Assembly: GCF_003063355.1 (NCBI RefSeq)
Contig: NZ_NESH01000007.1
Coordinates: forward strand, 62,001 to 126,000
Length of the DNA stretch: 64,000 nucleotides
Source: Limnohabitans sp. Bal53
GTDB lineage: Bacteria > Pseudomonadota > Gammaproteobacteria > Burkholderiales > Burkholderiaceae_C
Direction: 5' to 3'
Below the pieces are notes generated by a model. It had not been told where the DNA came from and did not search any database. It was given only the letters and a program-made list of their open reading frames with translations. Position numbers and translations under genes: made by a program. Positions 1 through 64,000 of the stretch are shown here, one piece after another; within the stretch, counting starts at the first letter, position 1, and every line of letters starts with the position of its first letter.

Positions 1-779
1 AAAGCCAGCGCCAGGCCACCGCTTCGTGGGACTACGCCATCACGCGCCAGAAAAACCGCACAAAACTGTTGCTGCTGGACATGGATGGCACGGTGACCAC
101 CAGCCGCTTCGCCACCTTGCTGGCGCAGGCCACAGGCCAGGTCGATGAGCTGAACAAGCACCTGGATGCTGCCAACCCAGACGCGCTCACACGCAGCGCC
201 AACATCGCGCAAATTTTCCGATTTGTGCACCGCCAAAAATTCGAAGCCGTGGCCAAGGCCATGCCCATCCGGCCGGGCGTGATCGAGTGCGTGAAGGCCT
301 TCAAGAGGGCCGGTTTCATGGTGGGCGTGGTGTCCGACAGTTATTTTGTCGCTGCAGAAGTGCTGCGCAAACGCATCTTTGCCGACTTCGCGCTGGCGCA
401 CACGGTGCAGTTTCAAGGCGATGTGTGCACAGGCGAATTGAGCATCAACAGCGCCTTTTTGCCCGACCCGAACGCGACAGAACCGGCCGCCGCCCGCATC
501 GGCATTTCCAAGCACCATGTGCTGGTGCAATTTCGCTGCGAAGACATTCAGCCGCGCTTTGACACCATCTGGGCCATGGGCGACAACGACAACGACGTGG
601 ACATGCTCAGTCAAGCCGACCGGGCCTGGATGATTGAGCCCAAATCACCCCGCCTCAAAACCATCGCGGGGGTGACCGAGATCACGCACTTTGACGAACT
701 GACGGCGGCGCTGACGCTCGCCATGCAAGAAGATGCGGCCCAAGCTGACAAAGGTCAGTCAGCAAGCAACTGGCCTTGA
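1..779 (+). CDS. HAD-IB family phosphatase (SerB-like), 5' end outside window
   Basis: A haloacid-dehalogenase-fold phosphatase. The open frame continues upstream to the window edge, so the N-terminus is missing; codons before the DMDGT motif (around base 78) read ASWDYAITRQKNRTK and are clearly coding. Visible motifs are LLDMDGTV (nucleophile Asp and general acid Asp), GVVSDSYF (motif II Ser region) and GDNDNDVDML (motif IV acidic pair), as in phosphoserine-phosphatase-like HAD-IB enzymes. The C-terminal 20 residues are Ala/Gln rich and look unconserved. It converges on the HMG-CoA lyase gene. The substrate cannot be read from sequence; phosphoserine phosphatase is possible but unproven because the N-terminal domain is not visible. 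Confidence 0.85.
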   Translation, partial: SQRQATASWDYAITRQKNRTKLLLLDMDGTVTTSRFATLLAQATGQVDELNKHLDAANPDALTRSANIAQIFRFVHRQKFEAVAKAMPIRPGVIECVKAFKRAGFMVGVVSDSYFVAAEVLRKRIFADFALAHTVQFQGDVCTGELSINSAFLPDPNATEPAAARIGISKHHVLVQFRCEDIQPRFDTIWAMGDNDNDVDMLSQADRAWMIEPKSPRLKTIAGVTEITHFDELTAALTLAMQEDAAQADKGQSASNWP

Positions 780-803
780 TGGAGGCCCGAGGGCTTGGGC
801 CTG

Positions 804-902
804 CGTAGGAGCCGACCCGTGGGCTATAGGCGCGGCAAACGTCCTGCGCGTGGGTGCGCTCCTCGTAGGAGCCCACCCCGTGGGCGATGGGCGTGGCACA
901 CG
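804..902. repeat. Two REP-like palindromic units, 60-bp spacing
   Basis: Two related units start at 804 and 864. Both begin CGTAGGAGCC, run into a short GC hairpin (ACCC...GTGGGC) and continue with a similar GGCG-GGCA-ACG tail. Between them GTGCGCTCCT pairs with AGGAGCCCAC. They lie between two convergent genes, the usual REP location. The GTAG foot followed by a hairpin is typical of REPs mobilised by RAYT transposases; no RAYT gene is in the window. Confidence 0.7.
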
Positions 903-918
903 CCCTGTCCCCGCCCAC

Positions 919-1827
919 TCAACCCGCCCGCTTGGTCAACAAGGCCTTGGCCACATTCGAGTTGGGTTGGCGGCCCAAAAAGTCGCTGATGAAGGCCCCC
1001 GCATCCACCAGCTTGTCCAGGTCAATGCCCGTCTCAATGCCCATGCCGTGCAGCATGTACACCACGTCTTCAGTGGCCACGTTGCCCGTGGCACCCTTGG
1101 CATAAGGGCATCCGCCCAAGCCTGCTACCGACGACTGGAAGTTCCACACCCCCATTTGCAGCGCCGCCAGCGTGTTGGCGAGCGCTTGGCCGTAGGTGTC
1201 GTGAAAATGGCCGCAGATGTGGTCGATGTCGAAGTGCTGCAGCGCGGCCTCGATGGCACGCTGCACCTTGAGCGGCGTGCCAGTGCCAATGGTGTCGGCC
1301 ACGTCCACACGCTGCACGCCGATCTGCTTCATCAAACCCGCCAGGTGGGCCACGCTGGCCGGTGAGACTTCGCCCTCATAAGGGCAGCCAACCGTGCAGC
1401 TCATGGCCCCGCGAACGGCAATGCCAGCCGCCAAGGCCGCTTGCACCACGGGCGCAAAACGCTCCATGCTTTCTTCGATCGAGCAGTTGATGTTCTTCTG
1501 GCTGAAGGCTTGGCTGGCGGCACCAAAAACCACGATCTCGTCGGGCTTCGATGCGACTGCTGCCTGAAATCCGACCATGTTGGGCGTGAGCACCGAGTAG
1601 CGCACGCCGGCTTGGCGCGCTATGCCCGCCATCACGACCGCGTTGTCGGCCATCTGCGGCACCCACTTCGGGGACACAAAACTGGTGACCTCGATCTCGG
1701 TGAGGCCCGCCGCCTGCAGGCGGTGCACCAAACCAATTTTGACCTCGGCCGGAACTGGCTGCTTTTCGTTTTGCAAACCGTCACGGGGGCCGACGTCGAT
1801 GAGTTGAACGCGGGAAGGAAGGGTCAT
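919..1827 (-). CDS. liuE: Hydroxymethylglutaryl-CoA lyase
   Basis: Cleaves 3-hydroxy-3-methylglutaryl-CoA to acetoacetate and acetyl-CoA, the last step of leucine/isovalerate breakdown. The protein is 302 aa, normal for the bacterial enzyme. It has the N-terminal VGPRDGLQNE motif (about residues 12-21), the metal-site HFHDTYGQALAN motif, and the family signature with the catalytic Cys (GLGGCPYAKGATGN) near residue 250. The ATG at 1827 is chosen because the conserved N-terminus begins there; an open frame extends further upstream but overlaps the neighbour and has no similarity. It is the distal gene of the minus-strand liu run, 16 bp after the hydroxyacid dehydrogenase gene. Also known as mvaB. 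Confidence 0.95.
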   Translation of the reverse strand: MTLPSRVQLIDVGPRDGLQNEKQPVPAEVKIGLVHRLQAAGLTEIEVTSFVSPKWVPQMADNAVVMAGIARQAGVRYSVLTPNMVGFQAAVASKPDEIVVFGAASQAFSQKNINCSIEESMERFAPVVQAALAAGIAVRGAMSCTVGCPYEGEVSPASVAHLAGLMKQIGVQRVDVADTIGTGTPLKVQRAIEAALQHFDIDHICGHFHDTYGQALANTLAALQMGVWNFQSSVAGLGGCPYAKGATGNVATEDVVYMLHGMGIETGIDLDKLVDAGAFISDFLGRQPNSNVAKALLTKRAG

Positions 1828-1843
1828 GGGATTGTCTGGATGT

Positions 1844-2764
1844 TCAATAACCGCGCTGGTGGTCCACCACGCCACGGATGGGCTCGCCGCGCTGCAGCGC
1901 CTGCATTTTGTCCACGATTTGCGCGATGCTTTCTTCGCGCAGGGTGCGGGCCGAGGTGTGCGGCGTGACGGTGATTTTCGGGTGTTGCCAGAACACATGG
2001 TCGGCGGGCAGTGGCTCGATGCGGAACACGTCCAGCGTGGCCCCGGCCAAGTGCCCGCTGTCGATCAGGGCTAGCAGGTCTTCGTCCACCAGGTGTTTGC
2101 CACGGGCCACGTTGATCACATAACCGCCTTTTTGCAGTTGCGATAGCGTGTCTTTGTTCAAGATGTTTTCGGTCTCTGCCGTGAGCGGCATCAGGTTGAC
2201 CAGCACGCGCGTAGCGGCCAGGAATTCGGGCAGGCTCTGCGCCCCGCTGAAGCAGCGGATGCCGGGCAGGTCTTTGGGACTGCGGCTGTAGCCGTTGACC
2301 GGAAAATCAAACACCTGCAGCGCTTTGGCCACGCGCTCACCCAAAACGCCCAGGCCCATCACGCCCACCGCGAAATCGGCGCGACTGCGGGGTTTGCGGT
2401 AGGACCATTTGCCCGCTTGCGTGTCGGCGTCGTAGCCGTCGAACTCCCGAAAATGCCGGATCACCGCATGGCACACGTATTCGGCCATTTGCACCGACAT
2501 GCCCGCGTCGTCCAGACGCACCACCTTCAGCGCTGGCGGCAGTTTCAGCTGCAGCAAAGCGTCCACACCTGCGCCGATGTTGAACAGGGTTTGCAGACCC
2601 GGTTGTTCGTCGATGAACTGCTGAGGCGGCGCCCACACGATAGCGTGATCGGCGGGAGGTGCGCCAGGTGCCCAAGCAGACACCGAGGCCTCTGGAAAGG
2701 CTTGTTGCAGACCCTGCACCCAGGGCGCGGGGTCGAGCTTGTCAAAGCAAATGGTGATGTTCAT
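1844..2764 (-). CDS. D-isomer 2-hydroxyacid dehydrogenase (GhrA-like)
   Basis: NAD(P)H-dependent reductase of the D-2-hydroxyacid dehydrogenase family, closest in style to glyoxylate/hydroxypyruvate reductase A. The 306-aa protein has the Rossmann motif GVMGLGVLGERVAKAL near residue 140, VINVARGKHLVDE carrying the catalytic Arg region, LDVFRIEPLP with the catalytic Glu, and TPHTSA with the catalytic His near the end. It lies 12 bp downstream of the carboxylase alpha gene and 16 bp before HMG-CoA lyase, so it is co-transcribed with leucine catabolism, although no such enzyme is needed in that pathway. Its role there (2-ketoacid or glyoxylate reduction) is inference. Confidence 0.88.
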   Translation of the reverse strand: MNITICFDKLDPAPWVQGLQQAFPEASVSAWAPGAPPADHAIVWAPPQQFIDEQPGLQTLFNIGAGVDALLQLKLPPALKVVRLDDAGMSVQMAEYVCHAVIRHFREFDGYDADTQAGKWSYRKPRSRADFAVGVMGLGVLGERVAKALQVFDFPVNGYSRSPKDLPGIRCFSGAQSLPEFLAATRVLVNLMPLTAETENILNKDTLSQLQKGGYVINVARGKHLVDEDLLALIDSGHLAGATLDVFRIEPLPADHVFWQHPKITVTPHTSARTLREESIAQIVDKMQALQRGEPIRGVVDHQRGY

Positions 2765-2776
2765 GGCCCGATTTTG

Positions 2777-4786
2777 TCAGCCCAACTTGAGCAGCTCTGC
2801 CCCGTCGGCGACTTGGTCTCCCGGCGCGTACAGCAGCTCGGCCACCACGCCGTCTTTGGGCGCACTGATGGTGTGCTCCATTTTCATGGCTTCCATCACG
2901 GCCAAAGGCTGACCGGCTTTGACCTTGTCGCCCGCCTTGACGGCAAAGGACACCACCTTGCCCGGCATGGGGGCCGTGAGGCGACCGCCTTCTTGCGCAG
3001 CTTCGCCCGCGTGCGCCAGGGGGTCGAGCACGGTAATGCGGGTCGCGCCTTGTGGCGTAAAAATGTGCGCGGTCTCGCCTTGCCAATCGAGTTGACTGAA
3101 GCAGCGGGGCGTGCTGCCCCACTGCACCCAAAGGCCTGCGCCATGGGCGGCAAATGTCAGCACGGCAGCGCTGGCGTTATCGCCTTCCAGTGAAAGACTC
3201 AGAGCGCCGTCGTGCAGGTAGTTCAGACGGGCTGAACGCGGCTGGTCTTGCCAGACAAACTCAAAGCGGCGCTGCGCCAGGCCGTGCGACTGCCAGCCAT
3301 CGCGGCGGCTGAAGGGGTCTGCCCCCTGCAAGGCTTTTTCGGCGTGCAAAGTGTGGGCCACCACGGCGGCCACGGCTGCGGCCAAGCCCACGGTTTCTTG
3401 TTTGAACAGCACAGCGGCTTCGCGCTGGATGAGCGCGGTGTCGAGCTTGGCGGTGGCAAATGCCTCGCTGCGCACCACATGGCGCAAGAACTGCACATTG
3501 GTGTTCAGGCCCACGATGTGGGTTTGCGCCAAAGCCGTGTTCAGCCGGGCCAGCGCTTGCTCGCGGGTGTCGCCGTGCACGATGAGCTTGGCCACCATGG
3601 AGTCGTAAAACGGGCTGATGGTGTCGCCTTCGCGCACGCCGTCGTCGATGCGCACCGTGCTTCTTTCAAAGCTGCTGGCTTGCGGCTTGCGGTAGACCTG
3701 CAAAGTGCCGGTGGCGGGCAAGAAATTGTTGTCGGGGTTCTCGGCGCAAAGGCGCGCCTCGATGGCATGGCCTGTCATGCGGATCTCGTTTTGCTGAAGC
3801 GGCAACGGCTCGCCACTGGCCACACGCAGTTGCCACTCCACCAGATCCAGCCCGGTAATGGCTTCGGTCACCGGGTGCTCGACCTGCAAGCGGGTGTTCA
3901 TCTCCATGAAGAAAAACTTCATGGATTCGGGCTGGTCATACGCCGTTTGTTCAACGATGAACTCCACCGTGCCCGCGCCCACGTAGTTCACCGCCTTGGC
4001 AGCCGCCACAGCGGCCGCGCCCATTTGTGCACGCAGGGCCTCGGTCATGCCGGGGGCGGGGGCTTCTTCGAGCACCTTTTGGTGGCGGCGCTGCACCGAG
4101 CAGTCGCGCTCAAACAGGTACACGCAGTTGCCTTGCGTGTCACCAAACACCTGGATCTCGATGTGGCGCGGGCGCTGCACGTACTTTTCGATCAGCACCG
4201 CGTCGCTGCCAAAGCTGTTGATCGCTTCGCGCTGGCAACTGGCCAAGGCAGCGGCGAAGTCTTCGGACTTTTCCACCACGCGCATGCCTTTGCCACCGCC
4301 ACCTGCACTGGCTTTGATGAGGGCGGGGTAACCGATGCGATCGGCTTCGCGTTGCAGCAGCGCCGGGTCCTGGTCAGTGCCGTGGTAACCGGGTACCAGT
4401 GGCACACCGGCGGCTTCCATCAAACGCTTGGATTCGGCCTTGAGGCCCATCGCCAAAATGGCCGATGCGGGCGGGCCAATGAACACCAGACCTGCAGCGG
4501 CACAGGCCTTGGCAAAGTCTTCGTTCTCGCTCAAAAATCCATAGCCGGGGTGCACGGCCTCAGCACCCGAGTCTTTGGCCGATTGCAAAATGCGCTCCCA
4601 GCGCAAATAGCTGTCCTTGGGGGCCGAGCCGCCGACATGCACGGCTTCGTCACACGCCTGCACATGCTTGGCGCTGGCGTCGGCATCTGAATACACCGCC
4701 ACGGTCTGGATGCCCATTCGGCGCGCAGTAGCGGCCACTCGACAGGCGATTTCGCCACGGTTAGCGATCAAGATTTTTTTGAACAT
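2777..4786 (-). CDS. liuD: Methylcrotonyl-CoA carboxylase, biotin carboxylase/BCCP (alpha) subunit
   Basis: Biotin-carboxylating subunit of 3-methylcrotonyl-CoA carboxylase. The 669-aa protein carries, in order, the biotin carboxylase N domain (KKILIANRGEIACRVA), the ATP-grasp domain (KASAGGGGKGMRVV; MEMNTRLQVEHPVTE near residue 290), a linker domain, and a C-terminal biotinyl domain with the attachment lysine in EAMKMEH about 30 residues from the end. Length and architecture match MccA/LiuD. The same architecture occurs in propionyl- and geranyl-CoA carboxylases; assignment rests on the adjoining liuB, liuC and liuE. The upstream gap contains REP repeats that separate it from liuC. Confidence 0.93.
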   Translation of the reverse strand: MFKKILIANRGEIACRVAATARRMGIQTVAVYSDADASAKHVQACDEAVHVGGSAPKDSYLRWERILQSAKDSGAEAVHPGYGFLSENEDFAKACAAAGLVFIGPPASAILAMGLKAESKRLMEAAGVPLVPGYHGTDQDPALLQREADRIGYPALIKASAGGGGKGMRVVEKSEDFAAALASCQREAINSFGSDAVLIEKYVQRPRHIEIQVFGDTQGNCVYLFERDCSVQRRHQKVLEEAPAPGMTEALRAQMGAAAVAAAKAVNYVGAGTVEFIVEQTAYDQPESMKFFFMEMNTRLQVEHPVTEAITGLDLVEWQLRVASGEPLPLQQNEIRMTGHAIEARLCAENPDNNFLPATGTLQVYRKPQASSFERSTVRIDDGVREGDTISPFYDSMVAKLIVHGDTREQALARLNTALAQTHIVGLNTNVQFLRHVVRSEAFATAKLDTALIQREAAVLFKQETVGLAAAVAAVVAHTLHAEKALQGADPFSRRDGWQSHGLAQRRFEFVWQDQPRSARLNYLHDGALSLSLEGDNASAAVLTFAAHGAGLWVQWGSTPRCFSQLDWQGETAHIFTPQGATRITVLDPLAHAGEAAQEGGRLTAPMPGKVVSFAVKAGDKVKAGQPLAVMEAMKMEHTISAPKDGVVAELLYAPGDQVADGAELLKLG

Positions 4787-4818
4787 TCATAACTCCTTAA
4801 AAGGCTGCAGCCGCAATA

Positions 4819-5113
4819 TGGATCGCTTCGTACCTCGCGATGACGTCAAGGTGCTTGATAACGCCCTCGTACTTAACGACGCATCCCTGGTCCTTAACAC
4901 CGCATTCCCCGTCATTGCGAGCGCAGCGCGGCAATCCATGCCTCGCGGGTCCACTGTGGTTCGCTTCGTGCCTCGCGATGACATCAAGAAGCTTGATAAC
5001 ATCCTGATACTTAACGACGCGTCCCCCGTCATTGCGAGCGCAGCGTGGCAATCCATGCCTCGCGGCTCCACTGTGGATCGCTTCGTGCCTCGCGATGACA
5101 TAAGACTGCTTGA
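4819..5113. repeat. REP/BIME-like palindromic repeat array, 117-bp period
   Basis: The 4787-5133 gap has no gene. It holds about 2.7 copies of a 117-bp unit. GTCATTGCGAGCGCAGCG begins at 4911 and again at 5028; GGATCGCTTCGTACCTCGCG begins near 4820 with near-copies near 4959 and 5076. Each full unit starts with GTCATTGCGAG and about 70 bp later has its near reverse complement CTCGCGATGAC, so a unit can fold into a long imperfect hairpin. This repeat class is common in intergenic DNA of diverse bacteria. It sits inside the liu operon between liuC and liuD and may affect readthrough or mRNA stability (inference). Confidence 0.85.
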
Positions 5114-5133
5114 CAACAAACTTTGGGGCAGCA

Positions 5134-5916
5134 TCACAAGGACCATGACGGTTTGCGTTTTTGCAAAAAGGACTGCACACCCTCTTTGCCTTCAGCGCTG
5201 GCACGGATATCGGCGATGCCTGCCACCGTTTGCGCCACCAACGCGTCGTTGATCTCGCGTTCGGCCACGTCTTGCACCAGCTTTTTACAAGCGCGCACGG
5301 CGTTGGGGCTGGCGTTCACCAGCGCTTGTGTCAGCTCGGCTACTTTGGCGTCCAGCGCATCGGCCATCACCACCTCGTGCACCAGACCGATGCGGTGCGC
5401 ATCGGCTGCATGAAAGCGCTCGGCCGTCAAAAAGTAGCGGTGCGCCGCACGCGCGCCCATGGCACGGATCACATAGGGGCTGATGGTGGCGGGGATCAGC
5501 CCCAGCTTGACCTCACTCAAACAATACTGTGCCGTGTCCACACTCACCGCCATGTCACACGCCGCCACCAGGCCCATGCCGCCCGCGTACACATCGCCTT
5601 GCACGCGGGCGATGGTCGGCTGGGGGCATTCATAAATCGCACGCAGCATGGCGGCCAACTCGCCCGCGTCGGCCAGGTTTTCGTCCCGGGTGTAGTCGGC
5701 CATGCGGCGCATCCAGTTCAAGTCTGCGCCTGCGCAAAAAGCTGGGCCCTCTGCGGCCAGCACCACACAGCGCACTGCGCTGTCTTGGGCCACTGCCAGA
5801 AAAGCGTTTTTCAGCTCGGCGATGACTTCGTCGTTGAACGCGTTGCGGACATCGGGGCGGGACAGTGTGATGGTGTGCACGCCGCCATGGGTTGAAATTT
5901 TCAGTGCTGTGCTCAT
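5134..5916 (-). CDS. liuC: Enoyl-CoA hydratase/isomerase, probable methylglutaconyl-CoA hydratase
   Basis: Crotonase-fold enzyme of 260 aa, by context hydrating 3-methylglutaconyl-CoA to HMG-CoA between the carboxylase and lyase steps. Oxyanion-hole segments are visible at GPAFCAGADLNWM (about residue 65) and GDVYAGGMGLVAACD (about residue 105). The ATG at 5916 overlaps the DinB-like stop as ATGA and gives the usual N-terminus (MSTALKISTHGGVHTITLSRP); a longer in-frame start inside the neighbour is unlikely. Crotonase specificity cannot be read from motifs; liuB and liuD alongside support the assignment. Confidence 0.9.
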   Translation of the reverse strand: MSTALKISTHGGVHTITLSRPDVRNAFNDEVIAELKNAFLAVAQDSAVRCVVLAAEGPAFCAGADLNWMRRMADYTRDENLADAGELAAMLRAIYECPQPTIARVQGDVYAGGMGLVAACDMAVSVDTAQYCLSEVKLGLIPATISPYVIRAMGARAAHRYFLTAERFHAADAHRIGLVHEVVMADALDAKVAELTQALVNASPNAVRACKKLVQDVAEREINDALVAQTVAGIADIRASAEGKEGVQSFLQKRKPSWSL

Positions 5917-6446
5917 GCTTTGGGCGCCTGTTCTGCCAATAGGAAATAAACCATGTCCAGCTCCGGGCAAGGTTGGCCCATGGCGGTGAGCGCCACCGTG
6001 ATCTGGCCACGGTGGTGGGTGGCGTGGTTGAACACATGCGACAAGGTGGCCGCAAACGGCAAGGAAAGGGGGGCACCTTGGCTCGTCCGGTAGTCCAGCT
6101 GGCCATCAAAACGCTCGGCGCTCCAGCTGGCGATCAATGGTGTCCAGTTGGCCGATCCGCCCTTGAGCGCCTGCGCCAGGCGTTCGCGGTGGGGTTCAAC
6201 CTCGGCGTCCAGCGCCAGCACGGGCGATGCGCCTTTGGCAAAACGCGCATACCAAAGCAGGTGCTCGGCCAACAGCATGTGGTTCAGCGTGCCGTGGATG
6301 CTTTTGAAAAACAGGCCCACGTCGCGCCGATAGTCTGAATCGGACACGCGCGAGATCGCCTCAAGAAGGCGGTGCGTGACCCAGACGTGGTAACGCGCTT
6401 GCAGGTTGAAGTGGCTGTGCCAGGTGGATGTGTTCATTGTGGCCAT
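5913..6446 (-). CDS. DinB-family (DUF664-like) four-helix protein
   Basis: A putative metal-binding four-helix-bundle protein of 174-177 aa. The three usual His ligands can be placed at SIHGTLNHMLLAEH (about residues 48-60) and HVFNHATHHRGQ (about residues 135-145). The family includes thiol-dependent S-transferases and proteins of unknown role; the function here is unknown. Start is either 6446 (MATMNTS) or 6437 (MNTSTWH); both overlap the end of vapC. Its stop overlaps the liuC start as ATGA, so translation is probably coupled. Nothing links it chemically to leucine catabolism. Confidence 0.82.
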   Translation of the reverse strand: MATMNTSTWHSHFNLQARYHVWVTHRLLEAISRVSDSDYRRDVGLFFKSIHGTLNHMLLAEHLLWYARFAKGASPVLALDAEVEPHRERLAQALKGGSANWTPLIASWSAERFDGQLDYRTSQGAPLSLPFAATLSHVFNHATHHRGQITVALTAMGQPCPELDMVYFLLAEQAPKA

Positions 6447-6841
6447 GTCTCCAGTCCTCCTAAAGTTTTGAGGAATTCAAAGTCCGCGTCACGGTGCAAC
6501 AGCGTGTGGCCGTGGGTCATGCAATAGCTGGCCAGCAGCACGTCGATGGGACTGTGCACAGTGCGGCCAGATTGGCGCAAGCGTTGATAGAGCGTGGCCG
6601 CCTGCAGGGCGTTCTCGAGGCCACCAATTTCCACCACTTCCAAGTTCAACAGGAGGTCGCGCACTCGGGCCTGGGCACTCGCCGTGGAGAAGCCTCGAAC
6701 CACTTCAAAAATAACCAGATCGGCGACACCAATGTCGGGCGGCCCATCTTCCCCAGTGAGCCAGCGTTCTAACTGTTGGGTCTGTGCGTTGATCGTGCCT
6801 CGAAAATGATCGATCAGCACGCTGGAGTCCACCAAAATCAT
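6434..6841 (-). CDS. vapC: Type II toxin VapC, PIN-domain ribonuclease
   Basis: PIN-domain endoribonuclease toxin of 135 aa. It opens with ILVDSSVLIDHF (first catalytic Asp), has a conserved acidic residue in DLVIFEVVRGF (about residue 45) and ends with LLHRDADFEFLK, which supplies the C-terminal acidic residues. The start overlaps the vapB stop by 4 bp (ATGA), the usual antitoxin-first order. Its 3' end overlaps the beginning of the DinB-like gene. The pair is embedded in a leucine-catabolism transcription unit, so toxin expression may be tied to that operon's readthrough (inference). Confidence 0.92.
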   Translation of the reverse strand: MILVDSSVLIDHFRGTINAQTQQLERWLTGEDGPPDIGVADLVIFEVVRGFSTASAQARVRDLLLNLEVVEIGGLENALQAATLYQRLRQSGRTVHSPIDVLLASYCMTHGHTLLHRDADFEFLKTLGGLETWPQ

Positions 6842-7158
6842 GCTGGCTTGCCTTTCCCACGCAGCTTGGTTTCAGCACCAGCTTGGGATTTCCGAGCCTT
6901 AACAGCGGGCTTGACCGCATAAGTCGCAGCAGGTTCTTGCACAGTCTCTGCAACTTGCCTTTCTTCGCGCGCCTTGGCCCAGGCCTCGTCGGAGTCGTCC
7001 CAAAACAAGGTGCCACGGGCGGCCAACAAAGCTGCATAAGCCTTTTTGCGCTTGAGTAATCGCAAGCCCTCTTCGACCGCGTCCTTCTTGGTCTTGAAAT
7101 CACCCGAGGCCATGACGTCGGCCATGAGCTTGTCGTCGATCACGATGTTGGTGCGCAC
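6838..7158 (-). CDS. vapB: Type II antitoxin VapB
   Basis: Antitoxin partner of the PIN toxin, 106 aa, starting with GTG at 7158. The N-terminal MRTNIVIDDKLMADVMASG resembles the VapB ribbon-helix-helix domain (TNIVID strand followed by helices); the remainder is Lys/Glu rich with a positively charged, probably disordered tail ending KLRGKGKPA. It is longer than many VapB antitoxins (70-80 aa), with roughly 35 extra C-terminal residues after AREERQ. A palindrome directly upstream is the likely autoregulatory operator. Confidence 0.88.
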   Translation of the reverse strand: MRTNIVIDDKLMADVMASGDFKTKKDAVEEGLRLLKRKKAYAALLAARGTLFWDDSDEAWAKAREERQVAETVQEPAATYAVKPAVKARKSQAGAETKLRGKGKPA

Positions 7159-7174
7159 TTTGAAACCTCTTGAA

Positions 7175-7202
7175 TGTGTATGGATTTACAAAATCATACA
7201 CA
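7175..7202 (-). promoter_or_regulatory. Probable VapB(C) autoregulatory operator
   Basis: A perfect inverted repeat, TGTGTATG (7175-7182) and CATACACA (7195-7202), separated by a 12-bp AT-rich spacer, sits 16 bp upstream of the vapB GTG and abuts the liuB stop codon. Placement and symmetry are as expected for VapBC self-repression; binding is inferred. Confidence 0.7.
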
Positions 7203-8810
<1,608 letters not shown>

Positions 8811-8942
8811 GTGTCTTCCTTGGCTGCGGCCCCGGGCACACGGTAACCGCTGCGCCTATGGGGCAATGCCTGCCAGCTTAAGACTTGCGCCCGGCCTGAG
8901 GGTGTCAAATGGGTTGCAAATCGTGCCACAATTTCAAGACCC

Positions 8943-9980
8943 ATGAACCCCCAGCCACCTGCACCATTACGACCGACCATCACGGGTCGCGCCGAGACAC
9001 CCATGGCTTTTGTCAAAGCCATTGTTCAGGCGTACACCCAGCGCGGCATGGACCCGCTGCCCGCCTTGACCGAGGCACAAATTGCGCCAGAATCCTTAGA
9101 GCGCCCCGAGGCCCGGATCACTGCTCTGCAAATGGAATGGTTGTCGGCCACCGCCATGCGCGAGCTGGACGACGAAGCCCTGGGCTGGTTCAGCCGCCGC
9201 CTGCCCTGGGGCAGTTACGGCATGCTGGTGCGCGCCTCCCTGACCGCCCCCACTTTGGGCGTGGCCATGCAGCGCTGGTGCCGACACCACGGCCTGTTGA
9301 CTGAGGACATCCTCTTGCAAGTCAGCACCGAAGAGGGTGTGGCGCACCTGCAATTGACCGAACAAGGCGGACTGGGCGCTTTGCAGGAATTTGCCGTGGT
9401 CTCGGTGCTGCGCAACGCTTTGGGTGTGGCCTGTTGGCTGACGGATTCACGCATCCCCTTGCAACAAACCACCCTGCGTTTTGCCCCGCCGCCCCATGCC
9501 GACAGTTACCGCGTGCTGTTTGACGGCCCTACCCAGTTCAACGCGCACATGCACAGCCTGCAGTTCGATGCGGGTTACCTGAGCCTGCCGGTACGCCGCG
9601 ACGAAGCCGCCCTGCAACGCATGCTGCAGCGCGCTCTGTTGCTCACGGTGCGGCCTTACCGGCGCGACCGCTTGCTGGTGGAAAAAGTGCGCCAGACCCT
9701 GGCCGAACACCCCGAACACAGCCGCAACGCCGACGACCTGGCCGCTTGGCTCAACCTGTCACCGCGCACCCTGCACCGACAACTCAAGGAAGAAGGCGCG
9801 AGCTTGCAACAGCTCAAAGACGCGGTGCGCCGAGACCTGGCCACCGACCTGCTGCTTCGCACGCTGCGCTCCATCAAACAGATCGCGGCCGAAGTGGGGT
9901 TTCAGAACGAGAAGAGTTTCATGCGGGCTTTTAAGGGTTGGACGGGGCAGACGCCCGAAGAATTTCGGAACCAGACCTGA
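8943..9980 (+). CDS. AraC-family transcriptional regulator
   Basis: A 345-aa regulator with an N-terminal AraC-binding-like domain (about residues 20-220) of the type paired with lipid and organic-acid catabolism genes, and a C-terminal AraC DNA-binding domain of two helix-turn-helix units: LNLSPRTLHRQLKEEG (about residue 270) and IKQIAAEVGFQNEKSFMRAF (about residue 310), ending with TGQTPEEFR. It is divergent from liuB, so it is a strong candidate for direct control of the liu operon, in addition to or instead of LiuR. The inducer is unknown; a CoA ester or branched-chain acid is plausible. It converges on the ClC channel gene. Confidence 0.9.
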   Translation: MNPQPPAPLRPTITGRAETPMAFVKAIVQAYTQRGMDPLPALTEAQIAPESLERPEARITALQMEWLSATAMRELDDEALGWFSRRLPWGSYGMLVRASLTAPTLGVAMQRWCRHHGLLTEDILLQVSTEEGVAHLQLTEQGGLGALQEFAVVSVLRNALGVACWLTDSRIPLQQTTLRFAPPPHADSYRVLFDGPTQFNAHMHSLQFDAGYLSLPVRRDEAALQRMLQRALLLTVRPYRRDRLLVEKVRQTLAEHPEHSRNADDLAAWLNLSPRTLHRQLKEEGASLQQLKDAVRRDLATDLLLRTLRSIKQIAAEVGFQNEKSFMRAFKGWTGQTPEEFRNQT

Positions 9981-10017
9981 CAAGAGCACGACCCTGCATG
10001 CGTTCAGGTGCGCCTGC

Positions 10018-11349
10018 TCAAACCTGACCCGGTGCTTTTCCCGGCAAACGTCCCAATTGTGAATGGGTCAACGCAGCGTAAAGCGGCTGACTGATCAAGC
10101 GTGATATGCCGCTGGCAATCAGGGCGCTGGCCATCAAACTGAGCACCAATTCATGACCTGTGACCATCTCCATCACGATGATGAAAGCAGTCAAGGGGGC
10201 TTGTGTCACCGCCGCCAAAAAACCCGCCATGCCCAGCGCTATCAGGGTGGGGGCGTTGGGGTATTGCATGAGCATGGCCAGGTCGTTGCCGAGTGCCGCT
10301 CCGATGGCGAGCGCAGGCGCAAAGATGCCAGCAGGCACGCCTGCCCAGGTGGTGAGCCAGGTCACTACCAACTTCAACAGCACATACAGGCTTGAGACAT
10401 CGTCGGTGTTTTCGAGCATGGCTCGGGTGTGGGCGTACCCGCTGCCGAAAGTCGCCCCTTGGGTGCTTAAGCCAATGATGGCAATCAACAAACCACAGCC
10501 CCCCGCAAACCAAATGGGTGAAGAACGACGAAATGCATGAACCCAGTGGCTGGAGGTGTTGTGCAGCGAGTAGATCAACAGCCGGGCAAACATGCCTCCA
10601 AAAATGCCACTCAGCACCGCCACCACCATCCCGGGCAACAGCAACGCAAAGCTGATCTGGTCGACGCGAATTTCACCAAAGTGAGACTTGTTGCCATACG
10701 CCGACACGGCCATCAAGCCGGCCAGAATGATGGCCGCCATCAACAAGCCACTGCGACGGTCTTCCGGACGGCGAGACAGTTCTTCGATCGCAAACATCAC
10801 GCCCCCCAATGGGGTGTTAAAAGCAGCGGCTATACCCGCTGCACCGCCCGCCAGGATCAAGCCCGAGTCTTTGATAGGGGAGTTGGGCGACAACCAACGG
10901 CGTGCACTGTGCATGACACCTGCAGCGATTTGCACCGAAGGTCCCTCACGCCCCAACGACAAACCTGCCAACAAGCCCGATGCGGTGAGCGCCACCTTCA
11001 TGAGGCTCAATTTCAATGACACATAAAGCGACCGGCAAAGTGGCGGCGTCTCGACCGACAAAGCGGCCATCACCTGAGGTATGCCCGAGCCAGCTGTACC
11101 CGCCGCAAAGCGCCGGGTCACGAACACAATGGCCATGGTCAACAGCGGCGTCCACAACAATGGCCACCAAAACCATTTCTGGTACGCCACAAAAAAAGTG
11201 GCCAAGGCGTGCTCAGACAGCCAAGTGAAGACCACCACAGTCAGCCCCGCCAGCCCCGCGAACAACAACACCACAAGCCGATCTGACCACATCCGCCAGT
11301 CGGCCAACTCTTTTTGGACAGCTTTGAGAAACTCAGGTGGGCGGTACAT
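10018..11349 (-). CDS. ClC-type chloride channel/antiporter (ClcB-like)
   Basis: Integral membrane protein of 443 aa with about 10-12 hydrophobic helices. It carries the three chloride-selectivity motifs: GSGIPQV (about residue 87), GREGPSVQ (about residue 129) and GIFAPALAIG (about residue 335). A C-terminal CBS pair is absent, as in ClcA/ClcB-type bacterial proteins. The residue matching the external gating Glu (GREGP) is present, consistent with H+/Cl- exchange or gating. It lies 9 bp upstream of a HAD phosphatase gene on the same strand but the two seem functionally unrelated. Confidence 0.92.
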   Translation of the reverse strand: MYRPPEFLKAVQKELADWRMWSDRLVVLLFAGLAGLTVVVFTWLSEHALATFFVAYQKWFWWPLLWTPLLTMAIVFVTRRFAAGTAGSGIPQVMAALSVETPPLCRSLYVSLKLSLMKVALTASGLLAGLSLGREGPSVQIAAGVMHSARRWLSPNSPIKDSGLILAGGAAGIAAAFNTPLGGVMFAIEELSRRPEDRRSGLLMAAIILAGLMAVSAYGNKSHFGEIRVDQISFALLLPGMVVAVLSGIFGGMFARLLIYSLHNTSSHWVHAFRRSSPIWFAGGCGLLIAIIGLSTQGATFGSGYAHTRAMLENTDDVSSLYVLLKLVVTWLTTWAGVPAGIFAPALAIGAALGNDLAMLMQYPNAPTLIALGMAGFLAAVTQAPLTAFIIVMEMVTGHELVLSLMASALIASGISRLISQPLYAALTHSQLGRLPGKAPGQV

Positions 11350-11358
11350 AGGTTGCCT

Positions 11359-12030
11359 TCAATGCTGAGGCCAAGTCAGACGAAGCTCAGCCATCGACGA
11401 GAACACCCGCTTGGCCCCTGCCTGTATCAAAGGCGCATGCTCGGCCGGCGGCGCGGCATAAGCCCACACCGTGGCCCCCGCAGCCACACCCGCCGTGATG
11501 CCCACGGTGGTGTCCTCCACCACCAGGCAGCGCGCCGGGTCAATCTGCAAATGCGCGGCTGCGGCCAAGTACACATCCGGGTGCGGCTTGCTGCGCGGCA
11601 TTTCGTGGCCGCTGAAAATCCGGCCTTCAAAAAAGTGGATCAGCCCGACTTGCTTGAGCATCATCTCGACCTTGAAGCGGTCTGCGCCCGATGCCACCGC
11701 AATGCGCCCCTGGCAGTGATCATGCAGGTGTGCCACGGCTTCGTGCACCCCTTCGATGGCGGTGATGCTTTGCGTCAAGCGCTCGTTGCGAAGGGCATAA
11801 AACTGTTCCAGCCACGCATCGGTGAGCGGCTGACCGGTGTGGGCTTCGATGGTGGTGCGTTGGCTTTTGACGGTGTGACCCACAAAGCGCTGCATGCACT
11901 CGGCCAGCGTCATGCGCCAGCCTTGCTCTTCAAACATGTCACGCAGCACGCCGCAGGTGATGGCTTCGCTGTCCACCAGCACGCCGTCGCAGTCAAACAA
12001 AATGGCTTCAAAGTTCATGGCATTGATCAT
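11359..12030 (-). CDS. HAD superfamily hydrolase, beta-phosphoglucomutase-like
   Basis: A 223-aa HAD hydrolase of subfamily IA with a helical cap. The nucleophile motif is LFDCDGVLVDSE (residues 8-19), motif II is AVASGADRFKVEMML, and motifs III/IV are KPHPDVYLAAA and VVEDTTVGITAGVAAGATV. This is the pattern of phosphoglycolate phosphatase / beta-phosphoglucomutase / YniC-type sugar phosphatases; substrate not assignable. The second Met (MNFEAILFD, four codons in) is an equally good start. Confidence 0.88.
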   Translation of the reverse strand: MINAMNFEAILFDCDGVLVDSEAITCGVLRDMFEEQGWRMTLAECMQRFVGHTVKSQRTTIEAHTGQPLTDAWLEQFYALRNERLTQSITAIEGVHEAVAHLHDHCQGRIAVASGADRFKVEMMLKQVGLIHFFEGRIFSGHEMPRSKPHPDVYLAAAAHLQIDPARCLVVEDTTVGITAGVAAGATVWAYAAPPAEHAPLIQAGAKRVFSSMAELRLTWPQH

Positions 12031-12086
12031 AAAGCCATGGCTTCAAGGCAAACTAGGGGCTCTGAAAGACTGCCAAAACGCTCACC

Positions 12087-12503
12087 ATGCCCAATCTGCT
12101 GCGCATCCACCATGCGGCCATCATCTGCTCGGATTACGAACACTCCAAACGCTTTTACACGCATGTGTTGGGCCTGAAAATTTTGGCTGAAAACTTCCGT
12201 GCAGCGCGTGACTCCTGGAAACTGGATCTGGCCTTGCCAGATGGCGGTCAAATCGAGTTGTTTTCTTTCAAGGGCGCGCCACCGCGCCCAAGCTATCCCG
12301 AAGCGCAAGGTTTGCGCCACCTGGCATTTGCCGTAACCAGCGTCAGCGAGTGGGCGCTGCACCTGCAGGGACAAGGCGTTTCGGTCGAAGACATTCGCAC
12401 CGATGAATACACGGGACAACGATTCGTGTTTTTTGCCGACCCGGACGGATTGCCGCTAGAGCTCTACGAAGTGCCCGCTCAGAGCACATCGCCGTCGACA
12501 TAA
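12087..12503 (+). CDS. VOC/glyoxalase-family protein (YaeR-like)
   Basis: A 138-aa single-domain vicinal-oxygen-chelate protein. The metal-ligand positions fit [12 protein letters not shown] (His near residue 7), QIELFSF (Glu), LRHLAFAV (His near residue 76) and GLPLELYE (Glu near residue 128), so a complete metal site is likely. It resembles the SMU.508/YaeR branch rather than true glyoxalase I. The 3' end overlaps the convergent YchJ-like gene by 25 bp. Substrate unknown. Confidence 0.87.
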
Positions 12504-12871
12504 AACCAGCGCCCATGCTCGCGCACAAAGCGGCTGCGTTCGTGCTGGCGCACCGCTTTACCGGCCACCCGAAAGCGCGCGACAAATTCAACCTCAGCGG
12601 TGTCAGCACCAGTGACGCGGTGCTGTTTGATTTCCAAACCCAACCACTTGCCTCCTGTTTCAAGCGTCAGCTCGGCAGGGCGCTGGCTGCTGTGACAGGT
12701 GGCCAGCAAATAGGGCACGTCACCCCGCACAAAGGCGCTGTAGCGCGAGCGCATGAGACGCTCGGCGTCGGGGGCGTTCTGGTTGGCGTGGTACGGGCCG
12801 CAGCAAGTGTCCAAGTTCAGCGCTTGGCCTTTGGGGGTGATGCGGCCGCAGGGGCATGGCACCGCCATCAC
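12479..12871 (-). CDS. YchJ-like (UPF0225) protein with N-terminal metal-binding Cys motif
   Basis: A 130-aa protein of the YchJ/UPF0225 family. It begins with a SEC-C-like Cys cluster (VPCPCG...TCCGPYH, residues 4-27) followed by the conserved [25 protein letters not shown] block and an NTF2-like C-terminal half ([20 protein letters not shown]). The biochemical function of the family is not established. The start codon overlaps the rhodanese gene stop by 4 bp, so the two are probably translated together; its 3' end overlaps the convergent VOC gene. Confidence 0.88.
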
Positions 12872-13299
12872 GCACTTTTGCGCGCAGCGCTTTCAGCTTT
12901 GTGTTGTTCCATGGTGACGATGGGCGCCGCTGCTTTTTTCCAGGCTGCAAAACCGCCGTCGATGTGGGCCACATTGGTCATGCCCATGTCTTGCAGGGTT
13001 TTGGTGGCCAAGGCGCTGCGCCAGCCTGCGCCGCAAAACAAGATGAACTGCTTGCTCTCGTCTGCGAACACGGGTTTGAAGTAGGGCGAGGCTGGGTCCA
13101 CCCAGAATTCGAGCATGCCCCGAGGCGCGAGCAAAGCGCCGGGCACGGTGCCTTCGCGCTCGAGCTCACGTGGGTCGCGAATGTCCACGATTTGCACAGA
13201 AGGGTCGGCCAGACGCGCTTGCACCTCGGCCACGCTGTGGGTGATGACCTGGGCCATGGCCTCGTCAACGAGGGCTTGGAATCCTTTGGTGATGGGCAT
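12868..13299 (-). CDS. Rhodanese-like domain protein
   Basis: Single-domain rhodanese of 143 aa, probably a cytoplasmic sulfurtransferase. The active-site loop [13 protein letters not shown] (about residues 94-106) contains the catalytic Cys, and [14 protein letters not shown] (about residue 38) is the typical rhodanese entry. An N-terminal helix of about 25 residues precedes the domain. Upstream it is 36 bp from trkH. Sulfur donor and acceptor are not evident. Confidence 0.9.
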
Positions 13300-13335
13300 G
13301 CGTGTCTCCTTGTTTTGACGTGAAAAAAGTCAGTT

Positions 13336-14799
13336 TTATTTGCGCCAGAAGTGCGAGCTGAACAAGACCAGTACCGACAGCAGCTCCAGTCGGCCCAGCA
13401 GCATGGCAAAACTCAAGACGCTCAACTGAAAAGGATTCAGGCCACCGAAGTTGCCGGAAGGGCCCACCTGACCCAAGCCGGGGCCGATGTTGTTCACGGT
13501 GGCAATGACGGCCGAGAATGCGGTCACGATGTCCATGCCACTGAGCAAGAGCAGCATGCTCAGGCCCATGGTGGCACCGCCATAAATGAGCATGAAGCCC
13601 AACACCGCCGTCATGACCGACATGGGGATCACAGCGCCGCCCAAGGTGACCGGGTTGATGACACGGGGGTGGATGATGCGCACCAACTCACGCCGGGCCT
13701 GCTTGATCAACAACACCATGCGCACCATCTTGATGCCGCCGCCCGTGGAGCCAGCGCACGATGCAAAGCAGCCCAAAAACATCAACAAGATCGGGGCAAA
13801 CACCGGCCACTGCGCGTAATCGGTGGCGGCATAGCCGGTGGTGGTGGCCAAAGACACCACATGGAAAGCACTGATGCGCAAGGCCTCGAGCCCGTCGTCG
13901 TAAACACCATGGACCAGCAGCAAACCCATCACCAACAAGGTCGAGGCCAACAGGACACCCAAGTACGTGCGGATCTCGCGATCGTTGCTGATGGGCAGGA
14001 TGGAGCGGCTGCGCAAAACCACAAAGTAGCGCACAAAGCTGATGCCCGCCAAGGTCATGAACACGATGGCGACCCACTCGATCGTGGGTGAATTGAAGTG
14101 CCCAAAGCTGGCGTCGTACGACGAAAAACCGCCCAGACCCATGGTGGTGCACATGTGCATGAAGGCATCGGCCCAACTCATGCCAGCCCAGCGGTAAGCC
14201 AGCAGGCACGCCCCCGAAAACAAAAAGTACACGCCCCACAAGCCCCGCGCCGTCTCGGCAATGCGGGGGGTGAACTTGGTGTCTTTCATGGGACCCGGCG
14301 TTTCGGCTTTGTACAACTGCATGCCACCCAGACCCAGCATGGGCAGCACCGCCACCACCAGCAGCATGATGCCCAGGCCACCGATCAGCTGCAAAAAGCA
14401 GCGCCAGATGTTGACCGACACCGGCAAATGGTCAAGCCCCGACAAGGCCGTGGCCCCGGTGGCGGTCAAGGCGCTCATGGCTTCAAAGTAGGCCTTGAAC
14501 CAAGTGATCTCGGGCACCAAAAACATGAGTGGCAAAGCCGAATAAGCGGGCAGCACCAACCACACCAGGTTGACCAACAAGAAGCCGTCTTTGGCCAGCA
14601 ATTCGCGCCGATGGCGCTGGGTGATGGCCGCCAGCACCAAGCCGCTGGCAGCGGTCAGGCCAAAACCGGCCAGCCAGATCCACTGCAGGTCGTGGTGGTC
14701 TTCAAACCAAGCCCAGATGCCGGGCACCAAAAAGGTGACCGAAAACGCGATCAGGATGCGCGCCATCAGTGACAGCACGGGGAAAAAAGTCTTGTACAT
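13336..14799 (-). CDS. trkH: TrkH-family potassium uptake protein
   Basis: Membrane subunit of the Trk potassium transporter, 487 aa, with repeated M1-P-M2 units. Selectivity-filter-like loops are visible at SALTATGATALSG, TTMGLGGFSSYD and SLATTTGYAATDYA, and the fourth around ATVNNIGPGLG. The start overlaps the trkA stop by one base (TGATG), giving a trkA-trkH operon with coupled translation, so gating NAD-binding subunit and channel are made together. Confidence 0.95.
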   Translation of the reverse strand: MYKTFFPVLSLMARILIAFSVTFLVPGIWAWFEDHHDLQWIWLAGFGLTAASGLVLAAITQRHRRELLAKDGFLLVNLVWLVLPAYSALPLMFLVPEITWFKAYFEAMSALTATGATALSGLDHLPVSVNIWRCFLQLIGGLGIMLLVVAVLPMLGLGGMQLYKAETPGPMKDTKFTPRIAETARGLWGVYFLFSGACLLAYRWAGMSWADAFMHMCTTMGLGGFSSYDASFGHFNSPTIEWVAIVFMTLAGISFVRYFVVLRSRSILPISNDREIRTYLGVLLASTLLVMGLLLVHGVYDDGLEALRISAFHVVSLATTTGYAATDYAQWPVFAPILLMFLGCFASCAGSTGGGIKMVRMVLLIKQARRELVRIIHPRVINPVTLGGAVIPMSVMTAVLGFMLIYGGATMGLSMLLLLSGMDIVTAFSAVIATVNNIGPGLGQVGPSGNFGGLNPFQLSVLSFAMLLGRLELLSVLVLFSSHFWRK

Positions 14800-16190
14800 C
14801 AGCCAAAGAAGGTCGCGCTGACCTGAAAGAGTTTTTCCACCGCACGCACATCGCGCTTGTTGGGAATGAACAAGATGATGTGGTCGTCGGCTTCGATCAG
14901 GGTGTCGTGGTGCGGCATGAGCACTTCGGATTTTTTGCCCTCACCGCGCACAATGGCCCCCATGCTCACGCCCTTGGGGAGCTTGATTTCCTCGACACGC
15001 CGCCCAACCAGCTTGGAGGTCTTGATGTCGCCGCGGGCAATGCCCTCCAGGGCTTCTGCCGCGCCCCGGCGCAGGCTGTGCACCGCCGCCACGTCGCCTC
15101 GACGCAGGTGCGCCAGCAACTCACCAATGACGGTTTGCGCGGGTGAGATCGCGATGTCGATGGTGCTGCCTTGCATCATGTCGGCATAAGCGCGGCGGTT
15201 GATCAGGGCCATGACGCGGCGCGCGCCCATGCGCTTGGCCAGCATGGCCGACATGATGTTGTCCTCGTCGTCGCTGGTCAGCGCCAAAAACACATCCATC
15301 TCACCCACGTTCTCTTCGTGCAGCAGGTCTTCGTCAGCGCCGTCGCCGTTGAGGATCAGGGTGCTCGATGGCAACTGGCTGGCCAGGTATTCGCAACGCT
15401 TTTTGTCGCGCTCGATCAGCTTCACATGGTAGGTGTCGGCCAGGTTGCGCGCCAGACGCAAGCCCACTTTGCCGCCACCAGCCAACATCAGGCGCTGCAC
15501 GGGTTGGTCGGTTTTGTGGATGCCGGCCAGCACGATGCGGATCTTGCGGGTGTCGGCCAGCACAAAGACCTCGTCGCCAGGCAGGATACGGGTCTCGGGC
15601 AAGGCGTCCACCAGCGCGTCTTGCCTGTAAAGGGCCACCACGCGCATCTCGGCATGCGGCAAGCGGTCGCGAAACTCGGCGATGGTGTGGTTCACCAGCA
15701 GGCTGTCGGCCGCCGCACGCACCACAATCAGGCTGACGCGGCCGTCGGCAAATTCAAGCACCTGCAAGGCCTCGGGGTACTCAATGAGCTGCTCGATGTA
15801 GCGCATCACCGACTCTTCGGGGCAGATCACATGGTCCACCGCAAAGCCGGACTTGCCCAGCAACTCGTCGCCCTCGTTGAACTCGGGCGAACGCAGGCGG
15901 GCGATGGTGGTGGGCACGTTGAAGACATCGTGGGCGATCTTGCAAACCACCAGATTCGACTCGTCGGCCGCAGCGCAGGCAATCACCATGTCGGCATCTT
16001 TGGCACCGGCCTCACGCAGGACAGACGGTTGAATGCCATTGCCCACCACGCCGCGCAGGTCCAGGCGCTCTTCGAGCAGCCGCAGGCGAGCCGGGTCCTG
16101 GTCGATGACGGTGATGTCGTTTTGCTCGGAAACCAGGCTTTCAGCGACGCTTTCGCCCACACGGCCAGCGCCTAGGATGATGATGTTCAT
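14799..16190 (-). CDS. trkA: Trk system potassium transporter NAD-binding regulatory protein TrkA
   Basis: Cytoplasmic regulatory subunit of TrkH, 463 aa, with two tandem RCK modules. The first Rossmann motif is IIILGAGRVGESVAESL at the N-terminus; the second is LMLAGGGKVGLRLARNL near residue 235, followed by LIERDKKRCEYLA. Each is followed by an RCK-C domain (for example LPKGVSMGAIVRGEG in the last one). Length equals the usual 450-460 aa TrkA. It heads a gene pair with trkH and lies 48 bp after the acyl-CoA dehydrogenase gene. Confidence 0.95.
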   Translation of the reverse strand: MNIIILGAGRVGESVAESLVSEQNDITVIDQDPARLRLLEERLDLRGVVGNGIQPSVLREAGAKDADMVIACAAADESNLVVCKIAHDVFNVPTTIARLRSPEFNEGDELLGKSGFAVDHVICPEESVMRYIEQLIEYPEALQVLEFADGRVSLIVVRAAADSLLVNHTIAEFRDRLPHAEMRVVALYRQDALVDALPETRILPGDEVFVLADTRKIRIVLAGIHKTDQPVQRLMLAGGGKVGLRLARNLADTYHVKLIERDKKRCEYLASQLPSSTLILNGDGADEDLLHEENVGEMDVFLALTSDDEDNIMSAMLAKRMGARRVMALINRRAYADMMQGSTIDIAISPAQTVIGELLAHLRRGDVAAVHSLRRGAAEALEGIARGDIKTSKLVGRRVEEIKLPKGVSMGAIVRGEGKKSEVLMPHHDTLIEADDHIILFIPNKRDVRAVEKLFQVSATFFG

Positions 16191-16238
16191 GGGCCGGGAT
16201 GATACGTGAGCGGTGGCTCAAAAGGGCTATTTGGGCGC

Positions 16239-17366
16239 TCAAAGCGCGCGCTGGATGATGATTTTCTGCACGTCGCTGGTGCCTTCGTAGATCTGGCACA
16301 CACGCACATCGCGGTAAATGCGCTCGACCGGAAAGTCGCTCACATAGCCGTAGCCGCCCAGCGTCTGGATGGCGGCGGAGCAGACTTTTTCGGCCACTTC
16401 GCTGGCAAACAGCTTGGCCATGGCCGCTTCTTTCAGACAGGGGCGACCCGCATCGCGCAAACTGGCTGCATGCCAAATCAGCTGGCGCGCCGCTTCGAGT
16501 TGTGTGGCGCAGTCGGCCAAACGAAAACCCACCGCCTGGTGGTTGAGGATGGACGTGCCAAAGCTCTCGCGCTGCTTGGCGTAGTCAATCGCCACATCGA
16601 GCGCGCTGCGGGCCATACCCAGACTCTGCGCGGCAATGCCGATGCGCCCACCCTCCAAAGACGACAGGGCAATCTTGTAGCCCTCGCCCTCCTGGCCGAT
16701 CAGGTTCTCGGCAGGGATGCGGCAGTTGTCGAAGTTGATCTGCGCGGTGTCGCTGCTGTGCTGGCCCAGCTTGTCTTCCAAGCGCGCCACCACATAACCC
16801 GGGGCGCTGGTGGGTACCAAAAAGGCGCTCATGCCTTTCTTGCCCGCACCCTTGTCGGTCACCGCAATCACCACCGCCACGTCGCCATGCTGGCCGCTGG
16901 TGATGAACTGCTTGACGCCGTTGATCACGTACTCGTCGCCGTCTTTCACGGCCGTGGTGCGCAAGGCCGAGGCGTCCGAGCCCACATGCGGCTCGGTCAG
17001 GCAAAACGCACCCAGCATCTGGCCTTGGGCCAGCGGCGTGAGCCACTGCGCTTTTTGCGCGGCGTTGCCGTACATCATCAAGATGGCGTTCACGGGGCAG
17101 TTGGTCACGCTGATGGTGGTGCTGACACCGCCGTCACCGGCTGCGATTTCTTCGAGCACCAGCGCCAGCGTCAGATAGTCCAGACCTGCGCCGCCCAGCT
17201 CCTCGGGCACACAAATGCCGTACGCCCCCAGCTCGGCCAGGCCCTTGTGCGCTTCTTTGGGAAAGTGGTGCTTCTTGTCCCACTCGGCGGCGTGGGGCCA
17301 CAGCTCACGCTGTGCAAAGTCACGCACGGCGTCACGGATCATTTCCTGGTCGGGGCTCAGCAGCAT
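16239..17366 (-). CDS. Acyl-CoA dehydrogenase, short-/branched-chain type
   Basis: FAD-dependent acyl-CoA dehydrogenase of 375 aa. Family motifs are AFCLTEPHVGSDASAL (FAD/substrate contact, about residue 125), GVKQFITSGQHGDV, and the C-terminal QTLGGYGYVSDFPVERIYRD with IYEGTSDVQKI, whose Glu is the expected catalytic base in short-chain enzymes. It lies 20 bp downstream of the SDR gene and follows thiolase and isovaleryl-CoA dehydrogenase in the same orientation. A role in isobutyryl-, 2-methylbutyryl- or butyryl-CoA oxidation is inferred from this setting. Confidence 0.88.
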   Translation of the reverse strand: MLLSPDQEMIRDAVRDFAQRELWPHAAEWDKKHHFPKEAHKGLAELGAYGICVPEELGGAGLDYLTLALVLEEIAAGDGGVSTTISVTNCPVNAILMMYGNAAQKAQWLTPLAQGQMLGAFCLTEPHVGSDASALRTTAVKDGDEYVINGVKQFITSGQHGDVAVVIAVTDKGAGKKGMSAFLVPTSAPGYVVARLEDKLGQHSSDTAQINFDNCRIPAENLIGQEGEGYKIALSSLEGGRIGIAAQSLGMARSALDVAIDYAKQRESFGTSILNHQAVGFRLADCATQLEAARQLIWHAASLRDAGRPCLKEAAMAKLFASEVAEKVCSAAIQTLGGYGYVSDFPVERIYRDVRVCQIYEGTSDVQKIIIQRAL

Positions 17367-17386
17367 GTCGGTCTTTCTTTATCGGG

Positions 17387-18064
17387 TCACCAAGGCAGGG
17401 TGCTGCCGTCATGGTTCAAAAATGCACCACGGTGTTTCGGGTCGCGTTGTTCAAGGACGTGGCTCAGCGTCTGGCGCAGGCTGCTCGCACTTTGCTCGCT
17501 TGTCAGCGGTGCTGTGGGTCCGCCCATGTCGGTCTGCACCCAGCCGGGGTGGATGGCCAGCACGGTGATGTCTGGCTGCTCGGCCTGGGTGCAACGCACC
17601 ACCATGTTGAGGGCGGCCTTGCTCACGCGGTAAAGCGCGGCGTTGCCGCTCGTGGTTTCTTGCTGGCTGCCCATGATGGAGCTGATGCAGGCGATCACGC
17701 CGCGTGTCTCTTGCACCATGGGCACGATCTGGGGGATGACCTGCATCGCACCCATCACGTTGGTGTGCATCACCGCGTCAAAGCTGTCGCGGGTGGGGGG
17801 TGTGCTGGCGCTGTTGCGGTCCATCGCGCCTGCCACGTAAACGGCGATATCAATCTTCTCGCCGTCGAGCTGCCAGGCCAGGCCTGAGTTGCTGGCCGGG
17901 TTGGCTACATCGAGGCGCAGGGTTTGTGCGCCCAAGGCCTTCAGGCGTTCAAGCCCCTCATCGCTGCGCGCTGTCGCGATCACACGCCAGCCGTCTGCGA
18001 TGAACTGGCTGGCCAGTTCAAACCCGATGCCGCGCGATGCGCCGATGAGAAGAATGGTGGTCAT
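17387..18064 (-). CDS. SDR-family oxidoreductase
   Basis: Short-chain dehydrogenase/reductase of 225 aa. The cofactor motif is ILLIGASRGIGFELA at the N-terminus, MDRNSAST and the NVMGAM segment follow, and the catalytic Ser-Tyr-Lys can be placed in ISSIMGSQQE and ALYRVSKAALN (about residues 130-150). This resembles C-factor/YciK-style SDRs. The ATG at 18064 is used because the Rossmann strand begins immediately after it. It lies between thiolase and acyl-CoA dehydrogenase genes; substrate unknown. Confidence 0.88.
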   Translation of the reverse strand: MTTILLIGASRGIGFELASQFIADGWRVIATARSDEGLERLKALGAQTLRLDVANPASNSGLAWQLDGEKIDIAVYVAGAMDRNSASTPPTRDSFDAVMHTNVMGAMQVIPQIVPMVQETRGVIACISSIMGSQQETTSGNAALYRVSKAALNMVVRCTQAEQPDITVLAIHPGWVQTDMGGPTAPLTSEQSASSLRQTLSHVLEQRDPKHRGAFLNHDGSTLPW

Positions 18065-18076
18065 GGGTATTTTTTT

Positions 18077-18140
18077 GTAGGAGCGGCCTCCGGCCGCGAA
18101 AGACGGGCATTCAATAGCGCGTACAGAGACCGCTCCTGCC
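18077..18140. repeat. REP-like palindrome (GTAGGAGC family)
   Basis: GTAGGAGCGG (18077-18086) leads into the hairpin GCGGCC-TCC-GGCCGC followed by GAA. The outer segment CCGCTCCTGC (18130-18139) is complementary to the opening, so one complete unit faces an inverted partial unit. The same GTAGGAG foot occurs at 805 and 865. It sits between the thiolase and SDR genes. Confidence 0.72.
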
Positions 18141-18146
18141 TTGAAA

Positions 18147-19328
18147 TTACACCAACTCCAGCGCCACGGCCGTGCCTTCGCCACCACCGATGCACAGCGT
18201 GGCCAGGCCCTTCTTGAGGCCTCGGGCCTTGAGCGCATGGATCAGCGTGACCATGATGCGGGCTCCGGATGCGCCAATGGGGTGACCCAAGGCGCAAGCG
18301 CCGCCGTTCACGTTGACCTTGTCATGCGACACGTTCAGCTCTTTCATGAGCGCCATGGGCACCACGGCAAAGGCTTCGTTGACTTCCCACAGGTCCACGT
18401 CTTCGACCTTCCAGCCCGCTTTGGCCAGCGCCTTTTGGGTCGCACCCACCGGTGCTGTGGCAAACCACTCGGGCTCTTGTGCGTGGGTGGCGTGGCTCAC
18501 GATGCGGGCCAGGGGCTTGCAACCCAATTTGGCGGCCGTGCTCTCGCGCATCAGCACCATGGCCGCCGCGCCGTCGTTGATGGACGAGCTGCTGGCGGCG
18601 GTGATGGTGCCGTCTTTCTTGAAGGCGGGCTTGAGGCTGGTGATCTTGTCGAGCTTGACTTTGCCCGGGCCTTCGTCGATGGACACCACGCGTTCGCAGC
18701 TGCGGTCTTTCACCGTCACGGGCGTGATCTCGGTGGCAAAGGCACCCGACTCGGTGGCGGCCTTGGCGCGCTGCACGCTGGTGGTGGCAAAGTGGTCTTG
18801 CTCGGCACGGGTGAAGCTGTACTTGGCCGCGCAGTCTTCACCAAAGGTGCCCATGCTGCGGCCGGGCTCGTAAGCGTCTTCCAGGCCGTCGAGCATCATG
18901 TGGTCAAAAATGCGGTCGTGGCCCATGCGGTAGCCGCCACGGCCCTTGAGCATGAGGTAGGGCGCGTTGGTCATGCTTTCCATGCCACCGGCCACCAACA
19001 CATCGTGTGTGCCGGCCACCAGCATGTCGTGCGCGAACATGGCCGCGCGCATGCCCGAGCCGCACATTTTGGACAAAGTGACCGCGCCCGCGCTCTTGGG
19101 CAAACCGCCCTTGAAGCCCGCCTGACGCGCTGGCGCCTGGCCCTGACCGGCCATCAGGCAGTTGCCAAACAGCACTTCGGTGACCAGCTCAGGGCTGATG
19201 CCTGCGCGCTCAACGGCGGCTTTGATGGCGGCACCACCCAGGTCGTGGGCGGCCAGCGCAGAAAAGTCGCCTTGGAAGCTGCCCATGGGAGTGCGGGCAG
19301 CGCTGACGATGACGATGGGGTCGGACAT
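18147..19328 (-). CDS. Acetyl-CoA acetyltransferase (thiolase)
   Basis: Thiolase II of 393 aa, condensing or cleaving acetoacetyl-CoA. The acyl-accepting Cys lies in LSKMCGSGMRAAMF (about residue 91), the active-site His in NVNGGACALGHPIGASGAR (about residue 350) and the second Cys in LATLCIGGGEGTAVALEL at the C-terminus. It can degrade the acetoacetate-derived acetoacetyl-CoA produced by leucine catabolism, which fits its position after isovaleryl-CoA dehydrogenase and carbonic anhydrase. AtoB and PhaA paralogues look alike, so no symbol is given. Confidence 0.93.
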   Translation of the reverse strand: MSDPIVIVSAARTPMGSFQGDFSALAAHDLGGAAIKAAVERAGISPELVTEVLFGNCLMAGQGQAPARQAGFKGGLPKSAGAVTLSKMCGSGMRAAMFAHDMLVAGTHDVLVAGGMESMTNAPYLMLKGRGGYRMGHDRIFDHMMLDGLEDAYEPGRSMGTFGEDCAAKYSFTRAEQDHFATTSVQRAKAATESGAFATEITPVTVKDRSCERVVSIDEGPGKVKLDKITSLKPAFKKDGTITAASSSSINDGAAAMVLMRESTAAKLGCKPLARIVSHATHAQEPEWFATAPVGATQKALAKAGWKVEDVDLWEVNEAFAVVPMALMKELNVSHDKVNVNGGACALGHPIGASGARIMVTLIHALKARGLKKGLATLCIGGGEGTAVALELV

Positions 19329-19427
19329 GGTTTTCTCCAGAAAATCAAAAAGAAATCTACTTTAGAACTGGGAATCAGCGAAACAAATAAGCCTGAGGAT
19401 CTAGAGCGCGTTGGTCCGTACCAGCCT

Positions 19428-20084
19428 TCACAGACTGCCGCGGGGATAGCGTTTGAATGCGCTTCGGAACACGTCGACCACTTCGTGCGCGCCGCTCATG
19501 CTCACGCCCAGGTCCTTGGCCAGGCCGTCTTTGATGCCATAGCACCAGCCGTGCACGCTCAGCTTTTGACCTCGCGCCCAAGCGTCTTGCACCACGTTGG
19601 TCAGGGCCACATTGCCCACCTGCTCAATGACATTCATCTCACACAAGGCGTCTTCCTGCACCAACACGGGCAGGTGGTCCAAGCGGCGACGGTGGCGCAC
19701 CTTGACATCGTGCACATGGCGCAGCCAGTTGTCGGCCAGGCCCACACGCATGCCCCGCAGTGTGGCCAAGACGCCACCACAACCGTAATGGCCCACCACC
19801 ATGATGTGCTCGACCTTGAGGGCGTCGACCGCGTACTGGATGACCGACAACGCGTTCAGGTCGGAGTGCACCACCACGTTGGCCACGTTGCGGTGGACAA
19901 ACACCTCACCCGGGTCCAGCCCGGTGATCTGGTTGGCGGGTACGCGACTGTCGGAACAGCCGATCCATAAGTATTTGGGCGATTGCTGGTTGGCCAGGCG
20001 GGTGAAAAATTCCGGGTCGTCGCGCACCATGCGCGCCGACCATTGGCGGTTGTTGTCCAGAAGGTTTTGCAGTGATGTGGTCAT
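19428..20084 (-). CDS. can: Beta-class carbonic anhydrase
   Basis: Zinc enzyme interconverting CO2 and bicarbonate, 218 aa. Ligands are in WIGCSDSRVPANQI (Cys, Asp-Arg dyad; about residue 42) and VVGHYGCGGVLA (His and Cys; about residue 100). The ATG at 20084 gives the family N-terminus (MTTSLQNLLDNNRQWSARM). It lies between isovaleryl-CoA dehydrogenase (46 bp) and thiolase (99 bp) in one run, unusual for a housekeeping carbonic anhydrase. Methylcrotonyl-CoA carboxylase consumes bicarbonate, so it may supply that substrate when leucine is used (inference). Confidence 0.94.
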   Translation of the reverse strand: MTTSLQNLLDNNRQWSARMVRDDPEFFTRLANQQSPKYLWIGCSDSRVPANQITGLDPGEVFVHRNVANVVVHSDLNALSVIQYAVDALKVEHIMVVGHYGCGGVLATLRGMRVGLADNWLRHVHDVKVRHRRRLDHLPVLVQEDALCEMNVIEQVGNVALTNVVQDAWARGQKLSVHGWCYGIKDGLAKDLGVSMSGAHEVVDVFRSAFKRYPRGSL

Positions 20085-20130
20085 GGTGGGATTGTCGCTG
20101 GACTGGCCTACCGCAGGATGACACGCCTGC

Positions 20131-21312
20131 TCAGCAGGTTTCGGCAAACAACTCGCGGCCGATCAGCATGCGGCGAATTTCGCTCGTGCCCGCACCGATT
20201 TCGTACAACTTGGCGTCACGCCACAAACGGCCCAGCGGGTATTCGTTGATGTAGCCGTTGCCACCAAAAATCTGCACGCCTTCGCCCGCCATCCAAGTGG
20301 CTTTTTCGGCGGTCCAGAGGATGACCGAGGCGCAGTCCTTGCGCACTTGGCGCACATGCTCAGCGCCCAGCAGGTCGAGGTTCTTGGCCACGGTATAGGC
20401 AAAGCTGCGACCGGCTTGCAGCACGGTGTACATGTCCGCCACTTTGCCCTGGATGAGCTGAAACTCGCCAATGCTTTGCCCAAACTGCTTGCGGTCGTGG
20501 ATGTAGGGGATCACGTTGTCCATGACGGCCTGCATGATGCCCAGCGGGCCACCGGTGAGCACAGCGCGTTCGTAGTCCAGGCCACTCATCAGCACCTTGG
20601 CGCCGTTGTTCAGGCCGCCCAAAATATTGGCCTCGGGCACTTCGACGTTGTTGAACACCAGCTCGCCGGTGTGGCTGCCGCGCATGCCCAGCTTGTCGAG
20701 CTTTTGTGCGATCGAAAAACCCTTCATGCCCTTTTCGATCAAAAAGGCGGTGACACCGCGCGCGCCCAACTCGGGCTCGCTCTTGGCGTACACCACCAGG
20801 GTGTCGGCGTCAGGGCCGTTGGTGATCCACATCTTGGAGCCGTTGAGCAAGTAGTAGCCGCCTTTGTCTTCGGCCTTGAGCTTCATGCTCAGCACGTCAG
20901 AACCCGCACCGGGCTCCGACATGGCCAAGGCACCAACGTGCTCACCACTGATGAGCTTGGGCAGGTGCTTGGCGCGCTGCTCGGGCGTGCCGTTGCGCTT
21001 GATCTGGTTGACGCACAAATTGGAGTGCGCGCCGTAGCTCAGGCCTACGCTGGCCGAGGCGCGGGAGATTTCTTCCATCGCGATCATGTGCGCCAGGTAG
21101 CCCATGTTCGCGCCGCCGTATTCCTCACCCACGGTGATGCCCAGCACACCCAAGTCGCCCATCTTGCGCCACAGGCCCATGGGGAACTGGTCGTTGCGGT
21201 CAATCTCAGCAGCGCGAGGGGCGATTTCGGCTTGGGCAAAGTCGCGCACGGCGTCGCGCAGGGCATCGATGTCTTCACCGAGTTGGAAATTCAGGCCGGG
21301 CAAGTTGTTCAT
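20131..21312 (-). CDS. liuA: Isovaleryl-CoA dehydrogenase
   Basis: FAD enzyme converting isovaleryl-CoA to 3-methylcrotonyl-CoA, the substrate of LiuBD. The 393-aa protein has [19 protein letters not shown] and [19 protein letters not shown] typical of IVD. The catalytic Glu of the isovaleryl-specific branch sits not at the C-terminus but in [17 protein letters not shown] (about residue 250), which is present here and separates it from the neighbouring acyl-CoA dehydrogenase. The C-terminus ([19 protein letters not shown]) has Gly where short-chain enzymes carry Glu, also as in IVD. It is 13 kb away from the rest of the liu genes. Confidence 0.95.
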
Positions 21313-21357
21313 GGTTTCTCCTTTGGGGGCTATGCGTTGGGTACCAAACGCCGTACA

Positions 21358-21816
21358 TCAATAGGTCTTGGTCACAGGCACGAGGGTTTGCTGCATCAAG
21401 GCGCAGTCCGAGCGCTTGCCGCTGCCATCGATGTGCACCAGCTCGGCGGTGGTCACGATGATGCGCTTGCCCGCCTTGGTGACGCGACCAATGGCGTGAA
21501 TCTCGCCACCCTGAAAGCTGGCGAGGAAGTTGATTTTGTACTCCACCGTGGTGACCTCCATGCCTTCGGGGGCCACCGTCAAGGCAGCATAACCACCCGC
21601 AATGTCGGCCAATGCGCCCATGGCTCCGCCATGAAAGCCGCCCTGCTGCTGGGTCACCTTGTCGCTGTACGGCATGGCCAGTTCGACCTGACCTGCCGTG
21701 GCTGACAGCAGGCGCACGCCCAAGTGGTTCATCATGCCCTGACGGGCCAAACTCTGGGCAACACGTTCATGGGGAGTCAGGGCTAAAGTCACATCACATC
21801 CGGTGGTTAAGGTCAT
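21358..21816 (-). CDS. PaaI-family hotdog thioesterase
   Basis: A 152-aa hotdog-fold acyl-CoA thioesterase; the active-site region is QQQGGFHGGAMGALADIAGGYAAL (about residues 55-78), followed by EVTTVEYKINFLAS. It probably hydrolyses accumulating CoA esters and spares CoA. It is the first gene of the liuA-containing run. The ATG at 21816 lies only 13 bp from a LiuR-like palindrome; if the TTGACG-N17-TACAGT promoter there is used, the transcript would begin close to the start codon, so a downstream start (MMNHLGVRL, about codon 28) is also possible. Confidence 0.85.
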   Translation of the reverse strand: MTLTTGCDVTLALTPHERVAQSLARQGMMNHLGVRLLSATAGQVELAMPYSDKVTQQQGGFHGGAMGALADIAGGYAALTVAPEGMEVTTVEYKINFLASFQGGEIHAIGRVTKAGKRIIVTTAELVHIDGSGKRSDCALMQQTLVPVTKTY

Positions 21817-21828
21817 GTCGAACTGTAA

Positions 21829-21850
21829 TTGACGTTTACGTCAACGTCAA
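21829..21850 (-). promoter_or_regulatory. Probable LiuR operator upstream of thioesterase-liuA run
   Basis: The 16-bp near-palindrome TTGACGTTTACGTCAA (21829-21844) carries an extra half-site CGTCAA to 21850. On the minus strand it overlaps a promoter-like TTGACG-N17-TACAGT in front of the thioesterase gene. It differs at one position from the site at 22359. ACGT-containing palindromes are what I recall for LiuR (MerR family) regulons; binding not tested. Confidence 0.75.
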
Positions 21851-21879
21851 TCAAAACCAGCGGCCATCTGGCCACGCTT

Positions 21880-22284
21880 TCAGGCGCCAACACCCGCCTT
21901 GTTGGCCTTGTTCAGCAAACTGCGGGTTTCTTTTTCGTGGGTTTTGACCTCGTCCAAGGTGGCCTCCAGGTCGGCCAGCTGCGACTCAAGTTGCTGGCGG
22001 TGTTCGGCCAGCACCACGAGGAATTTTTTCAGCTGCGGCACCGTGTCGCGGGGGCTGTCGTACATGTCAATCAGGTCTTTGGCCTCGTTGAGCGACAGGC
22101 CCAGCCGCTTGGCCCGCAAGGTGAGTTTGAGGCGGGTGCGGTCTCGCGAGGAATACACGCGGTTGCGCCCACCCGGGCCGGAGCGCTCAGGTTCGAGCAG
22201 GCCCATGTCTTCGTAAAAGCGGATCGCGCGGGTGGTCAGGTCAAATTCCTGGGCCAAATCGCTGATCGAGAAGGTGTTCGCCAT
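21880..22284 (-). CDS. liuR: MerR-family regulator LiuR
   Basis: MerR-type DNA-binding regulator of 134 aa. The helix-turn-helix and wing are FSISDLAQEFDLTTRAIRFY and LEPERSGPGGRNRVYSSRD, followed by LTLRAKRLGLSLNEAKDLID and a long C-terminal coiled coil (about residues 80-125, LEQQ-rich heptads). No Cys metal site is present, so this is a metabolite-sensing member. The sequence style and the leucine-degradation neighbours fit LiuR, the regulator of branched-chain amino acid catabolism. The ATG at 22284 starts exactly at the HTH domain. An ACGT palindrome lies 75 bp upstream, suggesting autoregulation. Confidence 0.88.
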   Translation of the reverse strand: MANTFSISDLAQEFDLTTRAIRFYEDMGLLEPERSGPGGRNRVYSSRDRTRLKLTLRAKRLGLSLNEAKDLIDMYDSPRDTVPQLKKFLVVLAEHRQQLESQLADLEATLDEVKTHEKETRSLLNKANKAGVGA

Positions 22285-22358
22285 GGTGTGGGGTCCCCTG
22301 AGCTTGCGCAACCGGGACAGGCCTGCAAAAAACCCGCCCCTAAAATGAAAATTCATCT

Positions 22359-22380
22359 TTGACGTTAACGTCAACGTCAA
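22359..22380. promoter_or_regulatory. Probable LiuR operator between liuR and MBL hydrolase gene
   Basis: A perfect 16-bp palindrome TTGACGTTAACGTCAA (22359-22374) with an additional CGTCAA half-site to 22380. It lies in the divergent gap, 75 bp before liuR and 33 bp before the start at 22413, so one site may serve both. It has the same composite structure as the site at 21829. Confidence 0.8.
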
Positions 22381-22412
22381 ATGTTCGAATGCTAACCCAA
22401 AGCCCCTGACGC

Positions 22413-23534
22413 ATGTCCACCTTGCCCCCAGACCGCGTGATGTCCACTTCCAGCGCCCGCGTCGACGGCCCCACTTTGCACTACCCATTGGGCGAGCAGC
22501 TGCCCGCCACGGGTGCGGCCATCGAGGTGGCCCCCGGTGTTTTCTGGTTGCGAATGGGGCTGCCCTTTGCGCTCAACCACATCAACCTGTGGCTGCTGCG
22601 CGACCGACTGCCCGACCCCGCCCAGCCGGACGTGCTGCGCGAGGGCTGGACGGCGGTGGACTGCGGCATCGACAACCCGGCGACCCGCCAAGCCTGGCAG
22701 GGCGTAGAGGCGCAGGTGCTGCAGGGCTTGCCCATCTTGCGCGTGCTGGCCACCCACATGCACCCGGACCACATGGGCCTGGCGCACTGGATGTGCGAGC
22801 GCTGGCAAGCGCCACTGTGGATGAGCACCAGCGAGTACCAGTCGGCCCTGCTCGCTTGCAGCGGGCTGTCCAATTTTGGGGGCGCGCCCACGGTGGCCTT
22901 TTTCAAAGCACACGGTTGGCAGCAACCCGAAGAGCTGGCCCAGGTGCAGGCGCGGGTGGGCTATTACCCCAGCATGGTGCCGCAGATCCCTGGCGCTTAT
23001 GTGCGTTTGATGGCGGGCATGCAGGTGCGCATCGGCGAACGTGTTTGGCAGTGCATCAGCGGTTACGGCCACTCGCCCGAACACATGGCTTTGCTCGATG
23101 ACCAGCAGCAGTTGCTGATCAGCGGTGACATGCTGCTGCCGTCGATTTCCACCAACGTCAGCGTCTATGCCATGGAGCCCGATGGCAACCCGCTGCAGTG
23201 GTTCCTCGATTCGCTGGAAAAAATGGCTCACCTGCCGGGCACCACCTTGGTGCTGCCCTCGCACGGGCGGCCGTTTCTAGGCGCAACCACCCGCATTGCG
23301 CAACTTAAGTTGCACCACGCCGAGCGCCTGGCCGAGCTGCTTCAAGCCTGCCGTGCGCAAGCGTGCTGCGCCCACGAGCTCTTGCCCGTGCTGTTCAAAC
23401 GCTCCCTCGATGTTCACCAGACCACCTTCGCCCTGGGCGAAGCCGTGGCACACCTGAACCTGCTGTGGCTGTCCGGCCAGATGCGCCGCGAACGTGGGGC
23501 CGATGGCGTGATCCGGTTCAGCACCCACCCCTAG
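22413..23534 (+). CDS. Metallo-beta-lactamase-fold hydrolase
   Basis: A 373-aa MBL-fold protein with a complete dinuclear metal site: THMHPDHMGLAHW (HxHxDH, about residue 113), GHSPEHMAL (His, about residue 215), LLISGDMLLPSIS (bridging Asp) and VLPSHGRPFLG (His near residue 285). A C-terminal winged-helix-like domain follows (about residues 300-373). This layout matches LACTB2-type hydrolases. It is transcribed divergently from liuR across a shared operator, so it may be a LiuR-controlled acyl-CoA or lactone hydrolase (inference). A second in-frame ATG at 22440 could also be the start. Confidence 0.85.
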   Translation: MSTLPPDRVMSTSSARVDGPTLHYPLGEQLPATGAAIEVAPGVFWLRMGLPFALNHINLWLLRDRLPDPAQPDVLREGWTAVDCGIDNPATRQAWQGVEAQVLQGLPILRVLATHMHPDHMGLAHWMCERWQAPLWMSTSEYQSALLACSGLSNFGGAPTVAFFKAHGWQQPEELAQVQARVGYYPSMVPQIPGAYVRLMAGMQVRIGERVWQCISGYGHSPEHMALLDDQQQLLISGDMLLPSISTNVSVYAMEPDGNPLQWFLDSLEKMAHLPGTTLVLPSHGRPFLGATTRIAQLKLHHAERLAELLQACRAQACCAHELLPVLFKRSLDVHQTTFALGEAVAHLNLLWLSGQMRRERGADGVIRFSTHP

Positions 23535-23560
23535 GCACGCACCTTCAGGCCAAGCCTGCC

Positions 23561-24523
23561 TCAATCTTCTTTCAAGTCCACCGGGGCCTGGCGCAAGGCT
23601 TTGCGGCGCTGGGCGTAGTCGGGCATGACCTCACCCACGGTTTCCCAAAATCGTGGGCTGTGGTTCATCTCGCGCAGGTGGGCCAGCTCGTGCACCACCA
23701 CGTAGTCGATCTGGCTGATGGGCAGGTGAATCAGTCGCCAGTTCAGGCGGATGTGCCCATCGTTGCGGGCGCTGCCCCAGCGCGTGCTGGCGCTCGACAG
23801 GCTAAGCTTTTGCCAGTGCACGCCCAATTGCGGCGCGAAATGCGTCAAACGCTGTTCAAACAAGACCTTGGCTTGTTTTTTCAGCCACACCTGCGCGGCA
23901 TCACGCACCTGCGTCACGCTGGCACCCGGCGGCACTGTCACCGGCAACAACCGATCGGGCGGGATGTCCTGCCCCTGCACGCGGCCCACACCGCGCTCCA
24001 TCACACACAGCTGCACCGTGCGGCCCAGATACGGCACCTCGGCCCCATGCCGCCACTCGATGGCTTTTTGAAACTGCTCGGTCTGTCGCTCTTTGAGTTG
24101 CTGCAGCTTGGCCACAATCCAGGTGCCTTTTTCCTGCACCGCCGCGTCCACCTCGCGCAGCGGCACCCAGCCTGGCGCACGCACCACCAGGCCATCCGCC
24201 CCCACCACAAAACCAATGCTCTTGCGCCGGGAGCGTTCAAAACGGTAAGACACCGTGACGCCTTGCAACTGGGCATGGCGGTTGGCCGCGGGGTGGGTGA
24301 AGCCCCAAGGGCTGGCTTGCGGCTGGGGCAAAGCGCCTTTTGAGTCGCCTGAGCTCGGGGCTGTCGCGGTATGCGGGGTTGGCGCGACAGACTGCGCGTC
24401 CATTGCGGGTGGGGTCAAAGCGGTGGATGGAGGACTGCTTGTGGGCTGGACCGGGTCACCCCCGGTGAAAAAGTCCAGCACAAACTGCAAAGGCGCGCGC
24501 ATGCTGGCCCGCACTTGGCTCAA
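23561..24523 (-). CDS. YgjP-type M48-like metallopeptidase-domain protein
   Basis: A 320-aa protein whose C-terminal half is a YgjP/WLM-like domain with the zinc motif VVHELAHLREMNHSPRFW (HExxH plus downstream His, about residue 280). The N-terminal 80 residues (Pro/Ala/Thr rich, SPPSTALTPPAMDAQSVAP) look disordered and are longer than in most relatives. Ends with a normal VMPDYAQRRKALRQ segment. The stop overlaps nothing; its start overlaps the plsC stop by 4 bp. Substrate unknown; the family is linked to nucleotide or protein repair only by analogy. Confidence 0.85.
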   Translation of the reverse strand: MSQVRASMRAPLQFVLDFFTGGDPVQPTSSPPSTALTPPAMDAQSVAPTPHTATAPSSGDSKGALPQPQASPWGFTHPAANRHAQLQGVTVSYRFERSRRKSIGFVVGADGLVVRAPGWVPLREVDAAVQEKGTWIVAKLQQLKERQTEQFQKAIEWRHGAEVPYLGRTVQLCVMERGVGRVQGQDIPPDRLLPVTVPPGASVTQVRDAAQVWLKKQAKVLFEQRLTHFAPQLGVHWQKLSLSSASTRWGSARNDGHIRLNWRLIHLPISQIDYVVVHELAHLREMNHSPRFWETVGEVMPDYAQRRKALRQAPVDLKED

Positions 24524-25305
24524 TGACCGGAGGCAGCGGCGGCGGCCCGAGGGTGTGCCTCAGAGTGCGCCTCGGGGTAGGCCTCAGGGTCGAGGCGGTG
24601 CATTTCGGACTCGATCCAGGTCTCAACTTCGCGCATGAGTTCGTCGGCGCTGCGGCCTTCGCTCGCAATGGCGCGGCCAATCGAGATGTCCACGACACCC
24701 GGCTTTTTGACAAAAGCCCGCGTGGGCCAGCAGCGCGCCGAGGTCACGGCAATCGGGATGACGGGCACCCCAGCGGCGATGGCCAAGCGCGCGCCGCCGC
24801 TTTTGTACTCGCCCTTTTGACCACGCGGGATGCGTGTGCCTTCGGGGAACATGATGACCCAAACACCTTCTTGCATGAGGCGGCGGCCTTGCTGCACCAC
24901 CTTGGCAAAGGCACGTGAGCGCTGCTTGCGGTCGATGTGGATCATGTCCAGACGCCCCATGGCCCAGCCAAAAAAGGGCACGCTCAGCAACTCTTTCTTG
25001 AACACATAGGCCAGCGGGTGCGGCATGATCGCAGGCATCACAAAGGTCTCCCAGGTCGACTGGTGCTTGACCAACAAGACCGCAGGGTCCTTGGTACCCA
25101 AAGGCAAGTTTTCCAGGCCCTGGATGCGGTTCTTGATACCCAAAATCCAGGTGCCGCTGTTCACTGCCAAGCGCAGCCAGCCCACACAAATCCAGTACAG
25201 CCGCGTGCTGCTGACGAAGTAAGAAATCAGCACCACAAACAGGGCCCAAGGGATGACGGTGATGGCCATCCACAACACATGGACCAGAGAGCGAATGAAA
25301 TTCAT
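24520..25305 (-). CDS. plsC: 1-acyl-sn-glycerol-3-phosphate acyltransferase
   Basis: Membrane-associated acyltransferase of 261 aa making phosphatidic acid. A hydrophobic N-terminus (residues 8-30) is followed by the catalytic motif VKHQSTWETF (about residue 80), where the usual HxxxxD acid is Glu, and by the glycerophosphate-binding motif FPEGTRIPRGQ (about residue 155). The C-terminal 15 residues (YPEAHSEAHPRAAAAASGH) are low complexity. Start and stop both overlap neighbours by 4 bp (gmhB upstream, ygjP-like downstream), marking a tight operon. Confidence 0.92.
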   Translation of the reverse strand: MNFIRSLVHVLWMAITVIPWALFVVLISYFVSSTRLYWICVGWLRLAVNSGTWILGIKNRIQGLENLPLGTKDPAVLLVKHQSTWETFVMPAIMPHPLAYVFKKELLSVPFFGWAMGRLDMIHIDRKQRSRAFAKVVQQGRRLMQEGVWVIMFPEGTRIPRGQKGEYKSGGARLAIAAGVPVIPIAVTSARCWPTRAFVKKPGVVDISIGRAIASEGRSADELMREVETWIESEMHRLDPEAYPEAHSEAHPRAAAAASGH

Positions 25306-25898
25306 GTTGGCGACGTTGTCAAAGGTGAACGCGAGCCCGATTCAGAGCTCAGCAAATGATCGACACAAGCGGCCAAATCGGCATGCACCTGTGTGCCGGC
25401 AGGGAAACCCAGCGGCAAAGCCTGCCCCAGCCATTCGGGGTGCCGCCCGCTCAGCACCATGTGCGGCACACAACCCGCCACTTCGGCCACCTGCATGTCA
25501 CTCAGGCTGTTGCCAATGCAGGGCACGCCGGTCAAGTCCACGCCATAACGCTCGGCAATTTGCGAGAAAAGACCCGGCCAAGGTTTGCGGCAACCGCAAC
25601 CCTCATCGGCCGAGTGGGGGCAATAGAAGAAGGCATCGATGCGCCCGCCCACAGCCGACAGTTTCTTGATCAGGTGGCTGTGCACGGCGTTGAAGGCGGC
25701 CATGTCAAACAGACCGCGCCCCAGACCCGACTCGTTGGTGGCCAGCACCACATGAAAACCCGCGTGGTTCAGGCGGCTGATCGCCTCCAGCGCCCCGGGC
25801 AAGGGTTGCCACTCGTCCGGCGATTTGACGAACTCGTCACCCGTGCGGTTGATGGTGCCGTCGCGGTCGAGGATGACAAGTTTCAAATGGGTGTTCAT
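25302..25898 (-). CDS. gmhB: D-glycero-beta-D-manno-heptose 1,7-bisphosphate 7-phosphatase
   Basis: HAD-IIIA phosphatase of 198 aa in ADP-heptose synthesis for lipopolysaccharide core. Motif I is VILDRDGTINRTGDEFVKSP with the GmhB-type acidic residue; the structural zinc site is YCPHSADEGCGCRKPWPGLF (about residues 93-112), diagnostic of GmhB. It is preceded by glyS and overlaps plsC by 4 bp, the common betaproteobacterial glyQ-glyS-gmhB-plsC order. Confidence 0.94.
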   Translation of the reverse strand: MNTHLKLVILDRDGTINRTGDEFVKSPDEWQPLPGALEAISRLNHAGFHVVLATNESGLGRGLFDMAAFNAVHSHLIKKLSAVGGRIDAFFYCPHSADEGCGCRKPWPGLFSQIAERYGVDLTGVPCIGNSLSDMQVAEVAGCVPHMVLSGRHPEWLGQALPLGFPAGTQVHADLAACVDHLLSSESGSRSPLTTSPT

Positions 25899-25934
25899 GC
25901 GCGCTCGTTGAGGGACCGGTCTCGGGTCGGCCGA

Positions 25935-28067
25935 TCAGGCCGCCAAACGCGACAGGTCGGCCACGCGGTTCATGGCCACATGCAGACTTTTCAGCAGACC
26001 CTGGCGGTTCAGCCGCAGGTCCATTTCTTCGGCGTTGACCATCACGTCGTCAAAGAAGGCATCGACCGGGGCGCGCAGCGCGGCCAGGGTCTGCAGGCTG
26101 GCGGTGTAGTCACCGGCTTTGAACTGCGCCTCGGATTCGGGAACAAACTTTTGCATCACGGCGTAGAGGTTTTTCTCGGCCTCTTCCTGCAGCAAAGCAG
26201 GGTTGACATGCGCATCCACTTCGCCGGCTTTTTTCAGGATGTTGCCAATGCGCTTGTTGGCTGCGGCCAAAGCGGGGCTTTCGGGCAGTGCAGCGAAGGC
26301 GCGCACGGCCGACAGGAACTGGTTGACCTGGCCCAGACGAGCCGGGCGCAGGGCCATGACGGCATCGACCTCTTGCGCGCTGAAGCCTTGCTCGCGCAGG
26401 CTGCCCGCCAGGCGGTCGTAAATGAAGTCGATCAGCGCCTCTGCGTTGCCCGAAATCTTGTCGCCGAACACGGGCATCGACAGGGCCAGCAATTCGGGCA
26501 AGCCCAGCGCCACGTCTTTTTCAATCAGCATGCGGATCACGCCCAAGGCGTGGCGGCGCAACGCGAACGGGTCTTTGTCACCGGTAGGCACATTGCCAAT
26601 GCCGAACATACCGACCAAGGTTTCAAGCTTGTCGGCCAAAGCCACCACCAGGCCAACGTTGTTGCGCGGCAAGTCGTCGCCCGCAAAGCGCGGTTTGTAG
26701 TGGTCTTCAATGGCCTCGGCCACTTCGGTGGACAGGCCGTCGTGGCGGGCGTAGTAGCCGCCCATGATGCCCTGCAACTCGGGGAACTCGCCCACCATGT
26801 CGGTCAGCAAATCGGTCTTGGCCAGGCGGGCTGCCTGCTCGGCTTGCTGCGCCAGCGCATCGCCGCCCACTTGCTGGCCGATGGCTTTGGCAATGGCGCA
26901 AACCCGCGCCATGCGCTCGCCTTGGGTGCCGAGCTTGTTGTGGTAGACCACTTTGGACAGGCCTTCGACGCGCGATTCGAGCGTCTTTTTGCGGTCTTGG
27001 TCGAAGAAGAATTTGGCATCGGCCAGGCGCGGGCGCACCACGCGCTCGTTGCCACCGATCACAAACGACGCGTCGTCGGGGGTGATGTTGCTCACCACCA
27101 AAAAACGGTTCGTCAACTTGCCCGACGCATCGATCAACGGGAAGTATTTCTGGTTGGCCTTCATCGTGAGGATCAGGCACTCTTGCGGCACGCCCAAGAA
27201 CTCGGTCTCGAACTGGCAGGTCAGCACGTTGGGGCGCTCGACCAGGGCGGTCACTTCGTCCAGCAGGGCGTCATCCTCAATCGGCTGGCAACCACCACCC
27301 ACTTTCGCAGCCGCCGCTTGCAGCTGGAGCACGATCTCGGCGCGTCGCTCGGCAAAGCTGGCGATCACCGAGCCGTCGCGCTTGAGCACGTCGTCGTATT
27401 GGTCAGCGTGCGACAACACCACGGGCGAGACCTTGGCCTCAAAGCGGTGGCCTTGGGTGCTGTTGCCTGCCGTCAGGCCCAGCGCCTTGACCGGAACCAC
27501 GGTGGCACCATGCAAGGCGATCAGGCTGTGCGCCGGGCGCACAAAATTCACGCTGCTCCAGCCTGGCAGCTCGCAATCGGTTTCCAGCTGGTACTGCATG
27601 ACTTTGGGGATGGGCAACTTGGCCAGCGCTTCTTCCAAGGCTTTTTGCAAACCGGCTTGCAGCGATGCGCCTTTGAGCAGGCTGTCGTAGAACAGTGCTT
27701 CTGCCTTGCCGTCGGGTGCGCGTTTGAGCGCCGCCACGGCAGCAGCCGGGTCGCTCACGTCAGCGCCCAGCGCTTGCAGTTTTTTCAGCAACGCAGGTGT
27801 CGCGTTGCCAGCGGCGTCCAGGCCCACGGCCACAGGCATCAGCTTTTGCTGCACGGCCTTGTCGGCGGCTTGATCGGCCACGCCCGTCACATGGGCGGCC
27901 AAGCGGCGAGGCGAGGCGAAGGCCGTCACCACCGCGTCGGCAGCGGCCAGGCCCTGTGCCTTGAGTTGTTCGGCCAGCACGCCCGAAAAGGCCGCACCCA
28001 ACTTGTTGAGCGCCTTGGGCGGCAGCTCTTCTACAAACAGTTCAACCAGCAAATTTTGTGTTGTCAT
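25935..28067 (-). CDS. glyS: Glycyl-tRNA synthetase beta subunit
   Basis: Beta subunit of the tetrameric bacterial glycyl-tRNA synthetase, 710 aa, the normal length. The start MTTQNLLVELFVEELPPKAL is the conserved GlyS N-terminus; characteristic segments include FVRPAHSLIALHG, EVTALVERPNVLTCQFE and the C-terminal anticodon-binding-like domain (VDAFFDDVMVNAEEMDLRLN). The ATG at 28067 is 11 bp after glyQ. Internal part of a conserved glyQ-glyS-gmhB-plsC order. Confidence 0.96.
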   Translation of the reverse strand: MTTQNLLVELFVEELPPKALNKLGAAFSGVLAEQLKAQGLAAADAVVTAFASPRRLAAHVTGVADQAADKAVQQKLMPVAVGLDAAGNATPALLKKLQALGADVSDPAAAVAALKRAPDGKAEALFYDSLLKGASLQAGLQKALEEALAKLPIPKVMQYQLETDCELPGWSSVNFVRPAHSLIALHGATVVPVKALGLTAGNSTQGHRFEAKVSPVVLSHADQYDDVLKRDGSVIASFAERRAEIVLQLQAAAAKVGGGCQPIEDDALLDEVTALVERPNVLTCQFETEFLGVPQECLILTMKANQKYFPLIDASGKLTNRFLVVSNITPDDASFVIGGNERVVRPRLADAKFFFDQDRKKTLESRVEGLSKVVYHNKLGTQGERMARVCAIAKAIGQQVGGDALAQQAEQAARLAKTDLLTDMVGEFPELQGIMGGYYARHDGLSTEVAEAIEDHYKPRFAGDDLPRNNVGLVVALADKLETLVGMFGIGNVPTGDKDPFALRRHALGVIRMLIEKDVALGLPELLALSMPVFGDKISGNAEALIDFIYDRLAGSLREQGFSAQEVDAVMALRPARLGQVNQFLSAVRAFAALPESPALAAANKRIGNILKKAGEVDAHVNPALLQEEAEKNLYAVMQKFVPESEAQFKAGDYTASLQTLAALRAPVDAFFDDVMVNAEEMDLRLNRQGLLKSLHVAMNRVADLSRLAA

Positions 28068-28078
28068 GTCGTTCTCCC

Positions 28079-28984
28079 TCACGCGGCTTTCTTGGGCATT
28101 TGGGCAACCCATTCACGCGGAGCCATCGGGAAGTCCAGACGTTCGCGGCTTTCGTAATAGCTCTGGGCCACGCTGCGGGCCAGGTTGCGGATGCGGCCGA
28201 TGTAGGCGGCGCGCTCGGTCACGCTGATCGCGCCACGCGCGTCCAGCAGGTTGAAGGTGTGCGCAGCTTTGAGCACTTGCTCATAAGCGGGCAGTGCCAG
28301 CTGTGCACCCATGAGGTGCTGGGCCTGCTTTTCGTGCGCGCCAAAAGCAGTGAACAAGAACTCGGCATCGCTGTGCTCGAAGTTGTAGGTCGATTGCTCG
28401 ACCTCGTTTTGTTTGTACACATCGCCGTAGGTCAAACCATCGGTCCACTGCAGGTTGTAGACGTTGTCCACGCCCTGCAAATACATGGCCAGGCGCTCCA
28501 GGCCGTAGGTGATCTCGCCGGTGATCGGCTTGCAGTCAATGCCGCCCACTTGCTGGAAATAGGTGAACTGGGTCACTTCCATGCCGTTGAGCCAGACTTC
28601 CCAGCCCAGACCCCAAGCACCCAAGGTCGGGTTTTCCCAATCGTCTTCGACAAAGCGGATGTCGTTTTTCTTCAGGTCAAAACCCAGTGCTTCGAGCGAA
28701 CCCAGGTACAGCTCCAAGATATTGGCCGGTGCGGGCTTGAGGACCACTTGGTATTGGTAGTAGTGCTGCAAGCGGTTGGGGTTTTCGCCATATCGGCCAT
28801 CTTTGGGGCGGCGGCTGGGCTGCACATAGGCGGCCTTCCACGGCTCGGGACCGATGGCGCGCAAGAACGTGGCGGTGTGGCTGGTGCCCGCACCGACTTC
28901 CATGTCGTAGGGCTGGAGCAGTGCGCAGCCCTGGGCGTCCCAGTACTGCTGCAATTTGAGGATGATTTGTTGGAAGGTCAACAT
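28079..28984 (-). CDS. glyQ: Glycyl-tRNA synthetase alpha subunit
   Basis: Class II catalytic subunit of glycyl-tRNA synthetase, 301 aa. The start [20 protein letters not shown] at 28984 is the family N-terminus. Motif 2-like and motif 3 segments ([53 protein letters not shown]) are intact. An open reading frame extends upstream past the family start but is not conserved and is rejected. Confidence 0.96.
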
Positions 28985-29055
28985 GGCCGAAGCATTGCCA
29001 GCAGCGAGCTGGCCAGGGTTAGGGATGGGCGCAAGTTTTGCGCGAACCCTTGATT

Positions 29056-30627
29056 TTACGGCCTTTGCCGCTGCCAAAAAGCCCAAGCCACCACCGCACA
29101 GCACAGCGCCCACAGGGGGCCCAAACCCCAGGCACTGGCCCAACGGGCAAAGGGCGTGAGGCCGTGACGCCCTTCAAAAGCGCCCGTCAGGCTGCCCCGG
29201 GTGAAGCGGGGCAACTGGTCGGTCACGCGGCCGGTGTGGTCGATGATGGCGGTCGCCCCTGTGTTGGTGGCGCGCAGCATGGGGCGGCCCAACTCCATGG
29301 CGCGCAAACGCGAGATGTTCAGGTGCTGGTCCACTGCCAGCGTGTCGCCAAACCAGGCAATGTTGCTCACATTCACCAAGGCTGTGGGCGCGGTGCTCGG
29401 GTCTTTGAAACGCAGGGCCAATTCCTCGCCAAACAGGTCTTCGTAACACACGTTGGGGGCCAGGCGCTGGCCTTGCCAGGCCAGCGAAGCCTGGTCCCAG
29501 CCGCCCGATTTGAAATCGCCCAAAGGGATGTTCATCATGCGGATGAACCACGCAAAACCCGGCGGCATGAACTCGCCAAAGGGCACCAAGTGCGACTTGT
29601 CATAGCGGTAGGGGGCAACGCCCTGCGGCCCCAGCGCCACCACCGAGTTGCTATAGCCCTCGTCCAGGCTGCCCAAAGGCACGCCCACCAAGGCCAGCGG
29701 TCGATCCGGCTGCGCAAAATGGGTCTGCAAGTCAGACCAATAGCCCTCTGGCAAATGGCGCGGCAGCAAGGGAATCGCGGTCTCGGGGGCCACCACCAGG
29801 GGCTGCTGACTGGCGCGTAACTGCGCGTCGTACCACTGCAGGGCATCTCGCACGCCACTAGCGGCCTGGAACTTGTCGGTCTGAGAAATATTGGCCTGCA
29901 GCAATTGCACCTGCGCTGTGCCCGCCGATGTGGTGAACACCGGCCCAAAGGCCTGCAAAGCCCAAGCAGCCAACCCCACGCCGATCAGCGGCTTGAGCGC
30001 CCGCAAGCGCCACCCTGCCAGCGCCAGGCGCATGGCCAGCCAGGCGGCCACAGCCCCCATGCCGTACACCCCCACCCAAGGCGCAAAGGCGACCAAAGTG
30101 CCGTCCACATGGGCATAACCCCCGGCCCCCCACGGAAAACCCGTGAGCCATCGCCCGCGCATGAGTTCGGCCAAAGTCCATACCGCCGCAAACAAAACGC
30201 TGGCCCAACCCGGCCGCTTGGTCACCAGGCCAACCGCCAGGCTGACCCACACCGCCGACGCAGCGGCGTAATACAGCGCCAGCGCCGCAGCCAGCGCCAG
30301 CACGGCCAGCACAGCCAAAGGTGCGGGCAAGCCCCCCACTTGGTGCATCGACACATACAGCCACCAAAAACTGCCGGCCAACCAGGCCGTGGCAAACACG
30401 CCACCAAACCAGGCCGCTCGTTTGAGGGGATGGGCCTCACGGCCCCGAGAGAAAGAGGCGTGAGCAAGACGCGCCAAGCCTGCCGCCAACAGCGTCAAAC
30501 TCAAAACCTGCAACCAACCCAAAGCCTGCCCACTGCCCGGCCAGGCGATGGACGCAGCTTGTGCGGCACCAGCCAATGCGGGCCAAACCGTCTGCCAACC
30601 CAGCCCGCTTGGCCGCAGGCTGCTCAT
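29056..30627 (-). CDS. lnt: Apolipoprotein N-acyltransferase
   Basis: Inner-membrane enzyme adding the third acyl chain to lipoproteins; 523 aa. Six or so hydrophobic helices occupy about residues 10-225; the nitrilase-like periplasmic domain holds the Glu-Lys-Cys triad in [24 protein letters not shown] and [13 protein letters not shown]. The start overlaps the corC stop by 4 bp, the conserved corC-lnt order of proteobacteria. Confidence 0.95.
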
Positions 30628-31550
30628 GCAGTGGATCCGGGGACAGGCATGCTGCCCGAGCTGCTGGGCTGGTCTGCGCCTGGCGCGGGCAAGGGCGACA
30701 CCTTGAACCAGCGCACCGCGCCGGCACGCGTGTGCAAGACGACAAAGCGCAAGCCCGCCAGTTCGAAGCTTTCGCCACGGTGCGGGACGTGGCCCATCTC
30801 ATGGGCAATCAAGCCACCCAGGGTGTCGAAAGCGTGTTCGTCCTCGGCCTGCCGCGCTTGCCTCAAATCCACGCCAAAAGCTTCGTCCACGCGCTCGATG
30901 GCGGTGTCGCCGCTGACCCGAAAGCTGCGGTCGGGCAAGCCAAAAATATCGCCCGCATCGTCGGCGATATCGAACTCGTCCTCGATCTCGCCCACGATTT
31001 GTTCCAGCACATCCTCGATGGTGATCAGCCCGGCCGTGCGGCCATATTCGTCGATCACGATGGCCAAGTGGTTGCGGTTGTCACGGAACTGCCGCAGCAG
31101 ATCGTTCAGGCCTTTGCTCTCAGGCACAAAAACCGCCGGGCGGAGCAATGCGCGGATATTCAACTCGGGCGCACGCTGCAGTTTGAGCAGGTCTTTGGCC
31201 AGCAAGATGCCGATGATGTTGTCGCGCTCACCCTCGTAGACCGGAAAGCGTGAATGCCCAGTGTCGATCACCTGGTGCAGCAACTCGTCCATGGGGTCTT
31301 CGATGTCAAGCAGGTCCATGCGCGGGGCGGCCAGCATCACATCGCCTGCGGTCATGTCGGCCATGCGGATCACGCCCTCGAGCATCAATCGACTCTCTGC
31401 GTTGATGATCTGGTTGTCCTCGGCCTCGGCCAGGGTCTCGATCAGCTCATCGGCCGAATCGGGTCCGGGATGGATGAATTCCGCCAGTTTTTGCAGAAAA
31501 CTCCGCTTGTCTTCGCGCTCGGCGTGGCGCGCAGGGTAAGGGTCAGACAC
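30624..31550 (-). CDS. corC: CorC/YbeX-family transporter-associated protein (CBS pair)
   Basis: A soluble CorC/HlyC-family protein of 308 aa with an N-terminal linker (LAEAEDNQIINAESRLMLEG), two CBS domains (about residues 70-190, including VIDTGHSRFPVYEGERDNIIG and LAIVIDEYGRTAGLITIEDV) and a CorC_HlyC C-terminal domain beginning FRVSGDTAIERVDEAFG. The last 25 residues are Pro/Ser rich. Associated with magnesium/cobalt homeostasis in enterobacteria; the function in this group is inferred. Coupled to lnt by a 4-bp overlap. Confidence 0.92.
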   Translation of the reverse strand: MSDPYPARHAEREDKRSFLQKLAEFIHPGPDSADELIETLAEAEDNQIINAESRLMLEGVIRMADMTAGDVMLAAPRMDLLDIEDPMDELLHQVIDTGHSRFPVYEGERDNIIGILLAKDLLKLQRAPELNIRALLRPAVFVPESKGLNDLLRQFRDNRNHLAIVIDEYGRTAGLITIEDVLEQIVGEIEDEFDIADDAGDIFGLPDRSFRVSGDTAIERVDEAFGVDLRQARQAEDEHAFDTLGGLIAHEMGHVPHRGESFELAGLRFVVLHTRAGAVRWFKVSPLPAPGADQPSSSGSMPVPGSTA

Positions 31551-31655
31551 GGTCTAGGCTGGCAGGACATGCTGTAGTGAACAAATGCCAAGGATAGCGG
31601 ATTTGGATGACAGGCCACCGACGCCCCGCCTGCGTACGGCCGTCACCCCAATCGC

Positions 31656-32402
31656 TCAAGGCCCGCGCGAGGTGTGGCGGGCATCGCGCACGCCCTGGCG
31701 GATTTCTTGCACCGTGGCCAACCACTGGCGGAATTGGTGGGCCTGCATTTTGAGCTGGTAGTCCAACTCGGCCATTTGCTCTTGCATCAGACCACTGAGC
31801 TGGCTGTCCAGTGTCGCTTGCGGCAATGACAGATAAGCCTCGCTCTCGCTGCCATCGCGCTGGACGGCGGCACCGGCGTGGCGCGCGATCTTGAGCATGG
31901 CCACGTTTTCGCTCAGCGCATGGATGAACAACAGGTTCACCCCCTGGTTGCGCGCGTGCATCACCGCATGGCCAAACAGTTTGGCCCCCAGGCCCTTGCC
32001 ACGCTGGCGAGGCGAGACCGACACGCCAAACTCGGCGCAAGTGGCCCATTGCGGGTCGACCGAATAGGCCAAGTGCGCCATGGCCACCAGCTCCAGGCGG
32101 CGATTGAAAACCCCAAAAATCTCGTCTCGCACAAAGTTCAGGCCCTGCACATAGCGGTCAATTTGCTCGTCGGTGGCGGCGTAGCCAAAGCGCAGATAAC
32201 GGTCTTGGGTGGGCAGGGCCTGCAAATGCCGCACGATGCGCGGCTTATGACGCGGTGAGAGCGAGCGGATAGGCACCCAGCTGAAACTCTTGCGGCCCCC
32301 TGCTGCTGACGGCCCTTTATGGGCTGCGTCAAACACGCTTCGCCAAAGCTGGCGAAGCCGCGAAGTGAATCGGTTGGTACGCGTGTCAGAAGGGGAGTTC
32401 AT
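31656..32402 (-). CDS. GNAT-family N-acetyltransferase
   Basis: A 248-aa protein with one GNAT domain (about residues 45-205). The acetyl-CoA pyrophosphate-binding motif is visible as VSVSPRQRGKGLGAKLFGHA (about residue 135), preceded by AMAHLAYSVDPQWATCAEFGV and followed by INLLFIHALSENVAMLKIA-like strands. The C-terminal 45 residues are helical and Gln-rich. The ATG at 32402 is preferred; the open frame runs much farther upstream antisense to fadD, which is an artefact. Acceptor unknown. Divergent from fadD. Confidence 0.85.
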   Translation of the reverse strand: MNSPSDTRTNRFTSRLRQLWRSVFDAAHKGPSAAGGRKSFSWVPIRSLSPRHKPRIVRHLQALPTQDRYLRFGYAATDEQIDRYVQGLNFVRDEIFGVFNRRLELVAMAHLAYSVDPQWATCAEFGVSVSPRQRGKGLGAKLFGHAVMHARNQGVNLLFIHALSENVAMLKIARHAGAAVQRDGSESEAYLSLPQATLDSQLSGLMQEQMAELDYQLKMQAHQFRQWLATVQEIRQGVRDARHTSRGP

Positions 32403-32561
32403 GTCGACGCCTAGGGTTAACCCCATTTTGCACCGATTTGCCTGGCCCTGAACCACACAGGTTTTGTCGCCTGTGAGACCGCCAAGCCCACCACTCAGGA
32501 CTTGCCCTGTGTTGGCCACTGCGGGAGCTGGTGACAATGCAGCTCTACAGGAGACAAGCGC

Positions 32562-34247
32562 ATGGAACGTATCTGGCTCAAGAATTATCCGCCCGGTGTG
32601 CCTCACGACATCGACACCACTCAGTACAAAAGCCTCACCGACTTGTTGGAGCGCTCTTTCCGCGAGCACGGCAACAGCCCGTTTTCGGTCTGCATGAACC
32701 GATGGATGAGCTACAAGCAGCTCGACGAGTTGTCCACCGCGCTGGGAGCCTGGCTGCAAAACAAAGGCTTGGAGCCCGGCAGCCGAGTGGCCATCATGCT
32801 GCCCAACCTGCCCCAGTTTGCGGTCACCATGGCGGCCATTTTGCGGGCCGGCTACACCTGCGTGAACGTCAACCCTCTCTACACTGCGCGCGAGCTCGAG
32901 CACCAACTCAAGGATTCCGGGGCCACGGCCATCGTGATTCTGGAAAACTTCGCGGCCACCTTGCAGGACGTGATCGAGCGCACCGCGGTGCAGCATGTCG
33001 CGCTGGCCTCGATTGGCGATTTGTTGGGTCCGATCAACGGCCGCTGGTTGAGCTTTGCCGTGCGCCACCTGGCCAAAATGGTGCCCCCGTTCGAACTGCC
33101 CCTGAGCGGTGGGCGAACCGTCACCCCGTTCAACAAAGCCATTGCCCAAGGTCGCGCCCTGAACTTGCGCCCCACAGCGCAAAGCATGGACGACATCGCT
33201 TTCTTGCAATACACAGGCGGCACCACCGGTTTGTCCAAAGGCGCAGTGCTGACCCACCGCAACGTGGTGGCGGCCATCTTGCAGGCCGAAGGCTGGTTCT
33301 CGCCAGCCCTGGCCGACATCCCCGACTTGCGCAAGGTGAACAACGTGGCAGCGCTCCCGCTGTACCACATCTTCGCCTTGACGCTGTGCGTGTTGGCCAT
33401 TCGACAAGGCTCTTTCATCACGCTGGTGCCCAACCCGCGCGACTTTGCCAAGTTCATCGAAGTCCTCAAACAGCGCCCCTTTCACGTCCTGCCTGGGGTG
33501 AACACGCTGTTCAACGCGCTGATGCAGCACCCGATGTTCAAGACCATCAATTTCTCCTCGCTCAAGCTCACCCAGGCTGGCGGTATGGCCGCCTCCGAAG
33601 GCACGGCCCATCACTGGCAAAAAGCCACAGGCAGCGCCATGATCGAGGGCTGGGGCATGAGCGAGACCTGCGCGATTGGCACCAACAACCCGGTCACACA
33701 AAAAACCTTCAGCGGGAACATCGGCCTGCCCCTGCCGGGCATCGACATCGCGATCAAGGACGACGATGGCCAAAGCCTGCCCATCGGCAGCTCCGGTGAA
33801 ATCTGCATTCGCGGCCCCAACGTCATGACCGGTTACTACAACCAGCCCGCCGAAAACGCCAAGACCTTCACCGCCGATGGCTTCATGCGCACCGGCGACA
33901 TCGGCATCATGGACGAGCAAGGCTTCACCCGCATCGTGGACCGCAAAAAGGACATGATCATCGTCAGCGGCTTCAACGTCTTTCCCAGCGAGCTGGAAAA
34001 CCTGATCTCGACCTGCCCTGGCGTGGTCGAGTGCGCGGCCGTCGGCATCCCCGACAGCATGCAAGGCGAAACCATCAAGGTGTTTGTGGTGCGCAACGAC
34101 CCGATGCTGACGGAAGAAGCCGTGTCACGTTTTTGCCAAGACAAACTCACTGGCTACAAGCGCCCCAAATACATCGAGTTCCGCGACGAGCTGCCCAAAT
34201 CCAACGTGGGCAAAATCCTGCGCCGCGAGCTGCGCAGCGCCAAATGA
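32562..34247 (+). CDS. fadD: Long-chain fatty-acid--CoA ligase
   Basis: AMP-forming acyl-CoA synthetase of 561 aa. The P-loop-like AMP motif is FLQYTGGTTGLSKGAVLTH (about residue 215), followed by GWGMSETCAIGTNN and the hinge DRKKDMIIVSGFNVFPSEL (about residue 465); the catalytic Lys is in LPKSNVGKILRRELR near the end. A good ribosome site (AGGAGA) lies 9 bp before the ATG. It is translationally coupled (ATGA) to the following MBL hydrolase. Chain-length preference cannot be seen. Confidence 0.93.
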   Translation: MERIWLKNYPPGVPHDIDTTQYKSLTDLLERSFREHGNSPFSVCMNRWMSYKQLDELSTALGAWLQNKGLEPGSRVAIMLPNLPQFAVTMAAILRAGYTCVNVNPLYTARELEHQLKDSGATAIVILENFAATLQDVIERTAVQHVALASIGDLLGPINGRWLSFAVRHLAKMVPPFELPLSGGRTVTPFNKAIAQGRALNLRPTAQSMDDIAFLQYTGGTTGLSKGAVLTHRNVVAAILQAEGWFSPALADIPDLRKVNNVAALPLYHIFALTLCVLAIRQGSFITLVPNPRDFAKFIEVLKQRPFHVLPGVNTLFNALMQHPMFKTINFSSLKLTQAGGMAASEGTAHHWQKATGSAMIEGWGMSETCAIGTNNPVTQKTFSGNIGLPLPGIDIAIKDDDGQSLPIGSSGEICIRGPNVMTGYYNQPAENAKTFTADGFMRTGDIGIMDEQGFTRIVDRKKDMIIVSGFNVFPSELENLISTCPGVVECAAVGIPDSMQGETIKVFVVRNDPMLTEEAVSRFCQDKLTGYKRPKYIEFRDELPKSNVGKILRRELRSAK

Positions 34248-35167
34248 GCTCATCCTGCACATTGCCGCCAGGCGTGCGCGTGTTCGAACGCGGCTGGCTG
34301 TCGGCCAACAATGTGCTGCTGACGGACGCGCAAAGCACCACCTTGGTCGACAGCGGCTACGTCACCCACCAGGCCCAAACCCTGGCCCTGGTGCAGCACG
34401 CCCTGCAGGGCCGAACGCTGGACCAACTGGCCAACACCCACCTGCACAGCGACCACTGCGGCGGCAACCAGGCCCTGCAAGCGCATTACCCGGCCCTGAA
34501 AACCTGGATCCCGCCGGGCCTGTCACTGGCTGTGCAGCATTGGCGCGAGGACGAGCTGAGCTACCAACCCACTGGCCAGAACTGCCCCGCCTTTGCCTTC
34601 ACCGGTTTGCTGCATCCGGGCAGTACCCACCGCTGGGCCGACATGGACTGGCAAGTGCATGCCGCTCCCGGACATGACCCGCACTCGGTGATCTTGTTTG
34701 CGCCCGAACACCGCCTGCTGATGTCGGCCGATGCGCTCTGGCAAAACGGCTTTGGTGTGGTGTTTCCCGAATTGGCGGGCGTGGCCGCCTTTGACGAGGT
34801 GGCAAAAACACTGGACCTGATCGAGCAACTCGATCCGGCCACCATCATCCCGGGACACGGCGCGGTCTTCACCGAAGTGGCTCCTGCACTGGCCCTGGCC
34901 CGCAGCAAACTCGAAAGCTTTGCGCAAAACCCCGAGCGACATGCACGCTACGGAACCAAGGTCCTGCTCAAATTCAAATTGCTCGAATGGGGCCAAATCT
35001 CGCGTGCCGAATTCAGCGACTGGGCCACCAAGGTGCCCTACATGCGCGAGCTCCACCAGCGCTTTGGCCAAGACCACAGCCTCCAGACTTGGCTGGACAT
35101 GATGCTGGCCGAGCTGACGCGCAGCGGTGCCATGCAAGAGGTGGGTGGCGTGTTGCACGACGCTTGA
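34244..35167 (+). CDS. Metallo-beta-lactamase-fold hydrolase
   Basis: A 307-aa MBL-fold hydrolase. The metal-binding motif is NTHLHSDHCGGN (about residue 65), with AAPGHDPHSVILF (His, about residue 142), LLMSADALWQNGFG (Asp) and IIPGHGAVF (His, about residue 205). The ATG at 34244 overlaps the fadD stop, so it is co-translated. An upstream start within fadD is rejected because the sequence there is just fadD in another frame. Possibly a thioesterase or lactonase acting with FadD; unproven. Confidence 0.86.
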   Translation: MSSSCTLPPGVRVFERGWLSANNVLLTDAQSTTLVDSGYVTHQAQTLALVQHALQGRTLDQLANTHLHSDHCGGNQALQAHYPALKTWIPPGLSLAVQHWREDELSYQPTGQNCPAFAFTGLLHPGSTHRWADMDWQVHAAPGHDPHSVILFAPEHRLLMSADALWQNGFGVVFPELAGVAAFDEVAKTLDLIEQLDPATIIPGHGAVFTEVAPALALARSKLESFAQNPERHARYGTKVLLKFKLLEWGQISRAEFSDWATKVPYMRELHQRFGQDHSLQTWLDMMLAELTRSGAMQEVGGVLHDA

Positions 35168-35192
35168 ATCCAAAAGGCTCAGCCCAAAAACA

Positions 35193-35222
35193 AAGCCCCT
35201 CAGGCCGAAACCTGAGGGGCTT
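35193..35222 (-). terminator. Rho-independent terminator, bidirectional, stronger on minus strand
   Basis: A 12-bp perfect stem AAGCCCCTCAGG / CCTGAGGGGCTT with a 6-base loop. On the minus strand it is followed by TTTGTTTTTG, so it ends the tRNA transcript; on the plus strand it also closes the fadD-MBL unit but without a T-run. Confidence 0.85.
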
Positions 35223-35226
35223 GATC

Positions 35227-35302
35227 TGGAGCGGGAAACGAGGCTCGAACTCGCGACCTCAACCTTGGCAAGGTTGCGCTCTACCAACTGAGCTATTCCC
35301 GC
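35227..35302 (-). tRNA. tRNA-Gly (GCC)
   Basis: A complete 76-nt tRNA with encoded CCA. Acceptor GCGGGAA pairs with TTCCCGC; the D-loop AGCTCAGTTGGTAGAGC, anticodon loop with GCC (in CCTTGCCAAGG) and T-loop GAGTTCGAGCCTC are intact. It is the last gene of a minus-strand tRNA cluster. Confidence 0.97.
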
Positions 35303-35313
35303 AAACATCACTT

Positions 35314-35390
35314 TGGCGGAGTGGACGGGACTCGAACCCGCGACCCCCGGCGTGACAGGCCGGTATTCTAACCAACTGAACTACCACTCC
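35314..35390 (-). tRNA. tRNA-Asp (GTC)
   Basis: A complete 77-nt tRNA with encoded CCA. Acceptor GGAGTGG pairs with CCACTCC; anticodon loop CTGTCAC gives GTC; T-loop GGTTCGAGTCCC intact. It lies 11 bp upstream of tRNA-Gly on the same strand. Confidence 0.97.
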
Positions 35391-35416
35391 TGGCAGTTTT
35401 CTCGTCATGAACCGAG

Positions 35417-35461
35417 TGGCTCCTCAACCTGGGCTCGAACCAGGGACCTACGGATTAACAG
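35417..35461 (-). other. 3' fragment of tRNA-Asn, probable attachment-site remnant (island left end)
   Basis: On the minus strand this stretch reads CTGTTAATCCGTAGGTCC, then a perfect T-arm and the acceptor 3' strand TTGAGGA-G-CCA. That is tRNA-Asn from the anticodon loop (GTT) to CCA. The 5' half is missing: the bases expected to form the anticodon stem read ATTT instead of CGGA, and no D-arm follows. Tyrosine recombinases commonly cross over in the anticodon loop-to-3' end of tRNA genes and leave exactly this piece at one end. The orientation predicts that the intact tRNA-Asn lies to the right, beyond the island. Confidence 0.8.
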
Positions 35462-35761
35462 AAATCCAGGCTCGTGGAATACCTATATAAATCAATGACT
35501 TATGAGTGAAAATTTTGAACGTGTAATATTTCGTGTAATTGACCAAAAATTGTAAATTACAATTTTTCCAGCACTTTCGTAGATTTTGCAGTCGGCGCTG
35601 TCACTCTGCTGGTGAAAAGTTAGACGCTTGGCTTGGGGCTCGAACCAGTCATGGGCAAAGTTTGACAACACACTCCCGGTTTAAGGGTTTGCCCCTCGTT
35701 TTCGTCGCCTTGCTTGTGTTAATTTCGGGTTTCGGTTTGACGCCAATACACCGGATACACC
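35462..35761. other. AT-rich non-coding stretch at island border
   Basis: No convincing gene. Base composition is clearly more AT-rich than the flanks for the first 120 bp. It contains a 23-bp perfect palindrome (35545-35567; arms AAAAATTGTAA and TTACAATTTTT around one A) and two copies of CGTGTAAT (35520, 35532). These could be recombinase-arm sites or the remains of an integrase end; neither can be shown. The last 60 bp are the upstream region of the lipoprotein fragment. Confidence 0.5.
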
Positions 35762-36090
35762 ATGAAATTTTCAATGAAACGAAGCGCGGCTTATGTGGCC
35801 GCAACCTTTGCCGCACTGACTGCGGCCGGCTGTGCCAGCAATTTGCCCGCGCCACCCTCAAGCCCGACCGCCTGCGCCGGGCTGAACGGTATCGCGATTG
35901 CGCCACAAGCCATTGGCATGCCCACCACAGGCGCGGTTGTCACAAGTGCCGTCGTTGTTCCCGCTGCTGGCACAGGCGTGGCGGCGGTGGCTGAGTACTG
36001 CAAGGTGCTGGGCGAAATCAACCCGGTCGGCCGCCAATACCCGCTTCAAGGTAGTCCAAATTCATGAGTTGATGTGCCGACCAGAGTGAC
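35762..36090 (+). pseudogene. Truncated, frameshifted tannase/feruloyl-esterase lipoprotein
   Basis: The frame from 35762 encodes MKFSMKRSAAYVAATFAALT with a lipobox (AAGC), then GLNGIAIAPQAIGMPTTGAVVTSAVVVPA and EYCKVLGEINPV, which is the N-terminus of tannase/feruloyl-esterase-family secreted proteins (normally over 500 aa). It stops after 101 codons. After INPV the homology jumps one frame (AANTRFKV, matching the family's next segment) and is lost within about 15 codons. So there is one frameshift plus loss of the catalytic body. It lies inside the island border and is probably a relic of recombination. Confidence 0.7.
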
Positions 36091-36199
36091 ATGGCCTAGG
36101 GCTGTGTGCCGTCCATGACCTGGCGGATACGGGCAAGTCGATTGGGTCTGCCGCAGTACGGTCATGGCGGTGGGGGGCTCGCAAAGAGTTGTCGCAGTG

Positions 36200-36589
36200 T
36201 CAGGCGGCTGCGCAATCGGAGCTGGTCTTGGGTCCGGCCACGGGGCGTGTCTCGTCAATGGCGTGACACGCCAGCTCGGCGGCATTAAGCGACACCTGTC
36301 CATCTTCTACTTTGACCGCAAATTTCGGCGTGCAGCCTTCGTCCGGAGCTGCGGCCTGACCAGTGCACAGGCCAATGGTCCAGTTGTGCAGCGGGCAGGC
36401 CACGCTGGTGCCAAACACAATGCCCTGTGACAAGGGTCCGCCCTTGTGCGGGCAGCGGTCCAGCAGGGCGAAGACTTCGTTGTTGTCGTTGCGGAATACG
36501 GCCACGTCCAATCCCTGGGTGCGCGCCACGCGCCGTGAGCCCAGAACGGGGATGTCTTCAACGCGGCAGATGGTGGTCCATTCATTCAT
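36200..36589 (-). CDS. nirD: NirD-like Rieske [2Fe-2S] protein
   Basis: A 129-aa Rieske-domain protein of the nitrite reductase small-subunit (NirD) type. The cluster ligands are DRCPHKGGPLSQG (CxH, about residue 46) and VACPLHNWTIGL (CxxH, about residue 65). NirD normally accompanies the large siroheme subunit NirB, which is absent here, so this may be an electron carrier or a displaced paralogue. The C-terminal 25 residues (ACHAIDETRPVAGPKTSSDC) are not conserved. It follows the degenerate MBL gene by 85 bp on the same strand. Confidence 0.8.
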   Translation of the reverse strand: MNEWTTICRVEDIPVLGSRRVARTQGLDVAVFRNDNNEVFALLDRCPHKGGPLSQGIVFGTSVACPLHNWTIGLCTGQAAAPDEGCTPKFAVKVEDGQVSLNAAELACHAIDETRPVAGPKTSSDCAAA

Positions 36590-36674
36590 TTTGCTATTCC
36601 TTTTGTAGCTGCATACGCAGTGTTCACGGGGGATAGAGGCCTATTTTACCAATAATATGGTGCAACAGCCCCCA

Positions 36675-37757
36675 TCAAGACGGCAGTGCTTCAAACTGGC
36701 GCGTATCCACTGCCGCCTCCTCGAAGTCAAACCACGGATCAGGCTCGCCGTCCAACGCAAACTGCAGCTGCTCCCATAGGGCTTTGCGGCCCTCGGCATC
36801 TTCCAGAATGCGCTTCTTGACATAGTCCAGACCGACACGCGACACGTAGTGCACGGTGCGCTCCAGGTCAGAAAAGGCCGACTGATCGATGGCAGACGCG
36901 GCCTCCACTGGATCAAATGCGCCGGCTTTGAATGCATTCTTCGCGCCGTCGCGCAACATTTCCAGGTAACCCAGGCTATCGGGAATCACCCTCTCAGGCG
37001 GACCGGGTCGCCCATGGCCGGGCACCACGATCAGTGGTTTCAGGTCGTCGCGCAGCAGCTTCAGCGCAGCGATCCATTTCAGACCCAGGCCAGGCTGGAT
37101 GCCCAGCAAACGCTCGTGGAACACCACGTCACCCGCAAAGGCGATGCGCTCCTGCGGCAACCACACGATGAGATCAGCAGGGGTGTGAGCGCCGCCCACG
37201 TCAATCAGGTCTATCTGCACGCCCTTCACCGGTAGCCGGTAACGGCGAGAAAAGGTCTCGTCGGGGTAGGCAGCCACGGTGCCTGCAAAACGCTCGCCCA
37301 CGTTGCGCTGCGCCATGTCCAATTGCTGAAAGGTGCGCGCTTTCTGGTCCTGTTTGCCTGCATCGGACGCGATCACCCGTGCGCCCACCACCTTCTGAAA
37401 GTGGTCGTTGCCCAGCCACCGATGGTCCTGCCCACCGGAGTTGACCACCCAAAGAATATGCTTGTCCGTCACCGCACGCACAGCCTGCACGATGACTTCG
37501 GCCCCGGCTTTGGACCCCCCTGAGTCGATGACCACCACACCGTCGTCGGCCACGATGAAGCCACCGGTCATGTTGTTGCCCAGGTTGCTCGGTGAACGCT
37601 GCGTCAGTTCCCCCACCAGCGCGTAGGCACGTTCGCCCACTTTCACGGTCTTGAACACCGAGTCGGCGGTTTGCGCTTTGGCCCACAGCGGCGCGAACGC
37701 CACCAGGGCGCCCAGGAAGAGTGGTCGCCAAGTGGCCCGATTCGGTGCAGTTGTCAT
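36675..37757 (-). CDS. Exported MBL-fold protein with degenerate metal motif
   Basis: A 360-aa secreted protein of the family that includes SoxH and quinoprotein-relay metallohydrolases. A cleavable signal peptide is clear (RPLFLGALVAFAPLWAKAQT). Later metal-site motifs are intact: GGAHTPADLIVWLP, IAFAGDVVFHERL and VVPGHGRPGP. However, the first motif, expected as THxHxDHxGGN, reads NSGGQDHRWLGND, so both leading His are lost and only the DH remains. It may be catalytically altered or use one metal. The ATG at 37757 begins the signal peptide. It is 44 bp downstream of the permease gene, suggesting co-expression. Confidence 0.8.
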   Translation of the reverse strand: MTTAPNRATWRPLFLGALVAFAPLWAKAQTADSVFKTVKVGERAYALVGELTQRSPSNLGNNMTGGFIVADDGVVVIDSGGSKAGAEVIVQAVRAVTDKHILWVVNSGGQDHRWLGNDHFQKVVGARVIASDAGKQDQKARTFQQLDMAQRNVGERFAGTVAAYPDETFSRRYRLPVKGVQIDLIDVGGAHTPADLIVWLPQERIAFAGDVVFHERLLGIQPGLGLKWIAALKLLRDDLKPLIVVPGHGRPGPPERVIPDSLGYLEMLRDGAKNAFKAGAFDPVEAASAIDQSAFSDLERTVHYVSRVGLDYVKKRILEDAEGRKALWEQLQFALDGEPDPWFDFEEAAVDTRQFEALPS

Positions 37758-37801
37758 GTGTCTCCTTCGTTGTTGCAACGGTCGGTGGGCACAGAGGTCG
37801 G

Positions 37802-38854
37802 TCACAACACAGCGTTGAACACAAACCCCACGATCAGGATGCCGGTGGCGACCACGCCCACAAAGGTGGCAATGAGCCGGATCTTGAGCACCTTGCGCAA
37901 GATGACCATTTCGGGCAGCGACAATGCGATCACGCTCATCATGAAAGCCAGCACCGTGCCCAGCGCTGCGCCCTTGGCCAGCAGGGCCTGCACGATCGGG
38001 ATGACACCGGCCGCATTGGTATACATGGGCACACCGATCAGCACCGCCAGCGGTACCGACCACCAGGCGTCCTTGCCCATGAAGCTGGCCATGAAGTCCT
38101 GCGGCACCCAGCCGTGAATGCCAGCACCGATGGCGATACCGGCCAGGATGTAGGGCCAGACCTTGCCCACGATCTCGCGCACAGAGGCAAAACCGGCCTG
38201 CACACGGTCGGCCAGCGTGGTTTCGGCCGCTTCAAAACCGGCCGACATCTTGGGCATGTCGCGCACCCAGTCTTCCAGGTGCGCCTCCATCTTCAGCCGG
38301 CCGATGATCCAGCCTGCCACGATGGCCACCGACATGCCCAGGCCCAGGTAGAGCGCGGCGATCTTCCAGCCGAACATGCCGAACAGCAGCGCCAGCGCTA
38401 CCTCGTTGACCATGGGCGCGGAAATCAGGAAAGAAAAAGTCACACCCAGCGGCACGCCCGCCTGCACGAAGCCGATGAACAGCGGCACGGCCGAGCAGGA
38501 GCAGAAAGGCGTGACGATCCCCAACGATGCGGCCATCACATTGGCCACGCCTTCGGTGCGCCCCGCCAGCAATGCGCGGGTGCGCTCAGGCGTGAAATAG
38601 CTGTTGACCATGCCCATGACAAACACCACACCGGTCAACAACATCAAGACCTTGGGTGTGTCATAGAGGAAAAACTGCAGCGCGCCGCCCAGATGACTGT
38701 CGCGCTCCACAGGCAAAGCGGCGACCATTGCTTCCGATCCAGGCAACAAAGTCTGGTACAGGCCGAGCCAAACGAGCGCAGCCAGAGTGAGAAACCAAAC
38801 GGGTTGACGAAGCGGCCAACTCAGCGAAGGCAAGGGAGTAGTCGAGGTGTTCAT
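37802..38854 (-). CDS. ArsP/DUF318-type permease
   Basis: An integral membrane protein of 350 aa with about eight helices. The family signature TPFCSCSAVPLFIGFVQAG (about residue 120) and FLISAPMVNEVALAL (about residue 145) are intact. A long cytoplasmic loop (KMEAHLEDWVRDMPKMSAG) separates the two halves, and a second copy of the fold follows (GVPMYTNAAGVIPIVQALLAKG). The branch containing ArsP exports organoarsenicals; the family is broad, so arsenical export is inferred from the neighbouring arsenite genes. It lies 162 bp downstream of an ECF sigma gene that may control it. Confidence 0.82.
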   Translation of the reverse strand: MNTSTTPLPSLSWPLRQPVWFLTLAALVWLGLYQTLLPGSEAMVAALPVERDSHLGGALQFFLYDTPKVLMLLTGVVFVMGMVNSYFTPERTRALLAGRTEGVANVMAASLGIVTPFCSCSAVPLFIGFVQAGVPLGVTFSFLISAPMVNEVALALLFGMFGWKIAALYLGLGMSVAIVAGWIIGRLKMEAHLEDWVRDMPKMSAGFEAAETTLADRVQAGFASVREIVGKVWPYILAGIAIGAGIHGWVPQDFMASFMGKDAWWSVPLAVLIGVPMYTNAAGVIPIVQALLAKGAALGTVLAFMMSVIALSLPEMVILRKVLKIRLIATFVGVVATGILIVGFVFNAVL

Positions 38855-39016
38855 ACCGCAGAAGACGATGCGGTACGCAAAAGGACGCAGACTTCAACAA
38901 AAAAAGTTGGTGAAGGACCACCACGGCAATGGCAACGGCACGCGGCAGGCCTCTTGCTCCAGAGAAAATCCCTCCCGGAATCAGTCGCAGGCTTCGCCCA
39001 AAGGCGCCATTGAGCC

Positions 39017-39574
39017 TCAGCCAGCGCCAGAGATCGAAGAGCTTCTCGGGACAAAATCGCTCACGTGACCGGCGTCGTCAAAGCGGACCTGACAAGCCAC
39101 CGTCATGCGTTCACGCATCCTTTTTCTCGCTCGCTGGATGCGCGATTTGGCTGCAGAAAGGGAAATATTCTGACTGAGGGCATAGGTCGCCTGGTCCATG
39201 CCCTGCAAGTCACACAATTCGATGGCTTCTCGGTCCTGGGCATCGAGTTCATCCAGCACTCTGGGCAGACAAGCCTGTGCGAGTGCATCGACGCTGTCGA
39301 CGGCAACTTCGGGCAACGCCAGTTGTTCAATGTCGTCCGGCAGGGGCACTTGGCGCGCGCCAACCCGCAACCGGTCTGTCAATGTGTTTCGCGCCACCTC
39401 AAAAAGCCAGGCTCGGGGGTGCTCGACCTGCTCGAGCCCAGCACCTTGCCGCAGGGCCTTCAAGAACACATCCTGCAATATGTCGTCGACCTCTTGCGCA
39501 GCGGGCGCACGCGAAAGAAGCCAGCGGCGAACCTCGGTTTCATGCCGCGCCCACAGGAGCAGTAAGTTGTTCAT
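39017..39574 (-). CDS. ECF-type RNA polymerase sigma factor (SigZ-like)
   Basis: A group IV sigma factor of about 185 aa. Region 2 is EVDDILQDVFLKALRQ with HPRAWLFEVARNTLTDRLR, and region 4 is LDELDAQDREAIELCDLQGM with TYALSQNISLSAAKSRIQRARKRMRERM. The C-terminal tail CQVRFDDAGHVSDFVPR resembles the short extension of SigZ proteins. Start taken at MNNLLLLWARHE (39574); an ATG six codons upstream is also in frame. No anti-sigma gene is adjacent, so control is unclear. The permease, MBL and NirD-like genes follow on the same strand. Confidence 0.85.
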   Translation of the reverse strand: MNNLLLLWARHETEVRRWLLSRAPAAQEVDDILQDVFLKALRQGAGLEQVEHPRAWLFEVARNTLTDRLRVGARQVPLPDDIEQLALPEVAVDSVDALAQACLPRVLDELDAQDREAIELCDLQGMDQATYALSQNISLSAAKSRIQRARKRMRERMTVACQVRFDDAGHVSDFVPRSSSISGAG

Positions 39575-39680
39575 AGCGTGCCTATCGTTCAATCTGGTTG
39601 CAATTCCAATGCGTGCCCATTGTTGCCGAGCATTGTCTCAAGTGATTCATCCCATTCCATTGAATCCACGCCCCGCCTAT

Positions 39681-40988
39681 TCAGGACTGGATGGCCAGCT
39701 TCTTCATTTTTTCCCACAGTGTCTTGCGGCTGATGCCCAGCACGTCGGCGGTCTTTCCAACGCTGCCGTCACAATGCTGCAAAGCCTTCTGAATGTGCGA
39801 ACGCTCCACCTTCTCGACCACGCGCTGCAACGACACGATCCCACCTTCTGAAGCTTCGGCGGCCTGCTGTGAACTTGAAGCGTGACCGTCAGGCAAATCC
39901 AGCAGCCCTCCGTCGCTGAGCACCACTGTTTCCTCCAGGAACGAACGGAGCTCCCGTACATTGCCGCGCCACTCCCGACGCATCAGGTCGCGCAAGAAGG
40001 GTTCGGACATGGCCAGAGGGCGCCCCTGCTCCACCACGATTTGTGCCAGCAGCTTCTCGGTCAGCCAGCGGATGTCTTCCGGCCGCTCGCGCAGCGGCGG
40101 TAGCTCGATTTTGATGACCGCCAGCCGATAGAAGAGGTCTTCCCGGAAGGTGCCCGCGTTCATGTCCGCATACAGGTCGCGGTTGGTGGCGGCCAGGATG
40201 CGAAAGTCGCTTTGGGTGGTGCGCTCCGCCCCAATGCGAAAGAAGCACTTTTCCTGCAATGCGCGCAGCAATTTGGCCTGCATGCTGGCCGGCAATTCGC
40301 CCACCTCGTCCAGGAACAGGGTGCCATTGTGAGCGCGCTCCAGATATCCTTTGTGCGTGCGCACGGCTCCAGAAAATGCGCCCTTTTCGTAGCCAAAGAA
40401 CTCCGCCTCCAGCATGGTTTCAGGAATCGCCGCACAATTCACCGCCACGAACGCACCCTTGACTGCCTTGGGATCCAGGCTGTGGATGAGTTGAGCCGCC
40501 ACCTCCTTGCCCACGCCGGATTCTCCGGTCAGCAGCACCGACACCTTCTGGACGGCCACCTTGTGCAATATGGCCTCCACACGGCGCATGGCCACGGACA
40601 CGCCGAGAAGTGCCTCGTCATCGTGGGCGACCGACAGGTTCGCGGCGGTACGGATCTTGAAAATGAGACTTTCGATATCGAAGGGCTTGGTGAGGTACTC
40701 CCGTGCGCCGGCACGAACCGCCGCCACGGCATCGTTGACGCTCCCGTACCCGGTCAGAAAGAACCACGGCAATGCCCGCACGGTGGCCGGCAAAGCCACG
40801 AACCATTCAGTCGCCAGTCCGTCGGGCAGTCGGACATCACTGACGACGGCCGAAGGCAGCGTGTCGAGCGCTTCGCGCGCCTCGCTGAGCCGGCGGCACC
40901 AGGTCACTTGCAGGCCCTCCAGCTCGAATCGTTGCAACAATGATTCGCCCATGATGGGGTCGTCTTCGATCAACAAAATAGTGGTCAT
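39681..40988 (-). CDS. aioR: AioR, sigma-54-dependent response regulator of arsenite oxidation
   Basis: NtrC-type activator of 435 aa: receiver domain (LLIEDDPIMGESLL; phospho-acceptor in VVSDVRLPDG about residue 50), AAA+ domain with Walker A GESGVGKEV, GAFSGA loop and Walker B GTLFLDEVGELP, and a Fis-type HTH at the C-terminus (VGKTADVLGISRKTLWEKM). GAFSGA in place of GAFTGA keeps the sigma-54 contact loop. The ATG at 40988 overlaps the aioS stop. Identification as AioR rests on the aioX-aioS-aioR order next to aioBA. Confidence 0.92.
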   Translation of the reverse strand: MTTILLIEDDPIMGESLLQRFELEGLQVTWCRRLSEAREALDTLPSAVVSDVRLPDGLATEWFVALPATVRALPWFFLTGYGSVNDAVAAVRAGAREYLTKPFDIESLIFKIRTAANLSVAHDDEALLGVSVAMRRVEAILHKVAVQKVSVLLTGESGVGKEVAAQLIHSLDPKAVKGAFVAVNCAAIPETMLEAEFFGYEKGAFSGAVRTHKGYLERAHNGTLFLDEVGELPASMQAKLLRALQEKCFFRIGAERTTQSDFRILAATNRDLYADMNAGTFREDLFYRLAVIKIELPPLRERPEDIRWLTEKLLAQIVVEQGRPLAMSEPFLRDLMRREWRGNVRELRSFLEETVVLSDGGLLDLPDGHASSSQQAAEASEGGIVSLQRVVEKVERSHIQKALQHCDGSVGKTADVLGISRKTLWEKMKKLAIQS

Positions 40989-42430
40989 GACTGGCTTTCT
41001 GGCGCCTCCCGGTTCGGCACTTCGAACAGGAGGCAGGTGTGTTGTGTTTCGAAGGTGTCGAGCTCGAACCGACCTCGCAGGTGACTGGCCAGTTCTTGGC
41101 ACACCCACAGGCCGAAGCCGCGCGGGTCTTTGCCACTCTCGGCGGCCAACGTGCGCTTGAAACGCTCTTGGCTCAGCAAAGGACCGCTGTTGCTGATACA
41201 GAACCGCACCCGGGTTTCGTCGGCCTGCAACCGAGCCAACACCGTGCCGTTGTCCCCCGCCGCCTTGATCGCGTTGAGCAACAGGTTGAGCATGACCTGA
41301 CGCAGCGGCGCTGATGGCACACGAAGCGCAGATTCAACCTCGACCTGGAATCGAATCACAACGCTCTGCTTGTCGGCCGTGCCCTTCACCAGCGTCACGA
41401 TGTCTTCCAGGTCGCCCGGCTCCAGCGGCCGGTCTTCGATGCGGGCCTGCGGCAACAGAGCAGCCACGGTGGTGCGGATCTGCTGCAGACCACGGTCGAG
41501 TAGGTCGATGGTTCGTAAACGGATCGTCTCTGTGCCGCCGTGCAGGCGCAGCGTCTGGGTGGCGGTCAGCATGCCGGCCAGGGGGTTGTTGATCTCGTGC
41601 GCGACGGCGGCGGTCATCTTGCCTACGGCAGCCAGGCGTTCTGCCGACAGGGCACGCTCCTCTGCCGCCTTGCGGCGTTCGAGTTCACCCATCAGCTGCT
41701 CAACCGCATCGCCGATGCGACTCAGTTCAGGGTCTGTGGTCTTGGGCACTTCGTCGCGCAACACGCTTCGATCGTCACGACCGATGCGCTCGATCACCGC
41801 CACCAGCAGGCCTACGGGGCGGGCCATTCGCTTGCCCACCCACCATCCCAGCGGCCCGAGCAAGGTGACGGCCAGCACAATGCTAATCAGCGCAGTACGC
41901 GCCAGCGATGACCAGTCCGGCGCAAATGCGGCCGACTCCACTTCGGTGAACACGAAGCCCAGTGTCTGGCCGTCCTCGCTGCGGATGGGGTCCAGCAGCA
42001 CCACCGAACCATCGGGCAAATCCAGCTGTTGCCGCCGATCGACCTCCATCGCCAACAGCATAGGCTGCTCGCGCCATGGCTCACCCAGCACCTGCTGCCC
42101 GGTCGCCAGCTTCACCGGATCCGAAGCGGCAAATACACTGCCATCCGGAGCGAGGATGGCAAGTCTGGCCAGTTCGACGTCCGCACCCGGCACAAGTTGG
42201 GCCGTGTCGCGCAACAACGCGAACACCCGCCAGGTGTCGTCGGCCGCCAACAGAGGACGCACCTGGGCAATGACCAGAACCACGGCACGGTCCAGCAGAG
42301 ACAGGGTGTCGCGGCGAGCGTTGTTCGCCTGGACCCGCGCGGTAATGGCCGTGACCAGCAGGGCCGCCAGCAGCACGGCCAGGGAAAGTCCCAGCGGAAT
42401 CTGGACCCGGTAGGGCAAACGCCGGAGCAT
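40985..42430 (-). CDS. aioS: AioS, arsenite-responsive sensor histidine kinase
   Basis: Membrane sensor kinase of 481 aa. A transmembrane helix near the N-terminus (IPLGLSLAVLLAALLVTAIT) is followed by a periplasmic domain (about residues 30-180), a second helix (SIVLAVTLLGPLGWWVG), a HAMP-like segment, the H-box AAVAHEINNPLAGMLTATQ (phospho-His about residue 287) and an ATPase domain with MLNLLLNAIKAA (N-box) and GKDPRGFGLWVCQ (G-box). The start shares one base with the aioX stop (TGATG), so sensing protein and kinase are translated together. Confidence 0.92.
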   Translation of the reverse strand: MLRRLPYRVQIPLGLSLAVLLAALLVTAITARVQANNARRDTLSLLDRAVVLVIAQVRPLLAADDTWRVFALLRDTAQLVPGADVELARLAILAPDGSVFAASDPVKLATGQQVLGEPWREQPMLLAMEVDRRQQLDLPDGSVVLLDPIRSEDGQTLGFVFTEVESAAFAPDWSSLARTALISIVLAVTLLGPLGWWVGKRMARPVGLLVAVIERIGRDDRSVLRDEVPKTTDPELSRIGDAVEQLMGELERRKAAEERALSAERLAAVGKMTAAVAHEINNPLAGMLTATQTLRLHGGTETIRLRTIDLLDRGLQQIRTTVAALLPQARIEDRPLEPGDLEDIVTLVKGTADKQSVVIRFQVEVESALRVPSAPLRQVMLNLLLNAIKAAGDNGTVLARLQADETRVRFCISNSGPLLSQERFKRTLAAESGKDPRGFGLWVCQELASHLRGRFELDTFETQHTCLLFEVPNREAPESQS

Positions 42431-43299
42431 CAGCCCCCCACCCCGCTGCCGGGCACCTGCTGAGCTTGCCGGCGAATCGAGTCGAAGAGGCTGGCTTCAC
42501 CAGGCGCGAAGCCGGTCAGGTTCAGGGATGACAACAGGTCCCGGCCGACCTCGTCGTCGCCCATGCGCAACAACGCCCGGCGCAGCGTTTGCATCTGGGG
42601 ACGCTCTTGCTCCCGTCGAACGACCAGCGGAGGAAATCCGAAGGGCTCTGATTTCCAAATGACCTCGGTCTTGGCAATAGCAGGCATGCCCTGAGCGCGC
42701 ATGGTCTCCCACACATAGCCGTCGATGGAGCCGGCCTGCGCCAGCCGTGCCGCAACGGCTTCGGCCACGTTGCGGTGCCCATGGGTGAAGAAGCCCCGCT
42801 TGAGATCGCGTGTGGAGACACCGGCTTTGGCCAGCTGCGCCTGCGCCACCAACCAGCCCGAGTTGGACAGAGGGTCGGAATAGGCCAGTACCCGCCCTTT
42901 TAGGTCGGCCCAGCCCTGCACCTCCGGGGCAGGCGTCTTCGAGCGGATCAGATAGGCCTGGTAGTACGGTTGCCCCTGGTACAGCGGGACGGCGAGCAGG
43001 GACAGCTCACTTTCGAAGCGCACGAAGGGATAGCCACAGATCCAGGCTGCGTCGACCTGTCCCGAGAACAGCAGGTCCAGAATGCTCTGGTAAGACTCGC
43101 GGGCCACGAACTCGACCTCGATACCAACCCGGCTGCTCAGGTAGCGCCCCCAGCGCGACAGGAATGCCACCTGATCGGCCAGGATCACGGGCGTGAGACC
43201 GATGCGCAGCCGGTCCGCCCCCCAGCTCGGCAAGGACACCGCGGCCGTGGCTGCGCCGCAAAGGCATGTGGTCAGACAACGTCTTCGATTCACGGGCAT
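42430..43299 (-). CDS. aioX: AioX, periplasmic arsenite-binding protein
   Basis: A PhnD/TctC-style periplasmic binding protein of 289 aa, with an N-terminal twin-Arg signal (NRRRCLTTCLCGAATAAVSL). In other organisms AioX binds arsenite through a Cys and signals to AioS. A conserved-type Cys is seen in DAAWICGYPFVR (residue 88 here), the best candidate for the arsenite ligand; other Cys lie only in the signal peptide. Segments such as GRVLAYSDPLSNSGWLVA and HRNVAEAVAARLAQAGS fit the phosphonate-binding fold. First gene of aioXSR, divergent from aioBA. Confidence 0.9.
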   Translation of the reverse strand: MPVNRRRCLTTCLCGAATAAVSLPSWGADRLRIGLTPVILADQVAFLSRWGRYLSSRVGIEVEFVARESYQSILDLLFSGQVDAAWICGYPFVRFESELSLLAVPLYQGQPYYQAYLIRSKTPAPEVQGWADLKGRVLAYSDPLSNSGWLVAQAQLAKAGVSTRDLKRGFFTHGHRNVAEAVAARLAQAGSIDGYVWETMRAQGMPAIAKTEVIWKSEPFGFPPLVVRREQERPQMQTLRRALLRMGDDEVGRDLLSSLNLTGFAPGEASLFDSIRRQAQQVPGSGVGG

Positions 43300-43305
43300 T
43301 CCTGC

Positions 43306-43348
43306 GTTACGTTTTCGTAACCTTGATTTTTGACAAGGTTACGAAAAC
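43306..43348. promoter_or_regulatory. Inverted repeats upstream of aioBA and aioX, probable AioR binding region
   Basis: GTTACGTTTTCGTAAC (43306-43321) is a near-perfect 16-bp palindrome fitting the GTTNC-N6-GNAAC pattern I recall for AioR upstream sites (from memory, not checked). It overlaps a larger inverted repeat with 15-bp arms, GTTTTCGTAACCTTG (43311-43325) and CAAGGTTACGAAAAC (43334-43348), 8-bp spacer. The region lies about 55-100 bp upstream of the sigma-54 promoter of aioB, a normal enhancer distance, and just upstream of aioX. Confidence 0.75.
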
Positions 43349-43404
43349 CACCCATAGAACAAACCCTGAGTGTGCAAGCCCTTGTTTTTAAAAGGTTTCA
43401 GTCT

Positions 43405-43420
43405 TGGCACGGCCATTGCA
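43405..43420 (+). promoter_or_regulatory. Sigma-54 promoter of aioBA
   Basis: TGGCAC-GGCCA-TTGCA matches the -24/-12 consensus (TGGCAC-N5-TTGCA) at every position. GG falls at 43406-43407 and GC at 43418-43419. It is 38 bp upstream of the aioB start. The neighbouring AioR is a sigma-54 activator, so the two features support each other. Confidence 0.93.
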
Positions 43421-43457
43421 TAAAGGTGTCGCCTTTTGTTCAAAATTAGGAGACAAC

Positions 43458-43982
43458 ATGGACGACGTCAAAATTGGCCGCCGCTTCTTTCTGAAGTCCG
43501 GTGGCGCCGCTGCGGCCGTAGCTGGTTCGGTGATCATTCCCATCCGCAACGCCAGTGCTGCCACCCCGCCTGCGCCCGGTAAAACAACCCTGCCCTACCC
43601 AAAGAAGGCGGTCGGTTCGATCAAGGGGCTGCCGCTGAACCAGGCGGTGAGTTTTGCCTACCCCGACGACAGCTCGCCATGTCTGGCCATTCGAATGGGT
43701 TCGCCAGTACCCGGCGGCGTTGGTCCCAACAGCGACATCGTGGCCTACAGCTCGTACTGCACACATATGGGCTGCCCAGTGAGCTACGAGCCAGGCACCA
43801 GGACCTTCAAATGCGGTTGTCACTTCTCCATCTTCGATCCCGAAAACAGCGGTCAGATGGTGACCGGCCAGGCCACCGAAGACCTGCCGCGCATCCTGCT
43901 GGAATACGACGCCAAGACCGACAGCGTGCACGCCGTCGGTGTCGACGGTCTGATCTACGGCCGCCAGTCCAACATCCTGTAA
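43458..43982 (+). CDS. aioB: Arsenite oxidase small (Rieske) subunit
   Basis: Rieske [2Fe-2S] subunit of arsenite oxidase, 174 aa, exported with AioA. The Tat signal [20 protein letters not shown] is at the N-terminus. Cluster ligands are YCTHMGCPV (CxH, about residue 100) and [11 protein letters not shown] (CxxH, about residue 118); the extra Cys in each motif would form the disulfide seen in some Rieske proteins. A strong ribosome site AGGAGA lies 4 bp before the ATG at 43458, which is preferred to an upstream ATG in the promoter. It is 10 bp upstream of aioA. Confidence 0.95.
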
Positions 43983-43992
43983 GGAGAGCAGC

Positions 43993-46476
43993 ATGACCAC
44001 CCAGATCAATGACCGCATCGCGCTGCCCCCGAAGGACGCGCAAAAGACTAACATGACCTGCCACTTCTGCATCGTCGGATGTGGCTACCACGCCTACAAG
44101 TGGGACCACAACACCGAAGGCGGCCGCGCCCCGGACCAGAACGCACTGGGCCTGGACTTCCGCACCCAGCTGCCTCCCTTCGCCACCACCTTGACCCGGG
44201 CGATGACCAACACCATCACCGACAAGGGCGGCAAGAAGTGGAACATCATGATCGTTCCTGACAAGGAGTGCTCAGTGAACAGCGGCCTCTCCAGCACCCG
44301 CGGCGGCAAGATGGCCAGCTATATGTACACACACGACGGCCTAGGGCGCGAGCGCCTGAAGAATCCGCGCGTGAAACGCGGCGACCAATGGTTGGACACC
44401 AGCTGGGAACAGGCCCTGGCACTGTACGCCGGCCTGACCAAAAAGATCCTCGACACCGATGGCCCGGACGGCTTGTTCTACGACTGCTTCGACCACGGCG
44501 GTGCGGGTGGTGGATTCGAGAACACCTGGGGTACCGGCAAGCTGATGTTCAGCGCACTGAAGACCCAGATGGTGCGCATCCACAACCGACCGGCCTACAA
44601 CTCCGAGTGCCACGCCACCCGGGATATGGGCGTGGGCGAGCTGAACAACAGCTATGAAGACGCCCAGCTCGCCGACTGCATTCTGGTCACCGGCGCCAAC
44701 CCTTATGAGACCCAGACCAACTACTTCCTGAACCATTGGGTGGCCAACCTCTCCGGCTCCACGGTGGACAAAAAGAAGAAGTGGTTTCCGGGCGAGTCGG
44801 CCGCTGCAGCCAAGGTCATCATCGTGGACCCACGCCGCTCGGCCACGGTCGCCATCTGCGAGCAGGTAGCGGGCAAAGAAAACGTGCTGCACCTGGACAT
44901 CCAGCCCGGCACCGACACCGCACTGTTCAACACGCTGTTCACCTACGTGGTGCAACAGGGCTGGACCGCCAAGGAGTTCATCGCCCAACACACGAGCGGA
45001 TTTGACGATGCGGTCAAGACCAACCACATGAGCCTGGAAGACGGCGCCAAGGCCACAGGCCTGACCGTGGCCCAGATCCAGCAGGCCGCCGACTGGGCCT
45101 ACAAACCCAAGGCCAGCGGCCACCGCCCGCGCACCTTCCACCCGTACGAGAAGGGCATCATTTGGGGCAATGACAACTACGTCATCCAGAGTGCGCTGGT
45201 CAGTCTGGTGCTGGCAACCGAGAACGTCGGGCGCCGTGGCACCGGCGTGTGCCGCCTGGGCGGTCACCAGGAGGGCTACACACGCCCGCCGTATCCGGGC
45301 AAGGGCAAGATCTACCTGGACCAGGAAGTCATCAACGGCAAGGGCCTGATGTACACACTGTGGGGCACCAACCCCTACCAGACCACGCTGAATGCAGAGC
45401 AGCACCGCATGGTGCTGAGCAAGCGCGCCAAGATCGTGGACGAGGCCATGGCCCGCGCCCGTGGAGCCAGCGTTGAACAAATGGTGGAGGTGATTTACAA
45501 CGCCTGCAAGAACCAGGGCGGCATGTTCGTGGCAGCCATGAATCTCTACCCCACGCAGCTCGCTGACGACGCACACCTGCTGTTTCCGGCCACCCACCCG
45601 GGTGAAATGAACCTGACCTCCATGAACGGCGAGCGTCGCATGCGTTTGTCTGAAAAATTCATGGACCCGCCCGGTTCGGCCAAGCCCGACTGCCTGATCG
45701 CCGCCGACATCGCCAATACCTTGAAGGCGATGTACCAGAAAGACGGCAAGGCGGACATGGCCAAGCGCTTCGACGGCTTCAACTGGAAGACCGAAGAAGA
45801 CGCCTTCAACGACGGCTTCCGCCGCGCGGGCCGCCCCGGCGTGGAACCTATTGATAGCCAGGGTGGCCCCACCGGCTACCTGGCCACCTACGAACTGCTG
45901 CGCAAGGCAGGCAACAACGGCGTGCAGCTACCGATCAAGGAGGTCAAGGACGGCAAGCTGATCGGCACCGAGATGGAATACGCCGATGGCAAGTTCAGCA
46001 CCGGCGACGGCAAGGCTCAATTCAAGCCAGCGCCGTGGAACGGCCTGCCCAAGATGGTGGCGGATCAGAAGGCCAAGTACAAGTTCTGGATCAACCAGGG
46101 CCGCGCCAACGAGGTCTGGCAGACCGCCTACCACGACCAATACAACAGCTTCGTGCGCGACCGTTATCCGATGGCCTACATCGAGATGAACCCGGACGAT
46201 GCCAAGGCACTGGGTGTAGCGGCAGGTGACGTGGTCGAGATCTACAACGACTTCGGCAGCACCTACGCCATGGCCTACCCGCTCAAGGCGATCAAGCCGG
46301 GGCAGACCTTCATGCTATTCGGCTACATCAAGGGCGTGGCTGGTGACGTGGTGACCTCCTGGGTGGACCGCAACGTGGTGCCGTACTACAAGGGCACCTG
46401 GGGCGGCGTCAAGCGCGTGGGCAGCGTGGACGACTACAAGAAGTCGATCTCGTTCAAGGACCGCCGGTTCGTTTGA
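43993..46476 (+). CDS. aioA: Arsenite oxidase large molybdopterin subunit
   Basis: Catalytic subunit oxidising arsenite to arsenate in the periplasm with bis-molybdopterin guanine dinucleotide; 827 aa, the family length. The [3Fe-4S] motif is [10 protein letters not shown] (Cys 23, 26, 30) without a fourth Cys, which is a hallmark of AioA within the DMSO-reductase family. No signal peptide is present; it is expected to be carried with the Tat-exported AioB. Characteristic segments: [59 protein letters not shown]. Ribosome site AAGGAG before the ATG. Confidence 0.97.
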
Positions 46477-46486
46477 GCGTTTGAAG

Positions 46487-46512
46487 AAAGGGTGGCTTCG
46501 GCCACCCTTTTT
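46487..46512 (+). terminator. Rho-independent terminator after aioA
   Basis: Stem AAAGGGTGGC with GCCACCCTTT around a TTCG tetraloop, followed by TTTTTG. It begins 10 bp after the aioA stop, so the downstream nitroreductase must rely on readthrough or its own promoter. Confidence 0.9.
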
Positions 46513-46538
46513 GCTGACCTAGAAGACAGGAGATCACC

Positions 46539-47177
46539 ATGCGCGCTGCTTCATCCATGCCCATGACCTGGCCCCCGCCGACCAATCCGCTGAAACGCAA
46601 TGCGTCGATTGACCACCTGGCCGAGGCCTGGATCACGTCCCGCCAGAACATTTCACCGAAACGCCTGGTGGAGCCCGGCCCCAACGTTTCGCAGCTGGAG
46701 CCGATTTTCCGCAGCGCGGCCTCCGCGCCCGACCACGGGTTGGTCCGACCTTGGCGGTTTGTCATCGTGCCGGCGGACAAACGCGCCTTGCTGGCCGAAG
46801 TCTTCGCGCTGGCGCTGGTGGACCGCGACACCGGTGCCACGCTGGAACAGATAGAGACCGCCCGCGAGAAGGCGCACCGTGCTCCGTTGCTGATGCTCGT
46901 GGTAGCCAGGCTGGGCGCCTGCGAGCCGCCCATTCCCGCGCTGGAACGCATGGTGTCGGTGGGCGCGGCCGTGCAGAACATGCTGTTGATGGCACATGGG
47001 CAGGGTTTCGGCAGCAGCCTCACCAGTGGGCAGGCGATGCAGTCCCCTCGCATGCGCCAGCTGTTTGGTCTTGATGCGGGCGAAGAAGCGGTCTGCTTTC
47101 TCAATATCGGCACCGTCTCCAAACGCAAGACCCAGAGACTGCACCCCGAAGTGAACAGCTTTGTGAGCACGCTGTGA
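46539..47177 (+). CDS. Nitroreductase-family flavoprotein of the aio cluster
   Basis: A 212-aa FMN-dependent nitroreductase fold: EPIFRSAASAPDHGLVRPWRF (FMN contact) near residue 53, AVQNMLLMAHGQGFGSSLTSG near residue 145 and FLNIGTVSKRK at the C-terminus. Such a gene follows aioBA in several arsenite oxidisers (historically aoxC), but its role is unknown. Start at 46539 has a good ribosome site (AGGAG). Separated from aioA by a terminator. Confidence 0.85.
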   Translation: MRAASSMPMTWPPPTNPLKRNASIDHLAEAWITSRQNISPKRLVEPGPNVSQLEPIFRSAASAPDHGLVRPWRFVIVPADKRALLAEVFALALVDRDTGATLEQIETAREKAHRAPLLMLVVARLGACEPPIPALERMVSVGAAVQNMLLMAHGQGFGSSLTSGQAMQSPRMRQLFGLDAGEEAVCFLNIGTVSKRKTQRLHPEVNSFVSTL

Positions 47178-47231
47178 CCTCCACGCTTTTGCAGACACAA
47201 GGTCCCTCGGTTTCCCAACTGGTGCCGTGCC

Positions 47232-48392
47232 ATGGGTGAGCCATTGCTTGCACGGGTGTTCCCCCTGATAGACCATCGCCAGTACGCCCAACAGCAGTCG
47301 GCACAGTCCTTCGCGGATCCGTTGCCGACAGGAAATGTCCAAGATCGGCTTCAACGACCCTTGCGCGATCTGCGCATCAGCGTGACCGACCGCTGCAACT
47401 TTCGTTGCGCCTACTGCATGCCCAAAGAGGTGTTTGGATCCGACTACCCCTACCTCCCCCATTCGTCGCTGCTCAGTTTCGAAGAAGTCACCCGGGTGGC
47501 TCGGCAGTTTGTCGCCCTGGGCGTCAGGAAGATCCGTTTGACCGGGGGTGAGCCGCTGTTGCGCAAAAACCTGGAAGCGCTCCTGATCCAACTGGCCGAA
47601 CTGCGTACCTCTCAGGGTGAGGCGATCGACCTGACGATGACGACCAACGGCTCCCTGCTGGCCCGCAAAGCCAAGGCGCTCAAAGCCGCAGGACTGAACC
47701 GCGTCACAGTCAGTCTGGACGCACTGGACGACCGGGTGTTCAAGCGCATGAACGATGTGGACTTTCCGGTGGCCAAGGTACTGGAAGGCATCGAAGCAGC
47801 GCAAGCCAGCGGCATCACCAATATCAAGGTCAACATGGTGGTCAAGCGCGGCGTTAACGACCACGAAGTGTTGCCGATGGCGCGCTACTTTCAGGGCACT
47901 GGCGTGGCGCTGCGCTTCATCGAATTCATGGACGTGGGCTCCACCAACGGCTGGAACATGGACGCTGTGCTGCCCAGCGAAGAAGTGGTGCGCACTATCG
48001 CCGAACACATGCCCCTGGTTCACCTCCCCGCCAGCGCTGCGGGCGAAACCGCGCAACGCTGGGGCTATGCAGGGCCAAACGGTCAATACCTTCCATCTCT
48101 GGGCGAGATCGGCGTCATCAGCAGCGTCACCCAGGCATTCTGCGGTGATTGCAATCGTGCCAGACTGTCCACTGAAGGTCGCCTGTTCACCTGCCTCTTC
48201 GCAGGACAAGGCTTCGATCTGCGCCAGCTTCTTAGAAGCGCGGCCACAGCAGAAGATGAACAACTCGCCAGGGAAATCGCCACTGTGTGGCAACGGCGTT
48301 CAGATCGCTATTCGCAACTGCGAACACCATGGGCCGAACTTCCCGACAGGGCTGCCATACCGAAGCCTGAGATGAGCTACATCGGGGGTTAA
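47232..48392 (+). CDS. moaA: GTP 3',8-cyclase MoaA
   Basis: Radical-SAM enzyme of the first step of molybdenum cofactor synthesis, 386 aa. The SAM cluster motif is [16 protein letters not shown] (CxxxCxxC, about residue 55) and the C-terminal cluster is [19 protein letters not shown] (about residue 300); [14 protein letters not shown] is the SAM-binding GGEP motif. It ends EMSYIGG, the GG tail needed for activity. The first 38 residues before the family start are unusual; the true start may be later. Its place here fits the molybdenum need of AioA. Confidence 0.93.
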
Positions 48393-48417
48393 AGGCGAGA
48401 CCAGGAAATATTCAACC

Positions 48418-48443
48418 AAAAAAGCCCGCCGAAGCGGGCTTCA
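48418..48443 (-). terminator. Rho-independent terminator of the YnfA-like gene (bidirectional)
   Basis: Stem AAGCCCGC/GCGGGCTT with CGAA loop; on the minus strand it is followed by six T residues. It also sits 26 bp after moaA and could terminate that transcript, less strongly. Confidence 0.85.
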
Positions 48444-48460
48444 ATCCACGCAAACCAAAT

Positions 48461-48844
48461 TTATGCCCCGATCAAACCGCCGTCGTTTTTGGTGATGACG
48501 ATGGTGGCCGAGCGCGGGCGCTTGCCGGCACCGTAGCCAGCATTGGCGGGCCATTGACTTTCGTACTTTTCCGGGTTGTTCACATCGGCCAAGGCTGAAG
48601 GTCGGACACCATCCACCACCCACAGCCACGCGATGGCTGCGCCGATGTACACGCCACCATAGGCCGCGTACACCCGCCCCGTGGCCGCACCATGCAAGGT
48701 GAGCAGCCAGGCGAACAGCGCCAGACTGACCACTGCCGGCAGCAGCAACCAAACTGAGCCTCCTTGGCGCAGCCACAACCAGGGCAGATAACAACCAACG
48801 ATCTCGGCCAACGCGGTGGCGACGTAAAGCAAAAAAGTGGTCAT
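48461..48844 (-). CDS. YnfA-like (UPF0060) membrane protein with replaced C-terminus
   Basis: A 127-aa protein whose first 82 residues match the YnfA/UPF0060 small membrane family closely ([52 protein letters not shown]). Normal YnfA continues with a fourth membrane helix (about 25 residues) and ends near residue 108. Here helix 4 is missing and a 45-residue hydrophilic tail follows ([20 protein letters not shown] and on). This is a topology-changing fusion or truncation. Function unknown. Divergence with the MerR gene is only 6 bp, both on the minus strand. Confidence 0.8.
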
Positions 48845-48850
48845 GGTCGG

Positions 48851-49288
48851 TCAGCGCGCAAGATGGGGATGGCACGCGCAGGCCTCGCCATGGGCGGCCG
48901 CCACCAATTCCTTGAGGATGCCGCAGTCTGTGCCATCGGTGTCACAACGGCCACAACTGGCCTTGAGTAGCACCAGTTGTTTCTCCAGCGCTCGCATACT
49001 CTGGAGACGTGCCCTGACTTTATCGATCTGTCCCTGGACCAGACCGTCCACATCCGGGTGCGGCTCGCCCGGCGCGTCCAGCGCAGTCAACAGTCGGCGA
49101 ATGTCAGCAAGCGGCATCTCAAGCGCTCGACAATGGCGAATGAAAGCCAGGCGTTCCAGGTGGGTTCTCGCGTAGTCGCGATAGCCGTTACCGTGGCGAG
49201 CCGGCGCGGGCAAGAGGCCTTGTTTTTCGTAGTACCGAATGGTGTCCACCTCCACACCTGTGGCATGGGCGAGTGCTTTGATGCGCAT
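48851..49288 (-). CDS. MerR-family metal regulator, CadR/PbrR-like
   Basis: A 145-aa MerR regulator. The HTH is MRIKALAHATGVEVDTIRYY; a dimerisation helix (VQGQIDKVRARLQSMRALEK) precedes a Cys-rich end, ASCGRCDTDGTDCGIL, then CACHPH. In CadR/PbrR proteins the pattern D-x-P-x-x-x-C places a key metal-binding Cys about residue 77; here it reads DAPGEPH, that is, His. The C-terminal Cys pair is retained. Start taken at 49288; an in-frame ATG nine codons earlier exists. It is divergent from the CDF pump gene with a MerR-type promoter between them. Confidence 0.85.
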   Translation of the reverse strand: MRIKALAHATGVEVDTIRYYEKQGLLPAPARHGNGYRDYARTHLERLAFIRHCRALEMPLADIRRLLTALDAPGEPHPDVDGLVQGQIDKVRARLQSMRALEKQLVLLKASCGRCDTDGTDCGILKELVAAAHGEACACHPHLAR

Positions 49289-49319
49289 GAAGTCTTCTCT
49301 GTTCAACTGGGACAAGGGC

Positions 49320-49350
49320 TTGACCCTGAAGTGGCTCCAGGGTTTTCAAT
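49320..49350 (+). promoter_or_regulatory. MerR-type promoter/operator of the CDF pump gene
   Basis: TTGACC (49320-49325) and TTCAAT (49345-49350) are spaced 19 bp, the long spacer typical of MerR-activated promoters. The dyad ACCCTG (49323) / CAGGGT (49338) lies between them, as in CadR/PbrR/ZntR operators. Confidence 0.88.
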
Positions 49351-49372
49351 ACAGCATTCTGAAGGAGTTTCC

Positions 49373-50044
49373 ATGTCTTCCAACTGTTGTGAACACGAAT
49401 GCCCCGCCCCCGGTCAAATCGTCAACCTGGCACGCTACCGCCGCGTGCTGTGGGTGGCACTCATCGTCAATGCCGCCATGTTCCTGGTCGAACTGGGCGC
49501 AGGCTTCAGGTCGGGCTCATTGTCCCTGCTCGCCGACGCCATTGATTTCGCCGGTGACGCGTTGAACTACGGCGTCTCGCTGGCGGTGCTGGCTTCGGCG
49601 CTGGCCTGGCGGGCTCGGGCGGCCGTGCTCAAAGCGCTCAGCATGATGGGCTTTGGTGTTTATGTTTTGGCCAGCGCGCTGTGGGCCGTTTGGAACGGCG
49701 GTGTGCCCGATGCGCCGACCATGGGTGTGGTGGCACTGCTGGCGCTGCTGGCCAACGTGTCGGTGGCCTGGCTGCTTTACGCTTTTCGCGAAGGCGACGC
49801 CAACATGCGCAGCGTCTGGTTGTGCTCGCGCAACGACGCCATTGGCAACGTGGCGGTGTTTCTGGCGGCATTGGGCGTCTTTGGCACCGGCACCGCCTGG
49901 CCCGACCTGTTGGTGGCAACATTGATGGCGGGCCTGGCGCTGCATGGAGGCTGGCAAGTGCTGAGGCAAGCGCGGGGTGAACTGGGGGAGCAAAAAATCA
50001 AGGCCCACGATCATGAATTGAGAAACCATGACCATGCACACTGA
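49373..50044 (+). CDS. CDF-family (cation diffusion facilitator-like) metal transporter
   Basis: A 223-aa membrane protein with six helices. It has the CDF metal-site segment SLLADAIDFAGDALNYG (DxxxD pattern on helix 2, about residue 50) and VWLCSRNDAIGNVAVFLA (helix 5, about residue 140, where NDAIGN matches the HD/ND-xxxD ligand pattern), and ends HDHELRNHDHAH. The C-terminal cytoplasmic domain of larger CDFs is absent. N-terminal CCEHECPAP adds Cys/His. It is the first gene under the MerR-type promoter, with ribosome site AAGGAG. Confidence 0.88.
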   Translation: MSSNCCEHECPAPGQIVNLARYRRVLWVALIVNAAMFLVELGAGFRSGSLSLLADAIDFAGDALNYGVSLAVLASALAWRARAAVLKALSMMGFGVYVLASALWAVWNGGVPDAPTMGVVALLALLANVSVAWLLYAFREGDANMRSVWLCSRNDAIGNVAVFLAALGVFGTGTAWPDLLVATLMAGLALHGGWQVLRQARGELGEQKIKAHDHELRNHDHAH

Positions 50045-50441
50045 ACCCACAACGTCGGTGGCTTTTGACGCACCCACCTTCGAACGTTTGCGCGGGGCGT
50101 ATCTTCGGGTTGATCGCAGGGATCTAACGCAGGCTTGGCATTTGCTCGAAGCGCTGCACGTGCTCGGGCAGACGAGGTTGGTCCCCCATGCGCAAACGCA
50201 TGGACTGATGCTCGCGCTGGCCTGGCGGACGCACAACCTGGCCGAAGTGAATGGTCAGCTAATGCGGCTGTTGCTGGTGCCTTTGGGACACTTGCTGGGC
50301 CGCCTGCCGCTGGGCAACACCGGCCGATCGAACGTCGGGGCGTTTCGGCCTATGCCGGTAGCGCCTGAGCTGCTGGCCACGATCAGGGCGTTCCAAGGGC
50401 TTGAGATGCCGCGAGTTGCGGGCGGCGGCTCCGGTCGATAG
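50028..50441 (+). CDS. DUF3703-type protein
   Basis: A 135-137 aa soluble protein: WHLLEALHVLGQTRLVPHAQTH, LALAWRTHNLAEVNGQLMRL and GRLPLGNTGRSNVGAFRPMP are the blocks I associate with the DUF3703 family that accompanies CDF and other metal-efflux genes. His residues are frequent in the first half. Starts at 50028 or 50034 and overlaps the CDF gene end by 11-17 bp. Function not known. Confidence 0.75.
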   Translation: MTMHTEPTTSVAFDAPTFERLRGAYLRVDRRDLTQAWHLLEALHVLGQTRLVPHAQTHGLMLALAWRTHNLAEVNGQLMRLLLVPLGHLLGRLPLGNTGRSNVGAFRPMPVAPELLATIRAFQGLEMPRVAGGGSGR

Positions 50442-50476
50442 TGTCCTGGCAAGCGTACCTCTACAATCAATCCTCC

Positions 50477-50815
50477 ATGCGTGCCTGTCTGTTTGCCTTG
50501 TTGTTCCTGTTCTGCTTGCCCTTGCAGTGGGCCGGTGCGACTACGGACGCGCCCTGCCTCCAAGACCCCTGTGCCGCGTTGCATGCTGGCGTGGCAGGCG
50601 CGTCGCTGCAGGCCGACCCCACGGATCAGGCCGGTGATTCCCATGCGCAGCACCCGCACTGCGTGACCTGTCATGCGGGTGCCCTTGCCCTCCTGAGCGA
50701 CCTGCCTTTTTCCTTAAGCGACACAGGTTCCCGAGCGCAAGCTCGGTCGCGCTCATGGACCGACGGTCTTTTCGTTGAGCGGCCCGAACGGCCGCAGTGG
50801 CCCACCCTGGCCTGA
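50477..50815 (+). CDS. Small exported CzcI-like protein
   Basis: A 112-aa protein with a signal peptide (MRACLFALLFLFCLPLQWAG) and a Cys/His-rich mature part (DAPCLQDPCAALH; DSHAQHPHCVTCHAG). Such small periplasmic proteins with PLQ-WA-type signal ends are encoded beside CDF and czc genes (CzcI-like). The C-terminal 40 residues are unremarkable. Likely a periplasmic metal-binding or regulatory protein; not demonstrated. Confidence 0.7.
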   Translation: MRACLFALLFLFCLPLQWAGATTDAPCLQDPCAALHAGVAGASLQADPTDQAGDSHAQHPHCVTCHAGALALLSDLPFSLSDTGSRAQARSRSWTDGLFVERPERPQWPTLA

Positions 50816-50926
50816 CCAGGGTTCGGCTTCTTTGGCGGCAGCGTTTTTTGCCGCACCTTTTCCCCGATCCCTGTGAAGCGTGCCAGCCCGTGCGGCTGGC
50901 GATGTCCGTTCTTTCAGGGTCTTTTC

Positions 50927-51433
50927 ATGTCTGCAACTCCTTGGCGGGGCCGTCCCCGCCTGGCCTGGCTCACCGCCGTGGCCATTCTTCTGGCATTCGA
51001 CCAGCTGAGCAAAGCCTGGTTTGCCAGCACCATTGCGTTGGGCACAGCGGTTGAAGTCACGTCCTGGTTCAACCTGGTCCACGTGCTCAACACCGGTGCA
51101 GCCTTCTCACTGCTGGCCGATGCTGGCGGCTGGCAGCGGGTGTTCTTCATCGTCATCGGCTTCGTGGTTGTCGTTCCCATCACCTTCTTCTGCCTTGCGC
51201 GCCAGGTGGCGCCGATCGAACGGGTGGTGGGCGCGCTGATAGTGGCTGGAGGCGGTGGCAACCTCATCGACCGCATCGCCAATGGGGCAGTGACGGACTT
51301 TCTTGACTTGCACTGGCGCAGTTTGCACTGGCCCGCCTTCAACCTGGCCGATGTGTTCATCGTGATAGCCGCAGCGGTCTGGATCTGGCTGTCCTTTCGC
51401 CCTGTTGCCTCCAGGACGGAGAGTCCAACATGA
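50927..51433 (+). CDS. lspA: Lipoprotein signal peptidase
   Basis: Aspartic signal peptidase II of 168 aa. Four membrane helices; conserved blocks are AFDQLSKAWF (first), LVHVLNTGAAFSLL, NLIDRIANGAVTDFLDL (first catalytic Asp) and FNLADVFIVIA (second catalytic Asp). A housekeeping enzyme usually found once per chromosome, so this is probably an extra, metal-island copy, as in some lead-resistance clusters. Start 50927 is chosen from the conserved N-terminus. Overlaps dsbB by 4 bp. Confidence 0.93.
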   Translation: MSATPWRGRPRLAWLTAVAILLAFDQLSKAWFASTIALGTAVEVTSWFNLVHVLNTGAAFSLLADAGGWQRVFFIVIGFVVVVPITFFCLARQVAPIERVVGALIVAGGGGNLIDRIANGAVTDFLDLHWRSLHWPAFNLADVFIVIAAAVWIWLSFRPVASRTESPT

Positions 51434-51846
51434 CCCGGTCGTGGACGCTGCTTCTGCTGGCCTGGCTGGTCGCCACCGCCGCCACCCTGGGCGCGCTGTT
51501 TCTCGGTGAAGTCATGGGCATGACACCCTGTGTGCTGTGCTGGTACCAGCGCATCTTCATGTTTCCCATCGCCATCGTTCTGGCGATCGCCTGCTTCACC
51601 GATGACCGGCGGGGCGCCATCTACGCCCTCGCCCTGGCTTGGGGTGGGCTGGCGGTGGCCGCGTACCACACCTTGCTGGTCGCGGACCTGATCCCCAAGG
51701 CCTGGGTGCCTTGCAGCGCCGGGGTGTCCTGTGCGGACCAAAAGCTCGACATCCTCAACGGCGTGCAAATCCCCTGGCTGTCTCTGGCCGCGTTCATGGC
51801 GCTGGCAATCCTCCTCATCGTCTACCTCAGAAAGTCACCCCGATGA
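51430..51846 (+). CDS. dsbB: Disulfide bond formation protein DsbB
   Basis: A 138-aa four-helix membrane protein reoxidising DsbA with quinone. Both Cys pairs are present: CVLCWYQR (about residue 34) and CSAGVSC (about residue 95). The sequence is of the compact BdbC-like type. ATGA overlaps on both sides (lspA, dsbA-like) show translational coupling in this module. Confidence 0.9.
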   Translation: MTRSWTLLLLAWLVATAATLGALFLGEVMGMTPCVLCWYQRIFMFPIAIVLAIACFTDDRRGAIYALALAWGGLAVAAYHTLLVADLIPKAWVPCSAGVSCADQKLDILNGVQIPWLSLAAFMALAILLIVYLRKSPR

Positions 51847-52547
51847 ACTCCAAAAAAATCACTGTTGTCGCTCTGGTCGCCATTGTTCTGCTGTTCTTTG
51901 TCCTGGGCATGAATATCTACCAGAAGCGGGTCCAGAATTCGCAAGCGCAAAAAGTCAGCGAGGTCGTCAACGAGACCCGCAGCCAGTCAGGCGACCAGCC
52001 GGGCGCTCAGGCGAACAACCGGTTGGTGCGCTTCCATTCCCCGGTCTTTGGTCCGCGCAACGCACCGGTCACCATCGTCGAATTCTTCGACCCTGCATGC
52101 GAGACCTGCCGGGCGTTCTATCCGATCGTCAAGGACATCTTGAAACAGTACCCGAACGATGTGCGCGTGGTGATCCGGTACGCTCCTTTCCACGGGGGTT
52201 CTGATCAGGTGGTCAAGCTGCTGGAGGCGGCCAAGCTGCAGGACAAGTACCTGCCCGTGTTGGAAATGGTTTTGGCCGCCCAGCCTCAATGGGCCGATCA
52301 CGGTAAACCCAATCTCGATTTGGCGTACCGTGCAGCGCAAGAGGCCGGTCTGGACATTGCCAAGGCTCAGGCTGACGCGCAGACCCCCGCCATCGATGCG
52401 GTGCTGAAGCAAGACATCGAAGACCTGACGGCGCTGGAAGTGACCAAGACACCGACATTTTTCGTCAACGGCCGTGGACTGCCGTCGTTTGGCGATCAAC
52501 AGCTACTGGCGCTCGTGGCCGAAGAAGTGGCCAAAGCCAGGAAGTGA
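51843..52547 (+). CDS. DsbA-like thioredoxin-fold oxidoreductase, membrane-anchored
   Basis: A 234-aa periplasmic thiol oxidoreductase: N-terminal membrane anchor (ITVVALVAIVLLFFVLGMNI), active site FFDPACETCRAFYP (CxxC, about residue 86) and cis-Pro loop EVTKTPTFFVNG (about residue 205). It is the natural partner of the preceding DsbB. The Dsb pair may introduce or repair disulfides in Cys-rich metal proteins or the SCO protein encoded next; that is inference. Confidence 0.9.
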   Translation: MNSKKITVVALVAIVLLFFVLGMNIYQKRVQNSQAQKVSEVVNETRSQSGDQPGAQANNRLVRFHSPVFGPRNAPVTIVEFFDPACETCRAFYPIVKDILKQYPNDVRVVIRYAPFHGGSDQVVKLLEAAKLQDKYLPVLEMVLAAQPQWADHGKPNLDLAYRAAQEAGLDIAKAQADAQTPAIDAVLKQDIEDLTALEVTKTPTFFVNGRGLPSFGDQQLLALVAEEVAKARK

Positions 52548-52548
52548 C

Positions 52549-53187
52549 ATGGGCCTGCGTTTTTCAACCAACCCAAGTCAACTTCTGACTGATCGTCGGC
52601 GGTTTGTGCAAGCGGTGTTGGCCGGTGCGGTCGGTGTCCCTGTGCTGATGGCCTGCTCCCCCGCGGTCCCATCCTTCAAAAGCACCGACGTCACAGGTGC
52701 CGCCTTTGCAAAGGATTTCAGGCTCCAGGATCAATACGGAAACCTGCGGACCTTGGCGGACTTCAAAGGCAAAGTCGTGGTGGTCTTTTTCGGGTTCACC
52801 CAGTGCCCGGACGTCTGCCCCACCTCCATGACAACCTTGGCAGAGGTCAAACGCCAGTTGGGTGACCAGGGTGACCGTTTGCAGGTGATCTTCATCACCG
52901 TGGACCCCGAGCGTGACACCCAACCGCTGCTCAAGGAATACCTGGCGAGCTTCGATCCTGCTTTCATCGCCTTGCGGCCCGAACCCGCAGAACTCGAGCG
53001 CGTCGCTGCGGATTTCAAGATCTACTTCAAGAAGGCTCCCGGATCGGCGCCGTCCACCTACACCATGGACCATTCGGCGGGAAAGTACATCTTCGACCCC
53101 GCCGGACGGGTCCGATTGTTCTCACCCTACGGAACCGATGCCGCCACGATCGCGTCGGACATCCAGATTCTTCTGTCCGCCGTTTGA
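52549..53187 (+). CDS. SCO1/SenC-family lipoprotein
   Basis: A 212-aa thioredoxin-fold protein. An Arg-rich N-terminus and hydrophobic segment end at a lipobox (VLMACSP), so it is a predicted lipoprotein substrate for LspA. The metal/thiol motif is FTQCPDVCPTSM (CxxxC, about residue 85) and the later His is in TYTMDHSAGKYIFDP (about residue 172), the full copper-binding set. SCO proteins deliver copper to cytochrome oxidase or act as thiol reductases. It begins two bases after the DsbA-like stop. Confidence 0.9.
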   Translation: MGLRFSTNPSQLLTDRRRFVQAVLAGAVGVPVLMACSPAVPSFKSTDVTGAAFAKDFRLQDQYGNLRTLADFKGKVVVVFFGFTQCPDVCPTSMTTLAEVKRQLGDQGDRLQVIFITVDPERDTQPLLKEYLASFDPAFIALRPEPAELERVAADFKIYFKKAPGSAPSTYTMDHSAGKYIFDPAGRVRLFSPYGTDAATIASDIQILLSAV

Positions 53188-53226
53188 GGCGATTCAAACT
53201 ACGCCCAGGCCGCCGAGCTTCCCCAC

Positions 53227-54555
53227 ATGCATCCAGTTAAATTGCTCTCTCTGACAGCTCGTATCCACATCCCACGGCAACCCGCACAGGCCGTTTTGGG
53301 TGCGCTGATGCTGGGCACCGGCGTCATGGCCTTTGGTGTCTCACCGGCGCTGCCCGATGTGACCCAGGGGCCGATTCGGCAGGTGGTGGAACCTCTTGGT
53401 TCGTCACTCGCCCTCCCGGATCTGACGGAGGAGAACCCTGATTTCTCGATCCACCAATCTCAGCTCACTCGCCGCGATGAGACCCTCCAGACCTTGCTCA
53501 AGCGACTGGGGGTCGAAGATCGCGATGCGCAATCCTTTCTTGCCCGCGACGCCACATCACGTTCATTGCTCACGGGCGCGTCCGGCAACCTGGTGTCTGT
53601 CACCAGAACACCGCAAGGGCGCCTTAAATCTCTGTCGGTTCGTTCGGTGGATGCCAGCAGCCAGCGGGTCAACCGGCTGGTGGTGGAGGCGAGGGACGGC
53701 GTATACGCTTCCCGACTCGAACAGCCCACCCCCAGGCGACTGGTCAAGCTGGCATCGCTCTCCATCCGTTCCTCGTTCTACGCTGGCACCGACCAGGCTG
53801 GTGTGCCAGATGCTGTGGCCGCGCAAACGATCGAGGCCTTTTCTGGCGACCTCGACTTCCAGCGCAGTCTGCAGCGTGGTGCCCGTTTCAGCCTGATTTA
53901 TGAAGCATTCGAGCTGGATGGTGAAATTCTGTTCACGGGACAACTGCTGGGCGCCGAAATCCAAAACGGGCAACAGACGCACCAAGCCATATGGTTCCAG
54001 GCGCCGGGAACGGCTGGCGAATTCGTCAGCCTCGATGGTTCGAGTCAGCAACGCACCTACCTGGCTTCGCCCTTGGCCTTCTCCAGGGTCACCAGTTCAT
54101 ACGGACCTCGCATCCACCCGGTCTATGGGGGGCAAAAAGCGCACAAGGGTACGGACTACGGCGCCCCGGCCGGAACCCCGATTCGCACGGTGGCCGAAGG
54201 CGTTGTGAGCTTTGCTGGCCGGCAAGGGGGCTATGGCAACTATGTGGTGGTTCGCCATCCCGACAAGAATTCCACCGCGTATGCCCACATGGAGCGCATT
54301 TCGGTCAAGGCAGGGCAGCGCGTGCAGCAGGGCCAGACCATCGGAGCGGTCGGCTCGACCGGAACAGCGACTGGTCCGAATCTGCACTTTGAATACCTCG
54401 TCAAGGGCGTTCGGACCAACCCGTCGCAGATCACCAGCAAGACTTCGAACTCGACCACCGCAGCCTTCAGTCAGCCCGGCTTTCAACAAACGGCCAAATT
54501 CATGCGCGAACAGTTTGAACTGGCGACCTCGGTCGCTCTCGCCAGTGCGCAATGA
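53227..54555 (+). CDS. M23-family peptidoglycan metallopeptidase
   Basis: A 442-aa protein with an N-terminal membrane or signal segment (LGALMLGTGVMAFGVSPALP), a central region and a C-terminal LytM domain. Zinc ligands are in RIHPVYGGQKAHKGTDYGAP (HxxxD, about residue 305) and NSTAYAHMERI / GPNLHFEYL (HxH, about residues 355-380). It cleaves peptide cross-links or activates amidases in the envelope. Its stop overlaps the L,D-transpeptidase start by 4 bp. Confidence 0.9.
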   Translation: MHPVKLLSLTARIHIPRQPAQAVLGALMLGTGVMAFGVSPALPDVTQGPIRQVVEPLGSSLALPDLTEENPDFSIHQSQLTRRDETLQTLLKRLGVEDRDAQSFLARDATSRSLLTGASGNLVSVTRTPQGRLKSLSVRSVDASSQRVNRLVVEARDGVYASRLEQPTPRRLVKLASLSIRSSFYAGTDQAGVPDAVAAQTIEAFSGDLDFQRSLQRGARFSLIYEAFELDGEILFTGQLLGAEIQNGQQTHQAIWFQAPGTAGEFVSLDGSSQQRTYLASPLAFSRVTSSYGPRIHPVYGGQKAHKGTDYGAPAGTPIRTVAEGVVSFAGRQGGYGNYVVVRHPDKNSTAYAHMERISVKAGQRVQQGQTIGAVGSTGTATGPNLHFEYLVKGVRTNPSQITSKTSNSTTAAFSQPGFQQTAKFMREQFELATSVALASAQ

Positions 54556-55835
54556 CTTGGACCAACCCGAGTTTCATGACCAAGGCACCTGATACTTCCA
54601 CCACCCGGCGGGCGCTGCTCTCGCGTGCAGCGTTGGCAGCCGGGACTTTTGTTTTACCGTTGGGACGGGCAAGCAGCCAATCAACCTCGAGAACAAGGGG
54701 CAACCCGGCCTTGGTGACCGGTTCGTTGCGCTCCTCGCCAGAAGGGCGTCTGATTGAAATCTACCGGACGATCGCAGCGGGCAACAAAAATGCGCTGCCA
54801 TTGGCCGAGGCGCTGGTGCGGGATGTTCCGGACTTTCAGCTGGGGCAGCTCGTCTACGGGGATCTGCTGATCGCACAAAGTGGAGCCTTGCCCGGCCTTG
54901 CTCCGGTGAAAGATGGACCTCCGGCGGTTCGAGAACAACTGCAGAATCTCCGAGCGGAGGCGAATCGCCGACTCGCCGCGCTCAAGGAGATGCCGCCACC
55001 CGGAACCGTACCGGAACAGGTGCTGGAGCTGGCCGGCAATGTGCGGCATGTGGTGGTGGTGGACGCCAGCCACTCAAGGGTTTTTGTGTTCGAGCAACAG
55101 GCTGGCGGACTGCAATTGATCCGCAGCAGCTATGCCTCCATAGGCCGTGCCGGGTTTGGCAAACAACTAGAAGGCGATTTGCGCACCCCTCTGGGCGTGT
55201 ACCACATCACCAGCCGACTGGACGATCAGCAAGTTGATGAGCTTTACGGCGTCGGCGCACTGCCGCTGAACTATCCCAACGAGCACGACCGCCGCCTGGG
55301 GCGCACCGGGAGCGGCATCTGGCTGCATGGCGTACCGCGTGTCGCCTATAACCGCAGCCCCTATGCGACCGAAGGTTGCGTCGCGCTGGCCAATGACGAC
55401 ATGACCTACCTCATGGATGTGCTGCAAACCCGGCGCACTCCGGTCATCATTGCTGACGAAGTGAACTGGGTTCGACCCGCTGAACTGGCTGCTGAGCGGC
55501 GCGGCTTCCTGGCCTTGTGCACCCAATGGCAGACGGCCTACGTCCGCGGTGATAACCAAGTGTTGCAAGCGCTGCAAACGGCAGACTTCAATGCGCGCGA
55601 AAGCAGTTCGTTTCACAATGTGTCATCCAAAGTCGACGCTAGGCGCACCATCCCTGAGCCCGACCCACAGGCCCGATGGAGCAATGTTTCAGTTTTCCGC
55701 TGGTCGCGTCAAGCTGAGGTGGCGATCGTCAACTACACAGCTACTTCGCCAAGGCAATCCCGAAGTGTCGATCGTCGCCAATATTGGGTTCAAGAACAAA
55801 GACGCTGGCAACTATTCTTCGACGGACCGGTCTGA
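54552..55835 (+). CDS. L,D-transpeptidase (YkuD-fold)
   Basis: A 427-aa exported protein with a Tat-like signal (TTRRALLSRAALAAGTFVLP). The catalytic domain covers about residues 165-300: VVVVDASHSRVFVFE, the substrate His in GIWLHGVPRVAYN and the nucleophile Cys in YATEGCVALAND (family pattern [ST]xGCxR with Ala for Arg). The C-terminal 110 residues form a separate SnoaL/NTF2-like domain seen in some L,D-transpeptidases. It forms 3-3 cross-links or anchors proteins to peptidoglycan, and is coupled to the M23 endopeptidase. Confidence 0.9.
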   Translation: MTWTNPSFMTKAPDTSTTRRALLSRAALAAGTFVLPLGRASSQSTSRTRGNPALVTGSLRSSPEGRLIEIYRTIAAGNKNALPLAEALVRDVPDFQLGQLVYGDLLIAQSGALPGLAPVKDGPPAVREQLQNLRAEANRRLAALKEMPPPGTVPEQVLELAGNVRHVVVVDASHSRVFVFEQQAGGLQLIRSSYASIGRAGFGKQLEGDLRTPLGVYHITSRLDDQQVDELYGVGALPLNYPNEHDRRLGRTGSGIWLHGVPRVAYNRSPYATEGCVALANDDMTYLMDVLQTRRTPVIIADEVNWVRPAELAAERRGFLALCTQWQTAYVRGDNQVLQALQTADFNARESSSFHNVSSKVDARRTIPEPDPQARWSNVSVFRWSRQAEVAIVNYTATSPRQSRSVDRRQYWVQEQRRWQLFFDGPV

Positions 55836-56159
55836 GTACATTGGAGCCACGAACGGTATTGCCCCTTTGCCATGTGAAGCTCTGAATGCAGCCACACCCT
55901 ACGTTTGTGCGGCTACTCTCCCTTCAGAGCCGAGTTGTCAACTTCGGCTTTGCTTGGAAGTGGAAGGGTGCCGCAAGGTCAATTTGAATGGCTCATTGTG
56001 AGAGAACACGCTTTGTTTCACATCGGCGACCCGTTGCGGTCCATCGCATAACGGGAAGGCAGGCGTTCGATTTTCAGTTCTGCCCGTGCCGGATGGACGT
56101 ACCAAGAGGATTTTTGTGGGCGGGCGAGCGCATCGATATACGATTGGGACGGTAGAGAG
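55836..56159. other. Gap without recognisable gene
   Basis: The 324 bp after the L,D-transpeptidase gene carry no convincing frame. An imperfect hairpin (AGCCGAGTT / AACTTCGGCT, 55928-55949) followed by TTGCTTGG may be a weak terminator. Composition is somewhat less GC-rich than the neighbours; no repeat or RNA gene is recognised. Confidence 0.45.
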
Positions 56160-56846
56160 GTGGTGCACATTGGGCTGCCAGCACATCCAAGAGTACTCGA
56201 TGAACAGTTTATGGAGCAGGTTCGTTTCGCCGTGCATTTACGGCTATTTTGGGCGTTGAGCCAGGCCTCAAAAGTGACTACAGCCGTTTTCATCCTTTCA
56301 TTCTTCTGTGGCGGCGGTCTTTTGCTGTTGTCAGCCACTTCGCTGCGATGGACAAACCTCCGCATCTGGCCGCCAGATGAGCTGGGGACGTGGAAGTATC
56401 ACGCTTTCTGGTGGCCCTTCCGGGCGCTTGTAATGGGGACCTGCATGTTGAGCGTCATCGACTATCGCAGCGCAGGAGCGTTGCCTACGCCCGTTTTCGC
56501 CATCGGATGGGTGCTTCTGGTTTCTGGATTCGGCCTTGCCTTTTACATCACCAGGAAACTGGGTTGGCGCGATGCTCATGGTGAAGCAGGCACACTCAAG
56601 ACAACGGGTTGGTATGGCTGGAGCAGGAACCCCATTTACGTCGTCACCATCTGCGGCCTAGTTGGACTTGCACTGGTCACGCACTCGCTTTCCGTCTATC
56701 CATTGGTCACCATCTGGGCACTCCTCTACCTACTGGCACCATTTCTGGAGGAGCCATGGCTTGAACGCCAATTCGGACAGCAGTACGAAGAATACGCAAG
56801 GCAGGTGCCTCGCTTTATCGGGATTCCTCACAGAGAAGGTAAATGA
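56160..56846 (+). CDS. Isoprenylcysteine carboxyl methyltransferase-family membrane protein
   Basis: A multi-pass membrane protein of 211-228 aa with an ICMT/PEMT-like C-terminus: GWYGWSRNPIYVVTICG (SAM-site RNPxY, about residue 155) and EEPWLERQFGQQYEEYARQVPRFI (about residue 195). Four or five helices are visible. Start is uncertain: GTG at 56160 or ATG at 56211. Relatives occur in metal-resistance clusters; substrate unknown, probably a small-molecule or lipid methyl acceptor. Confidence 0.78.
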   Translation: MVHIGLPAHPRVLDEQFMEQVRFAVHLRLFWALSQASKVTTAVFILSFFCGGGLLLLSATSLRWTNLRIWPPDELGTWKYHAFWWPFRALVMGTCMLSVIDYRSAGALPTPVFAIGWVLLVSGFGLAFYITRKLGWRDAHGEAGTLKTTGWYGWSRNPIYVVTICGLVGLALVTHSLSVYPLVTIWALLYLLAPFLEEPWLERQFGQQYEEYARQVPRFIGIPHREGK

Positions 56847-57037
56847 CCCATCACGATTGACCGCCATCGGGATGTTGACCCACCGACTGGGTTTGGCCGA
56901 GAGCGCGAATCGCCTGAGCCGCTCAAAAACTGACCAACCGCCCAGCCATCTGCATCTTCCAGACATTTGATTTAAAACAACGACCTTTCGCCCCGCCAGC
57001 GCATGCTGTGTGTCCCTCAACTCGATGGGAGACCATC

Positions 57038-57661
57038 ATGGAAACCACCGGCAATTCCGTTCATCACGAGCCTTGGAACAAGGGAAAGATCGTTGGACAG
57101 AAGGCACCCTTCAAACTGAAAGACATCTGGGCGTTGCGCGTCCGCCTGCAGATGGAGGGTCGGGTCCGCGAGCTCGCACTTTTCAACCTCGGTATCGACA
57201 GCAAACTGCGAGGGTGCGACCTCGTCGCGCTCAAAGTCCGCGACGTCTGTCATGGCGAGCAACTGGCCACCCGAGCGATCGTCATGCAGCACAAGACCAA
57301 GCGCCCAGTTCAGTTCGAGATCACGGCCGCTACCCGAGACGCTCTGCAGGCATGGATCAAGCAGGCTGCGCTGAAGTCGGATGACTTCATCTTCCCCAGC
57401 CGGCTCCACGATTCACCCCATCTTGGGACCCGGCAGTACGCCCGTATTCTTGGCCACTGGGTAGGGGACCTGGGACTGGACCCTGCCGAATATGGGACGC
57501 ATTCCATGCGAAGGACCAAGGCGACGCTGATCTATCGGCGCACCAAGAACCTGCGTGCTGTGCAGTTGCTGCTCGGTCACTCCAAGCTTGAGTCGACCGT
57601 GAAATACCTGGGCATCGAGGTTGATGACGCCCTCGAAATCTCCGAGCAAACGGAAATCTGA
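57038..57661 (+). CDS. Short tyrosine recombinase (catalytic domain only)
   Basis: A 207-aa tyrosine recombinase. It holds almost only the catalytic domain: first Arg in KLRGCDLVALKVRDV (about residue 50), HSMRRTKATLIYRR (HxxR, about residue 153) and VQLLLGHSKLESTVKYLG with the nucleophile Tyr (about residue 190). The usual N-terminal core-binding domain is missing, as in a known class of short plasmid and island integrases. Start 57038 has a strong ribosome site (GGGAGA). It is followed by a terminator. Whether it catalysed insertion at tRNA-Asn is unknown; it is internal to the island. Confidence 0.88.
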   Translation: METTGNSVHHEPWNKGKIVGQKAPFKLKDIWALRVRLQMEGRVRELALFNLGIDSKLRGCDLVALKVRDVCHGEQLATRAIVMQHKTKRPVQFEITAATRDALQAWIKQAALKSDDFIFPSRLHDSPHLGTRQYARILGHWVGDLGLDPAEYGTHSMRRTKATLIYRRTKNLRAVQLLLGHSKLESTVKYLGIEVDDALEISEQTEI

Positions 57662-57810
57662 AGGGGACATCAGCGGTCGCCTCTGCTGCGATGCCGGGGC
57701 GACCGATTTCAATGGGAGCCGCGTGAGGTCGGTCAGAACCAGCGTTTTCGGCTACGAGGAGCCACTCATGATCTTTGGAAAAAACCGGTCTTTCGGACTA
57801 TGGACAGCGA

Positions 57811-57838
57811 AGTGGCGCAGCGATCTGCGCCACTTTTT
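57811..57838 (+). terminator. Rho-independent terminator after recombinase
   Basis: A 10-bp perfect stem AGTGGCGCAG / CTGCGCCACT with a CGAT loop and TTTTT tail. It separates the recombinase transcript from the convergent membrane anchor protein gene. Confidence 0.88.
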
Positions 57839-57841
57839 GCA

Positions 57842-58504
57842 TCACTTTTTGATTTCGCTGTAGTCGCCACGGGTGCGAAGGACCAGCTGAACATCCGACT
57901 GACCCCGGTTGCGCCAGAACCAGCCATGGTTGCCCGTGAATGCCGCCTCCAGAACGCCTTCATCAGAAGCTACGCCTCTGCCCTTTTCATAGCTGATGGA
58001 CTTGCCTGGCGCATCGCCATGTGTGTCGAAGTTGACTTCGCCACCTTTGACTACCCAAGCGTATTGAGCCTTGGCGCCTGCAACCATCTTCATCTTGATT
58101 TCCGTTCCTTCACCAGGCGTCAAAGTGAAGGGGATCTCGTCCCGCCACTCGACCTTGGGTGCCACTGGCTGGACGGGCGCACTCGCCGTGTTCGCTGGTG
58201 CAGGCTTCGCCGCTGGTTGTGCCGCATTGGCGTTGGCGATGACCGAGGCTTCGCTTGCCGTTGAGCTTGCTGCTGGTGCGCCTGCTGCATCCGCTGCGGC
58301 TTCTGCCGCCAGTTGTTGCTTGACCTCGCCCATCTCTGTCATGCGCAGGACGCGGCCGATGCCGGTGGGATCGACGCCGTACTCGGCTGGCAGCACGACG
58401 GCGACCAGAAGAACCAGGGCGGACCCGGCAGCCAGAATGGTGGATCGCAAGAGCTGCTTGGAAGATGGCAGATCGGCTTGTGAACGGGTATCGCTGTTGT
58501 ACAT
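57842..58504 (-). CDS. Transmembrane anchor protein of HupE module
   Basis: A 220-aa protein: short cytoplasmic N-terminus, one membrane helix (STILAAGSALVLLVAVVLPA), an Ala/Pro-rich linker (about residues 60-115) and a beta-rich periplasmic domain (TPGEGTEIKMKMVAGAKAQYA; GNHGWFWRNRGQSDVQLVLR). This type is annotated as transmembrane anchor protein and is found beside HupE genes. The ATG at 58504 with AAGGA upstream is preferred to 58528. Probably positions or supports the HupE transporter; unproven. Confidence 0.75.
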   Translation of the reverse strand: MYNSDTRSQADLPSSKQLLRSTILAAGSALVLLVAVVLPAEYGVDPTGIGRVLRMTEMGEVKQQLAAEAAADAAGAPAASSTASEASVIANANAAQPAAKPAPANTASAPVQPVAPKVEWRDEIPFTLTPGEGTEIKMKMVAGAKAQYAWVVKGGEVNFDTHGDAPGKSISYEKGRGVASDEGVLEAAFTGNHGWFWRNRGQSDVQLVLRTRGDYSEIKK

Positions 58505-58524
58505 GTTAAAAATTCCTTGGGTGT

Positions 58525-59262
58525 TCAAGACACAACGTAGCCGGTGAGCTGCATGCCCACCAAAATGAATCCGGCGCTCATCATGGCGACGTTGGCGGTG
58601 TAGGCGTGTTTGATGAAGCTGGGTGTGCGGCGCCAGTAGCTCATGCCGATCAAGATGACCGCCAAGGCCAGCAGTTGCCCGATTTCCACGCCCACGTTGA
58701 ACGCGAGCAGGTTGGGCACAAGGCCGTCGGCGGAGATTTCGTACTCCAGGATCTTGGTCGCCAATCCGAAGCCGTGGAACAGGCCAAAGCCCAACGTCGC
58801 TACTTTGGTGTTGGGCTGGAACCCGAGCCAGCGCTGGAAAGCACCGATGTTGTCCAGCGCCTTGTAGACGACGGAAAGTCCGATGATCGCGTCGATCAGG
58901 TAGCTGTTGATGCCGACGTTGAAGTAAACGCCCAGGATCATGGTGGTGGAGTGACCGATCGCAAACAGACTCACATAGATCGCAATGTGTTGCAGCCTGT
59001 AGAGAAAGAAGATCACGCCAAACAGAAACAGGATGTGGTCGTAGCCCGTCATCATGTGTTTGGCACCCAGGTACACAAAGGGCAGCAGGTTGACACCCGA
59101 GATTTCCTGGATATAGCCCTTGTCGCCCGCTGTCACGGCGTGGGCAAAGGCTTCTGCACTGCTAAGCAGCAGGCAGATGAAGAAAGCAAAAAGCAAAAAA
59201 AGACGGGGGTGCCCGATCGCCCATGGCGAATGGGGCAGCCTGTCGTGAACAAGGCTGTTCAT
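58525..59262 (-). CDS. HupE/UreJ-family nickel/cobalt permease
   Basis: A 245-aa membrane protein with an N-terminal signal-like helix (FLLFAFFICLLLSSAEAFAH) whose cleavage would expose an N-terminal His, and about six helices. The motif GAKHMMTGYDHILFLFG (about residue 65) corresponds to the HxxxxDH metal motif of the HupE/UreJ family, followed by GHSTTMILG and HGFGLATKILEYE. It imports nickel or cobalt or works as a periplasmic metal path; direction is not clear here because the neighbours are resistance genes. Start at 59262. Confidence 0.82.
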   Translation of the reverse strand: MNSLVHDRLPHSPWAIGHPRLFLLFAFFICLLLSSAEAFAHAVTAGDKGYIQEISGVNLLPFVYLGAKHMMTGYDHILFLFGVIFFLYRLQHIAIYVSLFAIGHSTTMILGVYFNVGINSYLIDAIIGLSVVYKALDNIGAFQRWLGFQPNTKVATLGFGLFHGFGLATKILEYEISADGLVPNLLAFNVGVEIGQLLALAVILIGMSYWRRTPSFIKHAYTANVAMMSAGFILVGMQLTGYVVS

Positions 59263-59336
59263 AAAAAAGACTCCGATGGTCTGAAAGAAATGGTCGCGCT
59301 GCGAGGCGCAGCGCAAAGGCGGTGAGGAGAAGCGCC

Positions 59337-59741
59337 TTAGCCCATCGGTGGGCGATCCAGCCGGTAGGCCTGCCCCATTTCAATCCAGGGCCGCACCATG
59401 ATTTCCCAGCTGGGAAGTTGCGGCGATGCATTGCCCCAGGCAAGGGGCAGATGGTGGGCTATGTCGTGCGAATGATCCATCGCGTGGTGAGGGTGCTCTG
59501 CACTTGCACGCTCATCTGTCTCCGACACCTCAACCCCTTGATCTGCATGTTCATGGCCGTGAGGATCTTCAGGAGCGGTCAGCGCAGATTGATGCGATTC
59601 AACTATAGCGGCCAGACCGTGGGAGCTGGTGAGTCCAATCGATGAGACGACCGTCCCGAACATGATCACCATGAGCACCAGCCACCGCATACCCAATGCT
59701 GCCAAAGTAGGCAGTGTTGAGGGGTGGGCGCGAAGAGTCAT
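59337..59741 (-). CDS. Small His-rich exported protein
   Basis: A 134-aa protein with one hydrophobic segment (RWLVLMVIMFGTVVSSIGLT) near the N-terminus and a His-rich middle (DPHGHEHADQ; HPHHAMDHSHDIAHH). No family recognised; it resembles CzcI/CopL-type periplasmic metal-binding proteins by composition only. It is divergent from the CsoR/RcnR-type regulator with a shared operator and is followed by hupE. Alternative start at 59690. Confidence 0.6.
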   Translation of the reverse strand: MTLRAHPSTLPTLAALGMRWLVLMVIMFGTVVSSIGLTSSHGLAAIVESHQSALTAPEDPHGHEHADQGVEVSETDERASAEHPHHAMDHSHDIAHHLPLAWGNASPQLPSWEIMVRPWIEMGQAYRLDRPPMG

Positions 59742-59769
59742 GAGGTTTTTTTGGGTGAGACAGCTGATT

Positions 59770-59794
59770 ATAGTATCCCCCTAGGGGGGATAAT
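59770..59794. promoter_or_regulatory. CsoR/RcnR-type operator in divergent promoter
   Basis: ATAGTATCCCCCTAGGGGG and the flanking ATAAT form a G/C-tract dyad (CCCCC-TA-GGGGGG inside AT-rich arms), the typical binding site of CsoR/RcnR-family repressors. It lies 8 bp before the start at 59802 and 29 bp from the divergent gene. Confidence 0.85.
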
Positions 59795-59801
59795 AACGTC
59801 C

Positions 59802-60080
59802 ATGACACTTCCGCACATTCACGCTTCACACCCCGCCGTCATCAAGCGCCTAAAGAGGGCGAATGGGCATCTGAACAGCACGATAGCGATGTTGGTGGAG
59901 GGCCGTCCCTGCCTGGATATCGCTCAGCAGTTGCAGGCGGTGGAGAAGGCCGTACAACAAGCCAAGAAGGCGCTGATCCAGGACCATTTGGACCACTGCC
60001 TCGAACATCTCGTGGGACCACTTGCTGGAGAGCATCAGCACTCCATGGAAGAGTTCAAGGAAATCACTCGGTACCTCTGA
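59802..60080 (+). CDS. nreA: CsoR/RcnR-family metal-responsive repressor (NreA-like)
   Basis: A 92-aa all-helical repressor. Metal-ligand candidates are an N-terminal His (H5, H7 or H10), Cys37 (VEGRPCLDI), His62 and Cys66 (QDHLDHCLEH). This H-C-H-C set is closer to nickel/cobalt sensors than to copper CsoR (C-H-C). The basic helix SHPAVIKRLKRANGHLNS is the DNA-binding surface. The ATG at 59802 directly follows the operator; an upstream in-frame extension is not conserved. Pairing with an NreB-like pump suggests NreA. Confidence 0.82.
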   Translation: MTLPHIHASHPAVIKRLKRANGHLNSTIAMLVEGRPCLDIAQQLQAVEKAVQQAKKALIQDHLDHCLEHLVGPLAGEHQHSMEEFKEITRYL

Positions 60081-60124
60081 GTTGTCGGCTCTTGCTACCG
60101 AACGCAGATCCATTGAACCAAAAC

Positions 60125-61444
60125 ATGCTGGCCATTCTTTCCAACCGCACCTACCGTCACTTGTTCGCCGCTCAGGTGATTGCGTTGATCGGGACCGGTC
60201 TGGCGACCGTGGGGCTGGGGCTATTGGCCTTTGATCTGGCAGGCGAGAACGCAGGGATGGTTCTGGGAGCGGCATTGGCCATCAAGATGATCGCCTACGT
60301 GGGCGTGGCACCGGTCGCTGCGGCCTTTGCCGAACACCTGCCCAGACGCACCATGCTGGTGACGCTGGACCTGGTCCGGGCGGCTGTTGCCCTGCTGCTG
60401 CCATTTGTTTCCCAGATCTGGGAAATCTACGTGTTGATTTTTGTGTTGCAAGCCGCGTCGGCCGCTTTCACACCCACCTTTCAGGCCACCATCCCCGATG
60501 TCCTTCCAGAAGAGGCGGACTACACGAAAGCATTGTCGCTTTCACGCCTTGCGTACGACATGGAGAGCCTTGTCAGTCCGATGCTGGCTGCCGCATTGCT
60601 GACGGTGATCGGCTTTCACGACCTGTTTGCAGGCACGGTGGTGGGGTTCCTGGCTTCTGCTGCGTTGGTGGTGTCGGTGATTTTACCCGTTCATCCAGCT
60701 CCAAAGCGCCGCAGCATCTACGACCGAACCACACGCGGCCTGCGAATTTATCTGGCCACACCTCGGCTGCGCGGGCTGTTGGCGGTGAACGCGGCGGTCG
60801 CAGCGGCAGGAGCCATGGTTTTTGTCAACACGGTTGTCATCGTGCAAGGCAAGTTCGGTTTGACCCAGAGCGCGGTGGCCCTGGCGTTGGCCAGCTTCGG
60901 AGCCGGCTCCATGGTGGCGGCGCTGGCCTTGCCCAGTCTTCTGGAGAAACTGGCGGACCGGCGCGTGATGCTGACAGGCATGGCGTTGATGGTTGTGGGA
61001 ATGTTCGCGGGCACCTTGGTGGTCGGACATGCATCGCTAATGGCCTTGTGGTTCGCCCTTGGCTTGGGTTACTCGACCGCCCAAACGCCTTCCGGGCGTT
61101 TGTTGCGGCGATCCTCAAATCCAGAAGATCGACCTGCGCTGTTTGCCGCTCAATTTGCGCTGTCGCATGCCTGCTGGTTGTTGTTCTACCCATTGGCCGG
61201 CTGGTTGGGTGCCCGTTTTGGCATGCCCGTGACCTTTGCTGTTTTGGGCAGTGCTGCTGCATTGGCCGTTTGGGGGGCCACACTGGTCTGGCCGCCCCAG
61301 GATCCAGAGTCCATTGAGCACGAACACCCTGATCTGCCAGCTGGACACGCCCATGGCGTGGGCACCACCGAGCAAGGTGCGCGCCATTCGCACCCTTTTG
61401 TGATCGACGACCACCACCCGCACTGGCCCAACTTGGGTCGTTGA
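60125..61444 (+). CDS. nreB: MFS efflux transporter with His-rich C-terminus (NreB-like)
   Basis: A 439-aa MFS transporter of 12 helices; the loop 2-3 motif is AFAEHLPRRTMLVTLDLVRA. The C-terminus is His-rich and hydrophilic (EHEHPDLPAGHAHG; HSHPFVIDDHHPHWP), as described for the nickel-resistance protein NreB. Together with the preceding CsoR/RcnR-type repressor it would export nickel or cobalt. Start at MLAILSNRTYRHLF (60125); an ATG 11 codons earlier is possible. Substrate inferred. Confidence 0.82.
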   Translation: MLAILSNRTYRHLFAAQVIALIGTGLATVGLGLLAFDLAGENAGMVLGAALAIKMIAYVGVAPVAAAFAEHLPRRTMLVTLDLVRAAVALLLPFVSQIWEIYVLIFVLQAASAAFTPTFQATIPDVLPEEADYTKALSLSRLAYDMESLVSPMLAAALLTVIGFHDLFAGTVVGFLASAALVVSVILPVHPAPKRRSIYDRTTRGLRIYLATPRLRGLLAVNAAVAAAGAMVFVNTVVIVQGKFGLTQSAVALALASFGAGSMVAALALPSLLEKLADRRVMLTGMALMVVGMFAGTLVVGHASLMALWFALGLGYSTAQTPSGRLLRRSSNPEDRPALFAAQFALSHACWLLFYPLAGWLGARFGMPVTFAVLGSAAALAVWGATLVWPPQDPESIEHEHPDLPAGHAHGVGTTEQGARHSHPFVIDDHHPHWPNLGR

Positions 61445-61894
61445 AGCCGGCGCAGGGTATTTGCCTTGTTCCGTGATTTCTCCCGTTCAACTCAGTGCAA
61501 GGGATCTCGGCACCTCGGCTTTGCTTGGGGTTCGGGTGCGGCGGCAAAGTTGCCTTGAAGTCCTCACTCAATGAAAAAACGCCTTTCGATTTCTGTGGCG
61601 ACCGCAATAGGTCGGGAGCACCAGCTCATCCTTGGCTTGTGCAGTCGTTCCAGCAAACTTGTCTGGCGGGCCTTGATCGAGTGACAGGTCTGCGGGGTCA
61701 AGCTGCCGCTTGAAGCCCTGCTCCGCGAATGGCAGGTTACGAAACTCGCGAACGTTTAGGCGACAATTTCCTATGTCTGGACCCAGCCTTGAAGCGACTT
61801 TAAAATTCTCCAAGTTCGGCTGTCCAGTGGTTGCAGCCTTTGATGTTGCCCCCGTGAATTCACGGTTTGGGCTTCAGAGTTGCATCCTTGCGGC
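61445..61894. other. Gap without recognisable gene
   Basis: The 450 bp between nreB and the GreA-like gene carry no gene I can support. The best frame is minus-strand 61568-61813 (81 codons, NLPFAEQGFKRQLDPADLSL and on), with no recognised family and no ribosome site. It may be the remnant of a mobile gene. No repeat or RNA gene is seen. Confidence 0.4.
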
Positions 61895-62377
61895 TCAATG
61901 AACCCTCAGCACCTCAAACTGCTGTCGGACTGGAGCGACTTGTATCGACACCTCATCACCCTCGCATTTACCCAGCATGGCCCTGCCCAAAGGGGATTCG
62001 CTGCTGATGACCTGAACGAGGTGAGCGCCGCTGACCAACTTCATGCTGCCCCCATCCGGGCCGAGAAAGAGTTGTTGCTGCTTGTCGTCGGCATCGACCA
62101 GGCACACCGGGGCGCCGAGCTGTACCCCTTTGCTGGCGTCGTAGGGGCTCGGGCGGAATAGACGCCAATTGACCATCGCCTGGCGGATGGCCTCGGCGCG
62201 ACGCGCTTGGCCGGTGGCCAAGTAGGCGGCTTCGAGTCCCAAGGTGTCGTATTTGTTTTCAGCGATGGTCTCTTCGTGAGTCGCCGTTTCATGGGCTGCC
62301 CGCACTGCCTGTTCGGCTTGCAGCAGGTCTTCGGCGAGCCGATCCAGCACCTGCTGCCGCAGCAAAAATTTGTCCAT
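61895..62377 (-). CDS. GreA/GreB-family transcription elongation-factor-like protein
   Basis: A 160-aa protein with an N-terminal coiled coil whose tip keeps an acidic motif (HEETIAENKYDTLGLEAAYL; GreA has HGDLSENAEY) and a C-terminal FKBP-like domain (ISSESPLGRAMLGKCEGDEV). It is probably a secondary-channel factor that stimulates RNA cleavage or competes with GreA. The coiled coil contains an extra segment (ATGQARRAEAIRQAMVNW) absent from GreA. Divergent from the gene at 62572 across an SOS-like palindrome. Confidence 0.82.
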   Translation of the reverse strand: MDKFLLRQQVLDRLAEDLLQAEQAVRAAHETATHEETIAENKYDTLGLEAAYLATGQARRAEAIRQAMVNWRLFRPSPYDASKGVQLGAPVCLVDADDKQQQLFLGPDGGSMKLVSGAHLVQVISSESPLGRAMLGKCEGDEVSIQVAPVRQQFEVLRVH

Positions 62378-62529
62378 GTTGAAAAATCGGTATCTCGAAC
62401 AAGCCGGGGTAGGGCTTGATTATGAAGGGCTCCACCAGCCTTCCACACTTCGGCTGGCTGCAGGTCAACTTCAGCCACGGGTAGGGTTCCGCCGGTGGAC
62501 AAATTCCGACAGATTTGCGCCCTTGGCAG

Positions 62530-62551
62530 AATACTGGTTAAATATCCAGTA
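62530..62551. promoter_or_regulatory. SOS-box-like palindrome
   Basis: ATACTGG-TTAAATAT-CCAGTAT, a perfect 7-bp-arm palindrome with 8-bp AT-rich spacer, in the divergent gap 20 bp before the start at 62572. It resembles the LexA box (CTGT-N8-ACAG) but has CTGG/CCAG, so LexA binding is uncertain; an SRAP-type gene lies nearby. Confidence 0.6.
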
Positions 62552-62571
62552 TTCATGATTCAACCGACCAG

Positions 62572-63003
62572 ATGCAAGCCTCTGTTTACCGACTGCGCGA
62601 CCGAGGCATCAAGCTGCCCCGTCCATCTTCTCCTCAATCTGGCGATGTTCAGCTGGCCAAGATCGACAGGGGAGACCTGAGGTACTTCCAGGCCCGTTTG
62701 CTTGATGGGGACCTTGATGTGTTGCCGCCCCTTCATAAAGCGGTGATCACCCGCGTGTCCAGCAACGGCATGGTCATTCATGGAGAAGAGATGTCGTCCA
62801 GAAAGCCGACCAGCATCAAGACCCGTGTGTCGTCGTACCGGCAGACATGGTGGGCGCTTGTTCAGTGCGCGGCGCCATCTGGCATCGACATGCTGGAGGA
62901 GATCGCCAATGGAGAAGATCCCAGTGAGTACCTTTCAAACCATTCTGATATTCCCCCAGCTTGGCAGCGGGCCAGCGAATCTGGAGGCCGCGATCCCCGG
63001 TGA
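62572..63003 (+). CDS. Hypothetical protein
   Basis: A 143-aa protein, no recognised family. Predicted soluble, basic N-terminus (MQASVYRLRDRGIKLPRP), then RVSSNGMVIHGEEMSSRKP and TRVSSYRQTWWALVQCAAP. It starts 20 bp after the SOS-like palindrome and runs towards the SRAP gene on the other strand. Its last 95 bp overlap the next small frame. By context perhaps DNA-damage related; not shown. Confidence 0.6.
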   Translation: MQASVYRLRDRGIKLPRPSSPQSGDVQLAKIDRGDLRYFQARLLDGDLDVLPPLHKAVITRVSSNGMVIHGEEMSSRKPTSIKTRVSSYRQTWWALVQCAAPSGIDMLEEIANGEDPSEYLSNHSDIPPAWQRASESGGRDPR

Positions 63004-63127
63004 CCCTTCCGACTACATCGTCCAGCAACACGGCGCATGGTGGATGGTGACTCGGCAAAACAGTCAGGAGACGATCTATGCCGGGCCAGGGCCGGTCCAG
63101 GTTGAGCGGACTACCCAGCGGGTCTAA
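62909..63127 (+). CDS. Small hypothetical protein, overlapping previous gene
   Basis: A 72-codon frame (MEKIPVSTFQTILIFPQLGS and on) that begins inside the preceding gene in the +1-shifted frame and ends 4 bp into the SRAP gene on the opposite strand. Codon use resembles the neighbours. It may be a real overlapping gene or the displaced end of the previous one by frameshift. No family recognised. Confidence 0.4.
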   Translation: MEKIPVSTFQTILIFPQLGSGPANLEAAIPGDPSDYIVQQHGAWWMVTRQNSQETIYAGPGPVQVERTTQRV

Positions 63128-63834
63128 ATGGGCAGCGTCAGCACATGGGCCTTGTCAGGCTCGGCGGCGCCATGGCGAAACAGCTCAAGTGGTGGCACGC
63201 GAATCAGCGCCTCTGCCGCTTCCTTTGGGCCATGCAGCCACAGATCCCAATCGGCTCTTTCGATGGCCACGACCGTTCGTTTGTCCTGCTTGTCCGGCCC
63301 TTGTTTGGGATCAGGCTTGTGCATCAAGGCTAACAGGGGATGCCCATCACAATTCTGGGTGAGCATGGTGTAGTTCTGCACCACTTCACCCGTGGCCGGA
63401 TCGGTCCACTCGCTCCAGAGTCCGGCCAGCATCCACGGTTCGCCGTCTTCTCTCCAGAATCGCCACCAGGTGTTTTTTGAAAGCGACATCGGGTCCGCGT
63501 GCGTGATGCCCCAATACGGTTCCTGGAACCAGGCTACCGGAATCAGGCACCGTTGCTGGCGTGCCCAGGGAAAACGGTATGTCCATGCGGTGGCCACCGT
63601 TTCGCGACGAGCGTTGTTCGTGCTCATGCGGCGACCTTCACGCGTCTTGGGGGTGCGCTCCTTGGAGCTGGGGGGAATCATGCCCCATTGCCCGACCTGA
63701 GCGACGGAGTCCTGTTTGACAAAAACGCCCTGTCCCAATGGGGCCACCGTGTGGTCCCACGTCAGGCCATCGAGTCCCTTGAACAATTGTGTGCGAAGCG
63801 TGTCTGCATCAACGCTTCCATACAGGTTGCACAT
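63124..63834 (-). CDS. SRAP/HMCES-family (YedK-like) DNA-protein crosslink protein
   Basis: A 236-aa SOS-response-associated peptidase-fold protein. The catalytic Cys2 is present (MCNLYG, initiator Met removed), with NNARRET (Asn), PVAWFQEPYWG (Glu) and LLALMHKPD (His) in family order. It crosslinks to abasic sites in single-stranded DNA. The sequence is divergent from YedK (CLIPVAWFQE instead of CLIPADGFYE), suggesting a mobile-element paralogue. Convergent with the hypothetical genes at 62572 and 62909. Confidence 0.87.
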   Translation of the reverse strand: MCNLYGSVDADTLRTQLFKGLDGLTWDHTVAPLGQGVFVKQDSVAQVGQWGMIPPSSKERTPKTREGRRMSTNNARRETVATAWTYRFPWARQQRCLIPVAWFQEPYWGITHADPMSLSKNTWWRFWREDGEPWMLAGLWSEWTDPATGEVVQNYTMLTQNCDGHPLLALMHKPDPKQGPDKQDKRTVVAIERADWDLWLHGPKEAAEALIRVPPLELFRHGAAEPDKAHVLTLPI

Positions 63835-63930
63835 GCATCACCTCCAGTGAGTTCTGCAAAAAGCCGCTTCGGCGCATGGATGCTGCTTCTTGCCTGTCAT
63901 CGCCTTTGCAAAGTGACATTATTTCGCAGG

Positions 63931-64000
63931 TGAATCCTGTTGAGTTCGACATGCAGTGGAGGTCGGCTGAGCTGACCCTCAAGCAGGAGGGCCCAGTTTT
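63931..64000 (+). CDS. Possible 5' end of a gene running off the window
   Basis: A frame beginning GTG at 63931 (VNPVEFDMQWRSAELTLKQE) stays open to the window edge; an ATG at 63952 is alternative. The stretch is too short to assign. The 96 bp before it (63835-63930) hold the SRAP promoter region. Confidence 0.3.

Follow-up and report, generated by a model that had tools for sequence, protein, structure and literature searches.

An element carrying arsenite oxidase was, almost certainly, inserted into a host tRNA-Asn gene of a Limnohabitans chromosome, and the window analyzed here (64,000 nucleotides from Limnohabitans sp. Bal53) spans the left junction of the resulting island. For the arrangement as a whole, the best explanation, with a probability of roughly two in three, is that the element recombined at tRNA-Asn with a piece of donor chromosome as its right end, a piece that would have been taken up by imprecise excision. 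The observations that this explanation joins are a split tRNA, a conserved arm, a duplicated and diverged flank, and an apparently hybrid tRNA. Islands marked by a tRNA gene are a known kind of element; this one is an unusual variant because of its donor-chromosome end, hybrid tRNA, and missing integrase.

The split tRNA-Asn gene and the element arm

The junction is bounded on its left by three tRNA features of the host:

35227..35302, minus strand: tRNA-Gly (GCC), intact, host (ARAGORN)
35314..35390, minus strand: tRNA-Asp (GTC), intact, host (ARAGORN)
35417..35461, minus strand: 3' part of the host tRNA-Asn (nucleotides 32 to 76), the left attachment core (attL core)

The minus strand of the last of these reads as tRNA-Asn from nucleotide 32, the first base of the anticodon loop, to the CCA end, and the native 5' half is absent. 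ARAGORN retrieved tRNA-Gly and tRNA-Asp as the only tRNA genes of the window, and the same two genes were the Rfam matches above gathering near the junction; a YrlA match over the tRNAs (28.6 bits, with gathering at 69) was taken as chance. A 30-base piece of the core has a single match in the window at up to three mismatches and none in 100 shuffles. The first-pass annotation had described this half tRNA beside intact tRNA-Gly and tRNA-Asp genes, together with an abrupt change from core metabolism to arsenic and metal genes plus a recombinase on the right, and both descriptions are borne out. The G+C content is nearly unchanged across the junction (0.59 to 0.64 before and 0.57 to 0.63 after, slightly lower from 56 kb on), and by this measure the island is almost the same as the host.

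The window sits on contig C26 of a 3.64-Mb draft genome (28 contigs, 99.96% complete, 0.46% contamination), in which 16 contigs are readable and 12 of the 28 read as N; beyond the core on the right, C26 runs for another 33.6 kb. In this genome the 45-mer core occurs, at up to three mismatches, in three places, which are the window, contig C12 (45 of 45 bases, within an intact minus-strand tRNA-Asn), and contig C3 (44 of 45 bases, within an intact minus-strand Gly-Asp-Asn-Phe array). The identity between the window and C12 covers exactly the 45 core bases, with similarity stopping on both sides.

Relatives present the uninterrupted site. The protein of fadD, a neighbor of the junction, was used as a query, and the best 80 of 573 loci were taken. 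The closest among these belong to records named Limnohabitans, Comamonadaceae, and Burkholderiales, with one Akkermansia, and 5 of the best 80 of 573 carry the complete Gly-Asp-Asn-Phe array. Within the genus, the core is present in 71 of 90 genomes (up to three mismatches), and its places collapse to 95 distinct contexts, of which 70 contain an intact tRNA-Asn, 14 a split tRNA-Asn with the family arm described below (window included), and 6 a split tRNA-Asn with another arm; 5 lie too near a contig end to be judged. In all nine fetched relatives with the Gly array (G008, G009, G012, G015, G016, G020, G029, G034, and G043) the tRNA-Asn is intact, and all nine lack AioA, as had been anticipated for relatives without the arsenic genes. 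No relative with the same half tRNA at this place and no arsenic genes was encountered: tRNA-Gly or tRNA-Asp adjoins the split tRNA-Asn in none of the 13 relatives' sites with the same arm, and among the 95 contexts the only split tRNA-Asn adjoining tRNA-Gly is that of the window. The left flank of the window is 91.9% identical to the closest relative (L014), and the match of the window to L014 ends at position 35461. When the host flanks are rejoined at the core (window to 35461 and C3 from 5237), they match L014 unbroken, at 91.8% over 6 kb. The intact genes of the relatives, the rejoined flanks, and the arm of the element support the earlier proposal of an integrase-type insertion at the 3' end of a tRNA gene.

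Beyond the core, on its right, lie three features:

35462..35571: attL arm of the element, present also at 13 further split tRNA-Asn sites in the genus
From 35520 and from 35532: two CGTGTAAT direct repeats in the attL arm
35545-35567: 23-bp inverted repeat in the attL arm

By sequence comparison, an element has a defined end directly right of the core. The arm was compared with 14 sites besides the window, and 33 to 40 of its first 46 bases are the same in 13 of them (40 of 46 in L184); the best of 20,000 random places reaches 23 of 46. The remaining site, L161_13942, matches at 12 of 46 and does not belong to the family. Repeats of the CGTGTAAT type number two in 10 of 14 arms and one in the other 4. 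The inverted repeat, with stems of 8 to 11 bp and a 1-base center, is found at the same place in L126, L133, L134, L136, L143, L144, L145, L154, L161, L175, L178, L180, and L184, and its symmetry is kept while its sequence varies: the stems are of four sequences (one in two lengths) among 14 arms, and the mean longest stem is 9.6 over 15 sequences versus at most 5.3 in 300 shuffles. A dimer binding site and a hairpin are candidate roles for it. A pattern search located the core-arm joint in 12 of 90 genus genomes, including that of the window.

In two genomes (G018 and G019) the other end of the arm-bearing element is present on the same contig: it is another full core, and a tyrosine integrase of a 461-aa type lies directly inside it. 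An integrase of this type also lies next to an intact tRNA-Asn in G007, G058, and G072, the G072 copy being clipped by the contig start. This integrase is about 125 bp from the end in G007, G019, G058, and G072; in G018 it lies 114 bp inside a core. The G019 protein contains PF00589. A different integrase adjoins the arm in G062 and G070, the G062 copy being a fragment at a contig end. In the readable part of the window's own genome the family integrase was not found (best match 34% identical, on another contig), and contigs C5 and C3, which are discussed in the next section, contain no PF00589 match. A tblastn search of the island for a remnant, with two family integrases as queries, gave three hits for one (E values of 0.2 to 0.4) and none for the other, and a remnant was rejected.

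The genus-wide comparison shows tRNA-Asn to be a recurrent landing site of islands in Limnohabitans. At least two cores in the same direction are seen in G018 C2 (L133, L134, and L135), G019 C2, G044 C12, G079 C34, G024 C29, and G020 C12, and the same cation-efflux-like ORF stands next to the arm in G007, G019, and G044. In the window, a T-arm-like stretch, GGGGCTCGAACCA, at about 35637 to 35656 (some 175 bp beyond the core on its right), may be the decayed end of a tRNA or a chance resemblance.

The probable right end on contig C3

A second copy of the core had been expected on the same contig. There is none on C26, and the other end of the island is likely on contig C3, the linkage between C26 and C3 being indirect. 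An intact minus-strand tRNA-Asn with an identical 3' segment had also been predicted at that end; the gene is present (C3:5192-5267) and is followed by tRNA-Phe and host-like genes, but its segment is one base short of identity. The genes beyond tRNA-Phe, named by eye, are a response regulator (NtrX-like receiver, below the model cut-off) and a sensor kinase. A second close copy of this response-regulator gene is absent from the genome (the next best is at 37%), and C3 to the right of tRNA-Asn was therefore taken as the host's own continuation; its nearest relative to the right of the core is L014, at 89.3%.

An exact copy on the predicted strand is offered by the tRNA-Asn on C12, which is nevertheless scarcely credible as the end of the island and was rejected as an undisturbed core locus. 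Both of its flanks are collinear over 3 kb with the one-contig genome G009 (L105, 84.5%), its neighbors look like core genes, and the PF00589 match closest to it on C12 is at a distance of about 170 kb. Five further loci (L101, L116, L119, L124, and L125) are collinear with C12 on the 5' side of tRNA-Asn and on the other side not or partly, as expected because tRNA-Asn is a frequent insertion site. Several 27- to 30-bp stretches of window positions 4909 to 5100 are nearly or fully identical to a C12 place (L006), perhaps a short dispersed repeat family.

To the left of tRNA-Asn, C3 does not present the plain element end that had been expected but carries 5.1 kb of the chromosome of another lineage. 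Positions 110 to 5236 are a second copy of window positions 30314 to 35461 at 85.7% identity, with a truncated lnt', corC', fadD', tRNA-Gly', tRNA-Asp', and the Asn' 3' segment. To the left of the core, C3 matches L021, a further Limnohabitans record, at 99.1% and L014 at 86.6%, and its affinity changes over at the tRNA array. The lnt' gene on C3 retains only the first approximately 99 of 523 residues, whereas lnt in the window is full length (523 residues) and passes the lnt model. At about C3:109-121, lnt' is fused to a thiolase-family gene (about residues 246 to 393 of 394, counted from the first ATG).

This joint leads to contig C5, as C3:1-127 equals C5:1-127 reversed; the 16 readable contigs have 32 ends, and this is their sole head-to-tail overlap. 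C5 carries a CoA and transport cluster, and the degradation cluster joined to lnt' continues the island. The C26 end and C5 have homologues in G048 that are collinear and about 2.6 kb apart (77% identity); this synteny is the one link between the C26 end and C5, and the last 500 bp of C26 have no second match in their own genome. The synteny and the C3/C5 overlap together lead to a likely order for the island: the remainder of C26 from 35462 onward, an unseen stretch of about 2.6 kb, C5 reversed, and C3:1-5236, for a total of about 55.7 kb (33.6 + 2.6 + 14.4 + 5.1).

The left part of C3 might instead be contamination or belong to a chimeric contig, the real right end being unassembled or unreadable. 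In line with this are the different lineage, the separate contigs, the contig break at the joint, the part of the assembly that reads as N, and the nature of the genome, which is either an isolate or a metagenome bin. It is distinctly unlikely, since the thiolase/lnt' joint lies inside C3 and within the C5 overlap, the G048 homologues of C5 and the C26 end are collinear, and the reported contamination is low; plain contamination, in particular, is made improbable by the C5 joint and the G048 synteny. Seemingly duplicate contigs in draft genomes can be genuine island ends, which calls for caution.

C26 and C3 share an identical stretch of 167 bp (35224-35390), which is longer than the apparent assembly overlap of 127 bases, and the pairing of left and right flanks therefore rests on read pairs and host typing. 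The whole arrangement is read from one draft genome with the left and right ends on separate contigs. Over the 76 bp that precede the arm there is 1 difference from L014 and there are 8 from the donor-like L019, so that the host flank is tied to the arm; the matching spacer on C3 is ambiguous, with 5 differences to L014 and 6 to L019. If the flanks had been mispaired in assembly at the Gly-Asp stretch, the host array would be unbroken and the island would be a free circle of about 55.7 kb. The C26 island, C5, and the left part of C3 would indeed close up, and the identical stretch does exceed the overlap; the 76 bp before the arm, however, lie outside that stretch and are host-like. A free circle is a possible fit to the host typing, a poorer one than insertion, and we regard it as very unlikely.

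The tRNA-Asn on C3 looks like a hybrid. Core position 10 is A in the window, as in the host-like L014, and G on C3, where a G-type 3' segment combined with an A-type 5' half leaves an A.C pair in the acceptor stem. From this mismatch and the mixed halves it follows that the exchange would have taken place between core positions 11 and 45, a run of 35 bp that is identical in both copies. As read from these bases, the crossover fell inside the 3' half of tRNA-Asn, an attachment site of the anticodon-loop type. About 5 kb of 86% homology, including the 167-bp identical stretch, was open to general homologous recombination. At core position 10 the donor-like L019 carries A rather than G, and the L021 record stops inside tRNA-Gly, short of the donor's own tRNA-Asn.

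Origin of the island

In the explanation favored here, an element with arsenite oxidase and metal genes would have recombined with the tRNA-Asn of the host Gly-Asp-Asn-Phe array. The host's 3' segment would have stayed next to tRNA-Asp, as window positions 35417 to 35461, and the segment borne by the element would have formed, with the host 5' half, a full tRNA-Asn again, adjoining tRNA-Phe on C3. The right end would be the 5.1-kb chromosome piece from the other Limnohabitans lineage. The element would earlier have sat in the tRNA-Asn of this donor and would have been excised imprecisely, between lnt' and the thiolase gene, the excised circle gaining the donor's left flank and losing its own integrase end. 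The circle may then have entered the present host at its tRNA-Asn core, either through an integrase supplied in trans or through recombination on the short identity. The layout seen has this form, with donor chromosome joined to the core on one side and the element end absent on the other. A donor genome with the island intact, a circular form, and an integrase capable of acting in trans did not come to light. Such a prime-type origin, in which about 5 kb of donor chromosome was carried along, the integrase was lost, and a second lineage was entered at the core, is put forward tentatively from one draft genome, and we stop just short of calling it probable.

Its main rival is an ordinary insertion followed by a later replacement, in which L021-like DNA displaced the right end and the integrase, joined illegitimately at the thiolase gene and homologously at tRNA-Asn/Phe. 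This would account for the thiolase/lnt' joint, the missing integrase, and the donor-like 5.1 kb, and there is a precedent in the high-pathogenicity island (HPI) of E. coli, where a tRNA-Asn island and flanking backbone were moved by homologous recombination, as outlined in PMC2606025. Later replacement is unlikely, however, as it requires two independent events, and the homologous switch must land by chance in the very tRNA-Asn core that bounds the island on the left, despite kilobases of homology to the right.

Imprecise excision that takes flanking host genes and loses the far end of the element underlies F-prime formation and specialized transduction, and the movement of core chromosome with an excised element is familiar mainly from laboratory genetics. 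Unlike F-primes and transducing phages, the prime-type origin proposed here is inferred from a natural genome, with lineages about 14% apart at the locus. If it is true, the locus preserves, at nucleotide level, a natural case of core chromosome and tRNA genes crossing lineages with an island, and tyrosine-integrase islands could carry core and tRNA genes between species, to one fixed address. The excision of an ICE with adjacent chromosome is named as an alternative, and disfavored for its own data, in PMC13127887.

In the tRNA-gene islands described for Islander (PMC4383910), a displaced 3' tDNA fragment marks one end and a regenerated tDNA the other. The present island resembles them in its anticodon-centered attachment site and in the tyrosine integrases of its element family, and it differs from that description in that the family integrase was not found, the regenerated tRNA is mispaired, and a donor segment forms the right end. 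With the E. coli HPI at asnT it has in common a tRNA-Asn island traveling with donor backbone; in the account of PMC2606025 the donor flank replaces the recipient copy, whereas here it is kept alongside, as a diverged second copy in the island. The ssrA islands of Dehalococcoides, as presented in PMC3146451, likewise combine respiratory cargo, tandem islands, and a 3' repeat of an RNA gene with conserved adjoining bases, but have a serine recombinase at attL and a site in the tmRNA T-loop rather than in a tRNA anticodon loop. Among the literature matches listed, their titles and abstract openings gave no account of this island or of Limnohabitans tRNA-Asn islands.

Cargo of the island

The DNA between the core and the first cargo genes is AT-rich, and the part of the island inside the window presents the following features:

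35762-36067: ORF, no Pfam family matched
36200..36589, minus strand: Rieske [2Fe-2S] protein, the first island gene with a family match
37802..38854, minus strand: membrane permease with below-cut-off matches to the SaoE and SO_0444 efflux models
39017..39592, minus strand: sigma-70-family (ECF-like) sigma factor
39681..43299, minus strand: sigma-54-type response regulator, sensor kinase, and phosphonate-type binding protein, which we take to be aioR-aioS-aioX-like
43404..46476, plus strand: aioB and aioA, arsenite oxidase small and large subunits
47232..48392, plus strand: moaA, molybdenum cofactor synthesis
48461..50441: YnfA-family protein, cation-efflux (CDF) gene, and DUF3703 gene
57008..57661, plus strand: 217-aa tyrosine recombinase (PF00589), the sole PF00589 match on C26
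58525..61444: HupE/UreJ protein, metal-sensing repressor, and MFS transporter with a His-rich tail

The arsenite oxidase subunits score 1296.5 bits with the large-subunit model TIGR02693 (cut-off 359) and 189.6 bits with the small-subunit model TIGR02694 (cut-off 95.7). Further genes of the island encode a metallo-beta-lactamase-fold protein (between the Rieske protein and the permease), a nitroreductase (between aioA and moaA), DsbA/DsbB/SCO1-like proteins, and an SRAP protein. Past the window, C26 continues with an AlpA-type regulator and acyl-CoA genes; the ORF at C26:126110-126982 (L004:14110-14982), just beyond the window's end, has a C-terminal Phage_AlpA domain, typical of integrative elements. 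No relaxase or type IV secretion genes were found among the Pfam-scanned island proteins, which cover part of the ORFs of an island of which about 2.6 kb is unseen.

AioA occurs in 1 of 90 genus genomes, that of the window (E ≤ 1e-100), and the island suggests a way in which a freshwater genus can acquire arsenite oxidation in a single step. It occurs in 19 of 399 genomes of the bacterial family, that of the window included (E ≤ 1e-250), and is 95 to 96% identical in two other genera of this family. Arsenic genes on betaproteobacterial islands are a likeness to the Thiomonas arsenic islands as described in PMC4589449. The module at 37802-48591, with the aio regulatory and structural genes and moaA, is collinear with contig C19 of G366 (L318 and L319), a genome of another genus in which pieces of the module are 65 to 88% identical in DNA, AioA is 96% identical, and the surroundings are different. 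In the fetched stretches, the core was absent beside the aio genes of G366, G130, G114, G317, G417, G148, and G235 (up to five substitutions). A relative of the 217-aa recombinase, with 79% DNA identity, lies near the aio genes of another genus (G417; L324:2297-2952), and this recombinase may therefore travel with the arsenic module.
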